Source: Plantactinospora soyae (GTDB lineage: Bacteria; Actinomycetota; Actinomycetes; Mycobacteriales; Micromonosporaceae). From it: a stretch of 64,000 bases of DNA. Where the stretch lies: assembly GCF_014874095.1 (NCBI RefSeq), contig NZ_JADBEB010000001.1, positions 7,564,001-7,628,000 of the forward strand, read 5' to 3'. Below, one piece after another: positions 1 to 64,000 of the stretch. The notes beneath the pieces were generated by a model. That model ran no database searches. It saw only the letters and a program-made list of their open reading frames with translations, and was not told the DNA's origin. The translations under genes and the position numbers were made by a program. How positions within the stretch are numbered: the stretch's first letter is position 1; the number at the start of each line of letters is the position of its first letter.

Positions 1-169
1 TGGCGGCGGTGGCGGCGACCACGGCCGCCGTACCGGCCGCCATCCACCAGCCCGTACGCCGGGACAACCGCGCCGACTGTCTCGACGTGTCCTCCCAGTC
101 GGTGGAGGTGACCGGCTGCTCGGCCTGGTCCACGGCGTCGGGACCCTCCGCCGATACCTCTCGGCTCAC
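1..169 (-). CDS. N-terminus of a membrane-anchored protein, probably an efflux periplasmic adaptor (partial)
   Basis: Only the first 56 codons lie in the window; the rest runs off the left edge. The GTG start at 169 overlaps the TGA of the upstream lipoprotein gene (GTGA), so the two are translationally coupled. The visible part is a polar Asp/Glu/Ser-rich cytoplasmic stretch of about 40 residues, then an Arg-rich turn (LSRRTGWW) and the start of an Ala/Val-rich membrane helix. In actinomycetes a lipoprotein next to an OmpR/EnvZ pair is often followed by a peptidoglycan-binding HlyD-like adaptor and MacB-type ABC genes. The adaptor call rests on that context, not on a visible domain. Confidence 0.5.
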   Translation of the reverse strand, partial: MSREVSAEGPDAVDQAEQPVTSTDWEDTSRQSARLSRRTGWWMAAGTAAVVAATAA

Positions 170-684
170 CGTGGGGCGCCAGCGGGGCTGGAACCGTGGA
201 CGCCCGGCTTGCCCTTGCCCATCTGCGCCAGGCATTCGTTGGTGTCGCTCTTGAACTTGACCGGATCGCTGTTCACCCGGGGCGCGATCGCACGGTCCGG
301 CTGCGGGTCCGGTACGTCGTAGCCACGGGCCCGCAGGCACTGCGCCAGCTTGAGCGCGTCGTCCATGGCCTGTGGGTTCTCCTGCTTGAGGTCCTGCTGC
401 GGGGCGTGCTGCCGGCACGCCTCCTTGGCGGCCGTCATCTTCGCGTCGTCCTTGCCGCCATCGGTGTCCGCCCCGGCGGCGGGACTCTGGCCCGGGTCCG
501 GAACGTTGACGCCCTGTTCCCGCATGCATTGCGCCCAGCGCAGCATCCGGTCGTCGACACTCGTGGTGACGGGCGCCCCGGCCGGGCCGCCCCCGCTGTT
601 GTCGCTCCCGCCGCAGCCGGCAAGCACGAGCGTCGCCACGGACGCCAGCACGATCCCGGTCGTCGATGGAAGTCTCATCACCAT
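166..684 (-). CDS. Lipoprotein with a duplicated AQC-x-R-x-x-G-x-x-VPDP motif
   Basis: A 172-residue exported lipoprotein. The start is the ATG at 684, preceded by GAGAGG at a suitable distance. A hydrophobic signal segment ends in the lipobox LAGC, so Cys24 would be lipidated, and a Gly/Ser-rich tether follows. The mature part has two related blocks, WAQCMREQGVNVPDP and LAQCLRARGYDVPDP, each with one Cys, plus a third Cys-containing helix between them (EACRQHAP), suggesting disulfides outside the cell. The function of this family is unknown. It overlaps the next gene by 4 bp and is divergent from the two-component operon at 844, which may regulate it. Confidence 0.75.
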   Translation of the reverse strand: MVMRLPSTTGIVLASVATLVLAGCGGSDNSGGGPAGAPVTTSVDDRMLRWAQCMREQGVNVPDPGQSPAAGADTDGGKDDAKMTAAKEACRQHAPQQDLKQENPQAMDDALKLAQCLRARGYDVPDPQPDRAIAPRVNSDPVKFKSDTNECLAQMGKGKPGVHGSSPAGAPR

Positions 685-843
685 CACGTCCTCTCGTTCG
701 GGCGTTTCGGCCACCGTGGCCCGCCCAGACGCCAGGTGTAGCAAAGCGGACGTTGCGTCCCGGTTTCCTGCCGTGATAACTGGGACGAAACGTGCCGCGA
801 CATAGCATGACCACAGGTGTCATGGCGCATCGGAGGGTTTTTC

Positions 844-1497
844 ATGCGGGTACTGGTGGCCGAGGACGAACGGGTACTTGCCGACTATGTGGCCGAGGGC
901 CTGCGCCGCCGGTCGATGGCGGTCGACGTGGCCTACGACGGCATCGGTGCGCGGGATCGACTCGCGTACAACGACTACGACGTACTGGTGCTGGATCGCG
1001 ACCTGCCGGGGATACACGGCGACGACGTCTGCCGTGAACTGGTCCGCGAGGGCGCCCGAACCCGGATCCTGATGCTCACCGCCGCCGGGGCGGTGCGGGA
1101 TCGGGTGGAGGGGCTCGGGATCGGGGCCGACGACTACCTGGCCAAGCCGTTCGACTACGCGGAACTGGTGGCCCGGGTCCAGGCGCTGGGGCGCCGCGCC
1201 CAGCCGGCGGTACCGCCGGTGCTGCAACGGCAGGGAGTCATGCTCGACAGTGCCCGGATGCAGGCCTTTCGCGACGGGGTCTACCTGCCACTGTCCCGCA
1301 AGGAGTTCGCCGTCCTGGAGGTCCTGATGCGGGCGGGTGGAACGGTGGTCAGCACCAGCGAGCTGCTGGAACGCGCCTGGGACGAGAACGCGGACCCGTT
1401 CACCAGCGCGGTTCGGGTCACGATGAGCAAGTTGCGGGCGAAGCTGGGCGAGCCCAACGTCATCGAGACCGTCGCCGGCGCCGGCTATCGCATCTAG
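844..1497 (+). CDS. OmpR/PhoB-family response regulator
   Basis: A 217-residue transcription regulator. The ATG at 844 is preceded by GGAGG at about 833. The N-terminal receiver has the acidic pair E7-D8, the phospho-acceptor Asp51 in VLVLDRDLPG, a Thr in LMLTAAG, and the conserved Lys in DDYLAKPF. The C-terminal winged helix (about 125-217) has the usual LSRKEFAVLEVLM and VRVTMSKLRAKLG helices. The kinase gene starts 4 bp after its stop, so the pair forms one operon. Likely targets are the divergent lipoprotein/adaptor genes or the membrane genes just downstream; the sequence does not decide. Confidence 0.93.
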   Translation: MRVLVAEDERVLADYVAEGLRRRSMAVDVAYDGIGARDRLAYNDYDVLVLDRDLPGIHGDDVCRELVREGARTRILMLTAAGAVRDRVEGLGIGADDYLAKPFDYAELVARVQALGRRAQPAVPPVLQRQGVMLDSARMQAFRDGVYLPLSRKEFAVLEVLMRAGGTVVSTSELLERAWDENADPFTSAVRVTMSKLRAKLGEPNVIETVAGAGYRI

Positions 1498-1501
1498 CGC
1501 C

Positions 1502-2725
1502 ATGGCCAGACTCCTGCCGATCCTCCTGCGTCGCCCACGACCGACTGTCCGGGCACGCCTCGCCGCCCTGTACGGCGGGCTCTTCCTGGCCACCGGTACG
1601 ACGCTGGTGGCGATCGTGTACCTGCTGCTGCGCAAGCTCGTCTACGCCAAGCACCACCGCATGATGCTGTCGGAGGAGGCGAAGCGCAGCCTGGCGGCCG
1701 AGAAGACGCCGGGCAAGACGCCGTCCACGAGTGGCGCCGAGGCCCAGCTGAATGACCTTGCCCAGGCCACCGCGGACGTCCGCGACGAGATGCTACGCAA
1801 CCTGTTGATCGTCTCCGTGGTCTCACTGGCCGTGCTGGCGTTGCTGACGGTGCTGCTGAGCTGGTGGCTCGTCGGCCGGGCACTTCGGCCACTGCGCCGG
1901 ATCGTCGCGACCGCCCGCCGGCTGTCCGTGGAGAACCTCGACGAGCGGATCGCGCTCTCCGGTCCCGACGACGAACTGAAGGAACTCGCCGACACCTTCG
2001 ACGACATGCTGGCCAGGCTGGAGGACGCGTACGCCGGGCAGCGCCGGTTCGTCGCCAACGCGTCACACGAACTTCGCACGCCGCTGGCGATCCAGCGTGC
2101 CGCCATCCAGATCGGTCTCGCCGATCCCGCGCCGGAACCGATCGCCAAGGTCCGCGAGGAACTTCTCGTCGCCAACCGGCGCACCGAGCGGCTCATCGAG
2201 GGACTGCTCCTGCTCGCCCAGAGCGAACCCGAACTTACCCATCGGGAGCCGGTGGCTCTGGACCGGCTCGCGAGCGAGGTGGCCGAACGGCAGGCTGAGT
2301 ACGCGCGGGCGGCCGGTGTCCGGATCGACGTCGATGTCCAACCGACCGAGGTCGCCGGTGATCCGGTTCTGCTCGCCCCGTTGATCGAGAACCTGGTCCA
2401 GAACGCGGTGCGGTACAACCGGTCGGGCGGCAGCGTACGGATCAGCGTCAGTCCGTACGACGGCGTACGGGTCCGCAACACCGGCCCGGCCGTACCCGAG
2501 GACGAGATACCCGAGTTGTTCGAGCCGTTCCGTCGGGGCGGGCTGCGGCGGACCCGCTCCGGCGACGGGGCCGGACTCGGACTGTCGATCGTGCGCGCGA
2601 TCGCCAGGGCACACCACGGCACGGTGTCGGCTCGACCGAACCCGGGCGGCGGGCTGGAGGTCGAGGTACGGCTGCCGGTGTCGACGCCGGCCGCCGTCGA
2701 GTCGAAGGGAGTACTTCTTCGGTGA
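1502..2725 (+). CDS. Sensor histidine kinase (HAMP-HisKA-HATPase)
   Basis: A 407-residue membrane kinase and partner of the regulator at 844. It has a first membrane helix at about 20-45, a short extracellular loop of about 55 residues, a second helix at about 98-122, then a HAMP linker. The H-box is HELRTPLAIQ with phospho-acceptor His189. The N-box is ENLVQNAVRYN and the G-box GDGAGLGLSIV. The small loop suggests sensing in or near the membrane. The stop codon overlaps the GTG of the MauE-like gene (GTGA), which ties the two-component system to the redox pair behind it. Confidence 0.93.
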   Translation: MARLLPILLRRPRPTVRARLAALYGGLFLATGTTLVAIVYLLLRKLVYAKHHRMMLSEEAKRSLAAEKTPGKTPSTSGAEAQLNDLAQATADVRDEMLRNLLIVSVVSLAVLALLTVLLSWWLVGRALRPLRRIVATARRLSVENLDERIALSGPDDELKELADTFDDMLARLEDAYAGQRRFVANASHELRTPLAIQRAAIQIGLADPAPEPIAKVREELLVANRRTERLIEGLLLLAQSEPELTHREPVALDRLASEVAERQAEYARAAGVRIDVDVQPTEVAGDPVLLAPLIENLVQNAVRYNRSGGSVRISVSPYDGVRVRNTGPAVPEDEIPELFEPFRRGGLRRTRSGDGAGLGLSIVRAIARAHHGTVSARPNPGGGLEVEVRLPVSTPAAVESKGVLLR

Positions 2726-3303
2726 TCGAATTCGTCGTGGTCCTCGCGGCGGGCGCCCGGTTCGCGGTCGGGTTCACCCTGCTCGCGTCCGGTGCCGCCA
2801 AGGCACGTGATCCGGTGGGCTTCATCCGGGGCGTCCGCGACTACCGGCTGGTACCCGACCGGCTCGGACCGGTGGTCGCGGTCGGCGTGCTCTGCGCCGA
2901 ACTGGTGGTCGGGATGGCCCTGCTGGCCGGGATGATGCTGGCCTGGGCGGCAGCCGGAGCGGTGGCCCTGGGCCTGGTCTTCACGGCGGCGATAGCCGTC
3001 AACCTACGTCGTCGTCGACCCCTGCCGTGCTACTGCTTCGGGCCGGGCGAGTCCATCTCGGCGCGATCACTCGTCCGGGCCGCCGCTCTGGTCATCGCCG
3101 CCGCCGCCGTCCTGTCGGCCGGGTGGACCGGTGCCGATCTGACGGCACCGACGCTTCCCGCCACCCTGCTACAGGCCACGGTGGGGCTCGGCCTGTTGGC
3201 GATCATGAGCTGGCTGCTCGTCCTGCCCGAACTGCGGTCGCTGCGCGCGGCGCCCGGTCCGCTGGCCACCGCGGCAGCGTCGTCGTCCGAATCCCCTCGG
3301 TAG
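2722..3303 (+). CDS. MauE/DoxX-like redox-associated membrane protein
   Basis: A 193-residue integral membrane protein with about four helices. The first block (LLASGAAKARDPVGFIRGV followed by DYRLVP) is typical of MauE-type proteins, known from methylamine dehydrogenase maturation and from quinone-linked thiol oxidation systems. A Cys pair in PLPCYCFGPGE lies at a loop between helices, as in MauE relatives. It starts at a GTG inside the kinase stop codon and is followed 12 bp later by a thioredoxin-fold gene, the usual MauE-MauD pairing. I infer that the pair passes electrons or disulfides across the membrane, possibly to the two Cys of the peptide at 9109. Confidence 0.82.
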   Translation: MIEFVVVLAAGARFAVGFTLLASGAAKARDPVGFIRGVRDYRLVPDRLGPVVAVGVLCAELVVGMALLAGMMLAWAAAGAVALGLVFTAAIAVNLRRRRPLPCYCFGPGESISARSLVRAAALVIAAAAVLSAGWTGADLTAPTLPATLLQATVGLGLLAIMSWLLVLPELRSLRAAPGPLATAAASSSESPR

Positions 3304-3315
3304 GAGGAACCTGAG

Positions 3316-3894
3316 ATGCCGACCTCGACGCTCTTCTCAGTCAGCTACGGGGTGCTGTGGCTCATCGTGCTCGCGCAGACGTACGTACTGTTGAAGATCA
3401 TCCGGGGCCGCGGCATCTCCGTCGGTGCGGCCGGCGGCGGTGCGGACCGGCCGGCCGAGCCGCTGCCGGCCGGATCTCCCGCACCCGACTTCAAGGCACC
3501 GCAGTTGGGCCAGGCAGAGTTCCTCAACAGCCACCGGTTGCGGGGCAACCGGGTACTGCTGGCGTTCGTCGGCCCGGACTGCTTCGTCTGCGCGAGGTCG
3601 ACACCGGCGCTGCAAAAAATCTCCCACGTCACCGAGGCGAAGCTCATCCTCGTCTGCCTGGGGCCGGCCGACCGGTGTACCGACTTCGTCGCCCGCTATG
3701 CGCCAACCGCCGTCGCACTGCACGACGAGACCGGTGCGCTGGCCCAGCGGTTCCGCGCCTCGAAGACACCGGCCGCCGTACTGCTCGACGAGGCGTGGCG
3801 GATCCTCCAGTACGGCGCACCGGTCGACGCGGACGGCCAGTGGAAGTTCTCCACGCCGCCGAAGTCCACACCCGACCCTGTCGGTCAGCGTTGA
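3316..3894 (+). CDS. Membrane-anchored thioredoxin-fold protein (MauD/TlpA-like)
   Basis: A 192-residue protein with an N-terminal anchor (about 8-28) and an exported thioredoxin-like domain. The redox motif is Cys89-Phe-Val-Cys92 in FVGPDCFVCARS, and a cis-Pro-type TPAAVLLDE segment follows near 155. The ATG at 3316 has AGGAGG in front. It pairs with the MauE-like protein and would act on thiols at the outer face of the membrane. Its 3' end overlaps the convergent ABC transporter gene by 10 bp. Relatives reduce or oxidise Cys pairs in secreted enzymes; the substrate here is not known. Confidence 0.85.
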   Translation: MPTSTLFSVSYGVLWLIVLAQTYVLLKIIRGRGISVGAAGGGADRPAEPLPAGSPAPDFKAPQLGQAEFLNSHRLRGNRVLLAFVGPDCFVCARSTPALQKISHVTEAKLILVCLGPADRCTDFVARYAPTAVALHDETGALAQRFRASKTPAAVLLDEAWRILQYGAPVDADGQWKFSTPPKSTPDPVGQR

Positions 3895-5903
3895 CCCGCG
3901 GGCGCCTGCGCGTACGCCGCCGCCTGCATGGTGAACAGTTCGGCGTACTCGCCGTCGTGCCGCATCAGCTCCTCGTGCGTACCCTCCTCGACCAATTGAC
4001 CCCCGTCGAGCATCAGAATCCGGTCGGCTCGCCGGACCGTGGAGAAGCGGTGCGAGACGTAGACCGTCGTACGCCCCTCGGCCAGCTGCCCGAGCCGGTC
4101 GAACAGCTCGTGCTCGGCGCGGGCGTCGAGGGCCGATGTCGGTTCGTCGAGCAGCAGGACCGGTGTGTCCCGCATGAAGGCGCGGCTGAGAGCGACCTTC
4201 TGCCACTCCCCGCCGGAGAGTTCGACACCGCGCGCGAACCATTTGCCGAGCGGTGTGTCGAAGCCGTCCGGCAGATCGGCGAGCAGGTCGAGGGCGCCCG
4301 CCTTCCCGGCCGATGCCTCGATCCTGGCCCGGTCGTCCAGGTGCCGTACGTCGCCGAGCCCGATGTTCTCCGCGGCCGTGGCCTGGTACGCCACGAAGTC
4401 CTGCAGCATCACGCCGATGCTGCCCCGCAACTCGTCCGGATCCAGCTCACGCAGGTCGACCCCGTCGATGGTGATCCGCCCCGCGCTGGGGTCGTAGAGC
4501 CGGGCGACGAGCTTGACGACGGTCGACTTGCCCGCCCCGTTGCGGCCGACCAGGGCGACCGTCTGGCCCGACCGGATCTCGAAGCTCAGGTCGGTCAGTG
4601 CGGGGTGGTCCGAGCCCGGATAGCTGAAGCTGACGTTCTCGAACACGACATGGCCGCGCAGCGGGCTGGGCAGCGGGCGCGGATGCGCGGGCCGGGTCGC
4701 CACCGGGGTGGCCAGCAGGTGGTAGAGCGTGTCGAGGTAGAGGTTGTTCTCGTACACGCTGGTCAGGCCGCCGAACAGGCTCTGGACCGCCGTCTGCAGC
4801 GCGGTGGCGGCGGCGGTGTAGAGGATCAGGTCGCCGAGGGTGAGCCGACCGGACACCGCGCCCAGCGCCACGTACAGGAAGGTGAGCGAACCGGCCAGAA
4901 CCGCGACCATGCTCCACGCGCAGCCGATCAGATATCGGGCGGTGACCAGCCGACGCTGCCGGGCGTAGAAGATCCCGCCGAGGAGGCGGAATCGGTCCAC
5001 CAGGTACCCGCCCAAGCCGAACAGTTGCGTTTCCTTCGCGTACCTGTCCGTGGTGACCAGGCTCGACAGATACTCCATCCGCCGCCGGATCGGTGAGGCC
5101 CACAAGGTGACGAGAAATCCGCGTTGCCCGTAGCGGGCATCGGAAATGAACGCGGGAACCGGCGCCAGCAACGCGACGAGCGCGAGCCACGGACTCAGGC
5201 CGACAAGGAGTGCGACCATGCTGGCAAATGTCAGTGCGGCCTGACAGAGCCCGAATACGCTACCGACCATCGCCACCGGCCGGGTGGTCGCCTCCTGTTG
5301 AGCCTGGCGGAGCAGATCGTACGACTTCGAGCCTTCGAAGAATGCCAGGTCCAGTTTGCTGGCATGGGTCATCACCTTGAGCCGGATCGACAGTGTCATA
5401 CGCTCCTGGAGCAATTGCCGCGTCATTGCGTTGACCGCCGTGGCGAGCGAACTCGTCCCGAAGACGAGGAACTGGGCCAGGGTGAGCACGACGATCGCCT
5501 CGGTCCCGGTCAGTTCCGGCGAGCGCAGCGTCAGTCCTGGCAGTGACACGCTGAGTACCTGCAGGTCAGGAAGTTGATCGGCGCGGGCCTGAAGGGTCCG
5601 CACGACGGTGTCGACCAGCATCCGCACCAGGTACGCGGCGGCCGCCGGCACCAGACCCGCCACCACCGTGCCGGCGGCCAGACCGAGAGTCAGCCGCGGG
5701 CTGGCCTGCCAGACCAGCGCGAGTACTCGCGGCACCCCACGCAGCGTCCCGCCGATCGTGGCGCCGAGCCGACGCAGTCGGGAACGGATGTCGCGGCGAG
5801 CCGGCTGAGGTGGCGATTCGGGTGCGTCGGATTCGCCGGTGAAGCCGCTCCAGGGAGAAGCCGAGGGCTCGTCCTTGCGGATGAAAAACTGCATCGACTT
5901 CAT
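3885..5903 (-). CDS. ABC transporter with fused membrane and ATPase domains
   Basis: A 672-residue half-transporter: an N-terminal cytoplasmic tail of about 65 residues, six membrane helices (about 70-370), then the ATPase. Visible motifs are Walker A GRNGAGKST, signature LSGGEWQKVALSR, Walker B VLLLDEPTSALD and the switch His in VYVSHRFSTV. There is no N-terminal C39 peptidase domain, so it would export an already cut or uncut peptide. SD GTGGAGG precedes the ATG. It faces the S9 peptidase gene across 119 bp, a shared promoter region. Such MsbA/LanT-like exporters are common in RiPP loci; export of the small peptide at 9109 is an inference. Confidence 0.88.
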   Translation of the reverse strand: MKSMQFFIRKDEPSASPWSGFTGESDAPESPPQPARRDIRSRLRRLGATIGGTLRGVPRVLALVWQASPRLTLGLAAGTVVAGLVPAAAAYLVRMLVDTVVRTLQARADQLPDLQVLSVSLPGLTLRSPELTGTEAIVVLTLAQFLVFGTSSLATAVNAMTRQLLQERMTLSIRLKVMTHASKLDLAFFEGSKSYDLLRQAQQEATTRPVAMVGSVFGLCQAALTFASMVALLVGLSPWLALVALLAPVPAFISDARYGQRGFLVTLWASPIRRRMEYLSSLVTTDRYAKETQLFGLGGYLVDRFRLLGGIFYARQRRLVTARYLIGCAWSMVAVLAGSLTFLYVALGAVSGRLTLGDLILYTAAATALQTAVQSLFGGLTSVYENNLYLDTLYHLLATPVATRPAHPRPLPSPLRGHVVFENVSFSYPGSDHPALTDLSFEIRSGQTVALVGRNGAGKSTVVKLVARLYDPSAGRITIDGVDLRELDPDELRGSIGVMLQDFVAYQATAAENIGLGDVRHLDDRARIEASAGKAGALDLLADLPDGFDTPLGKWFARGVELSGGEWQKVALSRAFMRDTPVLLLDEPTSALDARAEHELFDRLGQLAEGRTTVYVSHRFSTVRRADRILMLDGGQLVEEGTHEELMRHDGEYAELFTMQAAAYAQAPAGQR

Positions 5904-6022
5904 GTTGCCTCCACTGTGGTGAGCGTCGTACGTCGATGTGCAGCATTCGCAAAAGCTGCCCGGACAGGAACTCCACCGGAGGGTCGCCGGACGTCTGGCG
6001 AGACGGTAATGTGAAAGTCACT

Positions 6023-7876
6023 ATGAAGCCTCCGGACCTCATTCCGCGTAGCGTCCTGTTCGCTAATCCCGCCCGACTCAGTCCGGCACTGTCGCCCTCC
6101 GGAAAACACATCGCCTATCTGGCGCCCGTCAACGGTGTACTCAACATCTGGGTGGGCGAATCCGATGGTGTCGACTACCGTCCGGTCACCGAGGACTCCG
6201 ACCGTGGCATCAACGCCTTCTTCTGGGCGCACGACGGGCGGCACCTCATGTACCTCCAGGACCGCAATGGCGACGAGAACATGCACCTCTACGCCGTCGA
6301 CATCGATTCGGGACAGGCCCGGGAACTCACCCCGTTCCCCGGGGTGAAGGCGGGTCTGGCCGGTCTCAGCCGGCGGGTCCCCGGGCACGTGCTCGTGACG
6401 ATGAATCGCCGCACCCGGCACCGCTACGACGTGTACCGGATCGAGATCGCCACCGGCGAACTCGTCCTGGTCGCGGAGAACGAAGGCTTCGCCGGCTGGC
6501 TGACCGACCGCGACCTGCGGGTCCGCGGCGCCCTGGTCTGGGACGGCGACGGTGCCCGGTTGATGGTCCGGGACGACGAGCGGACACCCTGGCGTCCCCT
6601 GCACGGGGTCGGGCTCGAAGACGCGATGAAGATGCGCCCCCTCGGCTTCACCGCGGACGGAGAGAGTGTGCTGCTGCTCTCCTCGGCGGATGCCAACGCG
6701 ATCCGGCTGCTGCGGCTGGGCCTCGCCGGCGAGGTCGAGGTGGTGTACGCCGACCCACGGCATGACGTGGTGAACGTGCACGTCCGGCCCGACACCGGCC
6801 AGCCGGACCTGGTCGTCGTCCGCCGCGAGCGTTCCCACCTGGAGGTGCTGGACCCGAGGGCCGCCGACGACGTCGCGCGGCTGCGGGACATCTGTCGTGG
6901 TGACGTGACACTGCTCGGCCGCGACGACACCGACCGGTGGTGGCTGACGCAGGACAACATCGACGACGGCCCCGCCGGCTACCACCTCTTCGACCGGACC
7001 AGCGGCAAGGCCCGTTTTCTCTTCAGCCACCAGCCGGAGTTGGAGCGGTACGAGCTGGCCCGGATGGAGCCGTTCTCGTTCCTCGCCCGGGACGGTCTGA
7101 CCATCCACGGCTATCTCACGTTTCCACCGGGGCACCTCCGTCGAGGACTGCCGACCGTGCTGACCGTGCACGGCGGCCCGTGGGCCAGGGACGTGTGGGG
7201 CTTCCGAGCCGAGCCGCAGTGGTTGGCGAACCGGGGCTACCTCTGTATCCAGGTCAACTATCGGGGCTCGACCGGGTACGGGAAGGACTTCACCGACGCT
7301 GGCGACCGGGAGTGGGGCGGGCGGATGCAGGACGACCTGACCGATGCCGTGCACTGGGCGGTCCAACGCGGCTACGCCGATCCGGACCGGGTCGCCATCT
7401 ACGGCGCCTCGTACGGCGGCTACGCGGCGCTGGCGGGCGCCGCTTTCACCCCGGAGCTGTTCCGGTGCGCGGTGTCCGCCGCCGGTCCATCGGATCTGCG
7501 TACCTTCATCGGCGCCGGCTCGTACGCCAGGGTCATCGCGGCGCAGATGCGTCGACGGGTCGGCGACCCGGACCTCGATGCTGACTTCCTCTGGCTGCGG
7601 TCGCCGCTGTCGAGGGTGGATGAGATCCGGATTCCTCTGCTGATCGCGCAGGGCGCCAACGATCCGCGGGTACGGCGCGAGCAGTCGGAGCAGCTCGTCG
7701 CGGCCCTGCGCGAAAAGGAAATCCCCCACCAGTACCTTCTCTTTCCGGACGAAGGTCATGCGCTGGTCAGGCCCCGTAACCGGCTCGCCTTCTACACGGC
7801 GGTCGAACGCTTTCTGGCCGAACACCTCGGTGGGCGCTGCGAAGCAACGCCCACCGAGGATGAAGGTCCGTCATGA
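6023..7876 (+). CDS. S9-family prolyl-oligopeptidase-type serine peptidase
   Basis: A 617-residue cytoplasmic peptidase with no signal peptide. The N-terminal half (to about 340) has blade-like repeats with S-P/D-G turns (LSPALSPSGKHIAYL, WAHDGRHLMYL), as in acylaminoacyl peptidases. The C-terminal alpha/beta-hydrolase carries Ser463 in GASYGG, Asp547 in GANDPRV and His579 in DEGHAL, a complete triad. The oxyanion region is VHGGPWARD. A GTG at 6011 is an alternative start; neither has a strong SD. These enzymes cut peptides of up to about 30 residues, often after Pro, so this one could trim or mature the neighbouring 50-residue peptide. Confidence 0.88.
   Translation: MKPPDLIPRSVLFANPARLSPALSPSGKHIAYLAPVNGVLNIWVGESDGVDYRPVTEDSDRGINAFFWAHDGRHLMYLQDRNGDENMHLYAVDIDSGQARELTPFPGVKAGLAGLSRRVPGHVLVTMNRRTRHRYDVYRIEIATGELVLVAENEGFAGWLTDRDLRVRGALVWDGDGARLMVRDDERTPWRPLHGVGLEDAMKMRPLGFTADGESVLLLSSADANAIRLLRLGLAGEVEVVYADPRHDVVNVHVRPDTGQPDLVVVRRERSHLEVLDPRAADDVARLRDICRGDVTLLGRDDTDRWWLTQDNIDDGPAGYHLFDRTSGKARFLFSHQPELERYELARMEPFSFLARDGLTIHGYLTFPPGHLRRGLPTVLTVHGGPWARDVWGFRAEPQWLANRGYLCIQVNYRGSTGYGKDFTDAGDREWGGRMQDDLTDAVHWAVQRGYADPDRVAIYGASYGGYAALAGAAFTPELFRCAVSAAGPSDLRTFIGAGSYARVIAAQMRRRVGDPDLDADFLWLRSPLSRVDEIRIPLLIAQGANDPRVRREQSEQLVAALREKEIPHQYLLFPDEGHALVRPRNRLAFYTAVERFLAEHLGGRCEATPTEDEGPS
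7825..7859. terminator. 12-bp inverted repeat inside the 3' end of the S9 peptidase gene
   Basis: CCTCGGTGGGCG (7825-7836) pairs perfectly with CGCCCACCGAGG (7848-7859) across an 11-nt loop. It is encoded by the last codons before the TGA at 7874 and lies at the convergence point with the oxygenase gene, whose stop shares the palindrome TCATGA. It could terminate transcription from both sides. There is no T-tract, as is common in actinomycetes. Confidence 0.55.
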
Positions 7877-9106
7877 CAGGGTGAGGAAACCCTCCCGGAC
7901 CAGCGTTCCGATGAGCACGAGCCGGCCGTGCTCATCGAGGCCGCCGGGGATGTCCTTGCCGACGAACTCTTCGGTCTCCGTGACGAAGTGCAGTTCCTCG
8001 GTCAGATCCGCGGGCAGGCGGACGGACTTGCCGTGGAAGTCCAGCCGCGCCTGACCGTCTTCAATGGTCAGCCGTGCCAGCAGCCCGGGCCGCTGCCGTA
8101 CTCGCGTCTCGAGGTCGAGCGACCGCAACGCCTCGATGTCGAGCAGGTGCCCCTGGAGCACGGGCTGGCGTTCCAGCCGTGCCCGGCGAGCCGCCTCGGC
8201 GACCATGTCCGCCGGCGAGGCGGTGGCATGGAGCAGTTCCAGCAGTTCCGACGCCCGACCACGGGCGGATTCCTGGAGACTTTCATCCGAGGCGAAGCCG
8301 AGCGGGAGGGCCTGCCGGAAGCGGTGGTCGTCCATCACCATCTTCTCGACGGCGTCCTTGATAACGGTCGCCCACAGGACCGGAAGCACCCCGATCGTCA
8401 CGTGCAGCGATGCCGTCTCCTCCGACGTCGCCGCATGCACGATTCCACGGGGCAGGTAGAGCATGTCGCCCGGGCGCAGGTCGAATTCCCGCACGGGCGT
8501 TCCGTGATCTGCCGCGGAGGCGCCGTGTACGTGTTCGTGCACGGGCAGTTGGATCGGTGAGTCGTACAGGCACCAGTGCTTGGTGCCGTACACCTGTATC
8601 ACGAACACATCGTGCGTGTCGAAATGTGGTTTCAGCCCCTGCGCGTGGCCGCCGGGTGTCAGGTAGACATTTGTCTGGAAGCCCGCGCTGAGTTCTGCGG
8701 CGAGCGACTGACAGAGGTCACGGAGCGGCTTCCAACGGTCCTGCACGAACAACAGGTTCAGGGTGGCGCCTTGTCGATAGCGGTCGTACAGCACCTCCAG
8801 CCCGTTCATCAGGTTTCCCGACCCGGCGGAGGCGAGTTCGGAGATCGGGATCTCCTTGCCGTTGTCGAGGACGCGCAGGTCGGAGCCACGGGGTCGCGAG
8901 GTCGACAGGATGTGGTCGACATCTGCCAGAGTGAACAGGTCCCGGTAATGGTCTGGGTCCGCACGTTGGATGACCAGCGGCTGCTTCTCCCAGTAATCGG
9001 TCGCGAAGGTGGCGGGCTCGACGGGGTGAATCAGTCGGGAGAGGTTGAAAAGAGGCTGCGTACGGGACGCAGCCTCTTTCAGACCTCCTGGCGAGGCCTC
9101 GTCCAT
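7871..9106 (-). CDS. JmjC/cupin_4-family 2-oxoglutarate Fe(II) oxygenase, candidate RiPP hydroxylase
   Basis: A 411-residue protein of the bacterial ribosomal-oxygenase type (YcfD/RoxA-like). The metal site is His161-Phe-Asp163 (LKPHFDTHDVFVIQ) with distal His224 (GIVHAAT). A Tyr/Thr-rich strand precedes it (TNVYLTPGGHAQG) and KHWCLYD follows. The C-terminal region (about 270-411) fits the dimer and winged-helix part of the family. Known relatives hydroxylate Arg or His side chains on proteins. The ATG lies 2 bp after the stop of a 50-residue His/Asp-rich peptide gene, so both are co-translated and the peptide is the obvious substrate candidate. The exact modification is not predictable from sequence. 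Confidence 0.85.
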   Translation of the reverse strand: MDEASPGGLKEAASRTQPLFNLSRLIHPVEPATFATDYWEKQPLVIQRADPDHYRDLFTLADVDHILSTSRPRGSDLRVLDNGKEIPISELASAGSGNLMNGLEVLYDRYRQGATLNLLFVQDRWKPLRDLCQSLAAELSAGFQTNVYLTPGGHAQGLKPHFDTHDVFVIQVYGTKHWCLYDSPIQLPVHEHVHGASAADHGTPVREFDLRPGDMLYLPRGIVHAATSEETASLHVTIGVLPVLWATVIKDAVEKMVMDDHRFRQALPLGFASDESLQESARGRASELLELLHATASPADMVAEAARRARLERQPVLQGHLLDIEALRSLDLETRVRQRPGLLARLTIEDGQARLDFHGKSVRLPADLTEELHFVTETEEFVGKDIPGGLDEHGRLVLIGTLVREGFLTLS

Positions 9107-9108
9107 CG

Positions 9109-9261
9109 TCAGTGATCGCAGCAGTCGGTCGGGTCGGTGTCGTGACCGATGTGCGCCGGGTCCGAGGGGTCGTGGTCGTAGTGCATCGCGCCCGGCTTGG
9201 TGACCTCCGCCCTGACGACCTCGACGTCTTCGAGGCGTAGGGTCTTCTGCGTTTCCGGCAT
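9109..9261 (-). CDS. Candidate RiPP precursor peptide, 50 residues, His/Asp-rich core ending in Cys-Cys
   Basis: A short gene with a clear SD (GGAGGA, 9 nt before the ATG at 9261). Residues 1-24 form a charged leader (TLRLEDVEVVRAEV at 7-20) with no His. Residues 26-50 contain 7 Asp, 5 His, 3 Pro and 2 Cys and no Lys, Arg or Glu. The motif H-x-x-H-D occurs at 27-31 and again at 37-41, and the peptide ends DCCDH. Pro23 is a possible prolyl-oligopeptidase cut site. The split into a leader and a unique core, with an oxygenase gene 2 bp downstream, is typical of a precursor. I know no named RiPP class with this core. Confidence 0.75.
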   Translation of the reverse strand: MPETQKTLRLEDVEVVRAEVTKPGAMHYDHDPSDPAHIGHDTDPTDCCDH

Positions 9262-9281
9262 GTCCGGTCCTCCTCCGTGTA

Positions 9282-9306
9282 AGTGGCGTCCGGCAGCGAC
9301 GCCACT
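9282..9306 (-). promoter_or_regulatory. 9-bp perfect hairpin in the leader of the precursor gene
   Basis: AGTGGCGTC (9282-9290) pairs with GACGCCACT (9298-9306) around a 7-nt loop. It ends 5 nt upstream of the SD of the small peptide gene. There is no T-run, so it may act as an mRNA stabiliser, a processing site between the LuxR-type gene and the peptide gene, or a translation control element. The role is inferred. Confidence 0.45.
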
Positions 9307-9398
9307 GTTCTTCCAGACATCTAGAAACTACTGAGTAAGGAGTAGGCCGTCTTCAATGCAGTGATGGATTTCCGCGATCAACGTTTGTGGAAGATCAC

Positions 9399-10103
9399 TC
9401 ACTGGCCGCCATCAGCGATCGGGGTACACCCACAGCCCGAGGAGCGGAACATGCATTCGTGGCGCCGGACGAGACCATGCTGATAGGCGAAGACGACGGC
9501 CTGGACCCGGTCCCGCAATCCGAGCTTGGTCAGCAGATGGTGCACGTGTGAACGCACCGTAGCCGCAGAGACGCAGAGAATGCCGGCGATCTCCGCGTTC
9601 GACCAGCCCTGGGCGAGCAGGTCCAGCACACGGCTCTCCCGCTTGCTCAGCCGACGGACCTCCGGGGGAACCTCGGCGACCGCCGGCGGGCCCTTCGTCG
9701 CCCAGTCCAGGACGGCCCGGGTGGTGGCCGGCGTGAGGACCGCATCACCGGCCGCCACGGTCCGCACCACCCGAAGTACGTCCTCAGGAGGGCTGTCCTT
9801 GCGCACCTCGCCGCGTGCCCCGACCCGGATGGCCCCCAGCACGAGGCTCGCCTCGTCGAGTCCGGTCAGGAGGATGACTTTGACAAAGGAACCAAGGTCC
9901 TGGATCGCCGAGGACATCTGGGGCATCTTCGGTTGGATCCCCAGCAGCGCGATGTCGGGCAAGGTACGGCGAGCCAGGACGAGCGCCTCCTGGGCGTCCT
10001 TCGCTTCGCCGACGATCACCATGTCGGCCTCTGGCTCAAGGATCGCCCGTGCACCCGCTCGAACGAAGGTCTGATCATCGCAAATGAGCACACGGATCCT
10101 CAC
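9399..10103 (-). CDS. LuxR/NarL-family regulator with a degenerate receiver domain
   Basis: A 234-residue regulator, here started at the GTG at 10103 (VRIRVLICDDQ); an ATG at 10130 is an alternative. The receiver keeps the acidic pair in ICDDQ and the Lys in EVRKDSP. The phospho-acceptor position, where NarL relatives have LMDIRMP, reads LLGIQPKMP, so Asp is replaced by Gly55. The C-terminal LuxR helix-turn-helix is intact (LSKRESRVLDLLAQGWSN, then SAATVRSHVHHLLTKLG). No kinase is adjacent. Such atypical receivers in antibiotic loci respond to ligands or act constitutively. Its 3' end lies 137 bp before the peptide gene, so it probably controls this locus. Confidence 0.82.
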   Translation of the reverse strand: MRIRVLICDDQTFVRAGARAILEPEADMVIVGEAKDAQEALVLARRTLPDIALLGIQPKMPQMSSAIQDLGSFVKVILLTGLDEASLVLGAIRVGARGEVRKDSPPEDVLRVVRTVAAGDAVLTPATTRAVLDWATKGPPAVAEVPPEVRRLSKRESRVLDLLAQGWSNAEIAGILCVSAATVRSHVHHLLTKLGLRDRVQAVVFAYQHGLVRRHECMFRSSGCGCTPIADGGQ

Positions 10104-10484
10104 CGCCCCGTACCCCCGGTTTGCTCGCATCACGGAACGAATGACTCGGGAGAACGCTTGCTGACCTTGGCAAGCTGAACACGAATCTCCCACACCGTAT
10201 GGGTATTAGCAAATGCCAATTCTTCAGCAGATCGTTAACAACGCCCTCTTTGCGACAAATCCGAACTGTGATGAATTACAGGTACGGAATAGCGGCCGCT
10301 AATGGGCGATCGATAGCCTGCCGAGCCCGGCGCAGCGGGCTGGCGCCGACCTACCCGCTTATCTGGTCGGCGCCCTCGGCGTCGGCGCGACCACGCACGG
10401 CGTGGCACTACGTCCGCATCAACACCAACAGGTGGTCCCAGAACCTTACACACGCCGTCGGGGGCCGGCGCGAGGACGGAGGTG
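10104..10484. other. Intergenic region upstream of the LuxR-type regulator
   Basis: No gene is seen in these 381 bp. The middle part (about 10200-10300) is richer in A/T than its surroundings and includes stretches such as TTAACAACGCCC and GATGAATTACAGG, so it probably holds the promoter of the leftward regulator gene. I could not fix -35 and -10 boxes with confidence. The rest is the 3' flank of the repeat protein at 10485. Confidence 0.4.
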
Positions 10485-11177
10485 TCAGCCTGCGGCGAGG
10501 CGGGCGTTGACGGCGGCACCGGTGAGCGTGCTGCCGACGCCGTCGACGAAGCCGCCCGACGTGCAGTGCAGGGTCACCCCGTATCCGCCCGAGACGGTGT
10601 ACGTGCTCCGGCCGTCGCAGGTGTTGCCGGTGGCGGCACGCAGCAGGACGAGTTGCCGGGCCTCCTCGGCCGCGTCGGTCAGGGTACTGCCGAAGCCGAC
10701 GATGAAACCGCCGCCGGAGCAGTGGATGGTCACGGCGTACCCACCGGTCGTGGTGCTGGTGGACCGGCCGTCGCAGGTGTTGCCGGTCCGGCCGCGCGTA
10801 TCGGCGAGGAGCCGGGCGTTCTCGGCGGCGTCGGTGAGGATACTGCCGAAGCCGACGATGAAACCGCCGCCGGAGCAGTGGATGGTCACGGCGTACCCGC
10901 CGGTCGTGGTGCTGGTGGACCGGCCGTCGCAGCTGTTGCCGTAGTTGACGTACAGCTGGTTGAGCAGCAGCGCGTTGGTGTTCGCGGCGGTGAGCGTGCT
11001 GCCATAGCCGTCGATGAAGCCGGGGCCGGAGCAGTAGATGGTCACGTAGTACCCGCCCCTGGCAGTTCCCGAGGAGCGGGTGTCGCAGGCGGCGGCGGAG
11101 GCGGGCGCGGCGATGAAGGCCAGGCCCGTCAGGGTCAGCAGCAGGGCGGTCGCGGTGGCTCGTAGGGCGCGGGTCAT
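10485..11177 (-). CDS. Secreted protein of four 52-residue Cys-containing repeats
   Basis: A 230-residue exported protein. The signal peptide is MTRALRATATALLLTLTG with an APASAAA cleavage region near residue 29. The mature chain is four tandem units starting at Cys31, Cys83, Cys135 and Cys187; the last is shortened to 44 residues. Each unit has two Cys 18 residues apart in the pattern CDGRSTxTxxGGYxVTxHC, then GGFIVGFGSxLTDAAxNAR. One disulfide per repeat is likely. I do not recognise the family. It is leftward like the LuxR gene but separated by 381 bp, so it is probably not part of that operon. Confidence 0.75.
   Translation of the reverse strand: MTRALRATATALLLTLTGLAFIAAPASAAACDTRSSGTARGGYYVTIYCSGPGFIDGYGSTLTAANTNALLLNQLYVNYGNSCDGRSTSTTTGGYAVTIHCSGGGFIVGFGSILTDAAENARLLADTRGRTGNTCDGRSTSTTTGGYAVTIHCSGGGFIVGFGSTLTDAAEEARQLVLLRAATGNTCDGRSTYTVSGGYGVTLHCTSGGFVDGVGSTLTGAAVNARLAAG
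10685..10932. repeat. Near-identical 92-bp direct repeats within the four-repeat secreted protein gene
   Basis: Bases 10685-10776 and 10841-10932 match at 91 of 92 positions; the single difference is A at 10743 against G at 10899. The offset is 156 bp, exactly one 52-codon unit. The flanking unit sequences are far more diverged, which points to recent duplication or gene conversion between units 2 and 3. Confidence 0.85.
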
Positions 11178-11417
11178 GGCTCTCCCTCTGCGGGCGGGGC
11201 GACCCGGTCACGGCCGGCCATCCGCTCGGTGTCGGCCGCGCGGCGCCGCGGCCCGGTCACGGTCAGCAAACCCCATTCATCTCGCTTTGGCCAGACATCG
11301 CCATCGATACGATCTCAGGGAGTGGCCAGGCCGGGGCTCACCACTTCGGCTGCCACCTCGGCGGCCGGATCAACCGCGACGGCCGCCGTCGGATCTCGGA
11401 TTGGGATAGTGGCCGCT

Positions 11418-12095
11418 GTGACGATCAAGGCGCTCATCTTCGACTTTGACGGCCTGCTGATGGACACGGAGACCGCGCTGCTGGAGAGCTGGCGCTGGGA
11501 GTGGCGGCGGCACGGCCTGGAACTCGATCCGGTCGGCTTCTTCGCCGACCACGGCGGCGACGCGAACGAGCCGCGTTACGCCGCGCTCGCCGCAGCGGTC
11601 GGACCGGCATACGACCGCGAGTCCAGCCACGCGCTGCGGATGGCGCAGCGGGCGAAGCTGAATGCGGCGTTGGAGCCGGCGCCCGGCATCGTCGGCTGGC
11701 TGGACCGGGCCACGGAGTTGGGGCTGCGGCTCGCGGTGGCGAGCAGTTCCCCGATCACCCACGTGGGCGCGATGCTGGATCAGGCCGGGCTGCGGGCGCG
11801 GTTCGAGGTGTTGGCGACCGGCGAGGAGGTGACCGCGCACAAGCCGGATCCGGCCGTCTACCTGCTGGCGCTGGAGCGGCTCGGGCTGCCGGCGGCGGAG
11901 GCGGTCGCGTTCGAGGACACGGCGCACGGCGTGGCAGCGGCACACGCGGCCGGGCTGCGCTGCGTGGCGGTGCCCAACCCACATGCGGACAACGTCCGAT
12001 TCACGGCTGCGGACCTGCTGCTGCCCAACGCCGCGGACCTGTCCCTGGACGCGGTCCTGGCCGGACTTGCCCGGCGCGCGGGCCGTCTCCGCTGA
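11418..12095 (+). CDS. HAD-superfamily phosphatase (subfamily IA, beta-phosphoglucomutase/GS1-like)
   Basis: A 225-residue cytoplasmic hydrolase. Motif I is FDFDGLLMDTE with nucleophile Asp9 and acid/base Asp11, motif II is VASSSPI, the Lys is in TAHKPDP, and motif IV is FEDTAHG. An alpha-helical cap lies between motifs I and II. The GTG at 11418 is chosen because GGGA lies 11 nt upstream; a GTG at 11409 is possible. Members dephosphorylate sugar phosphates or isomerise them; the substrate cannot be told here. It converges with the membrane protein at 12189. Confidence 0.86.
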   Translation: MTIKALIFDFDGLLMDTETALLESWRWEWRRHGLELDPVGFFADHGGDANEPRYAALAAAVGPAYDRESSHALRMAQRAKLNAALEPAPGIVGWLDRATELGLRLAVASSSPITHVGAMLDQAGLRARFEVLATGEEVTAHKPDPAVYLLALERLGLPAAEAVAFEDTAHGVAAAHAAGLRCVAVPNPHADNVRFTAADLLLPNAADLSLDAVLAGLARRAGRLR

Positions 12096-12188
12096 GCGGA
12101 GGCCGGCGCACGCCGTCCGCGTTCCCCGTTGGGCCATGCTCAACTCGATGGCCGGACGCCCCACCCCGACGACAGACGCCGTCCGAAC

Positions 12189-13043
12189 TCATGGCCCTCT
12201 CTCGACGGAGACTCGCGATCGGCGCCGCTGAGCGAGCCAGCCCGCACTGATCAGGAGCAGCGCCCAAGCCGCGCTGCTGATCAGCATCGTGAGGGTGAGG
12301 GCGCCACCGTGGTCGTCAACGGCGGAACGCTGCACGGCGGACGTGACCGCCGTCAGCGGCAGGAGACCGAGCGTGCCGAAGAGTGCAACCGGCTCGTCGT
12401 CAACGGCAGCGGCGAACCAACCGAAGATCGCGGCGAATGCGCCGTACGGCACCGCGACCATGACTGCCAGGGGCAGCACGGCGACAGCGGGCAGGCGGAG
12501 CAGGTACACGAACAGGGCGCCGAGGCCGACTCCGGCGATTGCCGCGAGCGGGTACGCCGCCAGCCCGGCGCCCACCACGTGTTGGAACCGGTCGTCGGCG
12601 AGCAGGTTGGCCGGGACGGATGCCGGATACCACGCGGATCCCCGACGGGTGTCAGCGGACAACTGCCAGGCGACCGCGAAGTTGACCCCCGCGAGGAGTA
12701 CGCCGGCCGGCACGGCCACGCCCAGTGCCTGCGGCACGCCGCGCAGGCGTGAGGCGAGAAAGACACCGAGGAGCAGCGCGATGATCGGCCCCCAGAAGAA
12801 GCCGGAGGTGTGCGCCATGAACAGGTCGATCACGAACTGCTCGTACTGCTCTTCGCTGGTCTGCGGATCGTTGTAGACCCAGACCTCGTAGTAGTTGCTG
12901 TTGTGGGACACCAGGGCCGCCGAGATGGCCGCCACGAGGACGGCCGCGACGAGCACCGCCACCCACGACGACGACGTCCGCCACCGACGGGATGCCCGGT
13001 CGAGGGTCGCCGGTGGACCGGTCTGCTGCTCGGATGCCCTCAC
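12189..13043 (-). CDS. Polytopic membrane protein of unknown function
   Basis: A 284-residue protein with about six hydrophobic segments: an N-terminal helix at about 28-47, a loop with tyrosines (NYYEVWVYN), then helices near 80-97, 105-125, 155-180, 185-210 and 250-270, and a basic C-terminus. A GTG at 13043 is the longest start; GAGGAA is directly adjacent, so the true start could be slightly downstream. No motif of a known transporter or enzyme is visible. It converges with the HAD phosphatase and is divergent from the chitinase. Confidence 0.65.
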   Translation of the reverse strand: MRASEQQTGPPATLDRASRRWRTSSSWVAVLVAAVLVAAISAALVSHNSNYYEVWVYNDPQTSEEQYEQFVIDLFMAHTSGFFWGPIIALLLGVFLASRLRGVPQALGVAVPAGVLLAGVNFAVAWQLSADTRRGSAWYPASVPANLLADDRFQHVVGAGLAAYPLAAIAGVGLGALFVYLLRLPAVAVLPLAVMVAVPYGAFAAIFGWFAAAVDDEPVALFGTLGLLPLTAVTSAVQRSAVDDHGGALTLTMLISSAAWALLLISAGWLAQRRRSRVSVERGP

Positions 13044-13117
13044 TTCCTCGCATGCTACGGCTTCGCCTCGACATCGAAGACCGCTCGGATCTTCCGGCCA
13101 GAGGCTGGACAGGAACT

Positions 13118-13139
13118 GTTAATAGTCCTAATAATTAAC
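13118..13139. promoter_or_regulatory. A/T-rich palindrome upstream of the chitinase gene, candidate operator
   Basis: GTTAAT (13118-13123) and ATTAAC (13134-13139) form inverted arms around a 10-nt centre, in a 22-bp stretch almost free of G/C. It lies 48 bp before the chitinase start and 75 bp from the divergent membrane gene. Chitinase genes in actinomycetes are usually repressed and induced through short repeats at the promoter, so a repressor site is plausible. Confidence 0.5.
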
Positions 13140-13186
13140 CATCCTGTCGACGGCCGTGGATGCCCAGTGACCCTCCGGAGGTCCCC

Positions 13187-14725
13187 GTGAAACGCTCCAG
13201 AACACTGCTGCTCGCCGCCGTCGCCGCGGTGCTGGCGACCAGCGGCGCCGTCGCCGTCGCGCTGCCCGCGTACGCCGCCGGGCCCACCGCCACGTTCGTC
13301 AAGACCGCCGACTGGGGAGCCGGCTGGGAGGGGAAGTACACCGTCAGCAACGGCGGCACCACCACCCTGACCTCATGGTCCGTCGCGTTCGACCTGCCGG
13401 CGGGCAGCGCCGTCGGCACCTATTGGGACGCCCTGCTGACCTCCTCCGGCCGGCGGTACACCTTCACCAACCGATCCTGGAACGGCACCGTCGCTCCGGG
13501 CGCGTCCGTCTCGTTCGGCTTCGTCGTGACCGGCGCCGGCACGCCGGCCAACTGCACCCTCAACGGGGCCTCCTGCGGCGGGACCGGCACGCCGCCCACC
13601 ACCGCGCCACCCACGAGCACCCCGCCCAGCACGCCACCACCGACGACCACGCCGCCACCGACGACCACGCCGCCGCCCACCACCCCACCCACCGGCGGGC
13701 TACCGAAACGCGCGCTGATCGGGTACCTGCACGCGAGCTTCGCCAACGGCTCCGGATACGTGCGGATGGCGGACGTACCCGCCGAGTGGGACATCATCAA
13801 CCTGGCCTTCGGCGAACCGACCTCCGTGACCTCCGGTGACATCCGCTTCCAACTCTGCCCGGCCGGCGAATGCCCCGGCGTGGAGACCGAGGCCGCGTTC
13901 ATCGCCGCGATCCGGGCCAAGCAGCAGCAGGGTAAGAAGGTGCTCATCTCGATCGGCGGGCAGAACGGCCAGGTGCAGTTGACGACCTCGGCGGCCCGGG
14001 ACCGGTTCGTCAGTTCGGTCAGCGCCATCATCGACCGGTACGGGCTCGACGGGCTGGACATCGACTTCGAGGGCCACTCCCTGTCGCTGAACACCGGGGA
14101 CACCGACTTCCGGAACCCGACCACCCCGGTGATCGTGAACCTGATCTCGGCTGTCCGGGCCCTCAAGCAGCGCTACGGCGCCGGCTTCGTGCTCACCATG
14201 GCACCGGAGACCTTCTTCGTGCAGCTCGGCTACCAGTACTACGGGTCCGGCCCCTGGGGCGGGCAGGACCCGCGCGCCGGGTCGTACCTGCCGGTGATCC
14301 ACGCGCTGCGCAACGACATCACGGTGCTGCACGTGCAGGACTACAACTCCGGACCGATCATGGGCCTGGACAACCAGTACCACACCATGGGCGGCGCGGA
14401 TTTCCACATCGCCATGACCGACATGCTGCTGGCCGGCTTCCCCGTCGCTGGGAACACCGCCAACGCCTTCCCACCGCTGCGCGAGGACCAGGTCGCGTTC
14501 GGTACGCCGGCCGCCACCAGCGCCGGCAACGGGTACGTGGCCCCGGCCGGCGTACAACAGGCGGTGACCTGCCTGGTACGCGGCACCTCCTGCGGCGGCT
14601 ACACCCCACGCAGCGGCACCAACCCGAACCTCCGTGGCCTGATGACCTGGTCGATCAACTGGGACCGCTACTACGGCTGGGAGTTCAAGAACGCCCACGA
14701 GCCGTTCCTCAACTCCCTTCCCTGA
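13187..14725 (+). CDS. Secreted chitinase: CBM2-like domain, Pro/Thr linker, GH18 catalytic domain
   Basis: A 512-residue secreted enzyme that hydrolyses beta-1,4-GlcNAc links in chitin. The GTG at 13187 has GGAGG in front. A signal peptide (1-29, ending ALPAYA) is followed by a family 2-type carbohydrate-binding domain (about 30-125: WGAGWEGKYTVSN, then TSWSVAFDLPAG). A linker of repeated PPTTTPP follows (about 138-172). The GH18 barrel runs from KRALIGYLH to the end. The catalytic motif DGLDIDFEG gives Glu295 as proton donor. The substrate-side VLISIGGQNG strand is present. The palindrome at 13118 is a likely control site. Confidence 0.93.
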   Translation: MKRSRTLLLAAVAAVLATSGAVAVALPAYAAGPTATFVKTADWGAGWEGKYTVSNGGTTTLTSWSVAFDLPAGSAVGTYWDALLTSSGRRYTFTNRSWNGTVAPGASVSFGFVVTGAGTPANCTLNGASCGGTGTPPTTAPPTSTPPSTPPPTTTPPPTTTPPPTTPPTGGLPKRALIGYLHASFANGSGYVRMADVPAEWDIINLAFGEPTSVTSGDIRFQLCPAGECPGVETEAAFIAAIRAKQQQGKKVLISIGGQNGQVQLTTSAARDRFVSSVSAIIDRYGLDGLDIDFEGHSLSLNTGDTDFRNPTTPVIVNLISAVRALKQRYGAGFVLTMAPETFFVQLGYQYYGSGPWGGQDPRAGSYLPVIHALRNDITVLHVQDYNSGPIMGLDNQYHTMGGADFHIAMTDMLLAGFPVAGNTANAFPPLREDQVAFGTPAATSAGNGYVAPAGVQQAVTCLVRGTSCGGYTPRSGTNPNLRGLMTWSINWDRYYGWEFKNAHEPFLNSLP

Positions 14726-14772
14726 GCTGTCCCCGGCCGGCGGCACACTGCCGTCACCGCCGTTTCGAGGTC

Positions 14773-14811
14773 GAGTCGGGGCGCGTCCGAGCGGTTCGCG
14801 CGCCCCGACTC
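14773..14811. terminator. Bidirectional hairpin between chitinase and catalase genes
   Basis: GAGTCGGGGCGCG (14773-14785) pairs perfectly with CGCGCCCCGACTC (14799-14811) over a 13-nt loop. It sits between two convergent stop codons (14725 and 14855), the expected place for a shared terminator. Confidence 0.75.
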
Positions 14812-14854
14812 CTCGACCCGGTCCCACCGGTCCGGTGCGAGGCGACCCTCGGGG

Positions 14855-17116
14855 TCAGACGCGCGAGGTGGGGAAACGTTCCCACGACCGGTGTCCGGCC
14901 ATCAGCTGCTGCAGGTCGCCGAAGACCTCGGCTCCGGAGTCGCCGGTGACGACCCCGGGCGTACCGGTCACGTCCGCCCGCCGGAGCACGTTGCCGCCGA
15001 CGCCCCACCCGCCGATCGCCTTCGCGTGCCGCCAGCACTCCTCGATCAGGAGCAGGACGCGCGGATCCACGCTCAGCGAATCGGCCGAGGCCGCCCTGCC
15101 GTCGCGGGCCGGCAGGGCGTCCGGTGCCGGTGCCGGCGCTCCGGCCACCAGGACGGCGTCGAACTCGACCGACCGCGCGGTGGCGAAGGTCCGCTGCACC
15201 GGCATGCCGGCGACCGTCCCGCCGTGCGGGCCGATCAGCAGCGGCACCATGCCGGCGGCGAACACCGCTTCGCGGAGCTCGCTGACGCCGTCGAGGTCGC
15301 CGTCGGGGTCGATGACGATGCCGACGGTCCGGCCGTCGGTCGGCCACCTCTGGCCGAGTTGCGACAGCGCGGCGCTGGGAGTGACGTCGGACAGCGGAGT
15401 CGTCGGCTCCGGTGCGGGCAGCCCCAGGCCGTTGGCGACCTGCGTGCACAGCACCGGGTCGATGTTGGCCAGGCACTGGAGTTGTCGTTCCTTGATCGCC
15501 TGGTGGTAGCACTTGCCGAGTTCGAAGGCATAGGAACGGATGATGTGTTCCCGCTCCACCGGGGACATGCTCAGCCAGAAGAGCCGGACCTGGCTGAAGT
15601 GATCGGCGAACGAGACCGGGTTCGCCCGTACCTTGGGCGCCTCGGCGACCCGTACCGGCACGTCGAGAAAGGCGTTTTCGTCGTCGCCGGCCCGGAAGGG
15701 GTTGCCGCCGTCGAGCGAGTTCGGCCGGTACGGCGCGACGCCCGCGTGCACGGCCTGCTGGTGGAAGCCGTCGCGGAGCATGTCGTTGACCGGGGCATGC
15801 GGGCGGTTGACCGGGATCTGCGAGAAGTTCGGCCCGCCGAGCCGGGTGAGTTGCGTGTCGACGTACGAGAAGAGCCGGCCCTGCAACAGCGGATCGTTCG
15901 TGACGTCGATTCCCGGCGGCAGGTGCCCGACGTGGAACGCGACCTGCTCGGTCTCGGCGAAGAAGTTGGTCGGCGTCCGGTTGAGGGTCAGCCTTCCCAC
16001 CCGCTGTACCGGGGCGAGTTCCTCCGGCACGATCTTCGTCGGGTCGAGCAGATCGATGCCGGCGAAGGTCTCCTCGGGGGTGTCCGGAAAGATCTGGATG
16101 CCGAGCTCCCATTCGGGAAACGCACCGGCCTCGATCGCGTCGTACAGGTCCCGGCGGTGGAAGTCCGGGTCCATCCCACCCAGTAGCTGAGCCTCCTCCC
16201 AGGTCAGCGAATGCACGCCCAGTTTGGGCTTCCAGTGGAACTTGACCAACACGGTCTCCCCGGCGTCGTTGACCAGCCGGAAGGTGTGTACACCGAAGCC
16301 CTCCATCATCCGGAACGAGCGCGGGATGCCCCGGTCGGACATGTTCCACATGGTGTGGTGCTGCGCCTCGGTGTGCAGGGAGACGAAATCCCAGAAGGTG
16401 TCGTGCGCGCTCTGCGCCTGCGGAATCTCGCGGTCGGGGTGCGGCTTCCCGGCGTGGATGATGTCGGGGAACTTGATCGCGTCCTGGATGAAGAAGACCG
16501 GCATGTTGTTGCCGACGAGGTCGAACGTGCCCTCGTCGGTATAGAACTTCGTCGCGAAGCCACGGGTGTCGCGGACGGTGTCCGCCGATCCCCGCGAGCC
16601 GAGCACCGTGGAGAACCGGACGAAGACGTCCGTCTTCCTGCCCTTTTTCAGGAAGCCGGCGCTCGTGATCGCTTCGGCGGTGCCGTAGCTGATGAACTCG
16701 CCGTGGGCTCCGGCACCACGGGCGTGCACCACCCGCTCGGGGATGCGTTCGTGATCGAAGTGGGTGATCTTCTCGCGCAGGTGGTGGTCCTGGAGCAGGA
16801 CCGGACCACGGCGCCCCGCCTTGAGCGAGTGGTCGGTGTCCCGCAGCCGCGCGCCCTGCGACGTCGTCAGGTAGGCGCCCTGCTGGCCCATGCTGGCGGC
16901 GGGCGCGCCGGTCGGGGCGCCGGTGGGTGTGCGGGTGTCGGGAGCCCCCTGGTCCCGCTTCGGCGGCAGCGGCTCCTGCGGAACCGTCGGCTCCGGCACC
17001 GGCGGCGGGGCACTCCCCGGCGCGCCGGGCAGTTCCGTCGCCGGGCCGTCGGTCAGAGTCTCCGCGGCCGTCTCCACGACGTCCTTGACTTTCCTGGCGG
17101 GCTTGCTGGCATCCAT
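14855..17116 (-). CDS. katE: Large-subunit catalase, HPII (KatE) type with C-terminal DJ-1-like domain
   Basis: A 753-residue heme catalase that splits hydrogen peroxide; its length equals that of E. coli HPII. An N-terminal Pro/Ala-rich extension (1-75) precedes the core. Catalytic His131 lies in ERVVHARGAGAHGEF, the Asn is in VGNNMPVFF, and the proximal heme Tyr is in GRLFSYVDTQLTRLGG. Residues about 590-753 form the DJ-1/flavodoxin-like domain (VGIVIDPDGDLDGVSEL) found in large catalases. GGAGGAC precedes the ATG at 17116. It is monocistronic, and such enzymes usually belong to stationary-phase or osmotic stress responses. Confidence 0.95.
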   Translation of the reverse strand: MDASKPARKVKDVVETAAETLTDGPATELPGAPGSAPPPVPEPTVPQEPLPPKRDQGAPDTRTPTGAPTGAPAASMGQQGAYLTTSQGARLRDTDHSLKAGRRGPVLLQDHHLREKITHFDHERIPERVVHARGAGAHGEFISYGTAEAITSAGFLKKGRKTDVFVRFSTVLGSRGSADTVRDTRGFATKFYTDEGTFDLVGNNMPVFFIQDAIKFPDIIHAGKPHPDREIPQAQSAHDTFWDFVSLHTEAQHHTMWNMSDRGIPRSFRMMEGFGVHTFRLVNDAGETVLVKFHWKPKLGVHSLTWEEAQLLGGMDPDFHRRDLYDAIEAGAFPEWELGIQIFPDTPEETFAGIDLLDPTKIVPEELAPVQRVGRLTLNRTPTNFFAETEQVAFHVGHLPPGIDVTNDPLLQGRLFSYVDTQLTRLGGPNFSQIPVNRPHAPVNDMLRDGFHQQAVHAGVAPYRPNSLDGGNPFRAGDDENAFLDVPVRVAEAPKVRANPVSFADHFSQVRLFWLSMSPVEREHIIRSYAFELGKCYHQAIKERQLQCLANIDPVLCTQVANGLGLPAPEPTTPLSDVTPSAALSQLGQRWPTDGRTVGIVIDPDGDLDGVSELREAVFAAGMVPLLIGPHGGTVAGMPVQRTFATARSVEFDAVLVAGAPAPAPDALPARDGRAASADSLSVDPRVLLLIEECWRHAKAIGGWGVGGNVLRRADVTGTPGVVTGDSGAEVFGDLQQLMAGHRSWERFPTSRV

Positions 17117-17570
17117 CTGGGCGGGTCCTCCGTTGGGCGACTGGGGGGTGCCCTGAAGGCGGTACCCTCGGCTGAACAGGCGAAACACGCCGATCTCCGG
17201 TGCCGCGCCGGTACCACGCCGCACCGGGCGCTCCGGCGCCGGCCTCCTGTTCAGCGGTGGCCGGGTCGGTCAGACCTGCGGTGGGCGGGGACCGCCGACG
17301 CACGTCCGTCAGCGCCCAACCGAAGAATGCCACCTCCAGCACGGCGATGATGCCGAAAAGGACGATTCCCGCAATCTCTACCACCATCCTCGTCATCCGT
17401 CGCACCTCCGGCTGCTCGGCGACAGCCGTCCCGGCCTCCGCCCGGCCGGTACGGCTGACCGACGTTCACGATCCCGGATCGAGGAGCCGACCGACGCCCT
17501 CGAGATGGGGCCAGGAGGGCATCGATCGTGCCCTCGCTATACTTCCTACGCGCCCCACGGGGCGCGGCCC
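17117..17570. other. Divergent promoter region between katE and the SAH riboswitch
   Basis: No gene that I can support. On the minus strand a frame from 17405 begins with a good membrane-helix sequence ([19 protein letters not shown]) but stays open out of frame through the whole catalase gene, so it cannot be called. On the plus strand TATACT at 17538-17543 is a candidate -10 box for the SAH-riboswitch transcript; no clear -35 box is seen. A GC-rich hairpin (GCGCCCC/GGGGCGC) follows at about 17551-17566. Confidence 0.45.
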
Positions 17571-17640
17571 GGATCGAGAGGCGCTGCGACGGATCTCATC
17601 CGCCACGCTCGATCTGCGGCCTGACGTAAGGGCGCCTCCG
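17571..17640 (+). ncRNA. S-adenosylhomocysteine (SAH) riboswitch aptamer upstream of ahcY
   Basis: The segment shows the known SAH-aptamer signature GAGGCGCTGC, later GCCACGCTCG and then AAGGGCGCC. P1 pairs GATCGAG (17572-17578) with CTCGATC (17608-17614). P2 is capped by CGGAT-CTC-ATCCG. The pseudoknot pairs GAGGCGC (17578-17584) with GCGCCTC (17632-17638). SAH riboswitches are known to turn on SAH hydrolase genes when SAH builds up, and the gene behind it is ahcY, which fits. The pairings were traced by eye, not by a covariance model. Confidence 0.85.
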
Positions 17641-17658
17641 TGCAGGAGGTGCCCTTTT
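17630..17658 (+). terminator. Intrinsic terminator acting as the riboswitch expression platform
   Basis: GGGCGCCTCC (17630-17639) pairs with GGAGGTGCCC (17645-17654; one G-U pair) over GTGCA and is followed by TTTT. Its left arm contains the same GCGCCTC used by the aptamer pseudoknot, so ligand binding and terminator formation exclude each other. This predicts read-through into ahcY when SAH is high. Confidence 0.82.
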
Positions 17659-17760
17659 CGGCATCTTCTGCCGCGCTGCGGATCACAACCGCCGCTGCGC
17701 CGTACCGGTCGGACCTCGTCCGACCGACCTCCATGCACCGCGGAGTACGGAAGAGGAACC

Positions 17761-19221
17761 ATGGACGCAAGACTGCAAAAGATCAACAGTGTCGAATTCG
17801 CGGTGGCGGACCTGTCGCTCGCCACGGCGGGACGCCACCAGATGCGCCTGGCCGAACACGAGATGCCCGGTCTGATGGCGATCCGTCGCGAGTTCGCACC
17901 GTCCCAGCCACTGCGCGGGGCGCGCGTCGCCGGATCGCTGCACATGACGATCCAGACCGCCGTGCTCATCGAGACCCTCGTCGCGCTCGGCGCACAGGTC
18001 CGGTGGGTGTCCTGCAACATCTTCTCGACCCAGGACGAGGCCGCCGCCGCGGTCGTCGTCGGCCCCGACGGCACGGTCGACCAGCCCAGCGGTACGCCGG
18101 TGTTCGCCTGGAAGGGTGAGACCCTGGAGGAGTACTGGTGGTGCACCATGCAGCTCTTCGACTTCGGCGACGGGCAGGGCCCGAACATGATCGTCGACGA
18201 CGGCGGTGACGCCACCCTGCTCGTACACAAGGGTTTCGAGTACGAGAAGACCGGCTCCGTGCCGCTTCCCGACGAGGGCGACCACGTCGAGTACAAGCTC
18301 ATCCTGCAGACGTTGGCCGCGAGCCTGGCCACCGACGACCAGCGTTTCACCCGGATCGTCGGCGGGATGCGTGGCGTCACCGAGGAGACCACCAACGGCG
18401 TCGCCCGGCTCTACCGGCTGGCCCGCGGCGGCGAACTGCTCTTCCCTGCCATCAACGTCAACGACTCGGTGACCAAGTCGAAGTTCGACAACAAGTACGG
18501 CATCCGGCACTCGCTCGCCGACGGCCTCAACCGGGCCACCGACGTGATGCTCGGCGGCAAGCTCGCCGTCGTCTGCGGCTACGGCGACGTGGGCAAGGGC
18601 GCCGCCGAGTCGCTGCGCGGCCAGGGCGCCCGGGTCGTGGTCACCGAGATCGACCCGATCTGCGCCCTACAGGCGGCGATGGAGGGTCTCCAGGTCGTCG
18701 AGCTGGACGACGTGGTGTCCAGCGGGGACATCTTCATCACCACCACCGGTGGCACCGACATCATCATGGCCGAGCACATGGCCCGGATGAAGCACAACGC
18801 GATCGTCGGCAACGTCGGCCACTTCGACCTCGAAATCGACATGGCCGGCCTGGCCCAGACTCCCGGCATCGAGCGGGTGGAGATCAAGCCCCAGGTGCAC
18901 GAGTGGCGCTTCCCGGACGGGCACTCGATCATCGTCCTGTCCGAGGGGCGGCTGATGAACCTCGGCAACGCCACCGGCCACCCGAGCTTCGTCATGTCGA
19001 ACTCGTTCACCAACCAGGCGATGGCGCAGATCGAGCTCTTCACCAAGCCGGGCGAGTACGCCAAGGACGTCTACGTACTGCCGAAGCACCTGGACGAGAA
19101 GGTCGCCCGGCTGCACCTGGACGCGCTCGGCGTACGCCTCACCACCCTGAGCAAGAAGCAGGCCGAGTACCTCAGCGTCGACGTCGCGGGCCCGTACAAG
19201 GCGGACCACTACCGCTACTGA
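17761..19221 (+). CDS. ahcY: Adenosylhomocysteinase (SAH hydrolase)
   Basis: A 486-residue cytoplasmic NAD-dependent enzyme that splits S-adenosylhomocysteine into adenosine and homocysteine, removing the product inhibitor of methyltransferases. The NAD-binding loop is [11 protein letters not shown]. The substrate region has [14 protein letters not shown], the catalytic Lys/Asp block is [14 protein letters not shown], and [11 protein letters not shown] and [13 protein letters not shown] are present. The C-terminus ends in KADHYRY, the usual dimer-reaching tail. The ATG at 17761 has GGAAGAGG in front. Expression is predicted to be controlled by the SAH riboswitch at 17571. Confidence 0.97.
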
Positions 19222-19234
19222 CACCAACCGAAAC

Positions 19235-19269
19235 CGCCCCGGGAGCCCTCAAAGACGGCTTCCGGGGCG
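19235..19269. terminator. Shared terminator between ahcY and ndh
   Basis: CGCCCCGGGAGCC (19235-19247) pairs with GGCTTCCGGGGCG (19257-19269), with one G-U pair, over a 9-nt loop. It lies between the convergent stops at 19221 and 19278. Confidence 0.75.
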
Positions 19270-19277
19270 ACCGGCCG

Positions 19278-20648
19278 TCACCGGACACGAGCGGGCGTCC
19301 GGTCCGGGCGCGGTGGGACGCGGTCGCCGGCGGGGCCTGGCGTGCCGGCGGCGGCGAACGCGGCCCGTGGGTGCTGCACGGCCGCCATCGAGACGGTGTC
19401 GCGGCCGAAGAGCAACGCGCTGAGCCAGACCAGGAGTACCCGGATCTTGCGTTCCCAGGTCGGCACGGCGAGCACGTGGTACCCCCGGTGCATGAGCCAG
19501 GCCGGCAGGCCCTTGACGACCAGGCGGCGGTACTGGAAGACCCCGTGACCGAGACCGAGCGTCGCGACGACCCCGAGGCTGTGGTGCCGGTAGGGCTTGA
19601 CTCGCCTGCCGTTCAGGTCGGCGACGATGTTCGCCGCGAGGCGCTTGCCCTGGCGGACGGCGTGTTGCGCGTTCGGCATCGTGCGAGTGCCGGAGACGGG
19701 CGAGGTGAGATCGGGGACGGCGGCGTTGTCACCGGCGGCCCAGGCGTCGGGGATCGGGGCGTCGTCCGTTCCGATCCGCAGATCGGCCCGGACCCGCAGT
19801 TGGCCCTGGTCGTCGCTGGGCAGGTCGGTGTGGGTGGCCACGATCGGGTTGGCCGCGTTGCCCGCGGTCCAGATCAGTAGTTCGTTGTCGTACTTCTCCC
19901 CGGTCGAGAGCACGATGTGCCCGTCGACGGCGGAGACGAGTTGGGTGTCGAGGTGGACGTGGGCGCCCCGCCGTTCGAGGTGGCGTACGACCCACCGGGC
20001 CACGTCGTCGGTGACCTCGGGAAGTACGCGTCCGTCTGCTTCGACGAGGTGGAAGGCGAGGTCCGGCAGGGTCAGTTCGGGGTACGACGCGAGCAGAGCC
20101 GTGGCGAGCGACAGCAGTTCGCCGAAGCCCTCGACTCCGGTGAACCCGCCACCGACGACCGTCACGGTCAGCAGTCGTCGGCGGTCGGGGCCGGGTGGAA
20201 GGGCGGCGGCGCGCTCGAACGCGGTCAGGAGCCGGTCCCGGATCGCGACGGCCTCTTCGACGTGTTTGAGTCCGATCGCGTCCTCGGCGACGCCGGGAAT
20301 GGCGAAGGTGCGGGTGACGGCCCCGGCGGTGACGACGATGGTGTCGTAGTCGATCCGTCGATCGGGGCCGCCCGGCAAACGGACGGTCGCCGTCCGGTGT
20401 GCGTGGTCGATGGAGGTCACGCTGCCGGCGATGATGCTGGTACGGCGCAGGTGGCCGCGCAGCGACACGGCGACGTGCCGTGCCTCGACGGAGCCGGCCG
20501 CGACCTCGGGCAGGAACGGCTGGTAGGTCATGTACGGCCGGGGGTCGACGAGCGTGACCTCGGCGCTGCTCCGGCGAAGCTTCTTCTCCAGCCGCCAAGC
20601 GGTGTAGAAGCCGGCGTACCCACCACCCACGATCAGGATCCTGCGCAT
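19278..20648 (-). CDS. ndh: Type II NADH dehydrogenase (NDH-2-like, FAD)
   Basis: A 456-residue flavoprotein that passes electrons from NADH to quinone at the inner membrane face without pumping protons. The FAD-binding N-terminus is ILIVGGGYAGFYTAW, followed by PYMTYQPFLPEVAAG, typical of NDH-2. The NADH-binding fold is VTVVGGGFTGVEGFGEL. The FAD/quinone block IPDAWAAGDNAAVPD and NAQHAVRQGKRLA follow. The C-terminal helices near 380-425 (VVKGLPAWLMHRGYHVL, then VLLVWLSALLFG) match the membrane-attachment region. SD GGAGG precedes the ATG. It stands alone as a single gene. Confidence 0.92.
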   Translation of the reverse strand: MRRILIVGGGYAGFYTAWRLEKKLRRSSAEVTLVDPRPYMTYQPFLPEVAAGSVEARHVAVSLRGHLRRTSIIAGSVTSIDHAHRTATVRLPGGPDRRIDYDTIVVTAGAVTRTFAIPGVAEDAIGLKHVEEAVAIRDRLLTAFERAAALPPGPDRRRLLTVTVVGGGFTGVEGFGELLSLATALLASYPELTLPDLAFHLVEADGRVLPEVTDDVARWVVRHLERRGAHVHLDTQLVSAVDGHIVLSTGEKYDNELLIWTAGNAANPIVATHTDLPSDDQGQLRVRADLRIGTDDAPIPDAWAAGDNAAVPDLTSPVSGTRTMPNAQHAVRQGKRLAANIVADLNGRRVKPYRHHSLGVVATLGLGHGVFQYRRLVVKGLPAWLMHRGYHVLAVPTWERKIRVLLVWLSALLFGRDTVSMAAVQHPRAAFAAAGTPGPAGDRVPPRPDRTPARVR

Positions 20649-20924
20649 GACAACCTCCAGGAAGAGTCATCAACAAGGACCCGACAGCCCACCGGTTCGT
20701 GACTGACAGCCAGCAGATCGTGACCGGCATCATGACCGGGTCGGGTGGTTTCGCACCCGATGGTGGCTTCCCTGACCGATGGCGTCATTCCACGAGCTTG
20801 CCGGCGGTCGACATCTCCTCCGGCCGAGCGAGCCCCGTCACACCCGTCCCGGGTCACCGATCGCGGCGACTGTCGTTGCTCGGACGCACCAGTCAGGTCG
20901 GGCGTTCGCGCCGCGCGGCTGCGG

Positions 20925-21107
20925 CTACTTCCGTCGCGCGTTGCGGAACCCGATGCCGAGCGTCGCCACGAGCATGCCGAGAAAGCTCAGGAGCAGCGCC
21001 ACACTGCTGATCTTCTGGTCCGGCCCACCGGTCAACAGTGCGATGAGGGCGACGACGGCCAGTGCGGCCGACACGGCGCCGAGAACGACGATCGTTCGCG
21101 TACCCAC
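20925..21107 (-). CDS. Small two-helix membrane protein, 60 residues
   Basis: A GTG at 21107 follows GGAGGGAG by 9 nt. The product has two membrane helices (TIVVLGAVSAALAVVALIAL and VALLLSFLGMLVATLGIGF) joined by a short polar loop (TGGPDQKIS), and a basic tail FRNARRK that should stay inside. The family is unknown. Similar small proteins with this helix-loop-helix form occur widely in actinomycetes. The next leftward gene at 21248 lies 140 bp upstream. Confidence 0.65.
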   Translation of the reverse strand: MGTRTIVVLGAVSAALAVVALIALLTGGPDQKISSVALLLSFLGMLVATLGIGFRNARRK

Positions 21108-21247
21108 GGCTCGGGCTCCCTCCGTCGGAGCGGCTGGCCCCGGCGTACCTACCGGCCGCTCGCGCGCTGCCGCACGTCGAAGCGCGGTCGCCGACAGGTG
21201 CCGAACGCGTCGGTGCCGGACCGATCGCCGACGTCCACAGGGGAAAC

Positions 21248-21658
21248 CTACCCGGGCCGGTCGACCTTGGCGGCCAGCTTCTTCGGCGCCAGTACGCAGT
21301 AGCTCTCGGTCAGCAGCTCGGCGACCTCTGCCCAGTCGACGCCGTCGTCGAGCACCATGCCCACGACATCGGCACCCCAGCCGGGCTTGTAGAACGGGTG
21401 GCCACTCTTGACGAGTCCGTCCAACTCGTCGCCGGGCGACCGGAACGTCAGTACACAGACCGGATCGTCGGTTCCGATCGCCCGGGTGTACGCCATCTGG
21501 TGATCGGCGTCGACGGTGAGCACATGGGCAAAGGTCCGGCTGCGGATCCGCCAGCGCACGCCCACCCACGCGGGCTCCTCGTACGTCTCCGGAAAGCCGA
21601 GGCAGACCGGTCGGAGCTGGTCGAGGATCTTGGGTGGGACGTCTCCAGGTGCGGTCAC
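21248..21658 (-). CDS. MmcQ/YjbR-family protein
   Basis: A 136-residue protein of the YjbR fold (CyaY-like alpha/beta). It begins with PPKILDQLRPVCLGFPETYE, has the strand WRIRSRTFAHVLTVDAD, and ends with KSGHPFYKPGWGADVVGMVL, then DWAEVAELLTESYCVLAPKKL, which is typical of the family. The GTG at 21658 gives the usual length. Proposed roles include DNA binding, but the function is not established. It is transcribed toward the small membrane protein. Confidence 0.85.
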   Translation of the reverse strand: MTAPGDVPPKILDQLRPVCLGFPETYEEPAWVGVRWRIRSRTFAHVLTVDADHQMAYTRAIGTDDPVCVLTFRSPGDELDGLVKSGHPFYKPGWGADVVGMVLDDGVDWAEVAELLTESYCVLAPKKLAAKVDRPG

Positions 21659-21845
21659 GGACCGGAGATTACCGATCCCGTCTGACAATCTCGCCGGCGC
21701 GAAACCCTTGTTACCCTCGGCGAATGTCAGAGATCGAACTCCGTCCGGCCGAGGCGGCCGACGCCGACGCGACGCCGGATGCCGGCCCGCACGCGGCGGA
21801 TAAACCGCTCGACCCGGTGCCTGCGGTGCTGCGAAGATCGCGCAG

Positions 21846-22367
21846 GTGTCGGTATCCCGTACAGAGTTACTGCGTTGGCAGTTCGACCTGACCTGGGCGT
21901 TGTTCGAGTACCACCTCGAACGGCTGAAGCCGGAACATCTGCGCTGGGAGCCCGCCGCATCCTGTTGGACCATGCGGCTGGACAACGCCGGGAACTGGGT
22001 GCCGGACTGGGCCGATACCGAGCCCGACCCGATTCCGGCCCCCACGATCGGCTGGATCACCTGGCACATCGGCTGGTGGTGGCGGGTGGCCACCGACCAC
22101 CTCGCCGGGCGGACACCTCCGGAGCGTACCGAGATCGGGTGGCCGGGCGACAACGAGGCGACGATTGCCTGGTTGCGTGACCTGCGCGGCGATTGGCTGG
22201 CGGTGCTCGACCGGCTGACCGAAGCTGACCTCGACAGGGTCGCGCCGTTTCCGTGGCCCAACGATCCGGCGCACACCGTCGCGCACATGCTCGGCTGGGT
22301 CAACGCCGAGCTGATGAAGAACGTCGCCGAGATCGGGCAACTCCGGCTGCTGCACGACGCGGGTTAG
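21846..22367 (+). CDS. DinB-like four-helix metal-binding protein
   Basis: A 173-residue protein of the DinB/YfiT fold. Helical blocks are LLRWQFDLTWALFEYHLERL, the metal-site helix IGWITWHIGWWWRVA, and TVAHMLGWVNAELMKNVAEI at the end; the His in WHIGW and VAHML are candidate metal ligands. The family includes mycothiol- and bacillithiol-dependent transferases. The start is GTG at 21846 with a weak SD. A short rightward frame just upstream (ATG 21724) reads like the beginning of an acetyltransferase and stops; it is not counted as a gene. Confidence 0.8.
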   Translation: MSVSRTELLRWQFDLTWALFEYHLERLKPEHLRWEPAASCWTMRLDNAGNWVPDWADTEPDPIPAPTIGWITWHIGWWWRVATDHLAGRTPPERTEIGWPGDNEATIAWLRDLRGDWLAVLDRLTEADLDRVAPFPWPNDPAHTVAHMLGWVNAELMKNVAEIGQLRLLHDAG

Positions 22368-22368
22368 C

Positions 22369-22394
22369 CCCGGGTGCCGTACCCCGGCACCGGG
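22369..22394. terminator. Possible shared terminator between DinB-like and SRPBCC genes
   Basis: GGTGCC (22373-22378) pairs with GGCACC (22386-22391), and flanking CCCGG/CCGGG extends the stem with one bulged base. It sits directly after the stop at 22367 and before the convergent stop at 22489. Confidence 0.45.
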
Positions 22395-22488
22395 TTCGCC
22401 CGGGTCGTGCCGACGGTCGGTGGTCCGATCAGGACGACGACCGACCCGACGGCGGGCAGAACCGAAGTCCTGGTCATCCCTTCCATGC

Positions 22489-22920
22489 CTACCGCCCGGT
22501 CTCCATCTGGTTCTTCAGAGCGGTGTTGAGCAACTGGAAGCTCTCGGCGGTGCTCTCGATCATCTTGCCCAGGAAGGGCACCAGCAGCCCGGTGAACTTC
22601 TCGCTCTGGACGAGCCGGGTACCGTCGTCGTGCGGCGTGAGCACGAAGCGGTGCTCGCCGTTGAAGACGCCCGGAAGAACGAACCTGCCGAGCCAGCGCA
22701 GCTCGACGCCGGCCTCCGCGACCAGCACCTGTGGGGTGAACGTTCTCGGGCGGCCGTTGGCGGGAAACATCCGGAGCGTCAGGATCTCCCCGACCCGGGC
22801 CTGCCCGGAGGCCTCCCGGATGAACGGATTCCACTCCGGGTACCGCGAGAAGTCGACCAGGACGGCCCACACCTGCGCCGGAGTCGCGTCGATGTCTATC
22901 TGTGTGGAGATCTGACGCAT
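22489..22920 (-). CDS. SRPBCC (START-like) domain protein
   Basis: A 143-residue single-domain protein. It opens with [20 protein letters not shown], then PEWNPF, and ends with [20 protein letters not shown], the long C-terminal helix that closes the hydrophobic cavity in polyketide-cyclase/START folds. There is no signal peptide. Such proteins bind lipids or small hydrophobic ligands, and some act as cyclases. It is unlinked to an obvious pathway; the neighbours are a convergent DinB-like gene and a divergent two-component pair. Confidence 0.85.
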
Positions 22921-23179
22921 GTCTCCCCCGTCCCAGCCAGCCCGATCGCCCGACCGGATCGGCTCGGGCCCCTCAGGGGATCCTGACACACCTCGGGTCA
23001 GGTCAGCCCGACGACCTGGCAGGATCCGGCCCGGCGACCTGGCAGGATCCGGTACGACGATCGGGTTGCCCGGTCCACCGGGCGGCGGCTTGCCCGAGGC
23101 CGTGAGCGTCGCCGCCCCCGTCTGAACCCGGACGGCCGAGCCTTCTCCCACCCGCTTGCCGACGATTAGGCTTCGGCGC

Positions 23180-24325
23180 ATGTCGGCGTGGGGTTGGCAC
23201 GGCCGGGCCGCGAACACGGCCCTGGTGCCCGTGGTCGGCCTGGTCGCCGTCACCGGGCTCGTGGTGCAGGCGGGTGGCATCGACACCGCCGCCGAATGGG
23301 CCGCGCTGCTGGCCGTGCTGGCCTCCTCCGCCGCGCTGTACCTCCGCCGCTGCCATCCGGTGGCGGTCGGTGTGGTGGCGCTGGCCGCCGTCGGCAGTTA
23401 CGGAGCCCTGCTGCACCGGCCGGGGCCGATAATGCTCGTCTTCGTCGTGGCCCTCTACACCGTCGTCGACGAGGGGCACCTCGCCGTCGCCATCGGGCTC
23501 GGTCTCGCCTCGGTGGTCGCCTTCGCCCTCGCGGACAGCTACAACAGAACCGAGAACACCGCGAACGGGGCGACGCTGTTGCACGCCGGTTGGCTCGTCG
23601 CCGTCATCGTCGGAGTGACCCGCAACCGCCGGGCCTACCTCGCCGAGGCGCGGGCCCGGGCGCTCGTCGCGGACCAGCGCACGGAGGAGGAGGCCCGGCG
23701 CCGGGCCACCGAGGAGCGCCTGCGCATCGCCCGCGAGCTGCACGACGTGCTCGGCCATCACCTTTCGCTGATCAACGTGCAGGCCAGCGCCGCGCTGCAC
23801 CGCCCGGATCCCACCCGCTCCGAGCAGGCGCTGATCGCGATCAAGCAGACGAGCAAGGAGACGTTGCGGGAGTTGCGTACGACGCTGGGCATCCTGCGGC
23901 AGCCCGGCGAGTCGCCGACCGCTCCCACGCCCGGCCTGAACCGCCTCGACGAGCTGGTCACGTTGGCCGTCCGGTCCGGGTTGGAGATCCACACCGAGCT
24001 GACCGAGACCCGGCCGCTGCCGCCGGAGGTCGACCTGGCGGCGTACCGGATCGTCCAGGAGGCACTCACCAACGTCACCCGGCACGCCGGCGCGACCACC
24101 GCGGTGATCCGGGTCCGGCCCGACCACGACGATGTACTGGTGGAGGTCGAAGACGACGGCAGCGGCGCGGTGGGCCCGCCCGGCAACGGCATCGTCGGCA
24201 TGGGCGAACGGGCCCGCGCGCTGGGCGGATCGCTGACCACGGGTCCAGGGCCGGACGGCGGCTTCCGGGTACGCGCCCGCCTGCGGCTGCCGCCCGGCCC
24301 GCTACCGACGGGAGCGCCAGCGTGA
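23180..24325 (+). CDS. Sensor histidine kinase, NarL/DesK type
   Basis: A 381-residue membrane kinase with about five helices in residues 12-145, a coiled linker (about 150-180), the HisKA_3 helix [20 protein letters not shown] with phospho-acceptor His188, and an HATPase with [18 protein letters not shown] (N-box) and [16 protein letters not shown] (G-box). The membrane part has no extracellular domain, so it probably senses membrane state or a hydrophobic signal. The GTG of the response regulator lies in its stop codon (GTGA), forming a two-gene operon. Confidence 0.92.
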
Positions 24326-24984
24326 TCCGGATGCTGCTCGCCGACGACCAGAACCTGGTACGTGCCGGTTTCCGGTCCATCCTGGACGGTGAGGACGACA
24401 TCGAGGTGGTCGGCGAGGCCGCCGACGGTGCCGCGGCGGTACGGCTCGCCCGGCAACTGCGCCCGGACGTCGTCCTCATGGACATCCGGATGCCCGGGCT
24501 GGACGGCCTGGCCGCCACCCGGGAAATCGCCACGCATCCCGACGTCCGCGTGATCATCCTGACCACGTTCGACCTCGACGACTACGTCTACGGCGCCCTA
24601 CGGGCGGGCGCGAGCGGCTTTCTGGTCAAGGACACCGAGCCGGCGGAACTGATCCACGGCGTGCGGGTGGTGGCGCGCGGTGACGCGCTGATCGCGCCGT
24701 CGATCACCCGCCGGCTGATCGCCGAGTTCGCCGCCCGGGTCCCGCATCCGGACCCGGGCCCACGGCTCCGCGCGCTCACCGGGCGGGAGCGCGAGGTGAT
24801 GGCACTGGTGGCCGCCGGCCTGTCCAACGACGAGATCGCGGCGCGGCTGGTGTTGAGCCCGGCCACCGCCAAGACGCACGTGAGTCGGATCATGACAAAG
24901 ACCCAGGTCCGGGACCGGGCCCAGCTGGTCATCCTCGCGTACGAGTCCGGCCTGACCGTTCCCGGCTGGCTCGCCCGCTCCTGA
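24322..24984 (+). CDS. NarL/LuxR-family response regulator
   Basis: A 220-residue regulator and partner of the kinase at 23180. The receiver has D8-D9 (LLADDQ), phospho-acceptor Asp54 in VLMDIRMPG, Thr in IILTTF and Lys in GFLVKDTEP. The LuxR helix-turn-helix is at about 150-210 (LTGREREVMALVAAGLSN, then SPATAKTHVSRIMTK). All key residues are intact, unlike the LuxR-type protein at 9399. The target is unknown; the convergent DUF6223 membrane gene lies 28 bp beyond. Confidence 0.93.
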   Translation: MIRMLLADDQNLVRAGFRSILDGEDDIEVVGEAADGAAAVRLARQLRPDVVLMDIRMPGLDGLAATREIATHPDVRVIILTTFDLDDYVYGALRAGASGFLVKDTEPAELIHGVRVVARGDALIAPSITRRLIAEFAARVPHPDPGPRLRALTGREREVMALVAAGLSNDEIAARLVLSPATAKTHVSRIMTKTQVRDRAQLVILAYESGLTVPGWLARS

Positions 24985-24993
24985 CCACCTCAG

Positions 24994-25020
24994 GGTCAGC
25001 CGGTCAGCCGGTCAGCCGGT
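24994..25020. repeat. Three tandem 8-bp copies of GGTCAGCC
   Basis: GGTCAGCC is repeated three times without spacing, plus a partial fourth copy (GGT), between the response regulator stop and the end of the DUF6223 gene. The third copy contains the TGA stop of that gene on the minus strand. It may simply be replication slippage. Confidence 0.7.
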
Positions 25021-25362
25021 GGCGCGGGAGCGGGCCAGGGCCAGCCCACCGAGGACGAGGGCGACCAGCCCCACCACCAGGGCCACGTAGGCACCGGCCC
25101 GTCCGTTGCCGGTGCCGATACCGCTGTCGGAGGTGGCCACGACCAGCCCACCGAGGGCCATTCCGATAAGCCCCGTCACCAGGGCCACGGTGGCGCCGAG
25201 CCGGCCGGAGCCGGTACCGATACGGCTGCCGGGGCGGGCCAGCGCCAACCCGCCGACGACCACGCCGATCAGCCCCAGTACGCCGGCGGAACTCGCCCCG
25301 AGTCGCCCGGAACTCATGGTGGGGACATCGGCGGCGGCGGTGAGCAGATGACGGACGTACAT
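25012..25362 (-). CDS. DUF6223-type membrane protein with three repeated helices
   Basis: A 116-residue protein. After a short N-terminus (MYVRHLLTAAADVP) come three copies of a helix unit: GVLGLIGVVVGGLALARPGS, ALVTGLIGMALGGLVVATSD and ALVVGLVALVLGGLALARSR. They are joined by RIGTGSGRLGA and GIGTGNGRAGA. This pattern matches a family of unknown function common in Streptomyces and relatives. The ATG at 25362 was chosen over a longer start because the family begins with this MxVRHLL sequence. No functional evidence is visible. Confidence 0.8.
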   Translation of the reverse strand: MYVRHLLTAAADVPTMSSGRLGASSAGVLGLIGVVVGGLALARPGSRIGTGSGRLGATVALVTGLIGMALGGLVVATSDSGIGTGNGRAGAYVALVVGLVALVLGGLALARSRATG

Positions 25363-25511
25363 GGAGATTCCCCTTTGCTCGCATGACGAGTACACGCGGC
25401 AGCGTATGTACGGGGACGGTCGCGGGTCGTCATGCCGGAGTTGCCGATCGGGCTACCACCCGGGTTGCGCGCGCTCGGGGCGTCGTACCACCGCGGTTGT
25501 TCTCCGACGGG

Positions 25512-26141
25512 CTATCGGGCCGGAACGGGTGCCACCGCGTACCGGAGGATGGTCCGCAGCTTCTCCGGCGCCGCGCGCCTCGGGTCCGAGAGGTAGATCT
25601 CGTGGTGTTCTCCGGAGAGCCGGTCCCCGGACTCGTTGATGAAGGCCATCAGCCGGTCACGCGTCGCCGGCTCCTCCCGGTACGGCCCGACGTGCAGCAC
25701 CTGCGCGCTCCGTCCCTCGGTGAGGTGCCGCAGTTCGAGCCGCTCCAGCGAGCCGGACGGTTTCTTCCGCGCCGCCGCGGCGACGAACTCCGCGACCAGG
25801 TCGACGTCCACCTGCGGCGGCTGCATGATCAGCATGGTCCAGTTCCAGGTCGACCGGTCCTGTTCGGGTAGGTTCCGCTGCCCCTCCGCGCCCCACCAGA
25901 GTCCCTCCAGCGGCATCACCGAGTAGTCCAGCACGCCGGCCTTCTTCAGCCCGAACCGCAGGCCGTACGCGACGCCGTACAGCGCCTCCACCGCCTCCCG
26001 GTACGCGGGTCCGTCGGGATCGCCCACCCCGTCGACGGCCAGGAACGCCAGCTCGGGTACGTCCACCAGCGCGGGTGCGGCGCTGGCCGTGTACAGGTTC
26101 CGGTGGACCTTCTTGAAGTCGGTCTTCGGGATGCTCGTCAA
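25512..26141 (-). CDS. GyrI-like small-molecule-binding protein
   Basis: A 209-residue soluble protein of the GyrI/SbmC fold. The start motif DFKKVHRNLYTAS, LAFLAVDGVGDPDGPAYREA and the central YGLKKAGV-like block match stand-alone GyrI-like proteins, some of which hydrolyse small electrophiles. The ATG overlaps the stop of the upstream MerR gene (ATGA), so both are co-translated and may share a ligand: the MerR protein carries a GyrI-type sensing domain of its own. Confidence 0.85.
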   Translation of the reverse strand: MTSIPKTDFKKVHRNLYTASAAPALVDVPELAFLAVDGVGDPDGPAYREAVEALYGVAYGLRFGLKKAGVLDYSVMPLEGLWWGAEGQRNLPEQDRSTWNWTMLIMQPPQVDVDLVAEFVAAAARKKPSGSLERLELRHLTEGRSAQVLHVGPYREEPATRDRLMAFINESGDRLSGEHHEIYLSDPRRAAPEKLRTILRYAVAPVPAR

Positions 26142-26968
26142 CTCAGCTCCTCGTCATCGACCGGTACGACGATCCGGGTCACCAACTGGGCCGGATCGCT
26201 CGTACCGGGGTCGGTCAGGTACGCCTCGAGCACGCTTCCGCACGGTCGCAGGCCGCGCTCGTGGATCCAGGCGAAGACCGCCTGGTACGTCAGTGCCAGG
26301 TGCTCGTACGGGCCGACGTGCACCGCCGCCGCGGCCGGTCCCGACGGCAGATACACGATCTCGGTACCCCCGACCGTTCCGTCGGCGGAGGTCGGCTCGG
26401 CGCTCTCCACGCCGACCGCCACCGCTACGTGTGCGCCGAGGTCGACCGGGAACAGCCCGTACAGCGGTGGTGTCCACCTGATCGCCACCACCGCGCCCAT
26501 CAGCTCCCCGACGCAGCGCGTGATGGCCATGCCGATCTCCTCGGGGGCGCACACGGCCCGGCGCACCAGTAACCGACGGGCCGGCTCCCGGCTCAGGCTG
26601 ACCTCCTGCTGGAGCAGTCCGTCGGCCAGCAGCCCGCCGGTCAACAGCCGGTCCAGGAGTTGCCAGCTGCGTCGCTGTGCCGCGATCCGCTCTTCCAACC
26701 GGCCCTGCTCCGCCCGCAGCACCTCGGCGCGAACGCCGTCATCGCCGACGAGCACCTGGCCGATCGCCGCGAGCGGTACGTCGAGCCGGCGTAACAGGGC
26801 GATCGCCATGGCATCGCGCACCTGGTCGCGGTCGTAGTACCGGTAGCCGGTGGCCGGGTCGACGGTGGCCGGACGGAGCAGACCCGACTCGTCGTAGTGC
26901 CGAAGCTGCTTGACGCTGAGCCGGCAGAGCCGGGCGAAGGTCCCGATCGGCAGTAGATCCCTGGTCAC
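26138..26968 (-). CDS. MerR-family regulator with GyrI-like effector domain
   Basis: A 276-residue regulator of the BmrR/TipA type. The N-terminal MerR helix-turn-helix is LLPIGTFARLCRLSVKQLRH with YDESGLLRPATVDPATGYRY, followed by a coiled dimer helix (about 75-115). The C-terminal effector domain (about 125-276) has VYLPSGPAAAAVHVGPYEHL, typical of GyrI-like drug binding. The GTG at 26968 fits the family start. It leads a two-gene operon with the GyrI-like gene and probably regulates it in response to a hydrophobic compound. Confidence 0.9.
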   Translation of the reverse strand: MTRDLLPIGTFARLCRLSVKQLRHYDESGLLRPATVDPATGYRYYDRDQVRDAMAIALLRRLDVPLAAIGQVLVGDDGVRAEVLRAEQGRLEERIAAQRRSWQLLDRLLTGGLLADGLLQQEVSLSREPARRLLVRRAVCAPEEIGMAITRCVGELMGAVVAIRWTPPLYGLFPVDLGAHVAVAVGVESAEPTSADGTVGGTEIVYLPSGPAAAAVHVGPYEHLALTYQAVFAWIHERGLRPCGSVLEAYLTDPGTSDPAQLVTRIVVPVDDEELS

Positions 26969-27174
26969 GGACCCATCCTGGACCCTCCCACCCGGGGAGA
27001 GTCCAACCGGGGAGAGTCCAGCCGGGCAGAGCGTCTGCGGTAGCTGCCACCGAGCCGACGGAAATCGCCGGCGGCGGGATGTCGAGACCGTGGCCTCCGC
27101 TCCGACCTCTGCGCAGGCGTCCGTCCGGGGCGCCACGACACGTCGCCGAACGATCGGCGCGGGAGGGATCAGTC

Positions 27175-27564
27175 ATGGGACAGACCGTGGTGCACTTCGA
27201 GATCATCGGAACCGACCCGGCAAAGCTCCGCGGTTACTACGCAGACCTGTTCGGCTGGGAGTTCCACGTCGGTGACGCCGCCACCGAGGCGGTTTCCCAG
27301 CCGGGCAACTACGGGTTCGTGGCCGGGACCACGACCGGTAACGGTACCGGCATCAACGGTGGGATCGGCGGCGGTCCGGGCTACGATCGCCGCGTCCTGT
27401 TCTACGTGGGCGTACCGGACGTCGAGGCCGCACTCCGCAAGGCCGAGAGCCTCGGCGGTACCCGCCGGATGGGCCCCGAGCCGGCATCCGGTGGAGATCT
27501 CGCGGTCGGACAGTTCACCGACCCCGAGGGCAACCTGATCGGCGTCGCCGGGCCACCGGCGTAG
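27175..27564 (+). CDS. VOC-family (glyoxalase/bleomycin-resistance fold) protein
   Basis: A 129-residue single-module VOC protein. It starts MGQTVVHFEIIGTDPAKLRG, then YYADLFGWEFHVG, and ends GQFTDPEGNLIGVAG. The metal-site positions typical of the fold are the early His8 and the late Glu in DPEGN. SD GGGAGG precedes the ATG. Members bind or isomerise small molecules; no substrate is indicated. It lies 62 bp before a YCII protein in the same direction, a combination frequent in actinomycetes. Confidence 0.85.
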   Translation: MGQTVVHFEIIGTDPAKLRGYYADLFGWEFHVGDAATEAVSQPGNYGFVAGTTTGNGTGINGGIGGGPGYDRRVLFYVGVPDVEAALRKAESLGGTRRMGPEPASGGDLAVGQFTDPEGNLIGVAGPPA

Positions 27565-27626
27565 CCGACGGTGCCGGGGCGGGCGGACGGCGGGGCAACC
27601 GTGTCATGGAACCGGAAGGGGTCCAG

Positions 27627-28022
27627 GTGAAGTACCTGCTCTTGATCTACAGCAACCCGGAGAACTGGGAGCATCCGATGTTCCTGCGCAGTGCCGAGGC
27701 GCTGGCGATGTCGCAGGATGACCGCGACGAGCTGAGCAGGCAGGCCGAGAGTCTGTACAGGGAGATCACCGAGGCCGGGGAGCTGGTCAGCGGCACGGCC
27801 CTGGCCGACTCGGTCAACACCAGGACCGTGCGGGTACGCAACGGGGTCCCGGCGACGACGGACGGCCCCTTCGTCGAGGCCAAGGAGCAGTTGGCCGGGT
27901 TCTTCGTGCTCGACTGCGACAGCCTGGAGCGGGCGACCGAGATCGCGGCACGGTTCCCCGACGCCCGGTTCGGCGCCGTGGAGGTACGTCCGATCATGGA
28001 TATGTCCGGCCCCGGGCTGTGA
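27627..28022 (+). CDS. YCII-related (DGPF) protein
   Basis: A 131-residue protein. It begins VKYLLLIYSNPENWEHP and has the diagnostic block ATTDGPFVEAKEQLAGFFVL, then ERATEIAARFPDARFGAVEV with the end RPIMDM. This family is often linked to extracytoplasmic sigma factors, but none is next to it here. The GTG at 27627 with GGAAGGGG in front is preferred to the ATG at 27606. The function is not known. Confidence 0.87.
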   Translation: MKYLLLIYSNPENWEHPMFLRSAEALAMSQDDRDELSRQAESLYREITEAGELVSGTALADSVNTRTVRVRNGVPATTDGPFVEAKEQLAGFFVLDCDSLERATEIAARFPDARFGAVEVRPIMDMSGPGL

Positions 28023-28052
28023 CCCCGCGCGGCCCCGGCGCGGAGCGTCCGG

Positions 28053-28907
28053 TCAGCCCGACACCACCCGCAGTACGGGCTGCCGGCGACGGTGGAGGCC
28101 GTCGAGCGCGTCGGAGGTCGTGGCGTCGGCCGGCAGGTAGACGACCAGACGTTGGTCGTCGTCGGCGGGCAGGTCGAGCGTCTCGTACGCCAGCCGCAGC
28201 TCGCCCGCCTCCGGATGGACGAGCCGGAGGACGCCGTTGGCCCTCGGCAGTCCGGGCAGGGTCTCGACCCGCCGGGTGAACTCGCTGCCAGCGGCGACGG
28301 TCAACTGGTCGGCGAGCATCGCCGAGTGCGCGTCGGACCCGAACGGGCCCTGCTTGAGCGCGGCCACCTGCTCGTCGGCGACCTGGTGCCAGTCGGGATA
28401 GGCGATCCGCGCCCGGCTGTCGGTGAAGACGAACCAGGCGAGGTTCGCCGGCGTTCCGTCCAGCAGCCCGATCGGTCCCGCCAGGCGTTCGAACCCGGCC
28501 GTGTGGGCGACCACCTCGCTGAGCCGGTTGAGCAGCACGGCCGGGGCCGGATCGAGCCGGTCGAGCAGCGCCCGCACGCCGGGTCGTACGACGCGTCCGG
28601 GCGTCACGTCGCCCATGCAGGTGAAACTGCCGTCGGCGCCCTTGGTGAGCCGGTACGCGTGGATCCGTTCGGTCGCGGTCATCCGCAGCGCGTCGGCCAG
28701 GGCGGAGAGCACCTGCGGGGACGGCCGCCGGTCCCGACCCTGCTCCAGGCGGGTCAGATACTCCACGCTGACCCCGGCCAGCATCGCCACCTCGGACCGG
28801 CGCAACCCCGACGTACGACGACGGGATCCGGCGGGAAGTCCGACCTGCGCGGGTGTGACAGCCTCACGGCGGGTACGGAGGAACACACCCAGCTCGTTGT
28901 CGCTCAC
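28053..28907 (-). CDS. XRE-family regulator with MmyB-like ligand domain
   Basis: A 284-residue regulator. The family start VSDNELGVFLRTRREAVTPA (GTG at 28907) is followed by GLRRSEVAMLAGVSVEYLTR with LEQGRDRRPS, the XRE helix-turn-helix of this group. The C-terminal MmyB-like PAS domain (about 110-275) has LLNRLSEVVAHTAGFERL and ends PEAGELRLAYETLDLPADD. Such domains are thought to bind fatty acids. It often regulates a neighbouring reductase, but here it faces the membrane sulfatase gene about 340 bp away. Confidence 0.9.
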   Translation of the reverse strand: MSDNELGVFLRTRREAVTPAQVGLPAGSRRRTSGLRRSEVAMLAGVSVEYLTRLEQGRDRRPSPQVLSALADALRMTATERIHAYRLTKGADGSFTCMGDVTPGRVVRPGVRALLDRLDPAPAVLLNRLSEVVAHTAGFERLAGPIGLLDGTPANLAWFVFTDSRARIAYPDWHQVADEQVAALKQGPFGSDAHSAMLADQLTVAAGSEFTRRVETLPGLPRANGVLRLVHPEAGELRLAYETLDLPADDDQRLVVYLPADATTSDALDGLHRRRQPVLRVVSG

Positions 28908-29245
28908 CTTCGGAACGGTACACATCGACACGGTCGGCAGGGTGGCCCTGCCCCTACCAGCATCGGCCGGACCCGACGTACGTCATCCGCCGACAGCCGC
29001 GACGTCTAGCCTGCTCCGTGGGTCGATTCCGCCGGCCCGTCCGGGGCGGAACCGTCGGGTGGGCACGGCGGCACGGCTTGTCAGACGGGGAGCGCGCCCG
29101 TTAACTTACTGAGCCGGTCCACCAGGCCAAACCGCTGGTAGTCGGCCGGACACACTTCGGCGCCGCCGATCCCGTACGGGGACGCCAACCGGCGTTCGTG
29201 GCGGTGATCCAGCCTCGGCGGACTTCGTACGGAAGGGCCTTTGGT
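28908..29245. other. Intergenic region between XRE regulator and membrane sulfatase
   Basis: Divergent promoter region of the two flanking genes. No additional gene or clear palindrome is seen. The sulfatase frame is open upstream of its chosen start, back to a GTG at 29198. Confidence 0.35.
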
Positions 29246-31072
29246 TTGTCGTTCTTCACGCGCTCTCGTCAGTTGCCGGACCAGGAACGGGCGGCGGCGG
29301 AGGAGGGCCCGACCGGGGAGGGTGTCCCCGCGAGCACGCCGGGTGAGGACACCGGAGACACCCGGGACAGTTCCCCGCACGGTGCCGGTGCCGCCCCCGC
29401 CGACGACCACCGGGTACCGGAGAACGGCGCACCGGATGACGACGTCCCGAAGGACGTACTGGTGGACGGGCGTCGACGGGGCCGGGCGGTCGCGGCGGGG
29501 CTGACCACCGCCCTGGCCTGCCTGCTCGTCCTGTTCGCCCTGCTGGCGCCGAACCGGATCAGTCAGCTCACGCCCGGGGAGTTCCTGCGCGTCCCGGTGG
29601 AGGGACTCCTCGCTGTCGCTCTCGTTCTCGTCCTGCCGCCGCGCGCGCGGCGGATCGTGGCGGTGCCGATCGGCGTGCTGCTCGGCGTGCTGACCATCAT
29701 GAAGCTCATCGACATGGGCTTCTACGCCGCGCTCGCCCGGCCGTTCAACCCGGTGCTCGACTGGATCTCGATCGAGGCCGCCGTGGGGTTCCTCACCGAC
29801 TCCGTCGGCCGGGTCGGTGCGATCGCCGCGCTGATCGGCGCCGCCCTGCTCGCGATCGCCGTACCCATCCTCATGACGCTCGCGGTCCTGCGCCTGACCC
29901 GGTTCGTGGTCCGGCACCGGACGGCGACGACCCATACCGTCACGGCGCTCGGGGTCGCCTGCGTCGCCTGCACCCTGCTCGGGGTGCAGATCGTCCCGGA
30001 GGTGCCGGTCGGCACCCTCGCCTACGACCGTATCCTCCAGGCCCGCGACGGCTTCCAGGACCAGAAGGTGTTCGCCTCGGAGGCCGACGTCGACACCTTC
30101 CGCGACGTACCGGGCGACAAGCTGCTGACCGCGCTGCGTGGCAAGGACGTCGTCGTCGCCTTCATCGAGAGCTACGGGCGGGACGCCGTCGACGATCCGG
30201 AGTTCGCGTCGCAGGTGGGCGCGGTGCTCGAGGCCGGGAACAGCCGTCTCAACGCCGCCGGTTACACCGCGAAGAGCGGTTGGCTCACCTCACCGACGGT
30301 GGGCGGCGGCAGTTGGCTGGCCCACGCCACGCTGCTCTCCGGGCTGTGGATCGACAACCAGCAGCGCTACAACAACCTCGTGGCGAGCGACCGGCTGACC
30401 CTCAACGGCGCGTTCCAGCGTGCGCAGTGGCGCACCGTCGGCGTCATGCCGGCCATCAACCAGGCCTGGCCGGAGGGAGCGTTCTTCCGGTACGACCAGA
30501 TCTATTCCGGCCCGGAGCTCGGGTACCGCGGCCCGAAGTTCAGCTACGCCCCGATGCCCGACCAGTACACCCTGACGGCGTTCGAACGCGCCGAGCGCGC
30601 CAAGCCGGACCGGGCCCCGCTGATGGCGACGATCCCCCTCGTCTCGAGCCACGCCCCGTGGGCGCCCATCCCCCAACTCGTCGACTGGAAGGACGTCGGT
30701 GACGGCTCGGTCTTCGACCCCATCGCCGCGGCCGGCGAGTCGCCGGACGACGTGTGGCGGGACACCGGCCGGGTACGGACCGAGTACCGGCGTTCCGTCG
30801 AGTACAGCCTGAACACCCTGGTGTCGTACGTCGAGACGTACGGCGATGACGACCTGGTGCTGGTCTTCCTCGGTGACCACCAGGCCACCCCGCTCGTCAC
30901 CGGCGAGAACGCCAGCCGGGACGTGCCGATCACGATCGTCGCGCACGATCGGGCAGTGCTCGACCGGATCTCCGGCTGGGGCTGGCAGGACGGCCTGCGG
31001 CCCGGTCCACAGACCCCGGTGTGGCCGATGAACGACTTCCGGGACCGGTTCCTGACCGCCTTCGGCCCGTAG
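29246..31072 (+). CDS. LTA-synthase-like membrane sulfatase (alkaline phosphatase superfamily)
   Basis: About 608 residues. The TTG at 29246 is preferred because GGAAGGG lies 8 nt upstream; a GTG at 29198 is an alternative without SD. An acidic, Pro-rich cytoplasmic tail (about 1-90) is followed by four to five membrane helices (about 95-255) and a large outer domain. That domain starts at KDVVVAFIESYGRDAVDD (metal-binding Glu/Ser region), has the nucleophile region GGGSWLAHATLLSG, and the late metal site DLVLVFLGDHQATP with VPITIVAHD. Family members transfer glycerol phosphate or phosphoethanolamine to surface polymers; the substrate here is not determined. Confidence 0.85.
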   Translation: MSFFTRSRQLPDQERAAAEEGPTGEGVPASTPGEDTGDTRDSSPHGAGAAPADDHRVPENGAPDDDVPKDVLVDGRRRGRAVAAGLTTALACLLVLFALLAPNRISQLTPGEFLRVPVEGLLAVALVLVLPPRARRIVAVPIGVLLGVLTIMKLIDMGFYAALARPFNPVLDWISIEAAVGFLTDSVGRVGAIAALIGAALLAIAVPILMTLAVLRLTRFVVRHRTATTHTVTALGVACVACTLLGVQIVPEVPVGTLAYDRILQARDGFQDQKVFASEADVDTFRDVPGDKLLTALRGKDVVVAFIESYGRDAVDDPEFASQVGAVLEAGNSRLNAAGYTAKSGWLTSPTVGGGSWLAHATLLSGLWIDNQQRYNNLVASDRLTLNGAFQRAQWRTVGVMPAINQAWPEGAFFRYDQIYSGPELGYRGPKFSYAPMPDQYTLTAFERAERAKPDRAPLMATIPLVSSHAPWAPIPQLVDWKDVGDGSVFDPIAAAGESPDDVWRDTGRVRTEYRRSVEYSLNTLVSYVETYGDDDLVLVFLGDHQATPLVTGENASRDVPITIVAHDRAVLDRISGWGWQDGLRPGPQTPVWPMNDFRDRFLTAFGP

Positions 31073-31088
31073 CCACGGGCCACCGGCG

Positions 31089-32414
31089 TCAGGATCGGAA
31101 CAGGCCGACCGGGACGGCGTCGGCGAGCAGTCGGTAGCCGGCGGGATTGAGGTGCAGGTGGTCGCCGGTGTCGGCGGTGGGCAGCAGTTGGCGGGGGTTC
31201 GCCGGGTTCCGGGCAGCCCGGTCGAAGTCGATTACGGCGTCGAACCGGCCACCGGTGCGGATCCACTCGTTGACCGCCTGCCGGCTGGCCTCACGGGTTC
31301 CCTGCGGGTCGTCGTAGCCGCTGCCGCCGAACGGGGTCAGCGTCGCTCCGTACACCTTGATGCCCTGGGCGTGGGCGCGGGTGACGATCTGGTCGTAGGC
31401 GGTGATCAGGTCGTCGGTGACGGCCTTCTGGACGGCTTCGGTGGCCCCGGCGGTGCCGATGTCGTTGACGCCCTCGAACACCACCAGCCAGCCGACCCCG
31501 CTCTGGGCCAGGACGTCCCGGTCGAGCCGGGCCAGCGCGCTGGGACCCAACCCGTCGTTGAGGACCCGGTTGCCGCCGGCGGCCTGGTTGAGTACGGCGA
31601 TGTCGGTGCTCGGGCGGCGCTGCGCGTGCAGCCGGTCGAGAAACTGGTCGGGCCAGCGGTCGTTGCCGTTGGTCGTCGAACCACGTCCGTCGGTGAGCGA
31701 GTCACCGAGCATGACCACCGCCGAGACGGGGTGCCTGGTCGACACCTCCAGGCCGCTGAGGAAGTACCAGTGCTCGACCGGCGTCGCACCGGGCATCGTG
31801 GCGTCGGTGAGGTGGTTGCCGGCGAGCAGGTACGAGGTGGTCCGGGAGCCGGGGTGCGAGGTGATGTTGTTCGACGCCTGTCCCTGGGCCAGGTAGAGCG
31901 TCACGGTGAGATTGGACCGCGCCGGCACCGGAAGGGCGATCGGATCGGAGACCATCTGCGCGCCGATCGGGATGACCACGGCGGATCGGCCACTGAACGT
32001 CACCGGCCGGGAGGTGCCGGCCCGGATCGCGCTGACCCCGGCCTGTCCCTGCGCGGGCAGTGCCACCGAGACCGCGGTGACCGGCAGCGGTGCACCGCCG
32101 AAGGCGTTGGACAGCCGCAGCCGGATCCGCTGGCCACCCACCGAGACCCGGACGGTCTGCCGCAGCGTGCTGTCGGCCAGGACCAGATTCTGCTGGGTGA
32201 ACGGTGCCGGGGGCATGTTGTGCGGCTCGGTCAGCTGCGGCATCGAGGTCCAGCTCGTCACCCAGCGCCCACCCGGTCCGACCGGGATCGTGCCGGGCTC
32301 GCCGGATCCCTGGGGCCCGTACCTCAGGGTCGCAAGTCCGGACGAGCCGACGACAGCCGCTAGCGTAAGCATCCCCACCGCGGCCAAGGCTAACAGCGAC
32401 CGTCTTCCGCTCAT
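31089..32414 (-). CDS. Secreted SGNH/GDSL hydrolase
   Basis: A 441-residue secreted esterase. The signal peptide or anchor (about 5-28) is followed by a beta-rich N-terminal domain (WVTSWTSMPQ, then QTVRVSVGGQRIRLRLSNAF), as in the rhamnogalacturonan-acetylesterase-like GDSL proteins of actinomycetes. The SGNH domain has Ser239 in VVMLGDSLTDGRG, Gly/Asn in VFEGVNDIG and the Asp/His pair in DHLHLNPAGYRLLAD. It probably removes acyl groups from polysaccharides or hydrolyses lipids outside the cell. It lies downstream of, and in the same direction as, the GH43 gene, separated by 302 bp. Confidence 0.9.
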   Translation of the reverse strand: MSGRRSLLALAAVGMLTLAAVVGSSGLATLRYGPQGSGEPGTIPVGPGGRWVTSWTSMPQLTEPHNMPPAPFTQQNLVLADSTLRQTVRVSVGGQRIRLRLSNAFGGAPLPVTAVSVALPAQGQAGVSAIRAGTSRPVTFSGRSAVVIPIGAQMVSDPIALPVPARSNLTVTLYLAQGQASNNITSHPGSRTTSYLLAGNHLTDATMPGATPVEHWYFLSGLEVSTRHPVSAVVMLGDSLTDGRGSTTNGNDRWPDQFLDRLHAQRRPSTDIAVLNQAAGGNRVLNDGLGPSALARLDRDVLAQSGVGWLVVFEGVNDIGTAGATEAVQKAVTDDLITAYDQIVTRAHAQGIKVYGATLTPFGGSGYDDPQGTREASRQAVNEWIRTGGRFDAVIDFDRAARNPANPRQLLPTADTGDHLHLNPAGYRLLADAVPVGLFRS

Positions 32415-32716
32415 GGCGCGTCCTCCTCTCGGGCGCCCGTCGGCGCAGCTGTGAGCAGCCACTGGACCCGGCGGGACATCCGGAAGGCGACGCCGCCGCC
32501 CACCAATCGTCATTTGTCGATGGAACGTTACTGACCCGGCGTCGAAACGTAAAGACGGCGCGCCGTCGACCTTCCATCGGATCGGTGCCACCGGGGCCAT
32601 CCGGGGGCCGCCGGGCCCGGTGCGGGGAGGGGCTGCGACACGTCGCCCCTCCCCAGCGACGGCGTCAGGAGAGGTACGTCTTCACGTCGAACAGACCGAC
32701 CGGATGGATCGCGCGC
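32415..32716. other. Intergenic region between SGNH and GH43 genes
   Basis: Holds the 3' flank of the GH43 gene and the promoter region of the SGNH gene. The part at about 32505-32560 is richer in A/T (CATTTGTCGATGG, GTCGAAACGTAAAG) and is the likely promoter. No LacI-type palindrome like those at 34394 and 39825 is seen here, and no extra gene. Confidence 0.35.
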
Positions 32717-34165
32717 TCACGGCTGGAACGCCATCCACTCGAGGACACCGGTCGAGAAGCCGGAGCGGGCGGTGATGGACAGCCGCAGTCGGGTCGTACT
32801 GACCGTGTTGAACGTCGTCACGTTGTAGGTGTTCGCCGCCACGCCGCACGTCGACTGGCCGGGCACGTTCACGTACGCCGTGCCGTTCCAGTACTGGACA
32901 TGACAGGAGGCGGGTACGTCGATGCCCTGGTCGTCGTCGAACCAGTACGCCGCCGTCCGGTTGACGCTCCGGGCCGAGGGCCAGGTGTACTCGATCCACT
33001 GGGTGCCCTGCTCGGGCCAGTTGCCGTACGCCTGGTTGCTCCGGTCCGCCGAACTGGTCGGCACCCCGCCGTTGTTGATCGCGGCGAGCGTCTCCCACGA
33101 GGAGACGTACGACGTCGAGCCGGTGGCGGCGGGCGCGAGGTTCGTACCGGCCGGGGGCTGGACCCCACCACCGCCGCCACCGGGGTTGGCCGGCGGTCCG
33201 GTGGTCGTCTGCACCACCGGCTGGATCGTGCCGTCGGCGTTGAAGTACATCCGGTCCACGGCCACCGAGCGGCGGAAGTTGCCGCCGCCCGGCGCGTTGG
33301 CGTTGTGGTAGACCATGTACCACTGGCCGTTGAACTCCACCGCCCCGGCGTGGTTGGTCGTGGAGGAGACCTGGCCGAGCACGACACCGCGGTGGGTCCA
33401 CGGGCCCATCGGGTTGGTCGCGGTGGCGTACCGCTGGCAGGCGTAGCTGGACGAGGTGACGCAGCCCTGGGTGTCGTTCGCCGCGTAGAGCATGTAGTAG
33501 AGGCCGTTGCGCTTGAACATGAACGGCGCCTCCCAGTAGTTGGTCAACCCCTGCGGGGTCACCACCGAGCCGACGGTGTCGATCATGTTGCTGGCCAGCC
33601 GGACCGCGCGCACTCCCCAGTACCCGCCCCAGTACATGTACGTCTGACCGTCGTCGTCGACGAAGACCGTGGGGTCGATGTTGAGGCCGGACGAGTTGGC
33701 GGTGCTGTCGCTGATCAGCGGGCCGCCCTTGGCGTCGGTGAAGGGGCCGAGCGGGCTGTCGCCGACGGCGACGCCGATGTTCATCCAGCCGGCGCCGTTG
33801 CCGTTGACGGAGGTGTACCAGTAGTACCGGCCGTTGCGGGGTTCGACCTCGCTGGCCCAGGCGTCGGCGCCGGCCCAGGGGAAGGTCGCGATGTTGGCTC
33901 TGGCGCCCTGATCGGTCCAGGTGGCGGCGTTCGTGGACGACAACACCCGCCACTCCCGCATGACGAAGTTGTTGTTCCCGGCCGCCGCCTCGTCACGGCC
34001 CGCGTAGATGTACATCGTGTTGCCGACGACCAGCGGCGCGGGGTCGGCGGTGTAGACGCTGGTGATGATCGGGTTCGCGGCCGAAGCCGGACCGGTCGCC
34101 ACCACCAGGGCTGACGCCACCCCGACGACGGCGACAACGGCCGCGCCGAGCAATCGTCCTCGCAT
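32717..34165 (-). CDS. Secreted GH43 glycosidase with C-terminal carbohydrate-binding domain
   Basis: A 482-residue secreted enzyme; the signal peptide (1-30) ends GPASAA. The GH43 five-blade domain starts NPIITSVYTADPAPLVVGN with catalytic-base candidate Asp41. The pKa-modulating Asp fits NIDPTVFVDDDG, and the proton donor Glu fits LTNYWEAPFMFK. After a Gly-rich linker (about 325-335) comes a discoidin-like sugar-binding domain (NLAPAATGSTSYVSSWETL, then QWIEYTWPSARSVNRT). The family cleaves arabinan or xylan side chains. The ATG at 34165 follows GAGAGGAG. Two LacI-type palindromes lie upstream at 34394 and 34480. Confidence 0.92.
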   Translation of the reverse strand: MRGRLLGAAVVAVVGVASALVVATGPASAANPIITSVYTADPAPLVVGNTMYIYAGRDEAAAGNNNFVMREWRVLSSTNAATWTDQGARANIATFPWAGADAWASEVEPRNGRYYWYTSVNGNGAGWMNIGVAVGDSPLGPFTDAKGGPLISDSTANSSGLNIDPTVFVDDDGQTYMYWGGYWGVRAVRLASNMIDTVGSVVTPQGLTNYWEAPFMFKRNGLYYMLYAANDTQGCVTSSSYACQRYATATNPMGPWTHRGVVLGQVSSTTNHAGAVEFNGQWYMVYHNANAPGGGNFRRSVAVDRMYFNADGTIQPVVQTTTGPPANPGGGGGGVQPPAGTNLAPAATGSTSYVSSWETLAAINNGGVPTSSADRSNQAYGNWPEQGTQWIEYTWPSARSVNRTAAYWFDDDQGIDVPASCHVQYWNGTAYVNVPGQSTCGVAANTYNVTTFNTVSTTRLRLSITARSGFSTGVLEWMAFQP

Positions 34166-34393
34166 AACCGCTCCTCTCAGGTTGGGAACTGACATCGCGG
34201 ACGGGAATGCTGGCGACCCCTCGGATCATTGATCGACTAAGATCTATATATCCGCCCGCAGAACGGCCCACAGAGCAGCTGACGAGCAGGGTCGCGCAGC
34301 CTGTCCCCGGCGGCGCTCCCGTCTCGGCGAGGACCGCCCCGACTCGAAGCGATCGATCGCGCTCGACGTCCGCCTCCACGTCACGATGACTTA

Positions 34394-34407
34394 CGAAAAC
34401 CTTTTCG
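34394..34407. promoter_or_regulatory. LacI-type operator palindrome upstream of GH43 (site A)
   Basis: CGAAAACCTTTTCG (CGAAAA-CC-TTTTCG) is identical in all 14 bases to the site at 39825 in front of the LacI gene. It lies 229 bp upstream of the GH43 start in a 384-bp gap with no gene. An A/T-rich stretch nearer the gene (about 34230-34257, with AAGATCTATATAT) is a candidate core promoter. Confidence 0.65.
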
Positions 34408-34479
34408 GCAAGGTTTCCGGGATGTCACCAACCCAGGTGATTCCGCAACGCTGACTACAGCCATCTTTCCCAGGGCGTT

Positions 34480-34494
34480 CCGAAACGTTTTCGG
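34480..34494. promoter_or_regulatory. Second LacI-type palindrome upstream of GH43 (site B)
   Basis: CCGAAACGTTTTCGG has the same CGAAA/TTTCG arms around a CG centre, with AAACGTTT as a perfect inner palindrome. It lies 86 bp from site A, close to a multiple of the helical repeat, so looping between the two sites is possible. Confidence 0.55.
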
Positions 34495-34549
34495 CGGGCT
34501 CCTCGGCCAGGAGTGCCGGCGACGTACCCGGTCGAGCAGGCCCACCCGG

Positions 34550-35698
34550 TCAGCGGAGGCTGGCGAAGAACCTCCGCATGTCGCCGACGAGCAGCTCCGG
34601 TGCCTCGTGCGCGGCGTAGTGACCGCCCGCGTCACGCGACCCGCCCGGCCGGCGCGGCGGGTCGTAGGCATTCCAACTCACGATGTTGGCGTGGTCCCGC
34701 TCGGCGAGTGGCCGGATCGACTGGAAGTCGCCAGCGAACATGGCCAGGGCGGTCGGCGCGGTCGTGGGCCCCGGTGGGGTTGCCGGCGGCGCCACGTGCG
34801 CGTCCTCGTAGTAGAGCCGGATCGCCGAGCCGGCCGTACGGGTCAGCCAGTAGATGGCCACGTTCGCGATGACGAACTCCGGATCGAGGCTCTCCCCCAT
34901 CAACTGGGCGTTCCACGCCAGCAGCCCGACCGGGGAGTCCGCCAGCGCGAAGGCCAGTGTCTGCGGTTGCTGGCTGTGCAGGGTGTTGAAGGAGAACATG
35001 TTCTCGTAGAACCACTGCAGGTGCGCCAGCGCGGCGTGGTCGGTCGGGGTGAACCGCTCGAACTCGGCCGGATCGCCGGACGGGAACGAGAAGAGTTGCG
35101 TGACGTGCACCCCGATCACGCCCTCGGGGTCGAGCCGGCCCATCTCGGGCGCGATCATCGAACCCGCGTCGTTGCCGGCCGTGCCGTACCGCCGGTAGCC
35201 GAGTCGGCGCATCAGTTCCACCCAGGCGTGGACGATGCGGTCCCGGTGCCAACCCGCGCTCCGGGTCGGCCCCGAGAAGCCGTACCCGGGAAGCGACGGA
35301 ATCACCAGGTGGAAGGCGGGAGCGTCGGCGTCCCCGGGGTTGGTGAGCGGCTCGATCAGGTCGAGGAACTCGACGACGGAGCCGGGCCAGCCGTGGGTGA
35401 GCAGCAGCGGGACCGCGTCCTCGCGCGCCGACCGGACGTGCAGGAAGTGGATCGTCTCGCCGTCGATCTCGGTGACGAACTGCGGATATCCGTTGAGCCG
35501 GGCTTCGAGTGCCCGCCAGTCGAACTCCTCCAGCCAATAGCCGGCGAGCGCGCGGACCCGGGCGTTCGTCATCCCGTACGCACCGTCGGTGTCCGGCAGC
35601 TCGTCGGGCCAGCGGGTCCGACCGAGCCGGGCGGCCAGGTCGTCCAGCTCGGCCTGCGGGACGTCGATCCGGTACGGGCGGATCTCGGTGTTCGACAT
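34550..35698 (-). CDS. Epoxide hydrolase (alpha/beta-hydrolase with EHN domain)
   Basis: A 382-residue enzyme opening epoxides to diols. The N-terminal EHN cap region (1-95: IRPYRIDVPQAELDDLAARL, then WPDELP) is followed by LLTHGWPGSVVEFLDLIEPL with the oxyanion motif HGWPG. The nucleophile is Asp177 in GTAGNDAGSMIA. The late His is probably the one in GGHYAAHEAPE. Cap-domain tyrosines are present (WFYENMFSF). No signal peptide. It is divergent from a TetR gene across two GGAAC palindromes, the usual local repressor arrangement. Confidence 0.9.
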   Translation of the reverse strand: MSNTEIRPYRIDVPQAELDDLAARLGRTRWPDELPDTDGAYGMTNARVRALAGYWLEEFDWRALEARLNGYPQFVTEIDGETIHFLHVRSAREDAVPLLLTHGWPGSVVEFLDLIEPLTNPGDADAPAFHLVIPSLPGYGFSGPTRSAGWHRDRIVHAWVELMRRLGYRRYGTAGNDAGSMIAPEMGRLDPEGVIGVHVTQLFSFPSGDPAEFERFTPTDHAALAHLQWFYENMFSFNTLHSQQPQTLAFALADSPVGLLAWNAQLMGESLDPEFVIANVAIYWLTRTAGSAIRLYYEDAHVAPPATPPGPTTAPTALAMFAGDFQSIRPLAERDHANIVSWNAYDPPRRPGGSRDAGGHYAAHEAPELLVGDMRRFFASLR

Positions 35699-35715
35699 GA
35701 CAGCTCCTTCGGATC

Positions 35716-35763
35716 GGAACGCTTCGTTCCGGTTCAGCATAGCAGAGCGGAACGATCTGTTCC
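35716..35763. promoter_or_regulatory. Paired GGAAC/GTTCC operators between epoxide hydrolase and TetR genes
   Basis: Two palindromes lie in the 82-bp divergent gap: GGAACG-CTT-CGTTCC (35716-35730) and GGAAC-GATCT-GTTCC (35749-35763). Their centres are 33 bp apart, about three helical turns. They are the expected binding sites of the adjacent TetR protein on both promoters. Confidence 0.8.
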
Positions 35764-35780
35764 GGTGATACTCTCGTCAC

Positions 35781-36497
35781 ATGTCCACTGGAAGCGGAAC
35801 TCCCGCCGCCGGAAGCCGAAATCCCGCCGCCGAACCGGCCGGCCCCGCCCTCTCCGGCCGCCGGGCCCAGGCCGCCCGCAACGACCAGGTCATCCTGGCG
35901 GCCGCCCGCGAGGTCTTCCTCGCCGATCCGAAGGCCCCGATCGGCGCCGTCGCGGAACGGGCCGGAGTCGGCATCAGCGCCCTCTACCGCCGCTACCCCG
36001 GCAAGGAGGACCTGCTTCGCCAGCTCTGCCACGACGGGCTGCGCCACTACGTCGCGACGGCCCGGCAGGCGGCCGAGAAGCCCGACGGGTGGCAGGCACT
36101 GGTCACCTTCCTCGACGAGCTCGTCGCGGCGGACGTCCACTCCCTGACCGTCCGGCTCGCCGGTACGTTCACGCCGACGGCGGAGATGGGCGCCGACGCC
36201 GTGCTGGCCAACGAACTCGCCGCCGCGCTGGTGGACCGGGCCCACGCGAGCGGGCGACTGCGCCCCGACGTCGTCGTCGCCGACGTCGCCTTCATCCTGG
36301 AGGCGTGCGCGGCCATCCGGCTGCCGGATCCGATCCGCACCGACGAACTGCGCCGCCGCTACCTGGCGCTGCTGGTGGACGGAATGCGCGACGGCGACGG
36401 CCCGACACTGCCCGGACCGGCGCCGGCCGGCGACGAGATGACGTGGCGGTGGCGGCGAACCGGGTCGGGGGCCGACACCCCGCCGCCCGGCAACTGA
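35781..36497 (+). CDS. TetR-family repressor, probably of the epoxide hydrolase gene
   Basis: A 238-residue regulator. A disordered Ala/Pro/Gly-rich tail (1-28) precedes the helix-turn-helix (about 33-78: NDQVILAAAREVFLADPKAP with GVGISALYRRYPGKEDLL). The C-terminal half is a helical ligand/dimer domain (SLTVRLAGTFTPTAEMGADA). It faces the epoxide hydrolase gene over two GGAAC palindromes, so autoregulation and repression of the enzyme are inferred. The ligand is unknown but may be an epoxide or another hydrophobic compound. Confidence 0.9.
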   Translation: MSTGSGTPAAGSRNPAAEPAGPALSGRRAQAARNDQVILAAAREVFLADPKAPIGAVAERAGVGISALYRRYPGKEDLLRQLCHDGLRHYVATARQAAEKPDGWQALVTFLDELVAADVHSLTVRLAGTFTPTAEMGADAVLANELAAALVDRAHASGRLRPDVVVADVAFILEACAAIRLPDPIRTDELRRRYLALLVDGMRDGDGPTLPGPAPAGDEMTWRWRRTGSGADTPPPGN

Positions 36498-36552
36498 TCG
36501 ATCCCGGTAGCACGCCGCGGGCAAACCCGCAGCGTACCGATGATGGTGGGTG

Positions 36553-37362
36553 ATGGCGCACCTGACGCAGATCCACTCGGTGCCGACCCGGTCGCAGCCC
36601 GGGGCCTGCGAAACGGTCACCGCGCTGCCACCGCCACGACTGCGGCCCTACGTGCTGGGGTACTCCGGATTCCGTTCGGCCACGGGGGCGCAGGTCCGGC
36701 ACCGGATCCTGCCGTTGAACGTCACCACCCTGATCGTCGACTTCAGCGCTCCGGGTGGGCTGGTCACCGGGCCCCGCAGCACCTCGACGGTGTCCGGGCG
36801 CACCTGCTGGGGACACGGCGTCGCCGTCGGTCTCACCCCCGCCGGAGTCTCCGCGCTACTGGGCGTACCGATGCCGGCGCTGACCGAGGGAACCGTTCCG
36901 TTGGCGGAGTTTCTCGGCCAGCACGACGCCGAACTGACCGAGCGGCTCGGCGACGCGCCGGACTGGTCGAGCCGGTTCGCGGTGCTGGACGACCGACTGG
37001 CGGCCTGGTCCGCCACGGAGCGACAGCCGGACGGACCGGTCCTCGAAGCCTGGTGGCGACTCCAGCGGCCCGGGGGTCGGCTCCGGATCGGCACCCTCGC
37101 CAAGGAACTCGGCGTCAGCCGCCGCTACCTCGAACTCGGATTCCGGCGCCAGATCGGGCTGTCACCGGGAACCGTCGCCCGCATCGCCCGCTTCCAGCAC
37201 GCCGTGTACCTACTCGGCCGGGGCGCGGGCCTGCCGCGGACGGCGGTCGACAGCGGGTACGCCGACCAGCCGCATCTCAACCGCCAGATGCGGGCGATGG
37301 CCGGGGTCACGCCGGCCGAACTGTGCGCGATTCTTCAATACCTCCGGCCCGTACCCGGATAG
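36553..37362 (+). CDS. AraC-family transcriptional regulator
   Basis: A 269-residue regulator with an N-terminal sensing domain (about 20-150) and a C-terminal double helix-turn-helix: LRIGTLAKELGVSRRYLELG with FRRQIGLSPGTVARIARFQ, then TAVDSGYADQPHLNRQMRAM. The conserved PxxxxRIxRFQ linker is present. A GTG at 36550 directly precedes the ATG at 36553; either could be used. The SDR gene follows after 11 bp in the same direction and is its likely target or operon partner. Confidence 0.9.
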   Translation: MAHLTQIHSVPTRSQPGACETVTALPPPRLRPYVLGYSGFRSATGAQVRHRILPLNVTTLIVDFSAPGGLVTGPRSTSTVSGRTCWGHGVAVGLTPAGVSALLGVPMPALTEGTVPLAEFLGQHDAELTERLGDAPDWSSRFAVLDDRLAAWSATERQPDGPVLEAWWRLQRPGGRLRIGTLAKELGVSRRYLELGFRRQIGLSPGTVARIARFQHAVYLLGRGAGLPRTAVDSGYADQPHLNRQMRAMAGVTPAELCAILQYLRPVPG

Positions 37363-37373
37363 CGTCCCGACGC

Positions 37374-38096
37374 ATGGCATCGCTCACCGGCAGGACGGCA
37401 CTCGTGACAGGCGGTTCCCGGGGAATCGGCCGGGCCATCGTGCGGCGGTTCGCCGAGTCCGGTGCCCGGGTCGTGTTCACGTACCGGAGCAACCGGGCGG
37501 CGGCCGACGAACTCGTCGACCAGTTCGACGGCACCATCGCCGTCCGCGCCGACCAGGCGGACCTCACCAGTCTCGCGGCGATGTTCTCGCCGGTACGCGG
37601 CGGACTCGACATCCTCGTCAACAACGCCGCCATCAACCCGCGTACGTCGATCGCCGACATCACCGCGGCGGAGTTCGACCGGGTGATGACCGTCAACACG
37701 AAGTTTCCCCTGTTGGCGATGCGCGAGGCGGCGACACTACTGCGCGACGGTGGTCGGATCGTCAATCTCTCCACCCTCAGCACCGTGCTGCCGGCGGCCG
37801 GGCACGCGCTCTACGGCGCCAGCAAGGCCGCGCTGGAACAGTTCACCGCGGTGGCCGCCCGAGAACTCGGCAGCCGGGGCATCACCGTCAACACGGTCTC
37901 GCCCGGTGCCACCGACACCGACCTGCTACGGGCGGTGAACCCGGCCGAGGCCCTGGCCCAGACCGCCGCCCTCACCGCCCTGCGCCGGCTCGGCCAGCCG
38001 GAGGACATCGCCGCCGTCGTCGCCTTCCTGGCCGGACCGGACGCAGGGTGGATCACGGGCCAGAACATCCGCGCGACGGGCGGCCTGCTCGTCTGA
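37374..38096 (+). CDS. Short-chain dehydrogenase/reductase (SDR)
   Basis: A 240-residue classical SDR. The cofactor motif is ALVTGGSRGIGRAIV (TGxxxGxG), followed by VVFTYRSN, which suggests NADP preference. NNAAINP is the NNAG-like strand, Ser lies in LSTLSTVLP, and the catalytic Tyr-Lys pair is in ALYGASKAAL. The C-terminal GPDAGWITGQNIRATGGLL is typical of FabG-like members. It starts 11 bp after the AraC stop, so the two form an operon. The substrate is not indicated. Confidence 0.92.
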   Translation: MASLTGRTALVTGGSRGIGRAIVRRFAESGARVVFTYRSNRAAADELVDQFDGTIAVRADQADLTSLAAMFSPVRGGLDILVNNAAINPRTSIADITAAEFDRVMTVNTKFPLLAMREAATLLRDGGRIVNLSTLSTVLPAAGHALYGASKAALEQFTAVAARELGSRGITVNTVSPGATDTDLLRAVNPAEALAQTAALTALRRLGQPEDIAAVVAFLAGPDAGWITGQNIRATGGLLV

Positions 38097-38153
38097 CTGT
38101 GCCGATGGCGGGGCCCAGCCAGGAGTTTCTGTCGCGGCGGCGCCTGGGCCGGG

Positions 38154-38663
38154 CTAACCGACCGGGCCCGCGTACTGGTCCGCGAGGTAGGCCTGGCGGG
38201 CGGCATCGTCCCGGGTGGAGCGCAGGTAGCGGATCCAGGCCTGCTGCTCGTGCAGCACCGCGGCCAACTCCCAGACGCAGAACGTGCCCCGGTGCGTCCC
38301 CGGCTGCGGGAACGGCTGGAACGGGCCGCCGTCCCGGGCGTAGACCGTCTCCCACAGCTCGTTGTTGCCACGCCAGGTGGAGACGAGCAGGAAGTGGAAC
38401 GACTCGCCACACCGGTGCAGGATCACGAATCCGAGCTCGTTCCGCAGGTCGAGTCCGGTCCCCTCGGCCTCGGCCCGGAGGAAGTCCCGAGCCTCGGCGC
38501 GTACCCCGTCGGCGATCGTCTGGTCGGTCCCGTGGATGTCGTACCACTTCAGCGCGGCACCGGGCAGGCTCAGGCCGGCGGCCGGCGCGACCACCTTGGT
38601 CTGCTGCCGGTAGCTCGCGGAGACGCTGCCCGCGTCGGGCAGTGCGACGGTCGACTCGGTCAT
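38154..38663 (-). CDS. Conserved hypothetical protein, 169 residues
   Basis: A soluble alpha/beta protein with no signal or membrane segment. Visible blocks are LKWYDIHGTDQTIADGVRAE, LGFVILHRCGESFHFLLVST with WRGNNELWETVYARD, and TFCVWELAAVLHEQQAWIRY near the end. I do not recognise the family beyond a resemblance to uncharacterised actinomycete proteins of this length. The ATG at 38663 is preferred to a longer start. It converges with the SDR gene and is divergent from the SRPBCC/ArsR operon. Confidence 0.7.
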   Translation of the reverse strand: MTESTVALPDAGSVSASYRQQTKVVAPAAGLSLPGAALKWYDIHGTDQTIADGVRAEARDFLRAEAEGTGLDLRNELGFVILHRCGESFHFLLVSTWRGNNELWETVYARDGGPFQPFPQPGTHRGTFCVWELAAVLHEQQAWIRYLRSTRDDAARQAYLADQYAGPVG

Positions 38664-38785
38664 GCGGCGCAGCATACGGACGGCGTCCGACAACCTCATC
38701 CGGAACCTGCAACCTAGGGGTTGCAGGTTGCTTCTCCACCTGCAACCATACGGTGACAGTAGACGCGACCTCTCCGGGAGCCGAA

Positions 38786-39259
38786 ATGCCTGACGACCAG
38801 GACGACCAGGACGACCAGGACAGTGTGACGCGGGAGATCGTCATCGCCGCGCCCATCGCGCGGGTCTGGGAACTGCTGACCCGACCCGAGCACCTCAAGG
38901 TCTGGTACGCCTTCGACGGAGCCGTGCTGGATCTGCGTCCCGGTGGAGTGCTCGAGCACCACTGGAAGGAGCACGGGCGGTACCGGGGCGTACTCGACGA
39001 GGTGTCCCCGCCGACCCTGCTGTCGTACCGCTACGCAAGCCTGCCCGACGCCGATCCGGAGCCGGGCCGGCAGACCCGGGTGGTGTTCCGGCTGGAGCCG
39101 ACGCCGACCAACGGAACGCGGGTACAGGTCACCGAGAGCGGATTCGCGGAGCTCACCCTTTCGGCCGAGGAACGACGAGCGCACCGGGACGCGACCATCC
39201 AGGGCTGGTCGGGCGGGCTGGCGGGGCTCTCCGCCCACGCCGGTGACCCGGTCGGCTGA
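38786..39259 (+). CDS. AHSA1/SRPBCC-domain protein with acidic DDQ-repeat N-terminus
   Basis: A 157-residue protein. An unusual start of three DDQ repeats (encoded by tandem GACGACCAG copies) is followed by the AHSA1 domain: REIVIAAPIARVWELLTRPE, HLKVWYAF, then GVLEHHWKEHGRYRGVLDEV. The end HRDATIQGWSGGLAGLSAHA is the long final helix. Such proteins are usually paired with an ArsR regulator, and here the ArsR gene follows, overlapping by 17 bp. The order is reversed from the common ArsR-first arrangement. Confidence 0.87.
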   Translation: MPDDQDDQDDQDSVTREIVIAAPIARVWELLTRPEHLKVWYAFDGAVLDLRPGGVLEHHWKEHGRYRGVLDEVSPPTLLSYRYASLPDADPEPGRQTRVVFRLEPTPTNGTRVQVTESGFAELTLSAEERRAHRDATIQGWSGGLAGLSAHAGDPVG

Positions 39260-39599
39260 CGCCGTGCCGTCCGCCGACCCGCCGACCGCCGTACTGGCCG
39301 CGTTGGCGGACCCGACGAGGTGGCAGATGCTCGCGCTGCTGGCCGACGAGGCGAGGAGCGCCTCGGCGCTGTCGAGGGCACTGCCGATCAGTCGGGCCGC
39401 CGTCCTCAAGCACCTCGGCGTGCTCGAACGGACCGACCTCGTCCGACGGAACCGGGTCGGCCGGGAGGTGCGGTTCTCGGTAGATCCGCAACGGCTGAGC
39501 ACGACCGCGCGCTGGCTGTCGGAAACGGCCCACGCCTGGGACGTCCGGCTCGCCGCCCTCCAGCGCCTGGCCGAGTTCCCGCCGTCCGTTGAGGAATAA
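39243..39599 (+). CDS. ArsR-family winged-helix regulator
   Basis: A 118-residue repressor. The winged helix covers most of the chain: TAVLAALADPTRWQMLALLA, then SASALSRALPISRAAVLKHL with GVLERTDLVRRNRVGREVRF. No Cys metal site is seen, so it is not a metal sensor of the ArsR/SmtB kind but belongs to the group paired with SRPBCC proteins. The GTG at 39243 overlaps the preceding gene by 17 bp; a later GTG is possible. It probably represses its own operon. Confidence 0.88.
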   Translation: MTRSADAVPSADPPTAVLAALADPTRWQMLALLADEARSASALSRALPISRAAVLKHLGVLERTDLVRRNRVGREVRFSVDPQRLSTTARWLSETAHAWDVRLAALQRLAEFPPSVEE

Positions 39600-39824
39600 C
39601 CCGACAGGACGAGGCTTTCCGTCGGGGACGACCCTGACTCGGCGGTGACACCTCCGGCCGACCGGGTACCACCGCCACCGGCGTCACCCGGTCGGCATCC
39701 AGACCCGCATCGTCGCCGGGCCACGGCTGGCCCGCAGGTGGTAGGCCACCAGCGCCAGGGGTCGCGCGGCCATCGACGAGAGGGCGAACGACCCGGGTGC
39801 CAGGCAGGCCCGGAGAACAGGTTT

Positions 39825-39838
39825 CGAAAACCTTTTCG
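39825..39838. promoter_or_regulatory. LacI-type operator in front of the LacI gene (site C)
   Basis: CGAAAACCTTTTCG is the same 14-mer as site A at 34394. Its right half (TTTTCG, 39833-39838) lies 17 bp before TATATC (39856-39861), so it may overlap the -35 region of the LacI promoter and permit autorepression. The surrounding 363-bp gap (39600-39962) contains no other gene. Confidence 0.65.
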
Positions 39839-39948
39839 GAAGATGGCGAGCGGGTTATATCGATGTCAACCCCGCACATGAGGGGGTAAGTTGCGGCACA
39901 CCCGCCTAGACTAGGATTCGCTTGGCTCGACCGTTTTCGAAAGACAGT

Positions 39949-39963
39949 CCGAAAGGATTTCGG
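39949..39963. promoter_or_regulatory. LacI-type palindrome at the LacI start codon (site D)
   Basis: CCGAAA-GGA-TTTCGG overlaps the first base of the GTG start. A further TTTCGAAA palindrome lies just upstream (39935-39942). The arms match sites A to C. A repressor bound here would block transcription or initiation of its own gene. Confidence 0.55.
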
Positions 39964-41033
39964 TGGTCAGACAACGATCTCAGTCAGTGACCCTGACCGA
40001 CGTGGCGCGGCGGGCCGGAGTCTCGGTGGCCACCGCGTCCAAGGCCCTCAACGCCCGCGACGAGGTCGCACCGGCCACCCGACGCCGGGTGCTGGAGGCG
40101 GCGGAGGAACTCGCCTTCCACCCCAACGCGCTGGCCAAGGGGCTGATCTCCGGGCGGACCCGGACGATCGGGCTGCTCACCGACGAGCTGGGAGAACGGT
40201 TCGCCTTCCCCGTACTGCTCGGAATCGAGAACGCACTCGGCAACGAGCAGATGTGTGTGTTGCTCTGCGACGCCCGGGGTGACGTCATCCGGCGCCGACA
40301 CTACATCCGGACGCTGCTGGCCCGTCAGGTGGACGGGTTCATCATCCTCGGCGACTCCAACGACATCCGCCCGTCGCTCACCCGGGACATCCCGGTCCCG
40401 GTCGTCTACGTGTACGGCGAGTCGGACGATCCCGCCGACCTCTCCGTACTCGCCGACGACACCGGCGGAGCGCGGCTTGCGGTGGAACACCTGGTCTCGC
40501 TCGGCCGGCGGCGGATCGGTCACATCACCGGCCCGGAGACCTACCGCGCCGCCCGGGACCGGGTGACCGGTCTGCACTCGGTACTGACCGAGGCCGGCCT
40601 GCCGCTGGCCGGGGGCGATCCGCTCTACGGCGAATGGTCCCAGCGCTGGGGTCGGCACGCCGGACGGATGCTGCTCACCGCCGACCCGGAGATCGATGCC
40701 GTGTTCTGCGGCAACGACCAGATCGCCACCGGCGTCGCCGAGACACTGCTCGACCTGGGTCGACGGATCCCGGACGACGTCGCGATCGTCGGGTACGACA
40801 ACTGGGAGGTCTTCGCCGCCGACTGCCGGCCGCCGCTGACCACGGTGGACCTGAACCTGCAACAACTGGGCGCGACCGCGGTGAAGCAGCTCTTCGCGGC
40901 CCTCGACGGCGAACGGACCTCCGGCGTGATCCGCCAGCCCTGTCGGCTCGTGGTCCGGGAGTCGACCGGCCCGGTCGCCTCGCTCGGCGGCGGCCGGACC
41001 GGCCCGGCGCTCACCCGGGCCGAGCGCGACTAG
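39963..41033 (+). CDS. LacI-family regulator, candidate local regulator of GH43
   Basis: A 356-residue repressor. The DNA-binding headpiece is VTLTDVARRAGVSVATASKA with LNARDEVAPATRRRVLEAAE and the hinge FHPNALAKGLISGRTRT. The periplasmic-binding-type core (about 65-335) includes IGLLTDELGERFAFPVLLGI, VDGFIILGDSND and VFCGNDQIATGVAETLLDLG, so a sugar ligand is likely. Sequences around its promoter match two palindromes upstream of the GH43 gene 5.5 kb away, which suggests a small regulon for plant polysaccharide use. Its stop shares CTAG with the convergent gene at 41030. Confidence 0.92.
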   Translation: MVRQRSQSVTLTDVARRAGVSVATASKALNARDEVAPATRRRVLEAAEELAFHPNALAKGLISGRTRTIGLLTDELGERFAFPVLLGIENALGNEQMCVLLCDARGDVIRRRHYIRTLLARQVDGFIILGDSNDIRPSLTRDIPVPVVYVYGESDDPADLSVLADDTGGARLAVEHLVSLGRRRIGHITGPETYRAARDRVTGLHSVLTEAGLPLAGGDPLYGEWSQRWGRHAGRMLLTADPEIDAVFCGNDQIATGVAETLLDLGRRIPDDVAIVGYDNWEVFAADCRPPLTTVDLNLQQLGATAVKQLFAALDGERTSGVIRQPCRLVVRESTGPVASLGGGRTGPALTRAERD

Positions 41034-41656
41034 GCGACCCGGACGGCCGTGGCCTGGCCGGCAGGGCAGATGACGAGCAGGCAGCTCTCGACCCGTACGT
41101 CGTCGATGACCGGACCGAAGGCGCCCACCGTGGTGCTGGCGAACTGCAGGACCGTCGCGGCGGACAGGATGTTGGTGAAATAGAACGTCCGGTACACGTA
41201 CCCCATGGCGGCCGGCGTGTGGCCGGTGGTGTCGAAGGAGAAACTGTCGACGGTCTGGCCGTTGGCCGTGACCCTGCCCACCGCGAGCAGGGGTCCGTTG
41301 TCGGGGTTGCCGGCAAGGGCGTAGCTCACCCGATAGGTGGTGAGCAGCTTCGTGGGCAGCGTACGGGCGACCGCACCCGGGCTGAACCCGTTGAGGTCGA
41401 GGGACTGGTTACCTTCCGCGGCCTGCCAGTCGCGGGTCAGGCCGACGGTGCCGGTGGTGACGGTCCACGGGCCGAACTGCTGGCCGGCGGCAAACTCCAC
41501 GAAGTCGTTGGCGATGGCAGGGCTCTCGAAACCGTCGGCGAAGACGGGGGCCGCCACGGCCGGACTCGCCGTCAGGGCGGCCAGTACGGCGGAGAGCGCC
41601 ACCGCCAGCGCCACTCCGATGGCCGCGCGATGGGTAAGCGGACGCGTCGTTGCCAT
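41030..41656 (-). CDS. Secreted DUF642-type (choice-of-anchor C) protein
   Basis: A 208-residue exported protein. The signal peptide (1-36) has a hydrophobic core IGVALAVALSAVLAALTA and ends AVAA. The mature domain is beta-rich: VFADGFESPAIANDFVEFAA, then QFGPWTVTTGTVGLTR and NQSLDLNGFSPGAVARTLPT, which matches the DUF642 jelly-roll family found in plant and bacterial cell-surface proteins. Two Cys near the C-terminus (SCLLVICPAG) could form a disulfide. The function is unknown; carbohydrate binding is possible. It converges with the LacI gene, sharing CTAG. Confidence 0.8.
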   Translation of the reverse strand: MATTRPLTHRAAIGVALAVALSAVLAALTASPAVAAPVFADGFESPAIANDFVEFAAGQQFGPWTVTTGTVGLTRDWQAAEGNQSLDLNGFSPGAVARTLPTKLLTTYRVSYALAGNPDNGPLLAVGRVTANGQTVDSFSFDTTGHTPAAMGYVYRTFYFTNILSAATVLQFASTTVGAFGPVIDDVRVESCLLVICPAGQATAVRVA

Positions 41657-42178
41657 GGTTGTCCTTCCGACGTAGGTACTCGGCGGGGCGGGGCCGGGAC
41701 TCCGTGTCGCGGATCGGCCACCGAAGACTGAAAGATCGATGCCTGTCAGTGACGCTACGGTGACGCCGCAAAGCCCGGCAAGGTCGTTCACTTCCCGATA
41801 GTCGGCCAGAATCCGACAACAGGTTGAGCATCGGAGGGTCTTGACATCCACCGGCCCCAGCGGCGAACACCGTCGGGCTACCGGCCGTTTCGCCCCGCGG
41901 CCGCAACTGAACCGCGTGCCGACTGGCACTCCGGTCGAGCGCGGTCGGGTCGACCGAATGTGATCGGTCTTGCGGAGTCGCGCCCCGGTCGGGACTCCAC
42001 CGTCGGCGTGTCGCGGGGAACCCGGCCGGGGGAAAGTGCCTCCGGGGTAGAAAGGTGACGCCGGGTCACCACCCCCGGCGCCAACCCGCCGCCCCCGGGC
42101 CGGCCGTTTCCGCCGACCGGCTCCGACCCGGTCCGCCTCGGGGCATGCTCAGGTGGTGGACGGCGAAGGAGGTACGGC
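41657..42178. other. 522-bp divergent intergenic region
   Basis: Separates the leftward DUF642 gene and the rightward acidic-protein gene. Short open frames here lack SD sites and family features. The region at about 41720-41840 is somewhat poorer in G/C and probably contains the DUF642 promoter. No strong repeat, tRNA or terminator is seen. Confidence 0.4.
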
Positions 42179-42490
42179 GTGAAGAACTACGACGACGACT
42201 GGACCGAGGACCAGCGCGCGCTGTACGACGAGTGCTACGACCTCGGCGAGGGCTGGGCCGGGGACCCGGAGACCGACGCCGACCAGCTACAGGACGTGCT
42301 GAACCTGACCGAGGTGGACGAGGACGAACTCGCCGACGTGGACCTCACCTATCCCCCGCTGGTGGACGCGGTGGCCGAGGCGACCGGGGAACTGGTCACC
42401 AGCGTGACCGCCGACCGGGACGACCCGGCGTTCCGGGGCTTCGTCGACGGCGTACGGCAGGGCGCCGAGGAGGACGTCTTCGGCCTCTGA
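42179..42490 (+). CDS. Small acidic hypothetical protein, 103 residues
   Basis: A soluble, strongly acidic protein: about a third of residues are Asp or Glu, with very few Lys or Arg. Visible blocks are YDDDWTEDQRALYDECYDLG, GWAGDPETDADQLQDVLNLT and DEDELADVDLTYPPLVDAVA. One Cys. The GTG at 42179 has GAAGGAGG in front, so it is a real gene. I do not recognise a family. It converges with the BTAD regulator gene. Confidence 0.7.
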   Translation: MKNYDDDWTEDQRALYDECYDLGEGWAGDPETDADQLQDVLNLTEVDEDELADVDLTYPPLVDAVAEATGELVTSVTADRDDPAFRGFVDGVRQGAEEDVFGL

Positions 42491-42559
42491 GCACCCGTGG
42501 GCCCGCCTGCGGGAACCAGCGACGCCCAGGAGCCCTGCCGAACCGGGCGGTCCGGAACC

Positions 42560-45500
42560 TCAACGGGCCAGCCGGGCCGGTACGCCGAGCACCGCCATCG
42601 CCCGCCGGTACCGCCGGTACGCCTCGTCCGCCTCGCCGTACCGGCCGGCCGAGGTCAGCACCGAGATCAGCTCCTCGTGTGTCCGCTCGTCGTACGGCTC
42701 GACCTCCAGCGCCCGTCGCAACTGGTGGGCCGCCTGCTCCTGGTCGCCCCGGTGCCGGGCCAGCTCGGCCAGGGCCCGGATCACCCGCAGGTAGAGCCGG
42801 CGCATCTCGTCCCGCACCGGGACCGCCCAGTCGTCGTACGGGTCGTCCACCAGGAAGTCGCCCTGGTAGCGCTGCTCGGCAAGGCACAGGATGTCCTGCG
42901 CGGGACTGGTTTCGCCGCGTTCGAACCGGCGCAGCCCGAGCAGCGCTTCGGCCTGGAACAGTTCCACGTCGAGTTCCACCTGTTCGACATCCAGTGCCAC
43001 GCTGGTCCGCTCCGCCACCACGTACCGGTCCACCGGGCCCCGGCGGTGCGGATCCAGGACACCACGCAACAGGGAGAGCAGCACGGAGAGTCGGTGGCCG
43101 ACCCGGCCCGGCTCCTCGTCGGGCCAGAGCAGCTCGGCGAGCTGTTCCCGGGACACCGGTCGGCCCCGGCGGGCGGCCAGGATCCGGAGCAGATCCCGTG
43201 CCTTGCGGGACTGCCAGGCCGAGGTCGGCACGGGGTGCCCGTCGACGCGTACCTCGAACCGGCCCAGGGTGCGTACCGCGACCGTCGCCGGCAGCCCCGG
43301 CTGACCGGCCGGCGCGGGGACGACGACGTCCGCCTCGGCGAGCCGGGCGGCGGCGACCCGGGCGTCGATCCGGTCCACCGCACCGGCCCCGGGCAACCGG
43401 CCGATCAGCACGCACACCCGATCGGCCTCGATCTGCGCCCCGATCTCGCGCAGGATCGCGCCGGCCTCCAGCAACGCCGGCCGGGCGAACCGCGGCTCGG
43501 CAGCGGCCCGCAACCGCAGCGCCTCGGCGAGCCCGGCCCGGTCCTGGTGCAGCCGTGCCTGCTCCTCCACCTCGGCGGCGAGTCGGGCCGCCCGGGGGAG
43601 ATCCGGTACGGCCATCGCGACCCAGCCCAGCGCGGACCTGGCCACGATCGCGTGCGGGCCCCGGGCCAGTTCGACGGCGCGTTCGGCCAGGGCGGTGGCG
43701 GCCGACAGGTTCTCCCGGGCGATGACCATCGCCAGGCCGGCCAGCGCGGGAACCAGGGCGAAGACGTTCCCGCACGGTTCGCTGACCCGTACCGCCTCCT
43801 CATAGGCGGCGCGGGCGAGGCTGTCCCGGCCGCGCAGCAGGTGCAGTTGTCCGAGACCGATCAGTGGCGCGGCGATGTTCCCCGAACCGATCCGCTGCTG
43901 CACCGCCACTGACCGTTCGTAGTCGGCCGTCGCCTCGTCGAGCCGGCCGAGCCGGGCCAGCCCGGCGCCTCGAACGGCCAGCGCCAGCGCCAGCATCGGT
44001 GGTTGTCCCGAGACCTCGGCCAGTTCGACCGCCTCGGCCGCCTCGGTCACCGCCTCCCGGTACCCGGCCACCCCGGCTCGGGCCGCCGCGAGGTTGATCC
44101 GGGCCCACGCGGCCAGTCCGAGGTCGCCGACGGTGTCTGCCAGCCGTACCGCCTCGGTGAGTTGGCCGAAAACGGCCGACCGGTCGCCGGTCAACCGCGC
44201 CGTCAGTCCCGCCGCCACCCCGGCGGTCACCGACGCCTGGACGACTGTCAGGTCCGAGCCGGAGATCGGCGTCGGTTGCCCCGGGGAGGTCGGAGTCCGG
44301 CCCGAACCGGGCGGCACCGCCGCCGTCCCCCGCCTGGACGACGACGCCGGGCCGGGCGGGCGGACCGGCGTGCCCGGCACCGGGGCGGCGGCGACCGCCA
44401 GCGCCTGGCGTGCCCGGTCCCGGGCCGTGCCGACGTTCCCGGCGAGCGCGTACGCGCAGCCGGCCCAGCCGAGCAGCAGCGCCTCGTCGACCGTCCGCCC
44501 GGTGCCGGTCGACGCCTGCTCGAAGACCCCGATCGCGGCGAGCGGCTCGCCGCGCAACAGGTACACCAGCCCGTACCGCCAGGCGAGTGCCGGCGGCAGT
44601 CCGGCCCGCCGACCAGCCAGCGCCCGGTAGATCTCGAGCGCCGAGTCCGCCTCGCCGACCATTCGCAACGCGTCCGCGCGCAACTGGCGCAGTGGCGCGC
44701 GCAGGGCCGCCGGCAGCGCCTCGACCGCGGCGGCCACCACCGCGCTCTCGCCGTCGGCGAGCAGCCGCACGCCGGAGCCCCGCAACACCTGGGCCACCGA
44801 GTCGACGCGGCCGGCTTCCTGGTAACCGCGCAGTGCCGCCGCCGGCAGGCCATGACCGGCGTACCAGTCGGCCGCCCGGACCCGCAGGACGGTGACCTGT
44901 GCCGGCGGCATCGGCAGGTGCCGGTGCACCGCGCCGGCGACCACCGGGATCGCCGGATATCCGGTTCCGTCCGGCCGCTCCCGCCCGAACAGCCCGACGG
45001 CGGCCAGCCAGCGCAGCAGCCGCCCGGTCCGCCGGGGATCCGCCCCGGCGACCAGTTCGGGATGCGCCGGGTCGAGTCGGGCGGCCTGCCGCAGCAGCCG
45101 GGCGGCGCCCGCCGGCAACTCCGGAAAGACCTCACTGACCAGGTACGCCTCGGCCCAGGCGACGGCACCGGGCAGCGAGGACGGGGCGCCGTCGTGGCCC
45201 CCGCCGTCCCGGTGGCACTGGGCGAGCAGGTGGACCAGGGCCGGCCAGCCGGCCGTCGCCCGGTGCACGGTCCGGGCCAGCGCCGGATCCGCCAGGTCGT
45301 ACTGCTCGCGCAGCAGGTCCGTCACCTCCGGGCAGGACAGCGCCAGGTCCACCGGCCCCAGCACGCCCAGCTCGCCTCGTCGGCACCCGCCACCGATCAG
45401 GGCGGACGCCGGCGGACTGCGGGTGAGGATCATCAGCCGGACCCGCTCGGGCAGCCGACGCGCCGCAGCCAGTACGGCGCGCAGCCGCGCGCCGGGCAGC

Positions 45501-45814
45501 TGGCCGATGTCGTCGAGTACGAGCCACAGATCGTGCCCGGGGTCGTCGCCCGTGGACCGCAGCAGTTCGGCCAGGTGCACGTCCGGTTCCTCGACGGCGT
45601 CGACGTCGAAGATCGCGCTGGATTCGGCCGGCGTGCACCATCGGCTGCTGGCCCGGGCCAACAGTCGCCGTACCGTGGTCGTCTTGCCGTAGCCGGCCGC
45701 GGCCACCACGAAGGTACAGCGCCGGCCCGGGATCGCCGACCACTGCCTGCGCTCGGGCCGTGGCCGGACGGGCGATCCCGGGCGGATCGACGGCGGCAGG
45801 GATGACGTGCGCAA
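42560..45814 (-). CDS. Large STAND-ATPase/TPR regulator with C-terminal winged-helix and BTAD domains
   Basis: About 1084 residues. The TTG at 45814 is chosen because GGGGGAGGAG lies 7 nt upstream; an ATG at 45874 is an alternative. The P-loop is AAAGYGKTTT (Lys44), the Walker B-like block is LWLVLDDIGQL, followed by MalT-like winged and TPR regions (about 330-830) interrupted by a Pro/Gly/Ser-rich insert near 500. At the C-terminus are an OmpR-type winged helix (LGRFEVRVDGHPVPTSAWQS, then PVSREQLAELLWPDE) and a BTAD domain. The order is opposite to AfsR, where winged helix and BTAD come first. It faces the repeat protein at 46084. Confidence 0.87.
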   Translation of the reverse strand: MRTSSLPPSIRPGSPVRPRPERRQWSAIPGRRCTFVVAAAGYGKTTTVRRLLARASSRWCTPAESSAIFDVDAVEEPDVHLAELLRSTGDDPGHDLWLVLDDIGQLPGARLRAVLAAARRLPERVRLMILTRSPPASALIGGGCRRGELGVLGPVDLALSCPEVTDLLREQYDLADPALARTVHRATAGWPALVHLLAQCHRDGGGHDGAPSSLPGAVAWAEAYLVSEVFPELPAGAARLLRQAARLDPAHPELVAGADPRRTGRLLRWLAAVGLFGRERPDGTGYPAIPVVAGAVHRHLPMPPAQVTVLRVRAADWYAGHGLPAAALRGYQEAGRVDSVAQVLRGSGVRLLADGESAVVAAAVEALPAALRAPLRQLRADALRMVGEADSALEIYRALAGRRAGLPPALAWRYGLVYLLRGEPLAAIGVFEQASTGTGRTVDEALLLGWAGCAYALAGNVGTARDRARQALAVAAAPVPGTPVRPPGPASSSRRGTAAVPPGSGRTPTSPGQPTPISGSDLTVVQASVTAGVAAGLTARLTGDRSAVFGQLTEAVRLADTVGDLGLAAWARINLAAARAGVAGYREAVTEAAEAVELAEVSGQPPMLALALAVRGAGLARLGRLDEATADYERSVAVQQRIGSGNIAAPLIGLGQLHLLRGRDSLARAAYEEAVRVSEPCGNVFALVPALAGLAMVIARENLSAATALAERAVELARGPHAIVARSALGWVAMAVPDLPRAARLAAEVEEQARLHQDRAGLAEALRLRAAAEPRFARPALLEAGAILREIGAQIEADRVCVLIGRLPGAGAVDRIDARVAAARLAEADVVVPAPAGQPGLPATVAVRTLGRFEVRVDGHPVPTSAWQSRKARDLLRILAARRGRPVSREQLAELLWPDEEPGRVGHRLSVLLSLLRGVLDPHRRGPVDRYVVAERTSVALDVEQVELDVELFQAEALLGLRRFERGETSPAQDILCLAEQRYQGDFLVDDPYDDWAVPVRDEMRRLYLRVIRALAELARHRGDQEQAAHQLRRALEVEPYDERTHEELISVLTSAGRYGEADEAYRRYRRAMAVLGVPARLAR

Positions 45815-46083
45815 CCTGAAGCTCCTCCCCCGGTGACCGGTACCGACACGGTGGGGGGCGCCGGGCGTCAGCATGTCGGCACAAGCCGGGCATTTGCCAG
45901 CGAGAGTCGGAACGCCGACACAGCGTCTCCACCAGGAAGTTCCACCGCCGGTCCGGCGGCGTCCCTGATCCGGCCCTGACCGCGTCCTGATCCGACCCGG
46001 ACCGCACCGTGACGGCCCTGACCAGGCTAAACCGTGCGCCACCGCAAGTTCCTGCGGCGGGCGACGAAGGGAGATCTGCAGCG

Positions 46084-46977
46084 ATGGCTGTCAAGAAGAT
46101 CAGGGAGTGGCGCGGAACGGCGCCGGTCCTCGTGTTGGTCATGGCGATCGGCACGATCGGCGCCGGCGGGCCCGCCCGGGCCACCGGTGTGGGCGCCCAG
46201 AGTGACTCCGGCACCCGGGTCGCCGCTCCGGTACGGGTCACCGCCACCAGCGCGTCGAACTCGCTCGCGAGCAAGAGCATCGTGGCCACCTGCCCGGCGG
46301 GGCAGCGGGTCTACGGCGCCGGCGGCGAGATCAACGGTGCCGGGGGCAATGTGACCATGGACGACGTCACCCCGAGCCTCGCCCTCAACAACGTGCTCGT
46401 GACGGGGGTCGAGAACGGCGCGTTCGCCGGCAACTGGACCATCACCGCGTACGCCATCTGCGGCGTCAACACGCTCAACCTGCAACGCATCCAGTTCACC
46501 AGCGTGACCAACTCCGTCACGCCCAAGTCGGTCTTCGTCGGATGTCCCTCCGGCCTCCGGCTCTACGGCCTCGGCGGCGAACTCAACGGTGCCGGCGGCA
46601 ACGTCTTCCTCGACGACCTCACCCCGAACGTGGGGCTGACCGGGGCGACGGTCACCGGGTACGAGAACGGCGCGTTCGCCAACAACTGGAACATCACCGG
46701 GTACGCGATCTGCGGCAACCCCTCGGCGAACATGGTGCGACGGGTGCTGACCAGTGCCGTCGCCTCACCCCTGGCGGCCTCGGCCACCACGGCCGCCTGT
46801 CCGGCCGGTACCCGGGTGCACGGGGTGGGCGCCGAACTCAACGGGGCGCTCGGTGCGGTCGTCATCGACGATCTGCGCCCCAACGTGGGTCTGCTCACCG
46901 CCACCGCGACCGGCGCCGAGAACGGCGCGTTCGCCGGCAACTGGAGCGTCACCTCGTACGCGATCTGCTCCGCGTAG
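46084..46977 (+). CDS. Secreted protein of three Cys-bounded repeats
   Basis: A 297-residue exported protein; the signal segment is GTAPVLVLVMAIGTIGAGGP with cleavage near ARA. The mature part has three tandem units of about 75-80 residues, each with the pattern CPxGxRxYGxGGExNGAxG, then DDxxPxxxL, TGxENGAFAxNW and ending YAIC. The two Cys at the edges of each unit probably form a disulfide. SD GAAGGGAG precedes the ATG at 46084. The family is not recognised. It is divergent from the large BTAD regulator, which may control it. Confidence 0.75.
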   Translation: MAVKKIREWRGTAPVLVLVMAIGTIGAGGPARATGVGAQSDSGTRVAAPVRVTATSASNSLASKSIVATCPAGQRVYGAGGEINGAGGNVTMDDVTPSLALNNVLVTGVENGAFAGNWTITAYAICGVNTLNLQRIQFTSVTNSVTPKSVFVGCPSGLRLYGLGGELNGAGGNVFLDDLTPNVGLTGATVTGYENGAFANNWNITGYAICGNPSANMVRRVLTSAVASPLAASATTAACPAGTRVHGVGAELNGALGAVVIDDLRPNVGLLTATATGAENGAFAGNWSVTSYAICSA

Positions 46978-46995
46978 CCGCCGACGGGTACGCGC

Positions 46996-47033
46996 CCCCG
47001 CCGTCCCCGGCTTCGAGACCGGGGGCGGCGGGG
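46996..47033 (+). terminator. Terminator hairpin after the three-repeat protein gene
   Basis: CCCCGCCGTCCCCGG (46996-47010) pairs with CCGGGGGCGGCGGGG (47019-47033), with one G-U pair, over the loop CTTCGAGA. It starts 19 bp after the stop at 46977. Confidence 0.75.
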
Positions 47034-47095
47034 CCGGCCAGCCCGGCGGACGGACGGGACAGCCAAAGTCGACGCCGACCGGTAGACATGCGGGC

Positions 47096-47878
47096 ATGCG
47101 GTACGCCATCTCCATTCCACCCGCTGGCCCACCGGCAGACCTGATCGCCTGCGCCGTCGCCGCCGAGCACGCCGGATGGGACGCCTTCTTTCTCTGGGAC
47201 CACGTCTACATCGCCGACGGCATGCCACTGCACGATCCGTGGGTGCTGCTCGGCGCGATCGGGACCGCCACCGAGCGGCTCCGGCTCGGCGCGATGGTCA
47301 CGCCACTGGCCCGGCGCCGGCCGTGGAAAGTGGCCAAGGAGGTGATCACGCTGGATCAGCTCACCGGTGGCCGGGTCGTGGTCGGCGTCGGGCTCGGCGT
47401 CCCGGACAGCGACTTCACCGCCTTCGGCGAGTCGGCCGACCCGCGAACCCGGGCCGCGACCCTCGACGAGGCACTGGTGGTGCTGGACGGTCTGCTGCGC
47501 GGCGATGTGGTGGACCACGCCGGTCCGCGGTTCCGGGTGCGGGCCCGGCTCACCCCCGGCAGCGTGCAGCGGCCACGGCCGCCGATCTGGGTCGCCGCGA
47601 CCTGGCCCCACCGGCGCCCGCTGGCCCGGGCCGCCCGCTACGACGGGGTGTTCGCGCTGGGCCGCGACGCGGTCGGCGGCCTGACGCCGGCACAGGTGGC
47701 CGAGGTACGCGCCGTTCTCGGACCCGACCAGGACATCGTCCTGCCGTACGACCCGGCGGTGCCGATCGACGAACACGCCGCCGCCGGGGTCACCTGGTCG
47801 GTACTCGGTCCCGACGAGCCCTCCGGGGACTGGCTGGCGGTGCTGCGTCGACGGATCGAGGCCGGCCCGCCCGGCTGA
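47096..47878 (+). CDS. Luciferase-like (LLM class) flavin-dependent oxidoreductase
   Basis: A 260-residue enzyme with a TIM-barrel fold using FMN or F420. Typical blocks are AAEHAGWDAFFLWDHVYIAD near the start, ATERLRLGAMVTPLARRRPW with KVAKEVITLDQLTGGRVVVG, and GLGVPDSDFTAFGE. The RRRPWKVAKE segment fits the phosphate-binding loop of the cofactor. No signal peptide. Many actinomycete members use F420, but this cannot be decided here. It stands alone, converging with the phosphopantetheinyl transferase gene 14 bp away. Confidence 0.88.
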   Translation: MRYAISIPPAGPPADLIACAVAAEHAGWDAFFLWDHVYIADGMPLHDPWVLLGAIGTATERLRLGAMVTPLARRRPWKVAKEVITLDQLTGGRVVVGVGLGVPDSDFTAFGESADPRTRAATLDEALVVLDGLLRGDVVDHAGPRFRVRARLTPGSVQRPRPPIWVAATWPHRRPLARAARYDGVFALGRDAVGGLTPAQVAEVRAVLGPDQDIVLPYDPAVPIDEHAAAGVTWSVLGPDEPSGDWLAVLRRRIEAGPPG

Positions 47879-47892
47879 ACCGGACACCGACC

Positions 47893-48747
47893 TCAGGCCG
47901 CCGGCCGTGGCTCCCGGGCGAGGGTCGTGGCGGAGAACTCCGCCTGGGTGATCCGGACCGGCGCGCTGGTGAGTACGGCGACCGCCGCCGCATAGCCCGG
48001 CCCCGCCTCGAGGTCGTACAGCCGCGCCGGCCCGTCCAGCGGACGGTCGCCCGACCAGTCGACAAGTTGGGCCGGCCCGTCGGGCGGGGTGAGGGTGATC
48101 GTCCTCATCGGCACGGCGAGCCCGTGCCCGGTCGCCTTCAACAGGGCCTCCTTGCGGGCCCAGTAGCCGAAGAACGCCGTCCGGGCGGTCTCCGCCGGCT
48201 GCCTCGCCCACCAGCGCAGTTCGGCGGGTGCGAGCACCGTGTCGCTCAGCGCCACCACGTCCGTACCCTCCGCCAACTCCTGGACGTCGAGACCGACCGG
48301 CTCCGCCGCCACCGCCAGACCGACCCAGTCGCCGGAGTGGGTGAGCGAGAAGTCCAGTGTGGTCGCCGGCCACTCGACCACCGGCTTGCCGTGTCCGGCG
48401 CCGCAGTGCCGGCAGTGCCGGGAGAACTTCAGCCGCGCCGGGGGTACGTCGAGATAGTGACCGAGCAGGAGCCGTACGCCGACGTGCGCGGCCTGGTACC
48501 GGTCCCGGTCGGCGGGCCGGAGGAAACGTTTGTGCCGCTCGCGTTCCTCGTCGTCGAGCACGTCGAACCCGTCCCAGTGACCGGAACCCATCGGCAGGCG
48601 CCACACCTGACACTCGCCGGTCGTCGGCGCCACCGGCCCGACCTGCTCCCCGATCGAGGTCGCCGGCGGCGGCACCGGCGACGACGGCTCGGGCCTCGGT
48701 GCCGGCAGCCTGGGCGGCTCGCCGGACGGGCCAGGGGATCCGGTCAA
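47893..48747 (-). CDS. Sfp-type 4'-phosphopantetheinyl transferase
   Basis: Up to 284 residues; the 48747 start is TTG and a GTG at 48675 is an alternative, so the Pro-rich first 25 residues may not be translated. It attaches phosphopantetheine from CoA to carrier proteins of polyketide, peptide or fatty acid synthases. The family motifs are present: HGKPVVEW, LDFSLTHSGDWVGLAVA, VGLDVQEL with the Mg-binding Asp, and FGYWARKEALLKATGHGL. No synthase gene is nearby, so it probably serves clusters elsewhere. An atypical HCRHCGAGHGKP segment has two Cys and three His and may bind a metal. Confidence 0.9.
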   Translation of the reverse strand: MTGSPGPSGEPPRLPAPRPEPSSPVPPPATSIGEQVGPVAPTTGECQVWRLPMGSGHWDGFDVLDDEERERHKRFLRPADRDRYQAAHVGVRLLLGHYLDVPPARLKFSRHCRHCGAGHGKPVVEWPATTLDFSLTHSGDWVGLAVAAEPVGLDVQELAEGTDVVALSDTVLAPAELRWWARQPAETARTAFFGYWARKEALLKATGHGLAVPMRTITLTPPDGPAQLVDWSGDRPLDGPARLYDLEAGPGYAAAVAVLTSAPVRITQAEFSATTLAREPRPAA

Positions 48748-48885
48748 CGGTCACCACCATCGGTCGCGGAGCGGACGGGCGGACGCGGGCAGCCACCCAC
48801 GGGTCGGGCGTACGCGAGCATGCCAGAGGCGGCGACCGGCGCACCACCCCCGGGGGGGTCTGCCACGCCGACCGCCGCCCCAGCG

Positions 48886-49557
48886 TCACCGCTGGCCGTA
48901 AACCCCCTGGTAGCGCTCGTAGAGGGCATCGATGTGCTCCGGCTCGATCGGCACCAGCGCGCCACCGGACCGGGCGATGTGCACCGTACGGGCCACGTCC
49001 TCGCACATCACCGCCGCCTTCACCGCCGCCTTCGCGCTGGCGCCGATCGTGAAGACGCCGTGGTTGCGCATCAGCACCGCCGGGGAGCGGTGACCGGCGA
49101 GCGTCGCCACGATCCCCTTGCCGATGTCGTCGCCGCCGATCAGCGCGAACGGACCGATCGGGATCTCCCCACCGAACTCGTCGGCCATCGCGGTGAGGAC
49201 ACACGGGATCGACTCGCCCCGGGCCGACCAGGCGGTGGCGTACGCGCTGTGCGTGTGCACCACCCCGTTGACGTGCGGCATCGCCCGGTAGACGTACGCG
49301 TGCGCGTCCGTGTCACTCGACGGCGAGTGGTTGCCGTCGACGACGTTCCCGTCCAGGGTCGTCACCACCATCGACTCCGGCGTCAACTCGTCGTACGACA
49401 CGCCGCTGGGCTTGATCACCAGCAGGTCGGCGCCCGGCACCCGGGCACTGACGTTCCCGCTGGTCCAGGTGACCAGTTCCCAGCGGGTCAACTGCTCGTG
49501 CAGTTGGCACACCTCGCGGCGCAACCGGGCGATGGTGTCGCTGACCGTGTCGCTCAT
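48886..49557 (-). CDS. araD: L-ribulose-5-phosphate 4-epimerase (class II aldolase family)
   Basis: A 223-residue Zn enzyme that converts L-ribulose 5-phosphate to D-xylulose 5-phosphate. It opens with LRREVCQLHEQLTRWELVTW and TSGNVSARVPG (phosphate-binding). The metal His pair lies in VVHTHSAYATAWSARGE and a third His in LMRNHGVFTIG; catalytic Asp and Tyr fit the family. It is the last gene of the sugar operon, 31 bp after the kinase gene. The nearby phosphopantetheinyl transferase gene, 138 bp downstream, takes the place where araA often lies. Confidence 0.92.
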   Translation of the reverse strand: MSDTVSDTIARLRREVCQLHEQLTRWELVTWTSGNVSARVPGADLLVIKPSGVSYDELTPESMVVTTLDGNVVDGNHSPSSDTDAHAYVYRAMPHVNGVVHTHSAYATAWSARGESIPCVLTAMADEFGGEIPIGPFALIGGDDIGKGIVATLAGHRSPAVLMRNHGVFTIGASAKAAVKAAVMCEDVARTVHIARSGGALVPIEPEHIDALYERYQGVYGQR

Positions 49558-49588
49558 GCCCGTCCTCCGCCTCGCTCGCTCCGGCCGG

Positions 49589-51253
49589 TCATGCCCGTAC
49601 CTCCCCGCGTAGCGCGTGCAACCGGTGCAGGACGTCGTTGCCGCCCCGACCGAAGTAGTCGTGCAGCCGCTCGTACTCCGCGTACAACCGGTCGTAGACG
49701 TCGGCGCTGGCCGGATCCGGCTGGTAGACCGCCCGGCGGACCTTGCCCATCGCGGCGGCCGCGACCGTGATGTCCGGATAGGCCCCGGCGGCCACCGCCG
49801 CGTGGATCGCGGAGCCGAGCGCCGGCCCCTGCTCGGAGTCGATGACACTCAACGGCCGGCGCAGCACGTCGGCGTAGACCTGCATCAGGAACTGGTTCTT
49901 CAGCAGGCCGCCGGCGACGATGAACTCGGTCACCGGCACCCCGGAGGTGTCGAACGCCGAGACGATGGTGCGGGTACCGAACGCGGTGGCCTCGATCAGC
50001 GCCCGGTACTGGTCCTCGGGACGGGTGGCCAGGGTCTGCCCGACGATGACGCCGGACAGGTCGTGGTCGACCAGCACCGAACGGTTGCCGTTGTGCCAGT
50101 CCAGCGCGACCAGGCCGTGCTGGCCCGGACGTTGGGCGGCGGCCAGCGCGGTCAGGTGCTCGTGCACGCCGATGCCGCGTCGGGCGGCCTCCTCGGCGTA
50201 GTCGGCCGGCACGCAGTGCTCGACGAACCAGCCGAAGATGTCTCCCACGCCGCTCTGTCCGGCCTCGTATCCCCATCGACCGGGCACGATGCCGTCCCGG
50301 ACCACCCCGCACATCCCCGGCACGTCGGCCAGGACGTCCGAGACCATGACATGGCAGGTCGACGTACCCATGATGGCGAGCATCTGGCCCGGCTCGACGG
50401 CGTTCGCGGCGGCGGCGGTGACGTGGGCGTCGACGTTGCCGACCGCGACCGCGATCCCGGCCGGCAGCCCGGTCCAGGCTGCGGCCCGGGGAGTCAACTG
50501 GCCGGCCAGTCCGCCGAGCGGGGCGAGCGGGTGGGCGAGCCGGGTCTCGACGAAGTCGGCGAACTCGGGGTCCAGGGCGGCCAGGTAGTCCCGCGACGGA
50601 TACTTCCCGTCGGAGTGGATCCCCTTGTAACCGGCGGTGCAGACGTTGCGGGTCTCGACGCCGCACAGTTGCCAGATGATCCAGTCTGCCGCCTCGATCC
50701 ACCGCTCGGTACGGGCGTAGATCTCCGGATCCTCGGTCAGCACCTGCAGTGCCTTGGCGAACTGCCACTCCGCCGAGATCCGGCCGCCGTAGCGGGGCAG
50801 CCAGGGCTCGCCGCGCTCCTGGGCGAGCCCGTTGATCCGGTCGGCGTGCCGCTGGGCGGCGTGGTGCTTCCAGAGCTTCGGATAGGCGTGCGGCCGGTCG
50901 GCGAGCCCGGGTACCTCGTTCAGCGGCGTGCCGTCGGCGAGCGTCGGCAGCACCGTGCAGGCGGTGAAGTCCGTTCCGATGCCGATCACCGATCCGGGAT
51001 CGACCTCGGCGGCCGAGAGTGCCTTGGGCACCGCCTCACGCAGCACGCAGCGCCAGTCCTCCGGCATCTGCAGCGCCCAGCCGCCGGGCAACGGCGCCCC
51101 CGTCTCCGGCAGGCGGTCGTCGATCACCCCGTGCCGGTACTCGTGCACCGCCGAACCGACCTCGGCCCCGTCCGAGACCCGGACCACCACCGCCCGACCG
51201 GACAGCGTGCCGAAGTCGACCCCGACGACGTACCGGTCACCGTTAGCGCTCAC
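49589..51253 (-). CDS. araB: Ribulokinase (FGGY family)
   Basis: A 554-residue sugar kinase that phosphorylates L-ribulose. The GTG at 51253 has AGGAGGAA in front. The N-terminal ATPase motif is YVVGVDFGTLSGRAVVVRVS, typical of AraB. GIGTDFTACTVLP is the substrate-side motif, GNVDAHVTAAAANAVEPGQM the second phosphate loop, IMGTSTCHVMVSD is AraB-specific, and FIVAGGLLKNQFLMQVYADV is the C-terminal FGGY region. It follows the transporter genes and precedes araD, so the operon imports and phosphorylates an arabinose-type sugar. Confidence 0.93.
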   Translation of the reverse strand: MSANGDRYVVGVDFGTLSGRAVVVRVSDGAEVGSAVHEYRHGVIDDRLPETGAPLPGGWALQMPEDWRCVLREAVPKALSAAEVDPGSVIGIGTDFTACTVLPTLADGTPLNEVPGLADRPHAYPKLWKHHAAQRHADRINGLAQERGEPWLPRYGGRISAEWQFAKALQVLTEDPEIYARTERWIEAADWIIWQLCGVETRNVCTAGYKGIHSDGKYPSRDYLAALDPEFADFVETRLAHPLAPLGGLAGQLTPRAAAWTGLPAGIAVAVGNVDAHVTAAAANAVEPGQMLAIMGTSTCHVMVSDVLADVPGMCGVVRDGIVPGRWGYEAGQSGVGDIFGWFVEHCVPADYAEEAARRGIGVHEHLTALAAAQRPGQHGLVALDWHNGNRSVLVDHDLSGVIVGQTLATRPEDQYRALIEATAFGTRTIVSAFDTSGVPVTEFIVAGGLLKNQFLMQVYADVLRRPLSVIDSEQGPALGSAIHAAVAAGAYPDITVAAAAMGKVRRAVYQPDPASADVYDRLYAEYERLHDYFGRGGNDVLHRLHALRGEVRA

Positions 51254-51371
51254 TCGTATTCCTCCTGGACTTCCACTCTGTCTTGCCGTTCCGACCGTTA
51301 CCGGCCCGTCGATCCGCCGTCTGGTCACGCCGATGCCCCACCACAGTGTTACCGCTACCACCGGCCCACTG

Positions 51372-52370
51372 CTAGGGCTGCCGCCTCGCCACGGTGCGCT
51401 GCAACACGATGAAGGCGAACAGCAGCACGCCGATGACGATCTTCGTCCACCAGGAGCTCAGATCGCCCTGGAAGGTGATGATGGTCTGGATGAGGCCCAG
51501 CACGATGACGCCGAGCACGGTGCCGATCAGGTAGCCGGAGCCACCGGTCAGCAGGGTGCCGCCGATGACCACGGCCGCGATCGCATCGAGTTCCATGCCG
51601 ACCGCGTGCAGGCTGTTCCCGGAGAGCATGTAGAAGCTGAGCAGCACGCCGCCGAGCGCCGAGCAGAATCCGCTGATCGTGTAGACCGCGATCCGGGTAC
51701 GGGCCACCGGCAGCCCCATCAGCAACGCCGACTGCGGGTTGCCGCCGATGGCGTACGTGTTGCGGCCGAGTCGGGTGTAACCGAGCACGTAGATGCCGAT
51801 CGCGACCACCGCCAGGGCGATCAGGACGCTGACCGAGATGAAGAATCCGCCGAACCGGATCCGCTGCTGCGCGATCGAGGTCCAGAGCGGGTCATTGATC
51901 GGGATCGACGAGGTGTTGATCGTGTAGCAGAGCCCGCGGGCCAGGAACATCCCGGCCAGGGTCACGATGAACGGCTGGATCTCGAAGTAGTGGATGATGC
52001 AGCCCATGCCCAGTCCCAGCAGGGCGCCGATCAACAGCACCAACGGCAGGACCAGGTACGGCGACCAGCCCTGCTCCTGGAGCAGTGAGGCGGAGAGCAT
52101 CGTGGTCAGGGCCACCACGGCACCGACCGAGAGGTCGATCCCGCCGGTCAGGATGACGAAGGTCATACCGACCGCGACGACCAGCAGGAACGCGTTGTCG
52201 ACGAAGACGTTCAACACGACCTGGGTGTCGGAGAAGCCGTCGTAACGCAGCACCCCGGCGCCGTACATCAGGACCAGCAGCACTCCGGTGGCGAACAGCG
52301 GCAGGTACTTCTGCTGCGGTTGCAGGGCACGTGGTCGGCCGGTAGCCACCGTTCCCGGTACGGCGCTCAT
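51372..52370 (-). CDS. yjfF: Sugar ABC transporter permease (YjfF-like)
   Basis: A 332-residue inner-membrane permease of the ribose/galactofuranose class with 8-10 helices. Signature segments are VVAVGMTFVILTGGIDLSVG, ALGMGCIIHYFEIQPFIVTL-like core text around 120-145, RLGRNTYAIGGNPQSALLMG (EAA-like loop) and AVVIGGTLLTGGSGYLIGTV. SD GAGGAGGGG precedes the ATG at 52370. It is the second permease of the operon and should form a heterodimer with the protein at 52447. Confidence 0.92.
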   Translation of the reverse strand: MSAVPGTVATGRPRALQPQQKYLPLFATGVLLVLMYGAGVLRYDGFSDTQVVLNVFVDNAFLLVVAVGMTFVILTGGIDLSVGAVVALTTMLSASLLQEQGWSPYLVLPLVLLIGALLGLGMGCIIHYFEIQPFIVTLAGMFLARGLCYTINTSSIPINDPLWTSIAQQRIRFGGFFISVSVLIALAVVAIGIYVLGYTRLGRNTYAIGGNPQSALLMGLPVARTRIAVYTISGFCSALGGVLLSFYMLSGNSLHAVGMELDAIAAVVIGGTLLTGGSGYLIGTVLGVIVLGLIQTIITFQGDLSSWWTKIVIGVLLFAFIVLQRTVARRQP

Positions 52371-52446
52371 GCCCCCTCCTCGCTGCGCTCGTCGGATCCA
52401 TGAGCTTTAACCGCCCTGAGCCAACCGACTCGCTCGCTGCGCTCGC
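52371..52446. repeat. Short REP-like CTCGCTGCGCTCG copies between the two permease genes
   Basis: CTCGCTGCGCTCG occurs twice in this 76-bp gap (about 52379 and 52435), the second within a GCTCGCTGCGCTCGCTC palindrome directly at the end of the upstream gene. Related CTCGCTCGCT text lies between araB and araD. Such elements are common between actinomycete genes and may affect mRNA processing. Confidence 0.5.
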
Positions 52447-53498
52447 TCATGCCGGCACCTCCACCTTCGGCTGCTGCTGCCGGTCCGGTTGCGCGGGTGG
52501 CGGCCTGCGTCTGCGGCGGAACACCTTCGCCCGGAAGGCCGGCGACTGCAACAGGCAGACCACGGTCACCACCAGGGCCTTGAAGAGCAGTGTCGTCTCC
52601 GGCGGGATCCCGATGGTGTAGATGGTGGTGGTCAGGGTCTGGATGATCAGTGCGCCCAGCACCGTGCCGCCCAGCGAGAACCGTCCGCCGGCCAACGACG
52701 TACCGCCGATGACGACCGCGAGGATGGCGTCCAGTTCGATCCAGAGTCCGGCGTTGTTGCCGTCGGCGCTGGACACGTTGGAACTGATCATCAGTCCGGC
52801 GATGCCGGCGCAGAGACCGCAGAAGACGTAGCTGGTGAAGATGATCCGTTTGGCGTGGATCCCGGCCAACCGGCTCGCCTCGGCGTTGCCGCCGACCGAC
52901 TCGATCAGCAGGCCGAGTGCGGTACGCCGGGTGAGCAGCAGCGCGAAGCCGAACACCACCAGCGCGACCAGGATCGAGAACGGCACGGTCAGCCAGTAGC
53001 CGCCGCCGATCAACTTGTACGGCGAACTGTTGATCGTGATGATCTGGCCGTCGGTGATGAGCTGGGCCAGACCCCGCCCGGCGACCATCAGGATCAGCGT
53101 GGCGATGATCGGCTGGATGCCGGCCTGGGCGACCAGGAGGCCGTTCCAGGCGCCGAGCAGCAGGGCCAGCCCGAGGGCGAGTCCCACCGCGAGCAGGACA
53201 CCGACCACACTGTTCTGGTCACTGAGCCCGCTGATCTGAAGGCACGCGAGGGCGCCGCAGATGGCGACCACCGAACCCACCGAGAGGTCGATCCCACCGG
53301 TGGCGATCACCAGGGTCATGCCGAGCGACACCAGGATCAGCGGTGCGCCGAACCGTACGATGTCGATCAGGCTGCCGTACAGGTGCCCCTGACGTACGTC
53401 GACGGCGAAGAAGTCGGGGCTGAAGAACAGGTTGCTCGCCAGCAGGATCAGCAGGGTCGCCACCGGCCAGAAGAACCGGTGCCGGAGTACGCCGGCCA

Positions 53499-53499
<1 letters not shown>
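52447..53499 (-). CDS. ytfT: Sugar ABC transporter permease (YtfT-like)
   Basis: A 350-residue permease. Helices carry ILVSLGMTLVIATGGIDLSV, then IIATLILMVAGRGLAQLITD, the coupling loop ALGLLIESVGGNAEASRLAG, and AVVIGGTSLAGGRFSLGGTV. A basic, Pro/Gln-rich tail (RRRRRPPPAQP) ends it. The ATG overlaps the stop of the ATPase gene by one base (TGATG), giving tight coupling. Paired with the YjfF-like permease, it would move a pentose or furanose sugar. Confidence 0.92.
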
Positions 53500-55097
<1,598 letters not shown>

Positions 55098-55149
55098 CCG
55101 CCTGCCTCCGTCCATCGTCCCGACTCGCCCGCGCCGCTGACCGCGCCGC

Positions 55150-56130
55150 TCAGTACTGGCGGTTCGGCAGTGCCGCCTTCGCCTGCTCCTGGGTGAACGT
55201 GGTCTCCTCGGTCAGCACCCGCTCCGGCACCGACTCGCCGGCGACGACCTTCTTTACCAGATCCATCAGCTGTGGCCCGAGCAGCGGGCTGCACTCGACG
55301 ATGTAGTTGATCTTTCCGTCGGCCAGCGCCTGCATCCCGTCCTTCACCGCGTCCACGGTGATGATTCTGATGTCCACGCCCGGCTTCAGGCCAGCCCCCT
55401 CGATCGCCTCGATGGCGCCGAGACCCATGTCGTCGTTGTGCGCGTAGAGCACGTCGATGTCCTTGTTGGCCTTCAGGAAGGCCTCCATGACCTCCTTGCC
55501 CTTGGCCCGGGTGAAGTCGCCGGTCTGGGAGGCGACGATCTTGAACTTCGGGTCGGCCTTGATGACGTCGGCGAAGCCGGACTTGCGGTCGTTGGCCGGC
55601 GCCGAACCGGTGGTGCCCTGCAGCTCCACGATGTTCACCGGCTCGGGCTTGCCCTGGTACTGGCCGACCAGCCACTCGCCGGCCTTCTTGCCCTCCAGCA
55701 CGAAGTCCGACCCGATGAAGGTCTCGTAGAGCGTGGTGTCCTTGGAGTCGACCGCCCGGTCGGTCAGGATGACCGGAATCTTGGCGTCCTTCGCCTCCAG
55801 GAGCACCGTGTCCCAACCGGACTCCACCACCGGGGAGAAGGCGATGACATCGACCTTCTGGGTGATGTACGACCGGATCGCCTTGATCTGGTTCTCCTGC
55901 TTCTGCTGCGCGTCGGAGAACTGCAGATCGATGCCGGCCTCCTTGGCCGAATCCTGGATGGACTTGGTGTTGGCGGTACGCCAGCCGCTCTCGGCTCCCA
56001 CCTGGGCGAAGCCCAGGGTGATCTTGCCGTCGTCAGGCTGGCTTCCGCCCGCACCGTTGTCGCCCCCGCAGGCGGCCAATGCGGTCACCATCAGTCCGCC
56101 GAGTACAACGGCGGAGATCTTTTTCAGCAC
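55150..56130 (-). CDS. ytfQ: Sugar ABC transporter substrate-binding lipoprotein (YtfQ-like)
   Basis: A 326-residue lipoprotein, first gene of the operon. The lipobox is LAACGG (Cys about 21). The mature domain is a two-lobed periplasmic binding protein: LGFAQVGAESGWRTANTKSI, VDVIAFSPVVESGWDTVLLE, RAVDSKDTTLYETFIGSDF and LYAHNDDMGLGAIEAIEGAG, closely like the galactofuranose-binding YtfQ group. The presence of ribulokinase and RuMP-epimerase-type genes downstream suggests arabinofuranose or another pentose as ligand. A LacI operator lies about 180 bp upstream. Confidence 0.92.
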   Translation of the reverse strand: MLKKISAVVLGGLMVTALAACGGDNGAGGSQPDDGKITLGFAQVGAESGWRTANTKSIQDSAKEAGIDLQFSDAQQKQENQIKAIRSYITQKVDVIAFSPVVESGWDTVLLEAKDAKIPVILTDRAVDSKDTTLYETFIGSDFVLEGKKAGEWLVGQYQGKPEPVNIVELQGTTGSAPANDRKSGFADVIKADPKFKIVASQTGDFTRAKGKEVMEAFLKANKDIDVLYAHNDDMGLGAIEAIEGAGLKPGVDIRIITVDAVKDGMQALADGKINYIVECSPLLGPQLMDLVKKVVAGESVPERVLTEETTFTQEQAKAALPNRQY

Positions 56131-56310
56131 CGTTTCCTCCTCGCCTTGGGAACATCGTCAACTGTCGTGGTTACCGTTCACACTGGGAGCCCGGTAGGGC
56201 CGGCGCACCGCCACCTCCACGACACCCGGGTTCGCTGTCGCCGGCCTACATTTCCACCTGAAACACCAGCACTGAGGGCATGCCAGACGTTCTGTGGGGC
56301 TTCCTGTGTC

Positions 56311-56328
56311 GAGAATGTTAACGTTCTC
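56311..56328. promoter_or_regulatory. LacI-type operator between ytfQ operon and its regulator
   Basis: The 18-bp near-palindrome GAGAATGTTAACGTTCTC has a perfect GTTAAC centre and GAGAA/TTCTC arms with one mismatched pair. It lies in the 302-bp divergent gap, 181 bp from ytfQ and 105 bp from the LacI gene. It is the best candidate site for the LacI protein at 56433. No other gene is seen in the gap. Confidence 0.7.
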
Positions 56329-56432
56329 ATGCTGCCCGTCAAGAGGTACCTCCGGCGACGGTATGCATCCGTGATTTAGCGACACCTTCGTCGCCCGTAC
56401 CCGGGCGGCTGGTCGGAACGAGGGAGCGGCCG

Positions 56433-57485
56433 TTGACTGCTGACCGGATCGACGCCGATGACCAGCCGACCGGTGTGCCGCAGCGAACCCGGGGCTCGGT
56501 GATGCGCGATGTCGCGCGACTGGCCGGCGTCTCGCACCAGACCGTCTCCCGGGTGCTCAACGACCATCCGAACGTACGGCCGGAGACCCGGGACCGGGTG
56601 CTGGCCGCGATGCGGGCGTTGAACTACCGGCGTAATTCCGCCGCCCGTACCCTGGTCACCCGCAGATCCCGCACCCTGGGACTGGTGGCCTTCGAGACGA
56701 CGCTGTTCGGCCCGGCCTCCACGCTGTACGGAATCGAACAGGCGGCCCGGGCCGCGGGCTACTTCGTCAGCGTCGCCAGCATCCGGTCGCTGGACCGTGA
56801 GTCGGTGCTGGAGGCGATCGACCGGCTCTGCGAGCAGTCGGTCGAGGGGATCGTGGCGATCGCGCCCAAGAACACCGTGGTCACCGCGCTCTCCCAGGCC
56901 CCGGCCGAGCTGGCCGTGGTGGGTGTCGGCGGTGGCGGCGAATCCGTCCCCACGGTCTGCATCGACAACGCCACCGGCGCCGCGATGGCCACCCGGCACC
57001 TGCTGGCCCTCGGCCACGCCACCGTGCACCACATCGCGGGCCCGCCGGACTGGCCGGAGGCACGGGACCGGATCGACGGCTGGCGTGAGGCGCTGTACGC
57101 CGTCGCCGCCCCCGTGCCCGCTCCCCGGCTCGGCGACTGGAGCGCCCGGTCCGGGTACGAGCAGGCCCGGCTGCTGGCCACCGACCCGTCGGTCACGGCG
57201 GTGTTCTGCGGCAGCGACCAGATCGCCCTCGGCGCGCTACGCGCCCTGCACGAGGCCGGCCGGCGGGTGCCGGACGAGGTCAGCGTGGTGGGCTTCGACG
57301 ACGTACCGGAATCCGGCTACTTCCTGCCTCCGCTGACCACCGTTCGACAGGACTTCGCCGAACTCGGCCGGCGCAGTCTGGACCTGCTGATCGAACAGCT
57401 CAACGGCGGCTCCCGGACCAACCGCCGGGTCTCGTTGACCCCCACGTTCGTCGTCCGGACCAGTTCGGGACCGCCCTCGACCTGA
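56433..57485 (+). CDS. LacI-family regulator of the pentose operon
   Basis: A 350-residue repressor, TTG start at 56433. A short tail precedes the headpiece SVMRDVARLAGVSHQTVSRV with LNDHPNVRPETRDRVLAAMR and the hinge NYRRNSAARTLVTRRSRT. The ligand core starts LGLVAFETTLFGPASTLYGI and includes VEGIVAIAPKN, VPTVCIDNATGAAMATRHLL and VFCGSDQIALGALRALHEAG. It is divergent from the transporter/kinase operon with a GTTAAC-centred palindrome in between, so it probably represses that operon until its sugar is present. Confidence 0.92.
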   Translation: MTADRIDADDQPTGVPQRTRGSVMRDVARLAGVSHQTVSRVLNDHPNVRPETRDRVLAAMRALNYRRNSAARTLVTRRSRTLGLVAFETTLFGPASTLYGIEQAARAAGYFVSVASIRSLDRESVLEAIDRLCEQSVEGIVAIAPKNTVVTALSQAPAELAVVGVGGGGESVPTVCIDNATGAAMATRHLLALGHATVHHIAGPPDWPEARDRIDGWREALYAVAAPVPAPRLGDWSARSGYEQARLLATDPSVTAVFCGSDQIALGALRALHEAGRRVPDEVSVVGFDDVPESGYFLPPLTTVRQDFAELGRRSLDLLIEQLNGGSRTNRRVSLTPTFVVRTSSGPPST

Positions 57486-57834
57486 CCTGAGAATCCTTGC
57501 CGGGACTGCCGCAGCGATCCCGGCTCGGAGCACCGGAAACGCGGCGCCGACAGGGGATCCGATCGGTCGCCGCGATCCGAAATGCCTACCGCGCGATTTC
57601 GCCGGATGCGCTGGCCCACCCGGTAATCCGGTCCTTGCCGGCTGGCCTCGCGCCGTCCGTACGGGTCGGTGCGGGCAGATACGGGGATCGTGATACCCCG
57701 AGCGCCAACACGCGGAACAGAAGTCCGCAGAGCTTGTGGTTTTCGCCCAGGAAATGTCCAATGTCTTGCAGAATTCCCTCCCGATCAGTCAAACTCAACC
57801 CCTAGCAATAAATGTTCACGAGGAGTAATCGACC
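57486..57834. other. Upstream region of lsr2
   Basis: A 349-bp gap with no gene. Its right half (about 57690-57830) is clearly poorer in G/C than the average here, with CAATAAATGTTCACGAGGAG next to the start, as expected for a strong promoter and for Lsr2 self-binding. I could not define exact promoter boxes. Confidence 0.4.
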
Positions 57835-58185
57835 ATGGCGAAGCAGGTAATCACACTTCTGACCGACGACCTCGACGGCGGCGAAGCCGACCGCACTGTC
57901 GAGTTCGGTCTGGACGGGGTCAACTACACGATTGACCTGTCGGATAAGAACGCCGGCAAGCTCCGCAAGGCGTTGGACGCCTACATCCACGCGGGTAGCC
58001 GGGTGGGACGCGGCTCGGTGGAAAGCCGTCGATCCGCCCGGCGCGGTCCCGCTACGAGCCCGACTCGAAGTGACCGCGACCTGAACCGCGCCATCCGGGA
58101 ATGGGCCACGCAGAACGGCCACGAGGTTTCCGAGCGCGGACGCATTCCGTCGTCCGTGGTGCAGGCGTACAACAGCCAGCACTGA
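57835..58185 (+). CDS. lsr2: Lsr2 nucleoid-associated protein
   Basis: A 116-residue histone-like protein that bridges DNA and silences A/T-rich, often horizontally acquired genes. It starts [20 protein letters not shown], with the oligomerisation domain (1-60) [21 protein letters not shown] basic Arg/Ser linker (68-90) follows, then the C-terminal DNA-binding domain [20 protein letters not shown] with IPSSVVQAY. The AT-hook-like loop contains GRIP rather than the classical RGR-only form; the RGR of the family is present as ERGRI. SD GAGGAG precedes the ATG. It ends at a strong hairpin at 58278. Confidence 0.95.
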
Positions 58186-58277
58186 AGGCGCGGGAGGCCG
58201 GTGGTGCCCGGTTTCCTGATCTGCCCCGGCCGTCCCCCGGCCGGAGCGGGCCCCGACGGACACACCTGGAACGCGAA

Positions 58278-58311
58278 GGTGCCACCGGCGACAGTTGTCG
58301 CCGGTGGCACC
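58278..58311. terminator. 16-bp perfect inverted repeat between lsr2 and L,D-transpeptidase
   Basis: GGTGCCACCGGCGACA (58278-58293) and TGTCGCCGGTGGCACC (58296-58311) are exact reverse complements with only two bases between. It lies between convergent stops (58185 and 58356) and is the longest perfect stem in the window, a very likely bidirectional terminator. Confidence 0.85.
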
Positions 58312-58355
58312 AGTGTGTCGCGGACGCCCAGGCGGTTCCGCTTCCTCCCGGGCGG

Positions 58356-59654
58356 CTACCGGCCGCCGCTACTCGACGTCGGTGTCGGTGCCGCCGGCTT
58401 GTCGGCGGCGGGCGGACCGCCGCTCGCCGGGCCACCCGGTGCCGGCGGTGCGGGCGGCGCCGGCGGTGCGGGCTTGAGGTCGGCGGGCACCGGCAGCGCG
58501 CTGCCCTTGACGAACTCGTCCCAGCTCACGTTCCAGGCCGTCCAGCCGTTGCCCTGGTCGAGGGCCACCTCGGTGCCCTTGATCGTGACCAGGTCACCGA
58601 TCCGGGTGGTCTCCATCAGCCAGGCCGCGTTGGCGTCCGACACGTTGGTGCAGCCGTGTGAGACGTTGGCCTCCCCCTGGGCCCCGACGGACCACGGGGC
58701 CGCGTGGATGAATTCGCCACCCCAGGTCAGTCGCTGCGCGTTCTGCACCGTGACCACGTAGGGGTCCGGGGAACCCGTGGTGTCGAAGACCGTCGAGTCG
58801 TGCTTCTCCATGATCACCATCTTGCCGCTCGACGTCGGGGTGCTGCTCTTACCAAGACTGACCGGAATCTTCTTCACCAGGGCGTCGTCCTTGAACACCG
58901 ACATCTGCTTGGTCGCGTTGTCGATCTCCAGGAAGATCCGGCTGCTGCCGATCTTCGCGGCGCCCGCCCGGTCGGTGTCACCGAAGCTGCCACCGCCCAT
59001 CGGCACCCCGTCGAGGGCCGCCCGAACACTGATCGTGGTCCCCGGTCGCCAGAAATCGGGCGCCCGGTAGGAAACCTGGCGACCGTTCTCCTCCCAGGCC
59101 CAGGCGCCCGGCTGCGGCGGATCGGTGTTGACCAGCAACCGCCGTTGGATCCCGGCCCGGGCATCCTTCGGGATGTCCGAGTCGAATGCGACCGTTAACG
59201 GCATCGCCACCCCGTAGGTCTGGTCACTCTGCAGATTAAGGTTGGTCACGGTCCGTTTGGTCGGCTTGTCCATCGTGGTGAAGCTGGTCTTTTGGGTGAC
59301 CGTCTTCCCGGCGTCATTCTTCGCCGTTACCTGGGCGGTATACGCCTGCTTGTTCGCCAGCGCCTTGCCCGGCATCCAACCGGAACCGTCCGGACGCAGG
59401 GCACCATCGACCCGTACACCGTTGGGATCGGTCACGACGACCTCGGTCACCTTCCCACCCGTCACCGTCGTACCGATCTCGACACTGGTCGGCAGATCCT
59501 TACTGTCCGGCGCCGGGGTAATCGCCAGCTTGGGTGGTGCCGGTGCCGGCCGCGAGGCCCGTTTGATGGGATTGCCCGTGCAGCCCGCCAGGACCAACGG
59601 CACAGCGGTCAACAGCAGCATCACCAACAACACCGCTCGACGCCTCAGTATCAT
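58356..59654 (-). CDS. Lipoprotein L,D-transpeptidase (YkuD domain)
   Basis: A 432-residue cell-wall enzyme making 3-3 crosslinks in peptidoglycan. The lipobox LAGC gives lipid-anchored Cys25. Two Ig-like domains (about 45-125 and 130-230) precede the YkuD domain (about 238-375). Its motif is EFIHAAPW, then NVSHGCTNVSDANAAWLM, with His317, His333 and catalytic Cys335. The C-terminus is a Pro/Ala/Gly-rich tail (PAPPAPPAPPAPGG) of about 45 residues. This layout is that of mycobacterial LdtB-type enzymes. It gives beta-lactam tolerance in relatives. Confidence 0.93.
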   Translation of the reverse strand: MILRRRAVLLVMLLLTAVPLVLAGCTGNPIKRASRPAPAPPKLAITPAPDSKDLPTSVEIGTTVTGGKVTEVVVTDPNGVRVDGALRPDGSGWMPGKALANKQAYTAQVTAKNDAGKTVTQKTSFTTMDKPTKRTVTNLNLQSDQTYGVAMPLTVAFDSDIPKDARAGIQRRLLVNTDPPQPGAWAWEENGRQVSYRAPDFWRPGTTISVRAALDGVPMGGGSFGDTDRAGAAKIGSSRIFLEIDNATKQMSVFKDDALVKKIPVSLGKSSTPTSSGKMVIMEKHDSTVFDTTGSPDPYVVTVQNAQRLTWGGEFIHAAPWSVGAQGEANVSHGCTNVSDANAAWLMETTRIGDLVTIKGTEVALDQGNGWTAWNVSWDEFVKGSALPVPADLKPAPPAPPAPPAPGGPASGGPPAADKPAAPTPTSSSGGR

Positions 59655-59855
59655 GCTCCCCCCACCCCATTTCCCCCTGCTCCTGGTCGCATTCGTTGGC
59701 GCACCCGATCCGCCGGGAGCGCGTTGCGGCGAGAACCGCCATTACCCCCGGAATCGCCGCTGAACCTGGGGGTAAACCCGTGACGGGCCGGCGGTTCCCC
59801 CGGTCGCCGGGCACGGGGGACGGCACGGCGGACCTGGTTCTGGCATCCTGCTCGG

Positions 59856-60461
59856 ATGCGGATCGACATCGGATTGCCAATGGAGCTGGACTGGGAGATC
59901 GCGCCGACCCAGTGCCGGCGCGAGGACGACGGGGCGCTCGTCGTGGTCGCACCGGCCCGCACCGACATGTTCGTGGATCCGGCCGGCGGCGAGCCGGTGG
60001 TGACCGCGCCCCGACTGCTCGGTCCGGCGCCCGAGGGCGACTTCCAGTTCTCCGCCCGGGTCAGGGTCGACTTCGCCGACAGCTTCGACGCCGGATGTCT
60101 CCTGGTCTACGCCGGTCCCCGGCACTGGGCGAAGCTCGCCTACGAACGCTCGCCCCAGGGTGCCGGAATGGCGGTCTCGGTCATCACCCGCGAGTTCTCC
60201 GACGACGCGAACGGCTTCGTCGTCGCCGATGGCGCCGCGCTCTGGTTGCGGATCGCCCGACTCGGCCCGGCCTGGGCATTCCACGCCAGCACCGACGGCA
60301 AATGGTGGGAATTCGTCCGGCACTTCCGACTCGACCAGGGCGAGGAACCGGTACGGATCGGGCTGGAGGCGCAGGCGCCGATCGGCTCGGGTTGCTCGGT
60401 GACATTCGACCGGATCGCCTTCACCGACAGCCGGCTGGCCGATCTGCGCGACGGCCGGTAG
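59856..60461 (+). CDS. DUF1349 (concanavalin-like) domain protein
   Basis: A 201-residue soluble protein with a jelly-roll fold. The family blocks are visible: ARTDMFVDPAGGEPVVTAPR, DFQFSARVRVDFADSFDAGC with LLVYAGPRHWAKLAYERSPQ, and WAFHASTDGKWWEFVRHFRL. It has no signal peptide. Relatives include YeaK/regulatory-type proteins of unknown role that may bind sugars. It lies between two leftward genes and is 8 bp from the convergent stop of the IclR gene. Confidence 0.85.
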   Translation: MRIDIGLPMELDWEIAPTQCRREDDGALVVVAPARTDMFVDPAGGEPVVTAPRLLGPAPEGDFQFSARVRVDFADSFDAGCLLVYAGPRHWAKLAYERSPQGAGMAVSVITREFSDDANGFVVADGAALWLRIARLGPAWAFHASTDGKWWEFVRHFRLDQGEEPVRIGLEAQAPIGSGCSVTFDRIAFTDSRLADLRDGR

Positions 60462-60469
60462 CCGCGGAC

Positions 60470-61255
60470 TTACCGGACCTGTCCGCCGCGCAGGTCCTCC
60501 TCGATCCGTTTCGCGGCGCCGAGCAGGGGTGGCAGCAGTTCCCGGCGGATCACGTCCGAACTGCCCCGACTCGCGTGCGCCGAGACATTGAGGGCGGCGA
60601 TCACCGAACCGTCGGCATCGCGGATCGGGGCGGCAAGCGAGCGCAGCCCCTCCTCCAACTCCTGGTCGACGATCGCGTAGCCCTGGCTGGAGATCCGGGT
60701 CAGGATGGTCCGCAGCTTCGTCGGATCGGTGACCGTACGCCGGGTCAGTGCCCGAAGTTCCGCCTTACCGAAGTAGTCGTCCAGCCACTGCTGCGGCTGG
60801 GCGGCCAGCAGTACCCGCCCCATCGAGGTGGCGTACGCCGGAAATCGGGTGCCGACGCTGATCGCCACCGTCATGATCCGTTTGGTGGGTACCCGGGCGA
60901 CGTAGACCACCTCGTCGCCGTCAAGGACCGACAACGAACAGGACTCGTGCACCTGCGCGACGAGGCTCTCCATGTGCGGCTGGGCGACCTCGGGCAGGCT
61001 CAGGCTGGACAGGTAGGCGTAGCCGAGCTCCAGGATCCGGGCCCGCAACGAGAAGAGCCGGCCGTCGGTACGCATGTAACCCAGCTCGACCAGGGTGAGC
61101 AGGAACCGCCGGGCCGCCGCCCGGGTGAGGCCGGTCGCGCGGGCGACCTCGCTCAGGGTCAGTTGGGAGTGATCCGCGTCGAATGCCCGGATGACCGCGA
61201 GTCCTCGTTCCAACGACTGGACGAACTCGCCGGTCCGTGCCGTCTCCTCGGTCAC
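60470..61255 (-). CDS. pcaR: IclR-family regulator of the beta-ketoadipate pathway (PcaR-type)
   Basis: A 261-residue regulator. The helix-turn-helix is LTLSEVARATGLTRAAARRF with LVELGYMRTDGRLFSLRARI. The GAF-like IclR effector domain (about 85-255) has SCSLSVLDGDEVVYVARVPT, FPAYATSMGRVLLA, GYAIVDQELEEGLRSLAAPI and IAALNVSAHASR, as in PcaR/PcaU. The effector is probably beta-ketoadipate or protocatechuate. The GTG at 61255 overlaps the pcaC stop by 4 bp, so the regulator is the last gene of the operon it presumably controls. Confidence 0.9.
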   Translation of the reverse strand: MTEETARTGEFVQSLERGLAVIRAFDADHSQLTLSEVARATGLTRAAARRFLLTLVELGYMRTDGRLFSLRARILELGYAYLSSLSLPEVAQPHMESLVAQVHESCSLSVLDGDEVVYVARVPTKRIMTVAISVGTRFPAYATSMGRVLLAAQPQQWLDDYFGKAELRALTRRTVTDPTKLRTILTRISSQGYAIVDQELEEGLRSLAAPIRDADGSVIAALNVSAHASRGSSDVIRRELLPPLLGAAKRIEEDLRGGQVR

Positions 61256-61632
61256 CCGTCCTCCTGCCGCAGGGTCTCCTGGGCGACCTTGAACGCCCGG
61301 TTCGCCGCTGGAACGCCAGCGTAGACGCTCACCTGAAGCAACACTTCCCGGACCTCCTCGCGGGTCAGCCCGTTGCGCAACGCGGCCCGCACGTGCATCG
61401 CCAGTTCCTCGTCGTGGTGCAGTGTGGCCAGCACCGCGAGAGTGATGCAACTGCGGGTACGCCGGTCCAGCCCCGGTCGGGTCCAGATGTCGCCCCAGGC
61501 GTACCGGGTGATCAGGTCCTGGAAGTCCGCCGTGAACTCGTCGGTGTTCGCGACCGCGCGGTCGACGTGCGCGTCACCGAGCACCTCACGCCGCACCGCC
61601 ATGCCGGCCTCGTGCCGTTGCCGGTCATCCAT
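61252..61632 (-). CDS. pcaC: 4-carboxymuconolactone decarboxylase
   Basis: A 126-residue enzyme turning gamma-carboxymuconolactone into beta-ketoadipate enol-lactone. It starts MDDRQRHEAGMAVRREVLGD, then AVANTDEFTADFQDLITRYA with WGDIWTRPGLDRRTRSCITL. LHHDEELAMHVRAALRNGLT and EEVREVLLQVSVYAGVPAAN are the family helices with the catalytic His. It is an independent protein here, not fused to the hydrolase as in the PcaL of many actinomycetes. It overlaps pcaD by 8 bp. Confidence 0.95.
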   Translation of the reverse strand: MDDRQRHEAGMAVRREVLGDAHVDRAVANTDEFTADFQDLITRYAWGDIWTRPGLDRRTRSCITLAVLATLHHDEELAMHVRAALRNGLTREEVREVLLQVSVYAGVPAANRAFKVAQETLRQEDG

Positions 61633-62452
61633 CCACCCGCTCCTTCCGTAGGTCGTCGCCCGGCCGGTGTTCCGGCCCGGGACCGTCGGCGCCGACCAGA
61701 TGGTCGAGCAGCAGCCGGCTGACCCGATCCGGTTGCTCCACACTGGCCAGGTGGGCGGCGTCGCCGACCACCCGCAGTCCGGCTCCGGGAATGCCGTCGA
61801 CCAGTACCCGGGCGTGTTCGATCGGGATCGCCGGATCGTTGGCGCCGGCGATGACGAGGGTCGGGGCGACGATCCGGGCCAGGTCGGCCCGCAGGTCCAT
61901 CCCGGCGATGGCCTCGCAGCAACCGGCGTACCCCTGGGCCGGGGTGGCGGTCAGCATCGACCGGTACTCGGCGACCTCCGACGGCCGGGCGGCGGCGAAC
62001 CCCTTCGTGAACCAGCGCGCCAGCACCACGTCGGCGACCGCCTCGACGCCACCGGCCCGGGTCGCGGCGGCGCGGTCCCGCCAGCCCTGGGCCGGCGGGA
62101 GGAAGGCCGAGGTGCAGAGCAGGACCAGCCGGTCGACCCGATCGGGCGCATTGGCGGCGAGCCACATCCCGACCATCCCGCCGAGGGAGAGCCCGGCGTA
62201 CGACGCCCGGCGTACCCGCAGGTCGTCGAGGAGGCGCAGCACCGCCGTACCGAGTTCGGCGATGGTGTACGGACCGTCGGGTACGTCGGAGTCGCCGTGC
62301 CCGAGGTGGTCGTACCGGACCACCCGGAAGTGCTCGGTGAGCGCGGCCAACTGCGGCTGCCACATCGCCCCGGAGGTGCCCAGCGAACTGCCGAGTACGA
62401 GTACCGGGGCGTCGGTCGGCCCGTCGACATTGGCGTGCAGGCGAGATGTCAT
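61625..62452 (-). CDS. pcaD: 3-oxoadipate enol-lactonase
   Basis: A 275-residue alpha/beta-hydrolase that opens the enol-lactone to beta-ketoadipate. The oxyanion block is VLVLGSSLGTSGAMWQPQLA, then VVRYDHLGHGDS. The nucleophile is Ser89 in YAGLSLGGMVGMW, with Asp in IAGANDPAIP and His in VGDAAHLASVEQP. Residues after about 255 (GPGPEHRPGDDLRKERVDG) form a polar tail. The ATG overlaps the pcaB stop by 4 bp (ATGA). Confidence 0.94.
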   Translation of the reverse strand: MTSRLHANVDGPTDAPVLVLGSSLGTSGAMWQPQLAALTEHFRVVRYDHLGHGDSDVPDGPYTIAELGTAVLRLLDDLRVRRASYAGLSLGGMVGMWLAANAPDRVDRLVLLCTSAFLPPAQGWRDRAAATRAGGVEAVADVVLARWFTKGFAAARPSEVAEYRSMLTATPAQGYAGCCEAIAGMDLRADLARIVAPTLVIAGANDPAIPIEHARVLVDGIPGAGLRVVGDAAHLASVEQPDRVSRLLLDHLVGADGPGPEHRPGDDLRKERVDG

Positions 62453-63924
62453 GCCCCGTCCTCCGGTGCTGTGGGGGTCGACGGGTCCGTTGCGACCGCC
62501 CGGTCCGCCCCGCTCCCCCGGTACGCGGCGGACTCCCGGAAGGCGGCGAGTGCCCGGTCGACGAAGGTGCCCGCCGAACCGAGCCAGTTCGCCGGGTCGA
62601 GTGCCTGGTCGAGGTCGCCCTCGCTCAGGTGTGTCCGGACCGCCGGGTCGGCGAGCAGCCCGGCCCGGAAGTCCGGGGCGGCGACCGCCCGGGCCACCAC
62701 GTCGTGCGCCTCCGCCCGCCCCAGTACCGGGGCGAGCCGGGCGGCCACCGCCTCGGCCAGTACCCGGCCGCCGAGCGCGTCGAGGTTCGCCCGCATCCGC
62801 TGTGGACGTACCTCGAGGTCGGCCAGCATCCGGGCGGTCCGCGCGCAGGCGCCGCCAGCCAGTCGCAGCAGGTCGAGCAGCGGTTCCCACTCGGCGTGCC
62901 AGCCGCCGGTGGCCCGCTCGTGTTCCTGCACCGCGGCGGCGTACAGCGTGGCCAGCAGGCCCGGACCGCGCCGGGCCGCCGCACCGACCAGGACGGCGTC
63001 CACCGGGTTGCGCTTGTTCGGCATCGCCGACGACCCACCCCGGCCCGGACCGCCGCCCTCGGCCACCTCCGCCACCTCGGACTGGGCGAGCAGCCCGACG
63101 TCGAGGCCGAGCTTGCCGGTCGCGGCGAGCAGTCCGCCGAGCGCCGCTCCGAGGTCGAGCAGGGGTTGCCGCCGGGTGTGCCAGGGCAGCAGGGGCGTGC
63201 CGAGGCCGAGCCGGGCGGCCAGCCGCTCGGCGACCTGCGGTCCGGCCGGTCCCAGCGCGGCCAGGGTGCCGACCGCCCCGCCGAGCTGTACCGGCAGCGC
63301 CGTCCGGGCCGCCACCAGCCGGTCCCGGGCGTCGAGGAGGCCGACCAGCCATCCGGCGGCCTTGAGCCCGAACGTGGTCGGGGCCGCCGCCTGGCCGAGC
63401 GTGCGGGCCAGCATCACGGTGTCCCGGTGCCGGCCGGTGTGTGCGGCGGCGGCGTCGATCGCGGCGTCGAGGTGGCTCAGCATCGGTCCGGTGGCCCGGA
63501 CCGCGACCAGCACGAGCGCGGTGTCGAGCACGTCCTGGCTGGTCGCGCCGTGGTGCACCCAGGGGCGGGCCTCGACCGGTACTGCGGCGGTCAGCTGGCG
63601 GACCAGCGGAACCACCGGGTTGCCGGCGGAGTCGGCCGCCGCACCGAGGGCGGCGAGGTCGAACCGCTCGACCCGGCACTGCGCCGCGATCGCCTCGGCG
63701 GCGGCCACCGGCAGCACACCACACTCGGCGGCGGCCTCGGCGAGGGCGCGTTCCATGTCGAGCATCGCCCGCAGCAACGCCGGGTCGGCGAGTTCCGCGT
63801 CCACCTCGGCGGTGCCGAACAGCCCGGAGAGGAGTCCGCCGGCCGCCGGACCCGCCGTGCTGCCCGGCGGCGGCAGGTCCTCGGACCGCGACGGGTCCTC
63901 AGACCGCGAAGAAGACGGTCTCAT
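62449..63924 (-). CDS. pcaB: 3-carboxy-cis,cis-muconate cycloisomerase
   Basis: A 491-residue member of the fumarase/adenylosuccinate-lyase superfamily. It cyclises 3-carboxymuconate to gamma-carboxymuconolactone. After a Ser/Pro-rich N-terminal tail (1-28) come GLLSGLFGTAEVDAELAD, PWVHHGATSQDVLDTALVLV, and the signature GGSSAMPNKRNPVDAVLVGA (residues about 298-317). The rest is the helical bundle and a C-terminal tail. The start ATG lies 26 bp inside the end of pcaG, so the two genes overlap; the tail could therefore arise from upstream extension, and a later start near residue 29 is possible. Confidence 0.94.
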   Translation of the reverse strand: MRPSSSRSEDPSRSEDLPPPGSTAGPAAGGLLSGLFGTAEVDAELADPALLRAMLDMERALAEAAAECGVLPVAAAEAIAAQCRVERFDLAALGAAADSAGNPVVPLVRQLTAAVPVEARPWVHHGATSQDVLDTALVLVAVRATGPMLSHLDAAIDAAAAHTGRHRDTVMLARTLGQAAAPTTFGLKAAGWLVGLLDARDRLVAARTALPVQLGGAVGTLAALGPAGPQVAERLAARLGLGTPLLPWHTRRQPLLDLGAALGGLLAATGKLGLDVGLLAQSEVAEVAEGGGPGRGGSSAMPNKRNPVDAVLVGAAARRGPGLLATLYAAAVQEHERATGGWHAEWEPLLDLLRLAGGACARTARMLADLEVRPQRMRANLDALGGRVLAEAVAARLAPVLGRAEAHDVVARAVAAPDFRAGLLADPAVRTHLSEGDLDQALDPANWLGSAGTFVDRALAAFRESAAYRGSGADRAVATDPSTPTAPEDGA

Positions 63925-64000
63925 CCGTACCCTGCAGGTGAATGTCGAACTGGAACCCGTCGGATGCCGGGCTTGCCACGAGGGTGGCCCGGCGGGCCGG
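63899..64000 (-). CDS. pcaG: Protocatechuate 3,4-dioxygenase alpha subunit, C-terminus (partial)
   Basis: The last 33 codons are visible, ending FQFDIHLQGTDETVFFAV and TGA at 63899. The ending FDIHLQGxxETVFF is characteristic of the alpha subunit of the dioxygenase that cleaves protocatechuate between the hydroxyl groups. The gene continues past the right edge; pcaH would be expected upstream of it. It overlaps pcaB by 26 bp. Confidence 0.9.
   Translation of the reverse strand, partial: PARRATLVASPASDGFQFDIHLQGTDETVFFAV

Follow-up and report, generated by a model that had tools for sequence, protein, structure and literature searches.

A 50-residue peptide gene and the JmjC oxygenase gene directly behind it probably form the center of a RiPP-like system in the 64,000-nucleotide stretch of Plantactinospora soyae DNA analyzed here (hereafter the window). 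At a rough estimate of two chances in three, the JmjC enzyme beta-hydroxylates aspartates in the core of this peptide, and an S9 peptidase, an ABC exporter, a kinase/regulator/MacAB module, and a redox pair act as proposed below. The pairing of precursor and oxygenase is well supported, and the data directly support a family of such precursors, the recurrence of its members with the oxygenase, a conserved set of genes, and conservation of the metal-site residues.

The precursor gene (9109..9261, minus strand) encodes 50 amino acids (MPETQKTLRLEDVEVVRAEVTKPGAMHYDHDPSDPAHIGHDTDPTDCCDH), runs from an ATG start, with GGAGGAGG upstream, to a TGA stop, and is separated by 2 bp (CG) from the ATG of the oxygenase. 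It is a real gene, as a preliminary description of this DNA had supposed: when the 9.7 Mb genome was searched at E<=10 with a profile of seven homologues that left out the window peptide, the only match was that peptide (E 1.0e-5). Its GC3 is 0.90, and pN/pS ranges from 0.14 to 0.45 across five homologue pairs. Alignments and a motif scan delimit a conserved N-terminal motif, TLRLEDVEV (residues 7-15; 9217..9243, minus strand), which is presumably the leader or recognition element. The presumed core, whose border with the leader was placed tentatively from the alignment, would cover residues 26-50 (9112..9186, minus strand). It contains two DxDP(S/T)D units at a spacing of 12 residues (DHDPSDP and DTDPTDC) and is rich in Asp, His, and Cys, with CC, Y, and five His. 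The arrangement is that of a RiPP, a short precursor with a conserved N-terminal part and a variable core beside a modifying-type enzyme. Pfam and NCBIfam scans returned no match for the window peptide and ten homologues; among twenty scans of ten distant relatives, seven gave sub-cut-off matches only (E 0.013-0.092), of which the best, for L075 at E 0.013, was to NF050125, an MNIO-class RiPP peptide. No account of this precursor family turned up in the portion of the open PubMed Central literature available to us, which, together with the scans, agrees with the earlier view that no named family is involved.

The oxygenase (7871..9106, minus strand; 411 aa) is a PF08007 protein of the cupin_4/ROX type (Pfam JmjC_2, E 4.8e-28). 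Its HxD...H site is intact, as previously noted, and the residues of this facial triad (H161, D163, and H224) are invariant among 40 aligned homologues. By profile, the protein is NO66/MINA53-like (E 3.5e-53), and its structure model matches the NO66/MINA53 fold (Foldseek E 7.0e-28, TM 0.66). Identity to NO66 is 22-24%, and 446 columns were aligned by Foldseek at an rmsd of about 6.3, the C-terminal domain being compared together with the rest of the protein. By secondary structure only, the C-terminus of the model is a compact a-bbbb-a-(b)-a-b arrangement (the RRE fold is bbb-aaa). In the record seen, the annotation of the bacterial PF08007 oxygenase reads ‘cupin domain-containing’ only.

The genes around this pair include the other parts that had been recognized before. 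The S9-family serine peptidase (5936..7876, plus strand; Peptidase_S9 E 1.4e-52; the start may be 6011 or 6023) contains GASYGG (from residue 490), GANDPR (573), and DEGHAL (605), which we take from family knowledge to mark the reported catalytic triad; it is presumably the leader protease. The ABC exporter (3885..5903, minus strand) combines membrane and ATPase parts (ABC_tran E 4.1e-30 and a sub-cut-off ABC_membrane match) and was rightly said to have no peptidase domain of its own, as a Pfam search gave no C39 match at E<=0.1. Equally, no lanthipeptide synthetase, radical SAM, YcaO, or ATP-grasp protein was found by Pfam and NCBIfam among the locus proteins, kinase and regulator included. 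The preliminary description had missed a module to the left of the genes it considered: a sensor histidine kinase (1502..2725, plus strand; domain scans), an OmpR/VanR-type response regulator (817..1497, plus strand; best NCBIfam match vanR-O, below cut-off), a lipoprotein with an LAGC lipobox (CMREQGVNVPDP and CLRARGYDVPDP; 166..744, minus strand; start codon uncertain), and the N-terminus of a MacA-like protein (about 1..169, minus strand), the gene for which continues past the left edge of the window and is followed by genes for a MacB-like ATPase and an FtsX-like permease (L121). A MauE-family membrane protein (2722..3303, plus strand; E 1.8e-25) and a membrane-anchored thioredoxin/MauD-like protein of the AhpC/TSA type with one CFVC (3316..3894, plus strand) are accessory, and a NarL/LuxR-type response regulator (9399..10193, minus strand; domain scan) adjoins the locus.

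Twenty-one orthologous loci outside the window, with oxygenase identities of 43-54%, were read. The point on which the earlier proposal could be checked, the recurrence of a short peptide gene next to the oxygenase, was borne out: of the 21 loci, 15 encode a short peptide no more than about 300 bp upstream of the oxygenase, and one further locus (L145) has it about 2 kb upstream, beside a split oxygenase. No precursor is present in four loci (L053, L054, L055, and L144), and only a piece in L050. The precursors of L044, L048, L051, and L056 were missed by a Shine-Dalgarno-filtered ORF scan and found by all-frame reading. Nine of the 21 loci, here called type A, have one common gene set that includes the peptide. 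The oxygenase, S9 peptidase, ABC exporter, kinase, regulator, lipoprotein (at weak scores of 37-72 bits), MacA, MacB, and FtsX are found in all nine; the S9 peptidase, regulator, lipoprotein, MacA, and FtsX are found in none of ten type-B loci and none of seven paralogue loci. One of the nine lies on the Streptomyces clavuligerus plasmid pSCL4, where the set is complete and the peptide is WP_009999493.1. Support for the type-A oxygenases as a monophyletic group is weak (36/32).

This comparison upholds the earlier RiPP gene set for the precursor, oxygenase, S9 peptidase, and ABC exporter, but not for its other two components. The LuxR-type regulator has no match in any of the nine type-A loci (a generic match occurs in 3/10 type-B loci) and was rejected as a part of the system. 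The MauE/thioredoxin pair recurs in one of the nine (L040), which does not make it a core part; L043, with Cys in its core, gave no match to the pair in 19 kb, and Cys is absent from 7/10 type-A precursors (L042, L083, L048, L051, L052, L143, and L147). Nor is the precursor defined by being His-rich, as had been thought: it is the Asp-Pro units, not His, that are conserved in the cores, and His is absent from those of the seven other type-A precursors tabulated and from the L143 and L147 peptides.

Related peptides extend beyond these loci. A similar peptide accompanies 26 of 28 Micromonosporaceae paralogues, the exceptions being L008, with none, and L029, at a contig end; L031 is counted among the 26, its array being frame-shifted as recorded. 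Of 60 loci outside Actinomycetota, 12 have an N-terminal SL..DD(I/V).(V/T) motif, with Asp-rich repeats after it, upstream of the PF08007 oxygenase; the other 48 lack the motif. Across such loci outside Actinomycetota, motif density upstream of the oxygenases is 0.337 per kb against a background of 0.0062 per kb, an enrichment of about 54-fold. In 33 of the motif-less loci, the upstream sequences that were read showed nothing uniform; the leaders of L081, L084, and L114 look NHLP-like on inspection. In some relatives from other phyla, a twin-arginine-like or lipobox-like stretch can be seen by eye after the motif. We advance only tentatively the wider idea that JmjC_2 oxygenases in at least seven bacterial phyla are dedicated to short Asp-repeat peptides in which SL..DD(I/V).(V/T) serves as the shared N-terminal recognition motif. 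Many enzymes annotated as ‘cupin domain-containing’ or ‘ribosomal oxygenase’ would then be peptide aspartate hydroxylases. Their products might be the ribosomal equivalent of the beta-hydroxy-Asp motifs with which acidic lipopeptide antibiotics bind Ca2+, some leaving the cell through an ABC exporter and others by way of Tat or as lipoproteins.

In the pathway that we infer, with the steps in this order, the JmjC/ROX-type Fe(II)/2-oxoglutarate oxygenase would bind the TLRLEDVEV element and oxidize the core, most likely by beta-hydroxylation of Asp. The S9 peptidase would trim the product, the ABC exporter would send it out, and the kinase/regulator/lipoprotein/MacAB-like module would sense and expel it or protect the producer. 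The MauE/thioredoxin pair may handle core Cys, residues that most relatives are without. In a set of 33 cores, no residue but Asp occurs in every one, and 32 have an Asp with Pro or Gly directly after it; His is missing from 18, Tyr from 21, Cys from 25, Asn from 8, and Arg from 6. As Pro, Thr, and Ala each occur in all cores but one, Asp is favored, not proven. The Foldseek fold relatives are titled His (NO66 and MINA53) or Arg (YcfD) hydroxylases, and we know of no case in which these or BipG act on Asp.

The near-universal presence of Pro would also make Pro hydroxylation possible, and the oxygenase might oxidize its precursor in yet other ways, by a cross-link such as Cys-Tyr, by desaturation, or by hydroxylation of His or Asn; taken together, these other oxidations seem unlikely. 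A Cys-Tyr-linking 2-oxoglutarate enzyme in a RiPP is cited in PMC12636437, and the L043 and L040 cores, like that of the window, have both Cys and Tyr. However, Tyr, Cys, and His are all absent from the L042, L083, L048, L051, and L052 cores, and because these five loci have the same gene set, a Cys-Tyr link could not serve them all and was rejected as the general chemistry. His as a conserved target was rejected as a general rule on the counts given above.

That the oxygenase has an ordinary ribosomal role, like YcfD or NO66, and that the small ORF is accidental is very improbable. Its fold and profile do match NO66, MINA53, and YcfD, but the conserved precursor family, purifying selection, and motif enrichment oppose this reading, as does the patchy distribution of orthologues, present in one of the seven genomes from the genus, which is that of the window (E<=1e-62), 4/341 genomes of another family (E<=1e-75), and 6/392 Streptomyces genomes (E<=1e-75). 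A further suggestion concerns only the role of the product and is compatible with aspartate hydroxylation: rather than an antibiotic, it may be a peptide that binds metal or Ca2+ and is secreted or sits on the cell surface, with transporters that handle metal or envelope stress. The Asp-Pro/Gly pattern, the Asp/His/Cys-rich window core, and the export-like stretches in other phyla point this way. We nevertheless hold this role to be doubtful, since the scan of the locus proteins turned up no gene for metal uptake or for a metal regulator, and an envelope-active product would fit the VanRS-like pair and MacAB-like genes at least as well.

With related pairs in other bacteria, the peptide-oxygenase pair suggests a kind of modified peptide that has been little described. 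It offers testable substrates for a set of bacterial PF08007 oxygenases, and the motif gives RiPP mining a new handle, with precursors findable from the oxygenase. As the gene set is complete on S. clavuligerus pSCL4, product and function are directly testable. Because its oxygenase is akin in fold to human NO66 and MINA53, the system also bears on how such enzymes select their substrates.

Among known systems, the ribosomal oxygenases NO66, MINA53, and YcfD share the JmjC_2 domain, the best fold matches, and the invariant HxD...H; unlike theirs, the oxygenase gene here follows that of a short Asp-rich peptide within a cluster of transporter and protease genes and is patchily distributed. Class III lanthipeptide loci have an S9 prolyl-oligopeptidase-like presumed leader protease and a separate ABC exporter, as this locus does, whereas the scanned proteins of this locus include no lanthipeptide synthetase and most type-A precursors are without Cys. 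Calcium-dependent acidic lipopeptides of the malacidin/daptomycin type also carry DxD-type acidic units, with beta-hydroxy-Asp in some; they are non-ribosomal and offer an analogy only. PF08007/cupin-4 enzymes have been reported in RiPP-like surroundings in the Cupin-4 and NHLP gene cluster families from sponge metagenomes (PMC9426513) and in the RRE-JmjC fusions (PMC12710340); as far as the available parts of these two sources could be compared, neither describes an Asp-repeat precursor, an SL..DDI motif, or the S9/kinase/MacAB set. In the biphenomycin pathways, the JmjC hydroxylase BipG and the cupin-like PbsQ are reported to act on ornithine alongside MNIO, arginase, and radical SAM enzymes. 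Unlike those pathways, this locus has no MNIO, arginase, or radical SAM protein among those scanned, but a JmjC or cupin-fold enzyme hydroxylates a RiPP precursor there, as proposed here.

The locus of Plantactinospora soyae is a real, conserved RiPP-like system whose chemistry and biological role are putative. Every part listed in the preliminary description, namely a His/Asp-rich precursor, a JmjC oxygenase, an S9 peptidase, an ABC exporter, a LuxR-type regulator and a MauE/thioredoxin pair, was recovered in the window by ORF reading and Pfam searches; the genome, from the family Micromonosporaceae, is a single contig of 9,715,930 bases. The precursor ORF (9109-9261, minus strand) has an ATG start with GGAGGAGG upstream and a GC3 of 0.90; 2 bp separate its end from the ATG of the oxygenase gene (7871-9106, minus strand). 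Nearby, 10485-11177 (minus strand) encodes a secreted-looking 230-aa protein with about four Cys-containing, CDGRSTSTTTGGYAVTIHCSGGGFIVGFGSTLTDAAE-like repeats and no Pfam match at E<=0.1. In the region to the left of the window (L121), a 2343-aa open frame (17-7048) that by eye looks like part of an NRPS adjoins the MacAB-like genes.

Orthologous oxygenases were gathered by homology searches, and the DNA upstream of each was read for peptides. The peptides of seven loci align with that of the window over nearly their full length and have in common the leader (S/T)L..(D/E/A)(D/E)(I/V).V. In five of the seven, the core is a pair of 12-residue units (for instance FVIADNDPSDPV / LVIADNDPSDPVL), and the window core, DHDPSDP plus DTDPTDC, keeps the same register. 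A profile built from the seven homologues, with the window peptide left out, was run on nine genomes. The window peptide (E 1.0e-5) was its sole match at E<=10 in the P. soyae genome. The known precursors of G601, L042 and L048, all three being profile members, were recovered from their genomes (E 3.0e-23 to 1.6e-25). Two other matches among the nine genomes had E-values of 0.09 and 0.48, and none was found in the four genomes with type-B (see below) or unassigned loci. Five homologue pairs gave pN/pS values of 0.14, 0.18, 0.18, 0.33 and 0.45, the 0.33 pair having only four differences. Neither Pfam nor NCBIfam has a model covering the scanned precursors; the nearest model, below cut-off, was an MNIO-class RiPP peptide (E 0.013, for locus L075).

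Among the best 79 of at least 575 loci with oxygenase relatives, 16 (L042-L056 and L083) encode proteins 43-54% identical to the window oxygenase, and in 12 of these 16 a peptide lies no more than about 300 bp upstream. In L050 there is just a leader-like piece that runs into the oxygenase in another frame, and no peptide was present in the 600 bp read upstream in L053, L054 and L055. Other searches added five orthologues: L040, L143 and L147 have a peptide close upstream, L144 has none there, and L145, whose oxygenase is split between two frames, has one about 2 kb upstream. In total, the peptide lies close upstream in 15/21 orthologous loci, is distant in one, partial in one and missing in four. 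L055 (Actinomadura rupiterrae), with tandem oxygenases, holds three copies within 10 kb (8765-9919, 10001-11227 and 16936-18156), and no peptide was recognised beside the first two. A Jiangella locus (L074, oxygenase 38% identical), left out of the count, has a 91-aa ORF ending in VTDPDPTDAAWHPA.

We called loci type A when their cores are of the (D/N)xDP type and type B when the core is otherwise rich in Asp/Asn or unrecognised, and queried type-A, type-B and paralogue loci with the neighbours of the window and the genes to its left. All nine type-A loci outside the window (L040, L042, L043, L048, L051, L052, L083, L143 and L147) contain the oxygenase, S9 peptidase, ABC exporter, histidine kinase, response regulator, lipoprotein (with low scores of 37-72 bits), MacA, MacB and FtsX; L143 and L147 were found only after the gene set had been defined. 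In the ten type-B loci, the S9 peptidase, regulator, lipoprotein, MacA and FtsX were each absent (0/10), the kinase (1/10) and MacB (4/10) gave weak matches, and 9/10 carried a more divergent ABC protein (30-34% identity), the contig of L054 ending early. Seven paralogue loci have the oxygenase alone. L147 is Streptomyces clavuligerus pSCL4, with the peptide MDDKKTSLEPDEIEVIPPVSTPDFVIADNDPSDPPIAIADPDPFDPVI; its record independently annotates a hypothetical protein, cupin domain-containing protein, S9 family peptidase, ABC transporter, sensor kinase, response regulator, hypothetical protein, peptidoglycan-binding protein, ABC ATPase and permease. The LuxR-type regulator proposed as part of the system is found in none of the nine type-A loci; pSCL4 has a nearby helix-turn-helix protein in its place. 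The MauE/thioredoxin pair was matched only in L040, whose core contains Cys like that of the window, yet L043 also has a core Cys and lacks the pair. A maximum-likelihood tree built from 37 oxygenases resolves type B (support 100/98) and the Micromonosporaceae paralogues (100/100) as clades and groups type A with weak support (36/32). The labels require four changes, the minimum possible, and 0/200 shuffles were that low.

The Pfam match of the oxygenase is JmjC_2 (PF08007, E 4.8e-28); NCBIfam gave nothing at E<=0.1. The best Foldseek match of its AlphaFold2 model (mean pLDDT 87, pTM 0.83) is human NO66 (E 7.0e-28, TM 0.66, rmsd 6.3), followed by MINA53, YcfD and Bacillus subtilis YxbC; a sequence profile against the PDB ranked NO66 (E 3.5e-53), MINA53 (3.9e-53) and YxbC (5.6e-27). 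H161, D163 and H224 are invariant across 40 homologues. By PDB titles, NO66 and MINA53 are His hydroxylases, YcfD is an Arg hydroxylase, and one YxbC entry is a 'putative asparaginyl hydroxylase'. We tabulated 33 cores, each taken as everything after the motif (34 were assembled by hand, L058 not being parsed; four represent Micromonosporaceae). His is missing from 18, Arg from 6, Asn from 8, Tyr from 21 and Cys from 25; Pro, Thr and Ala are each missing from one. Asp is the sole residue present in all 33, and is followed by Pro or Gly in 32/33. This core composition favours Asp beta-hydroxylation as the putative reaction. FIH-type JmjC enzymes can beta-hydroxylate Asp. The S9 peptidase is closest by sequence, among solved structures, to the amino acyl peptidase 5l8s (E 8e-48), and is distant from the lasso isopeptidase AtxE2 (E 1e-12).

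The P. soyae genome encodes a second JmjC_2 protein (L037 9463-11148, genome position about 6753463-6755148; 35% identity), with its own 101-aa Asp/Gly repeat peptide upstream, MRLDDDDIRTTGGGG...(GPADGGATPGQ.DGGADG)n. The window oxygenase has matches at E<=1e-20 in 170/250 genomes of the family, and 26 of the 28 best-scoring loci examined (L005-L032) have, upstream, a repeat peptide like that of the second gene. In L031 (Micromonosporaceae), upstream of 1501, the array as recorded shifts frame part way. The motif [ST]L..[DEAN][DEQ][IV].[VT], derived from actinobacterial precursors, was scanned over the best 79 of at least 575 loci and counted where it had a start codon and lay in the 600 bp upstream. 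It occurs in 14/19 actinobacterial loci (1.23 vs 0.0095 per kb elsewhere), mostly those it derives from and including the broken L050. Among the other loci of the best 79, it occurs in 12/60 (0.337 vs 0.0062 per kb, about 54-fold), although related loci are not independent and the test was not blind because some of these precursors had already been seen by eye. These 12 loci belong to Rokubacteria, Chloroflexota, Acidobacteriota, Pseudomonadota, Planctomycetota and Bacteroidota, and in most an Asp-rich stretch follows, such as DADGTDGTDGE, DPDKKPA or DPDDDDEGGPDDK. The motif is absent from 48/60, so the peptide/oxygenase pairing is not universal.

By eye, the motif precedes a twin-arginine-like or lipobox-like stretch in several non-actinobacterial precursors. 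In L063 (962-1291), L066 (9600-9992) and L068 (9507-9863), it is followed by a twin-arginine-like RR(S/V)(F/L)L and then by DPDKK or DPDDDDE-type repeats, an order that suggests modification before Tat export in these three loci. Upstream of Saprospiraceae/Flavobacteriaceae oxygenases (L081 6401-6760, L084 9421-9786 and L114 about 9121-9468), the peptide leader is ELTDEQLEQV(A/S)GG, not SL..DDI, and is presumably NHLP-like.

The central RiPP idea of the preliminary description thus stands; its boundaries, its regulator and the label 'His-rich' do not. Searches of the open PubMed Central literature returned no description of the precursor family, motif or gene set. Related papers report RRE-like folds in JmjC PF08007 proteins, with bacterial homologues found in RiPP-like contexts (Bregman 2025, PMC12710340), four cluster families combining a cupin-4 enzyme with an NHLP domain (PMC9426513) and a 2-oxoglutarate enzyme linking Cys and Tyr (PMC12636437); PF08007/cupin-4 enzymes in RiPP contexts have therefore already been noticed. 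BipG, a JmjC enzyme of a RiPP pathway, reportedly hydroxylates ornithine (PMC12707348).
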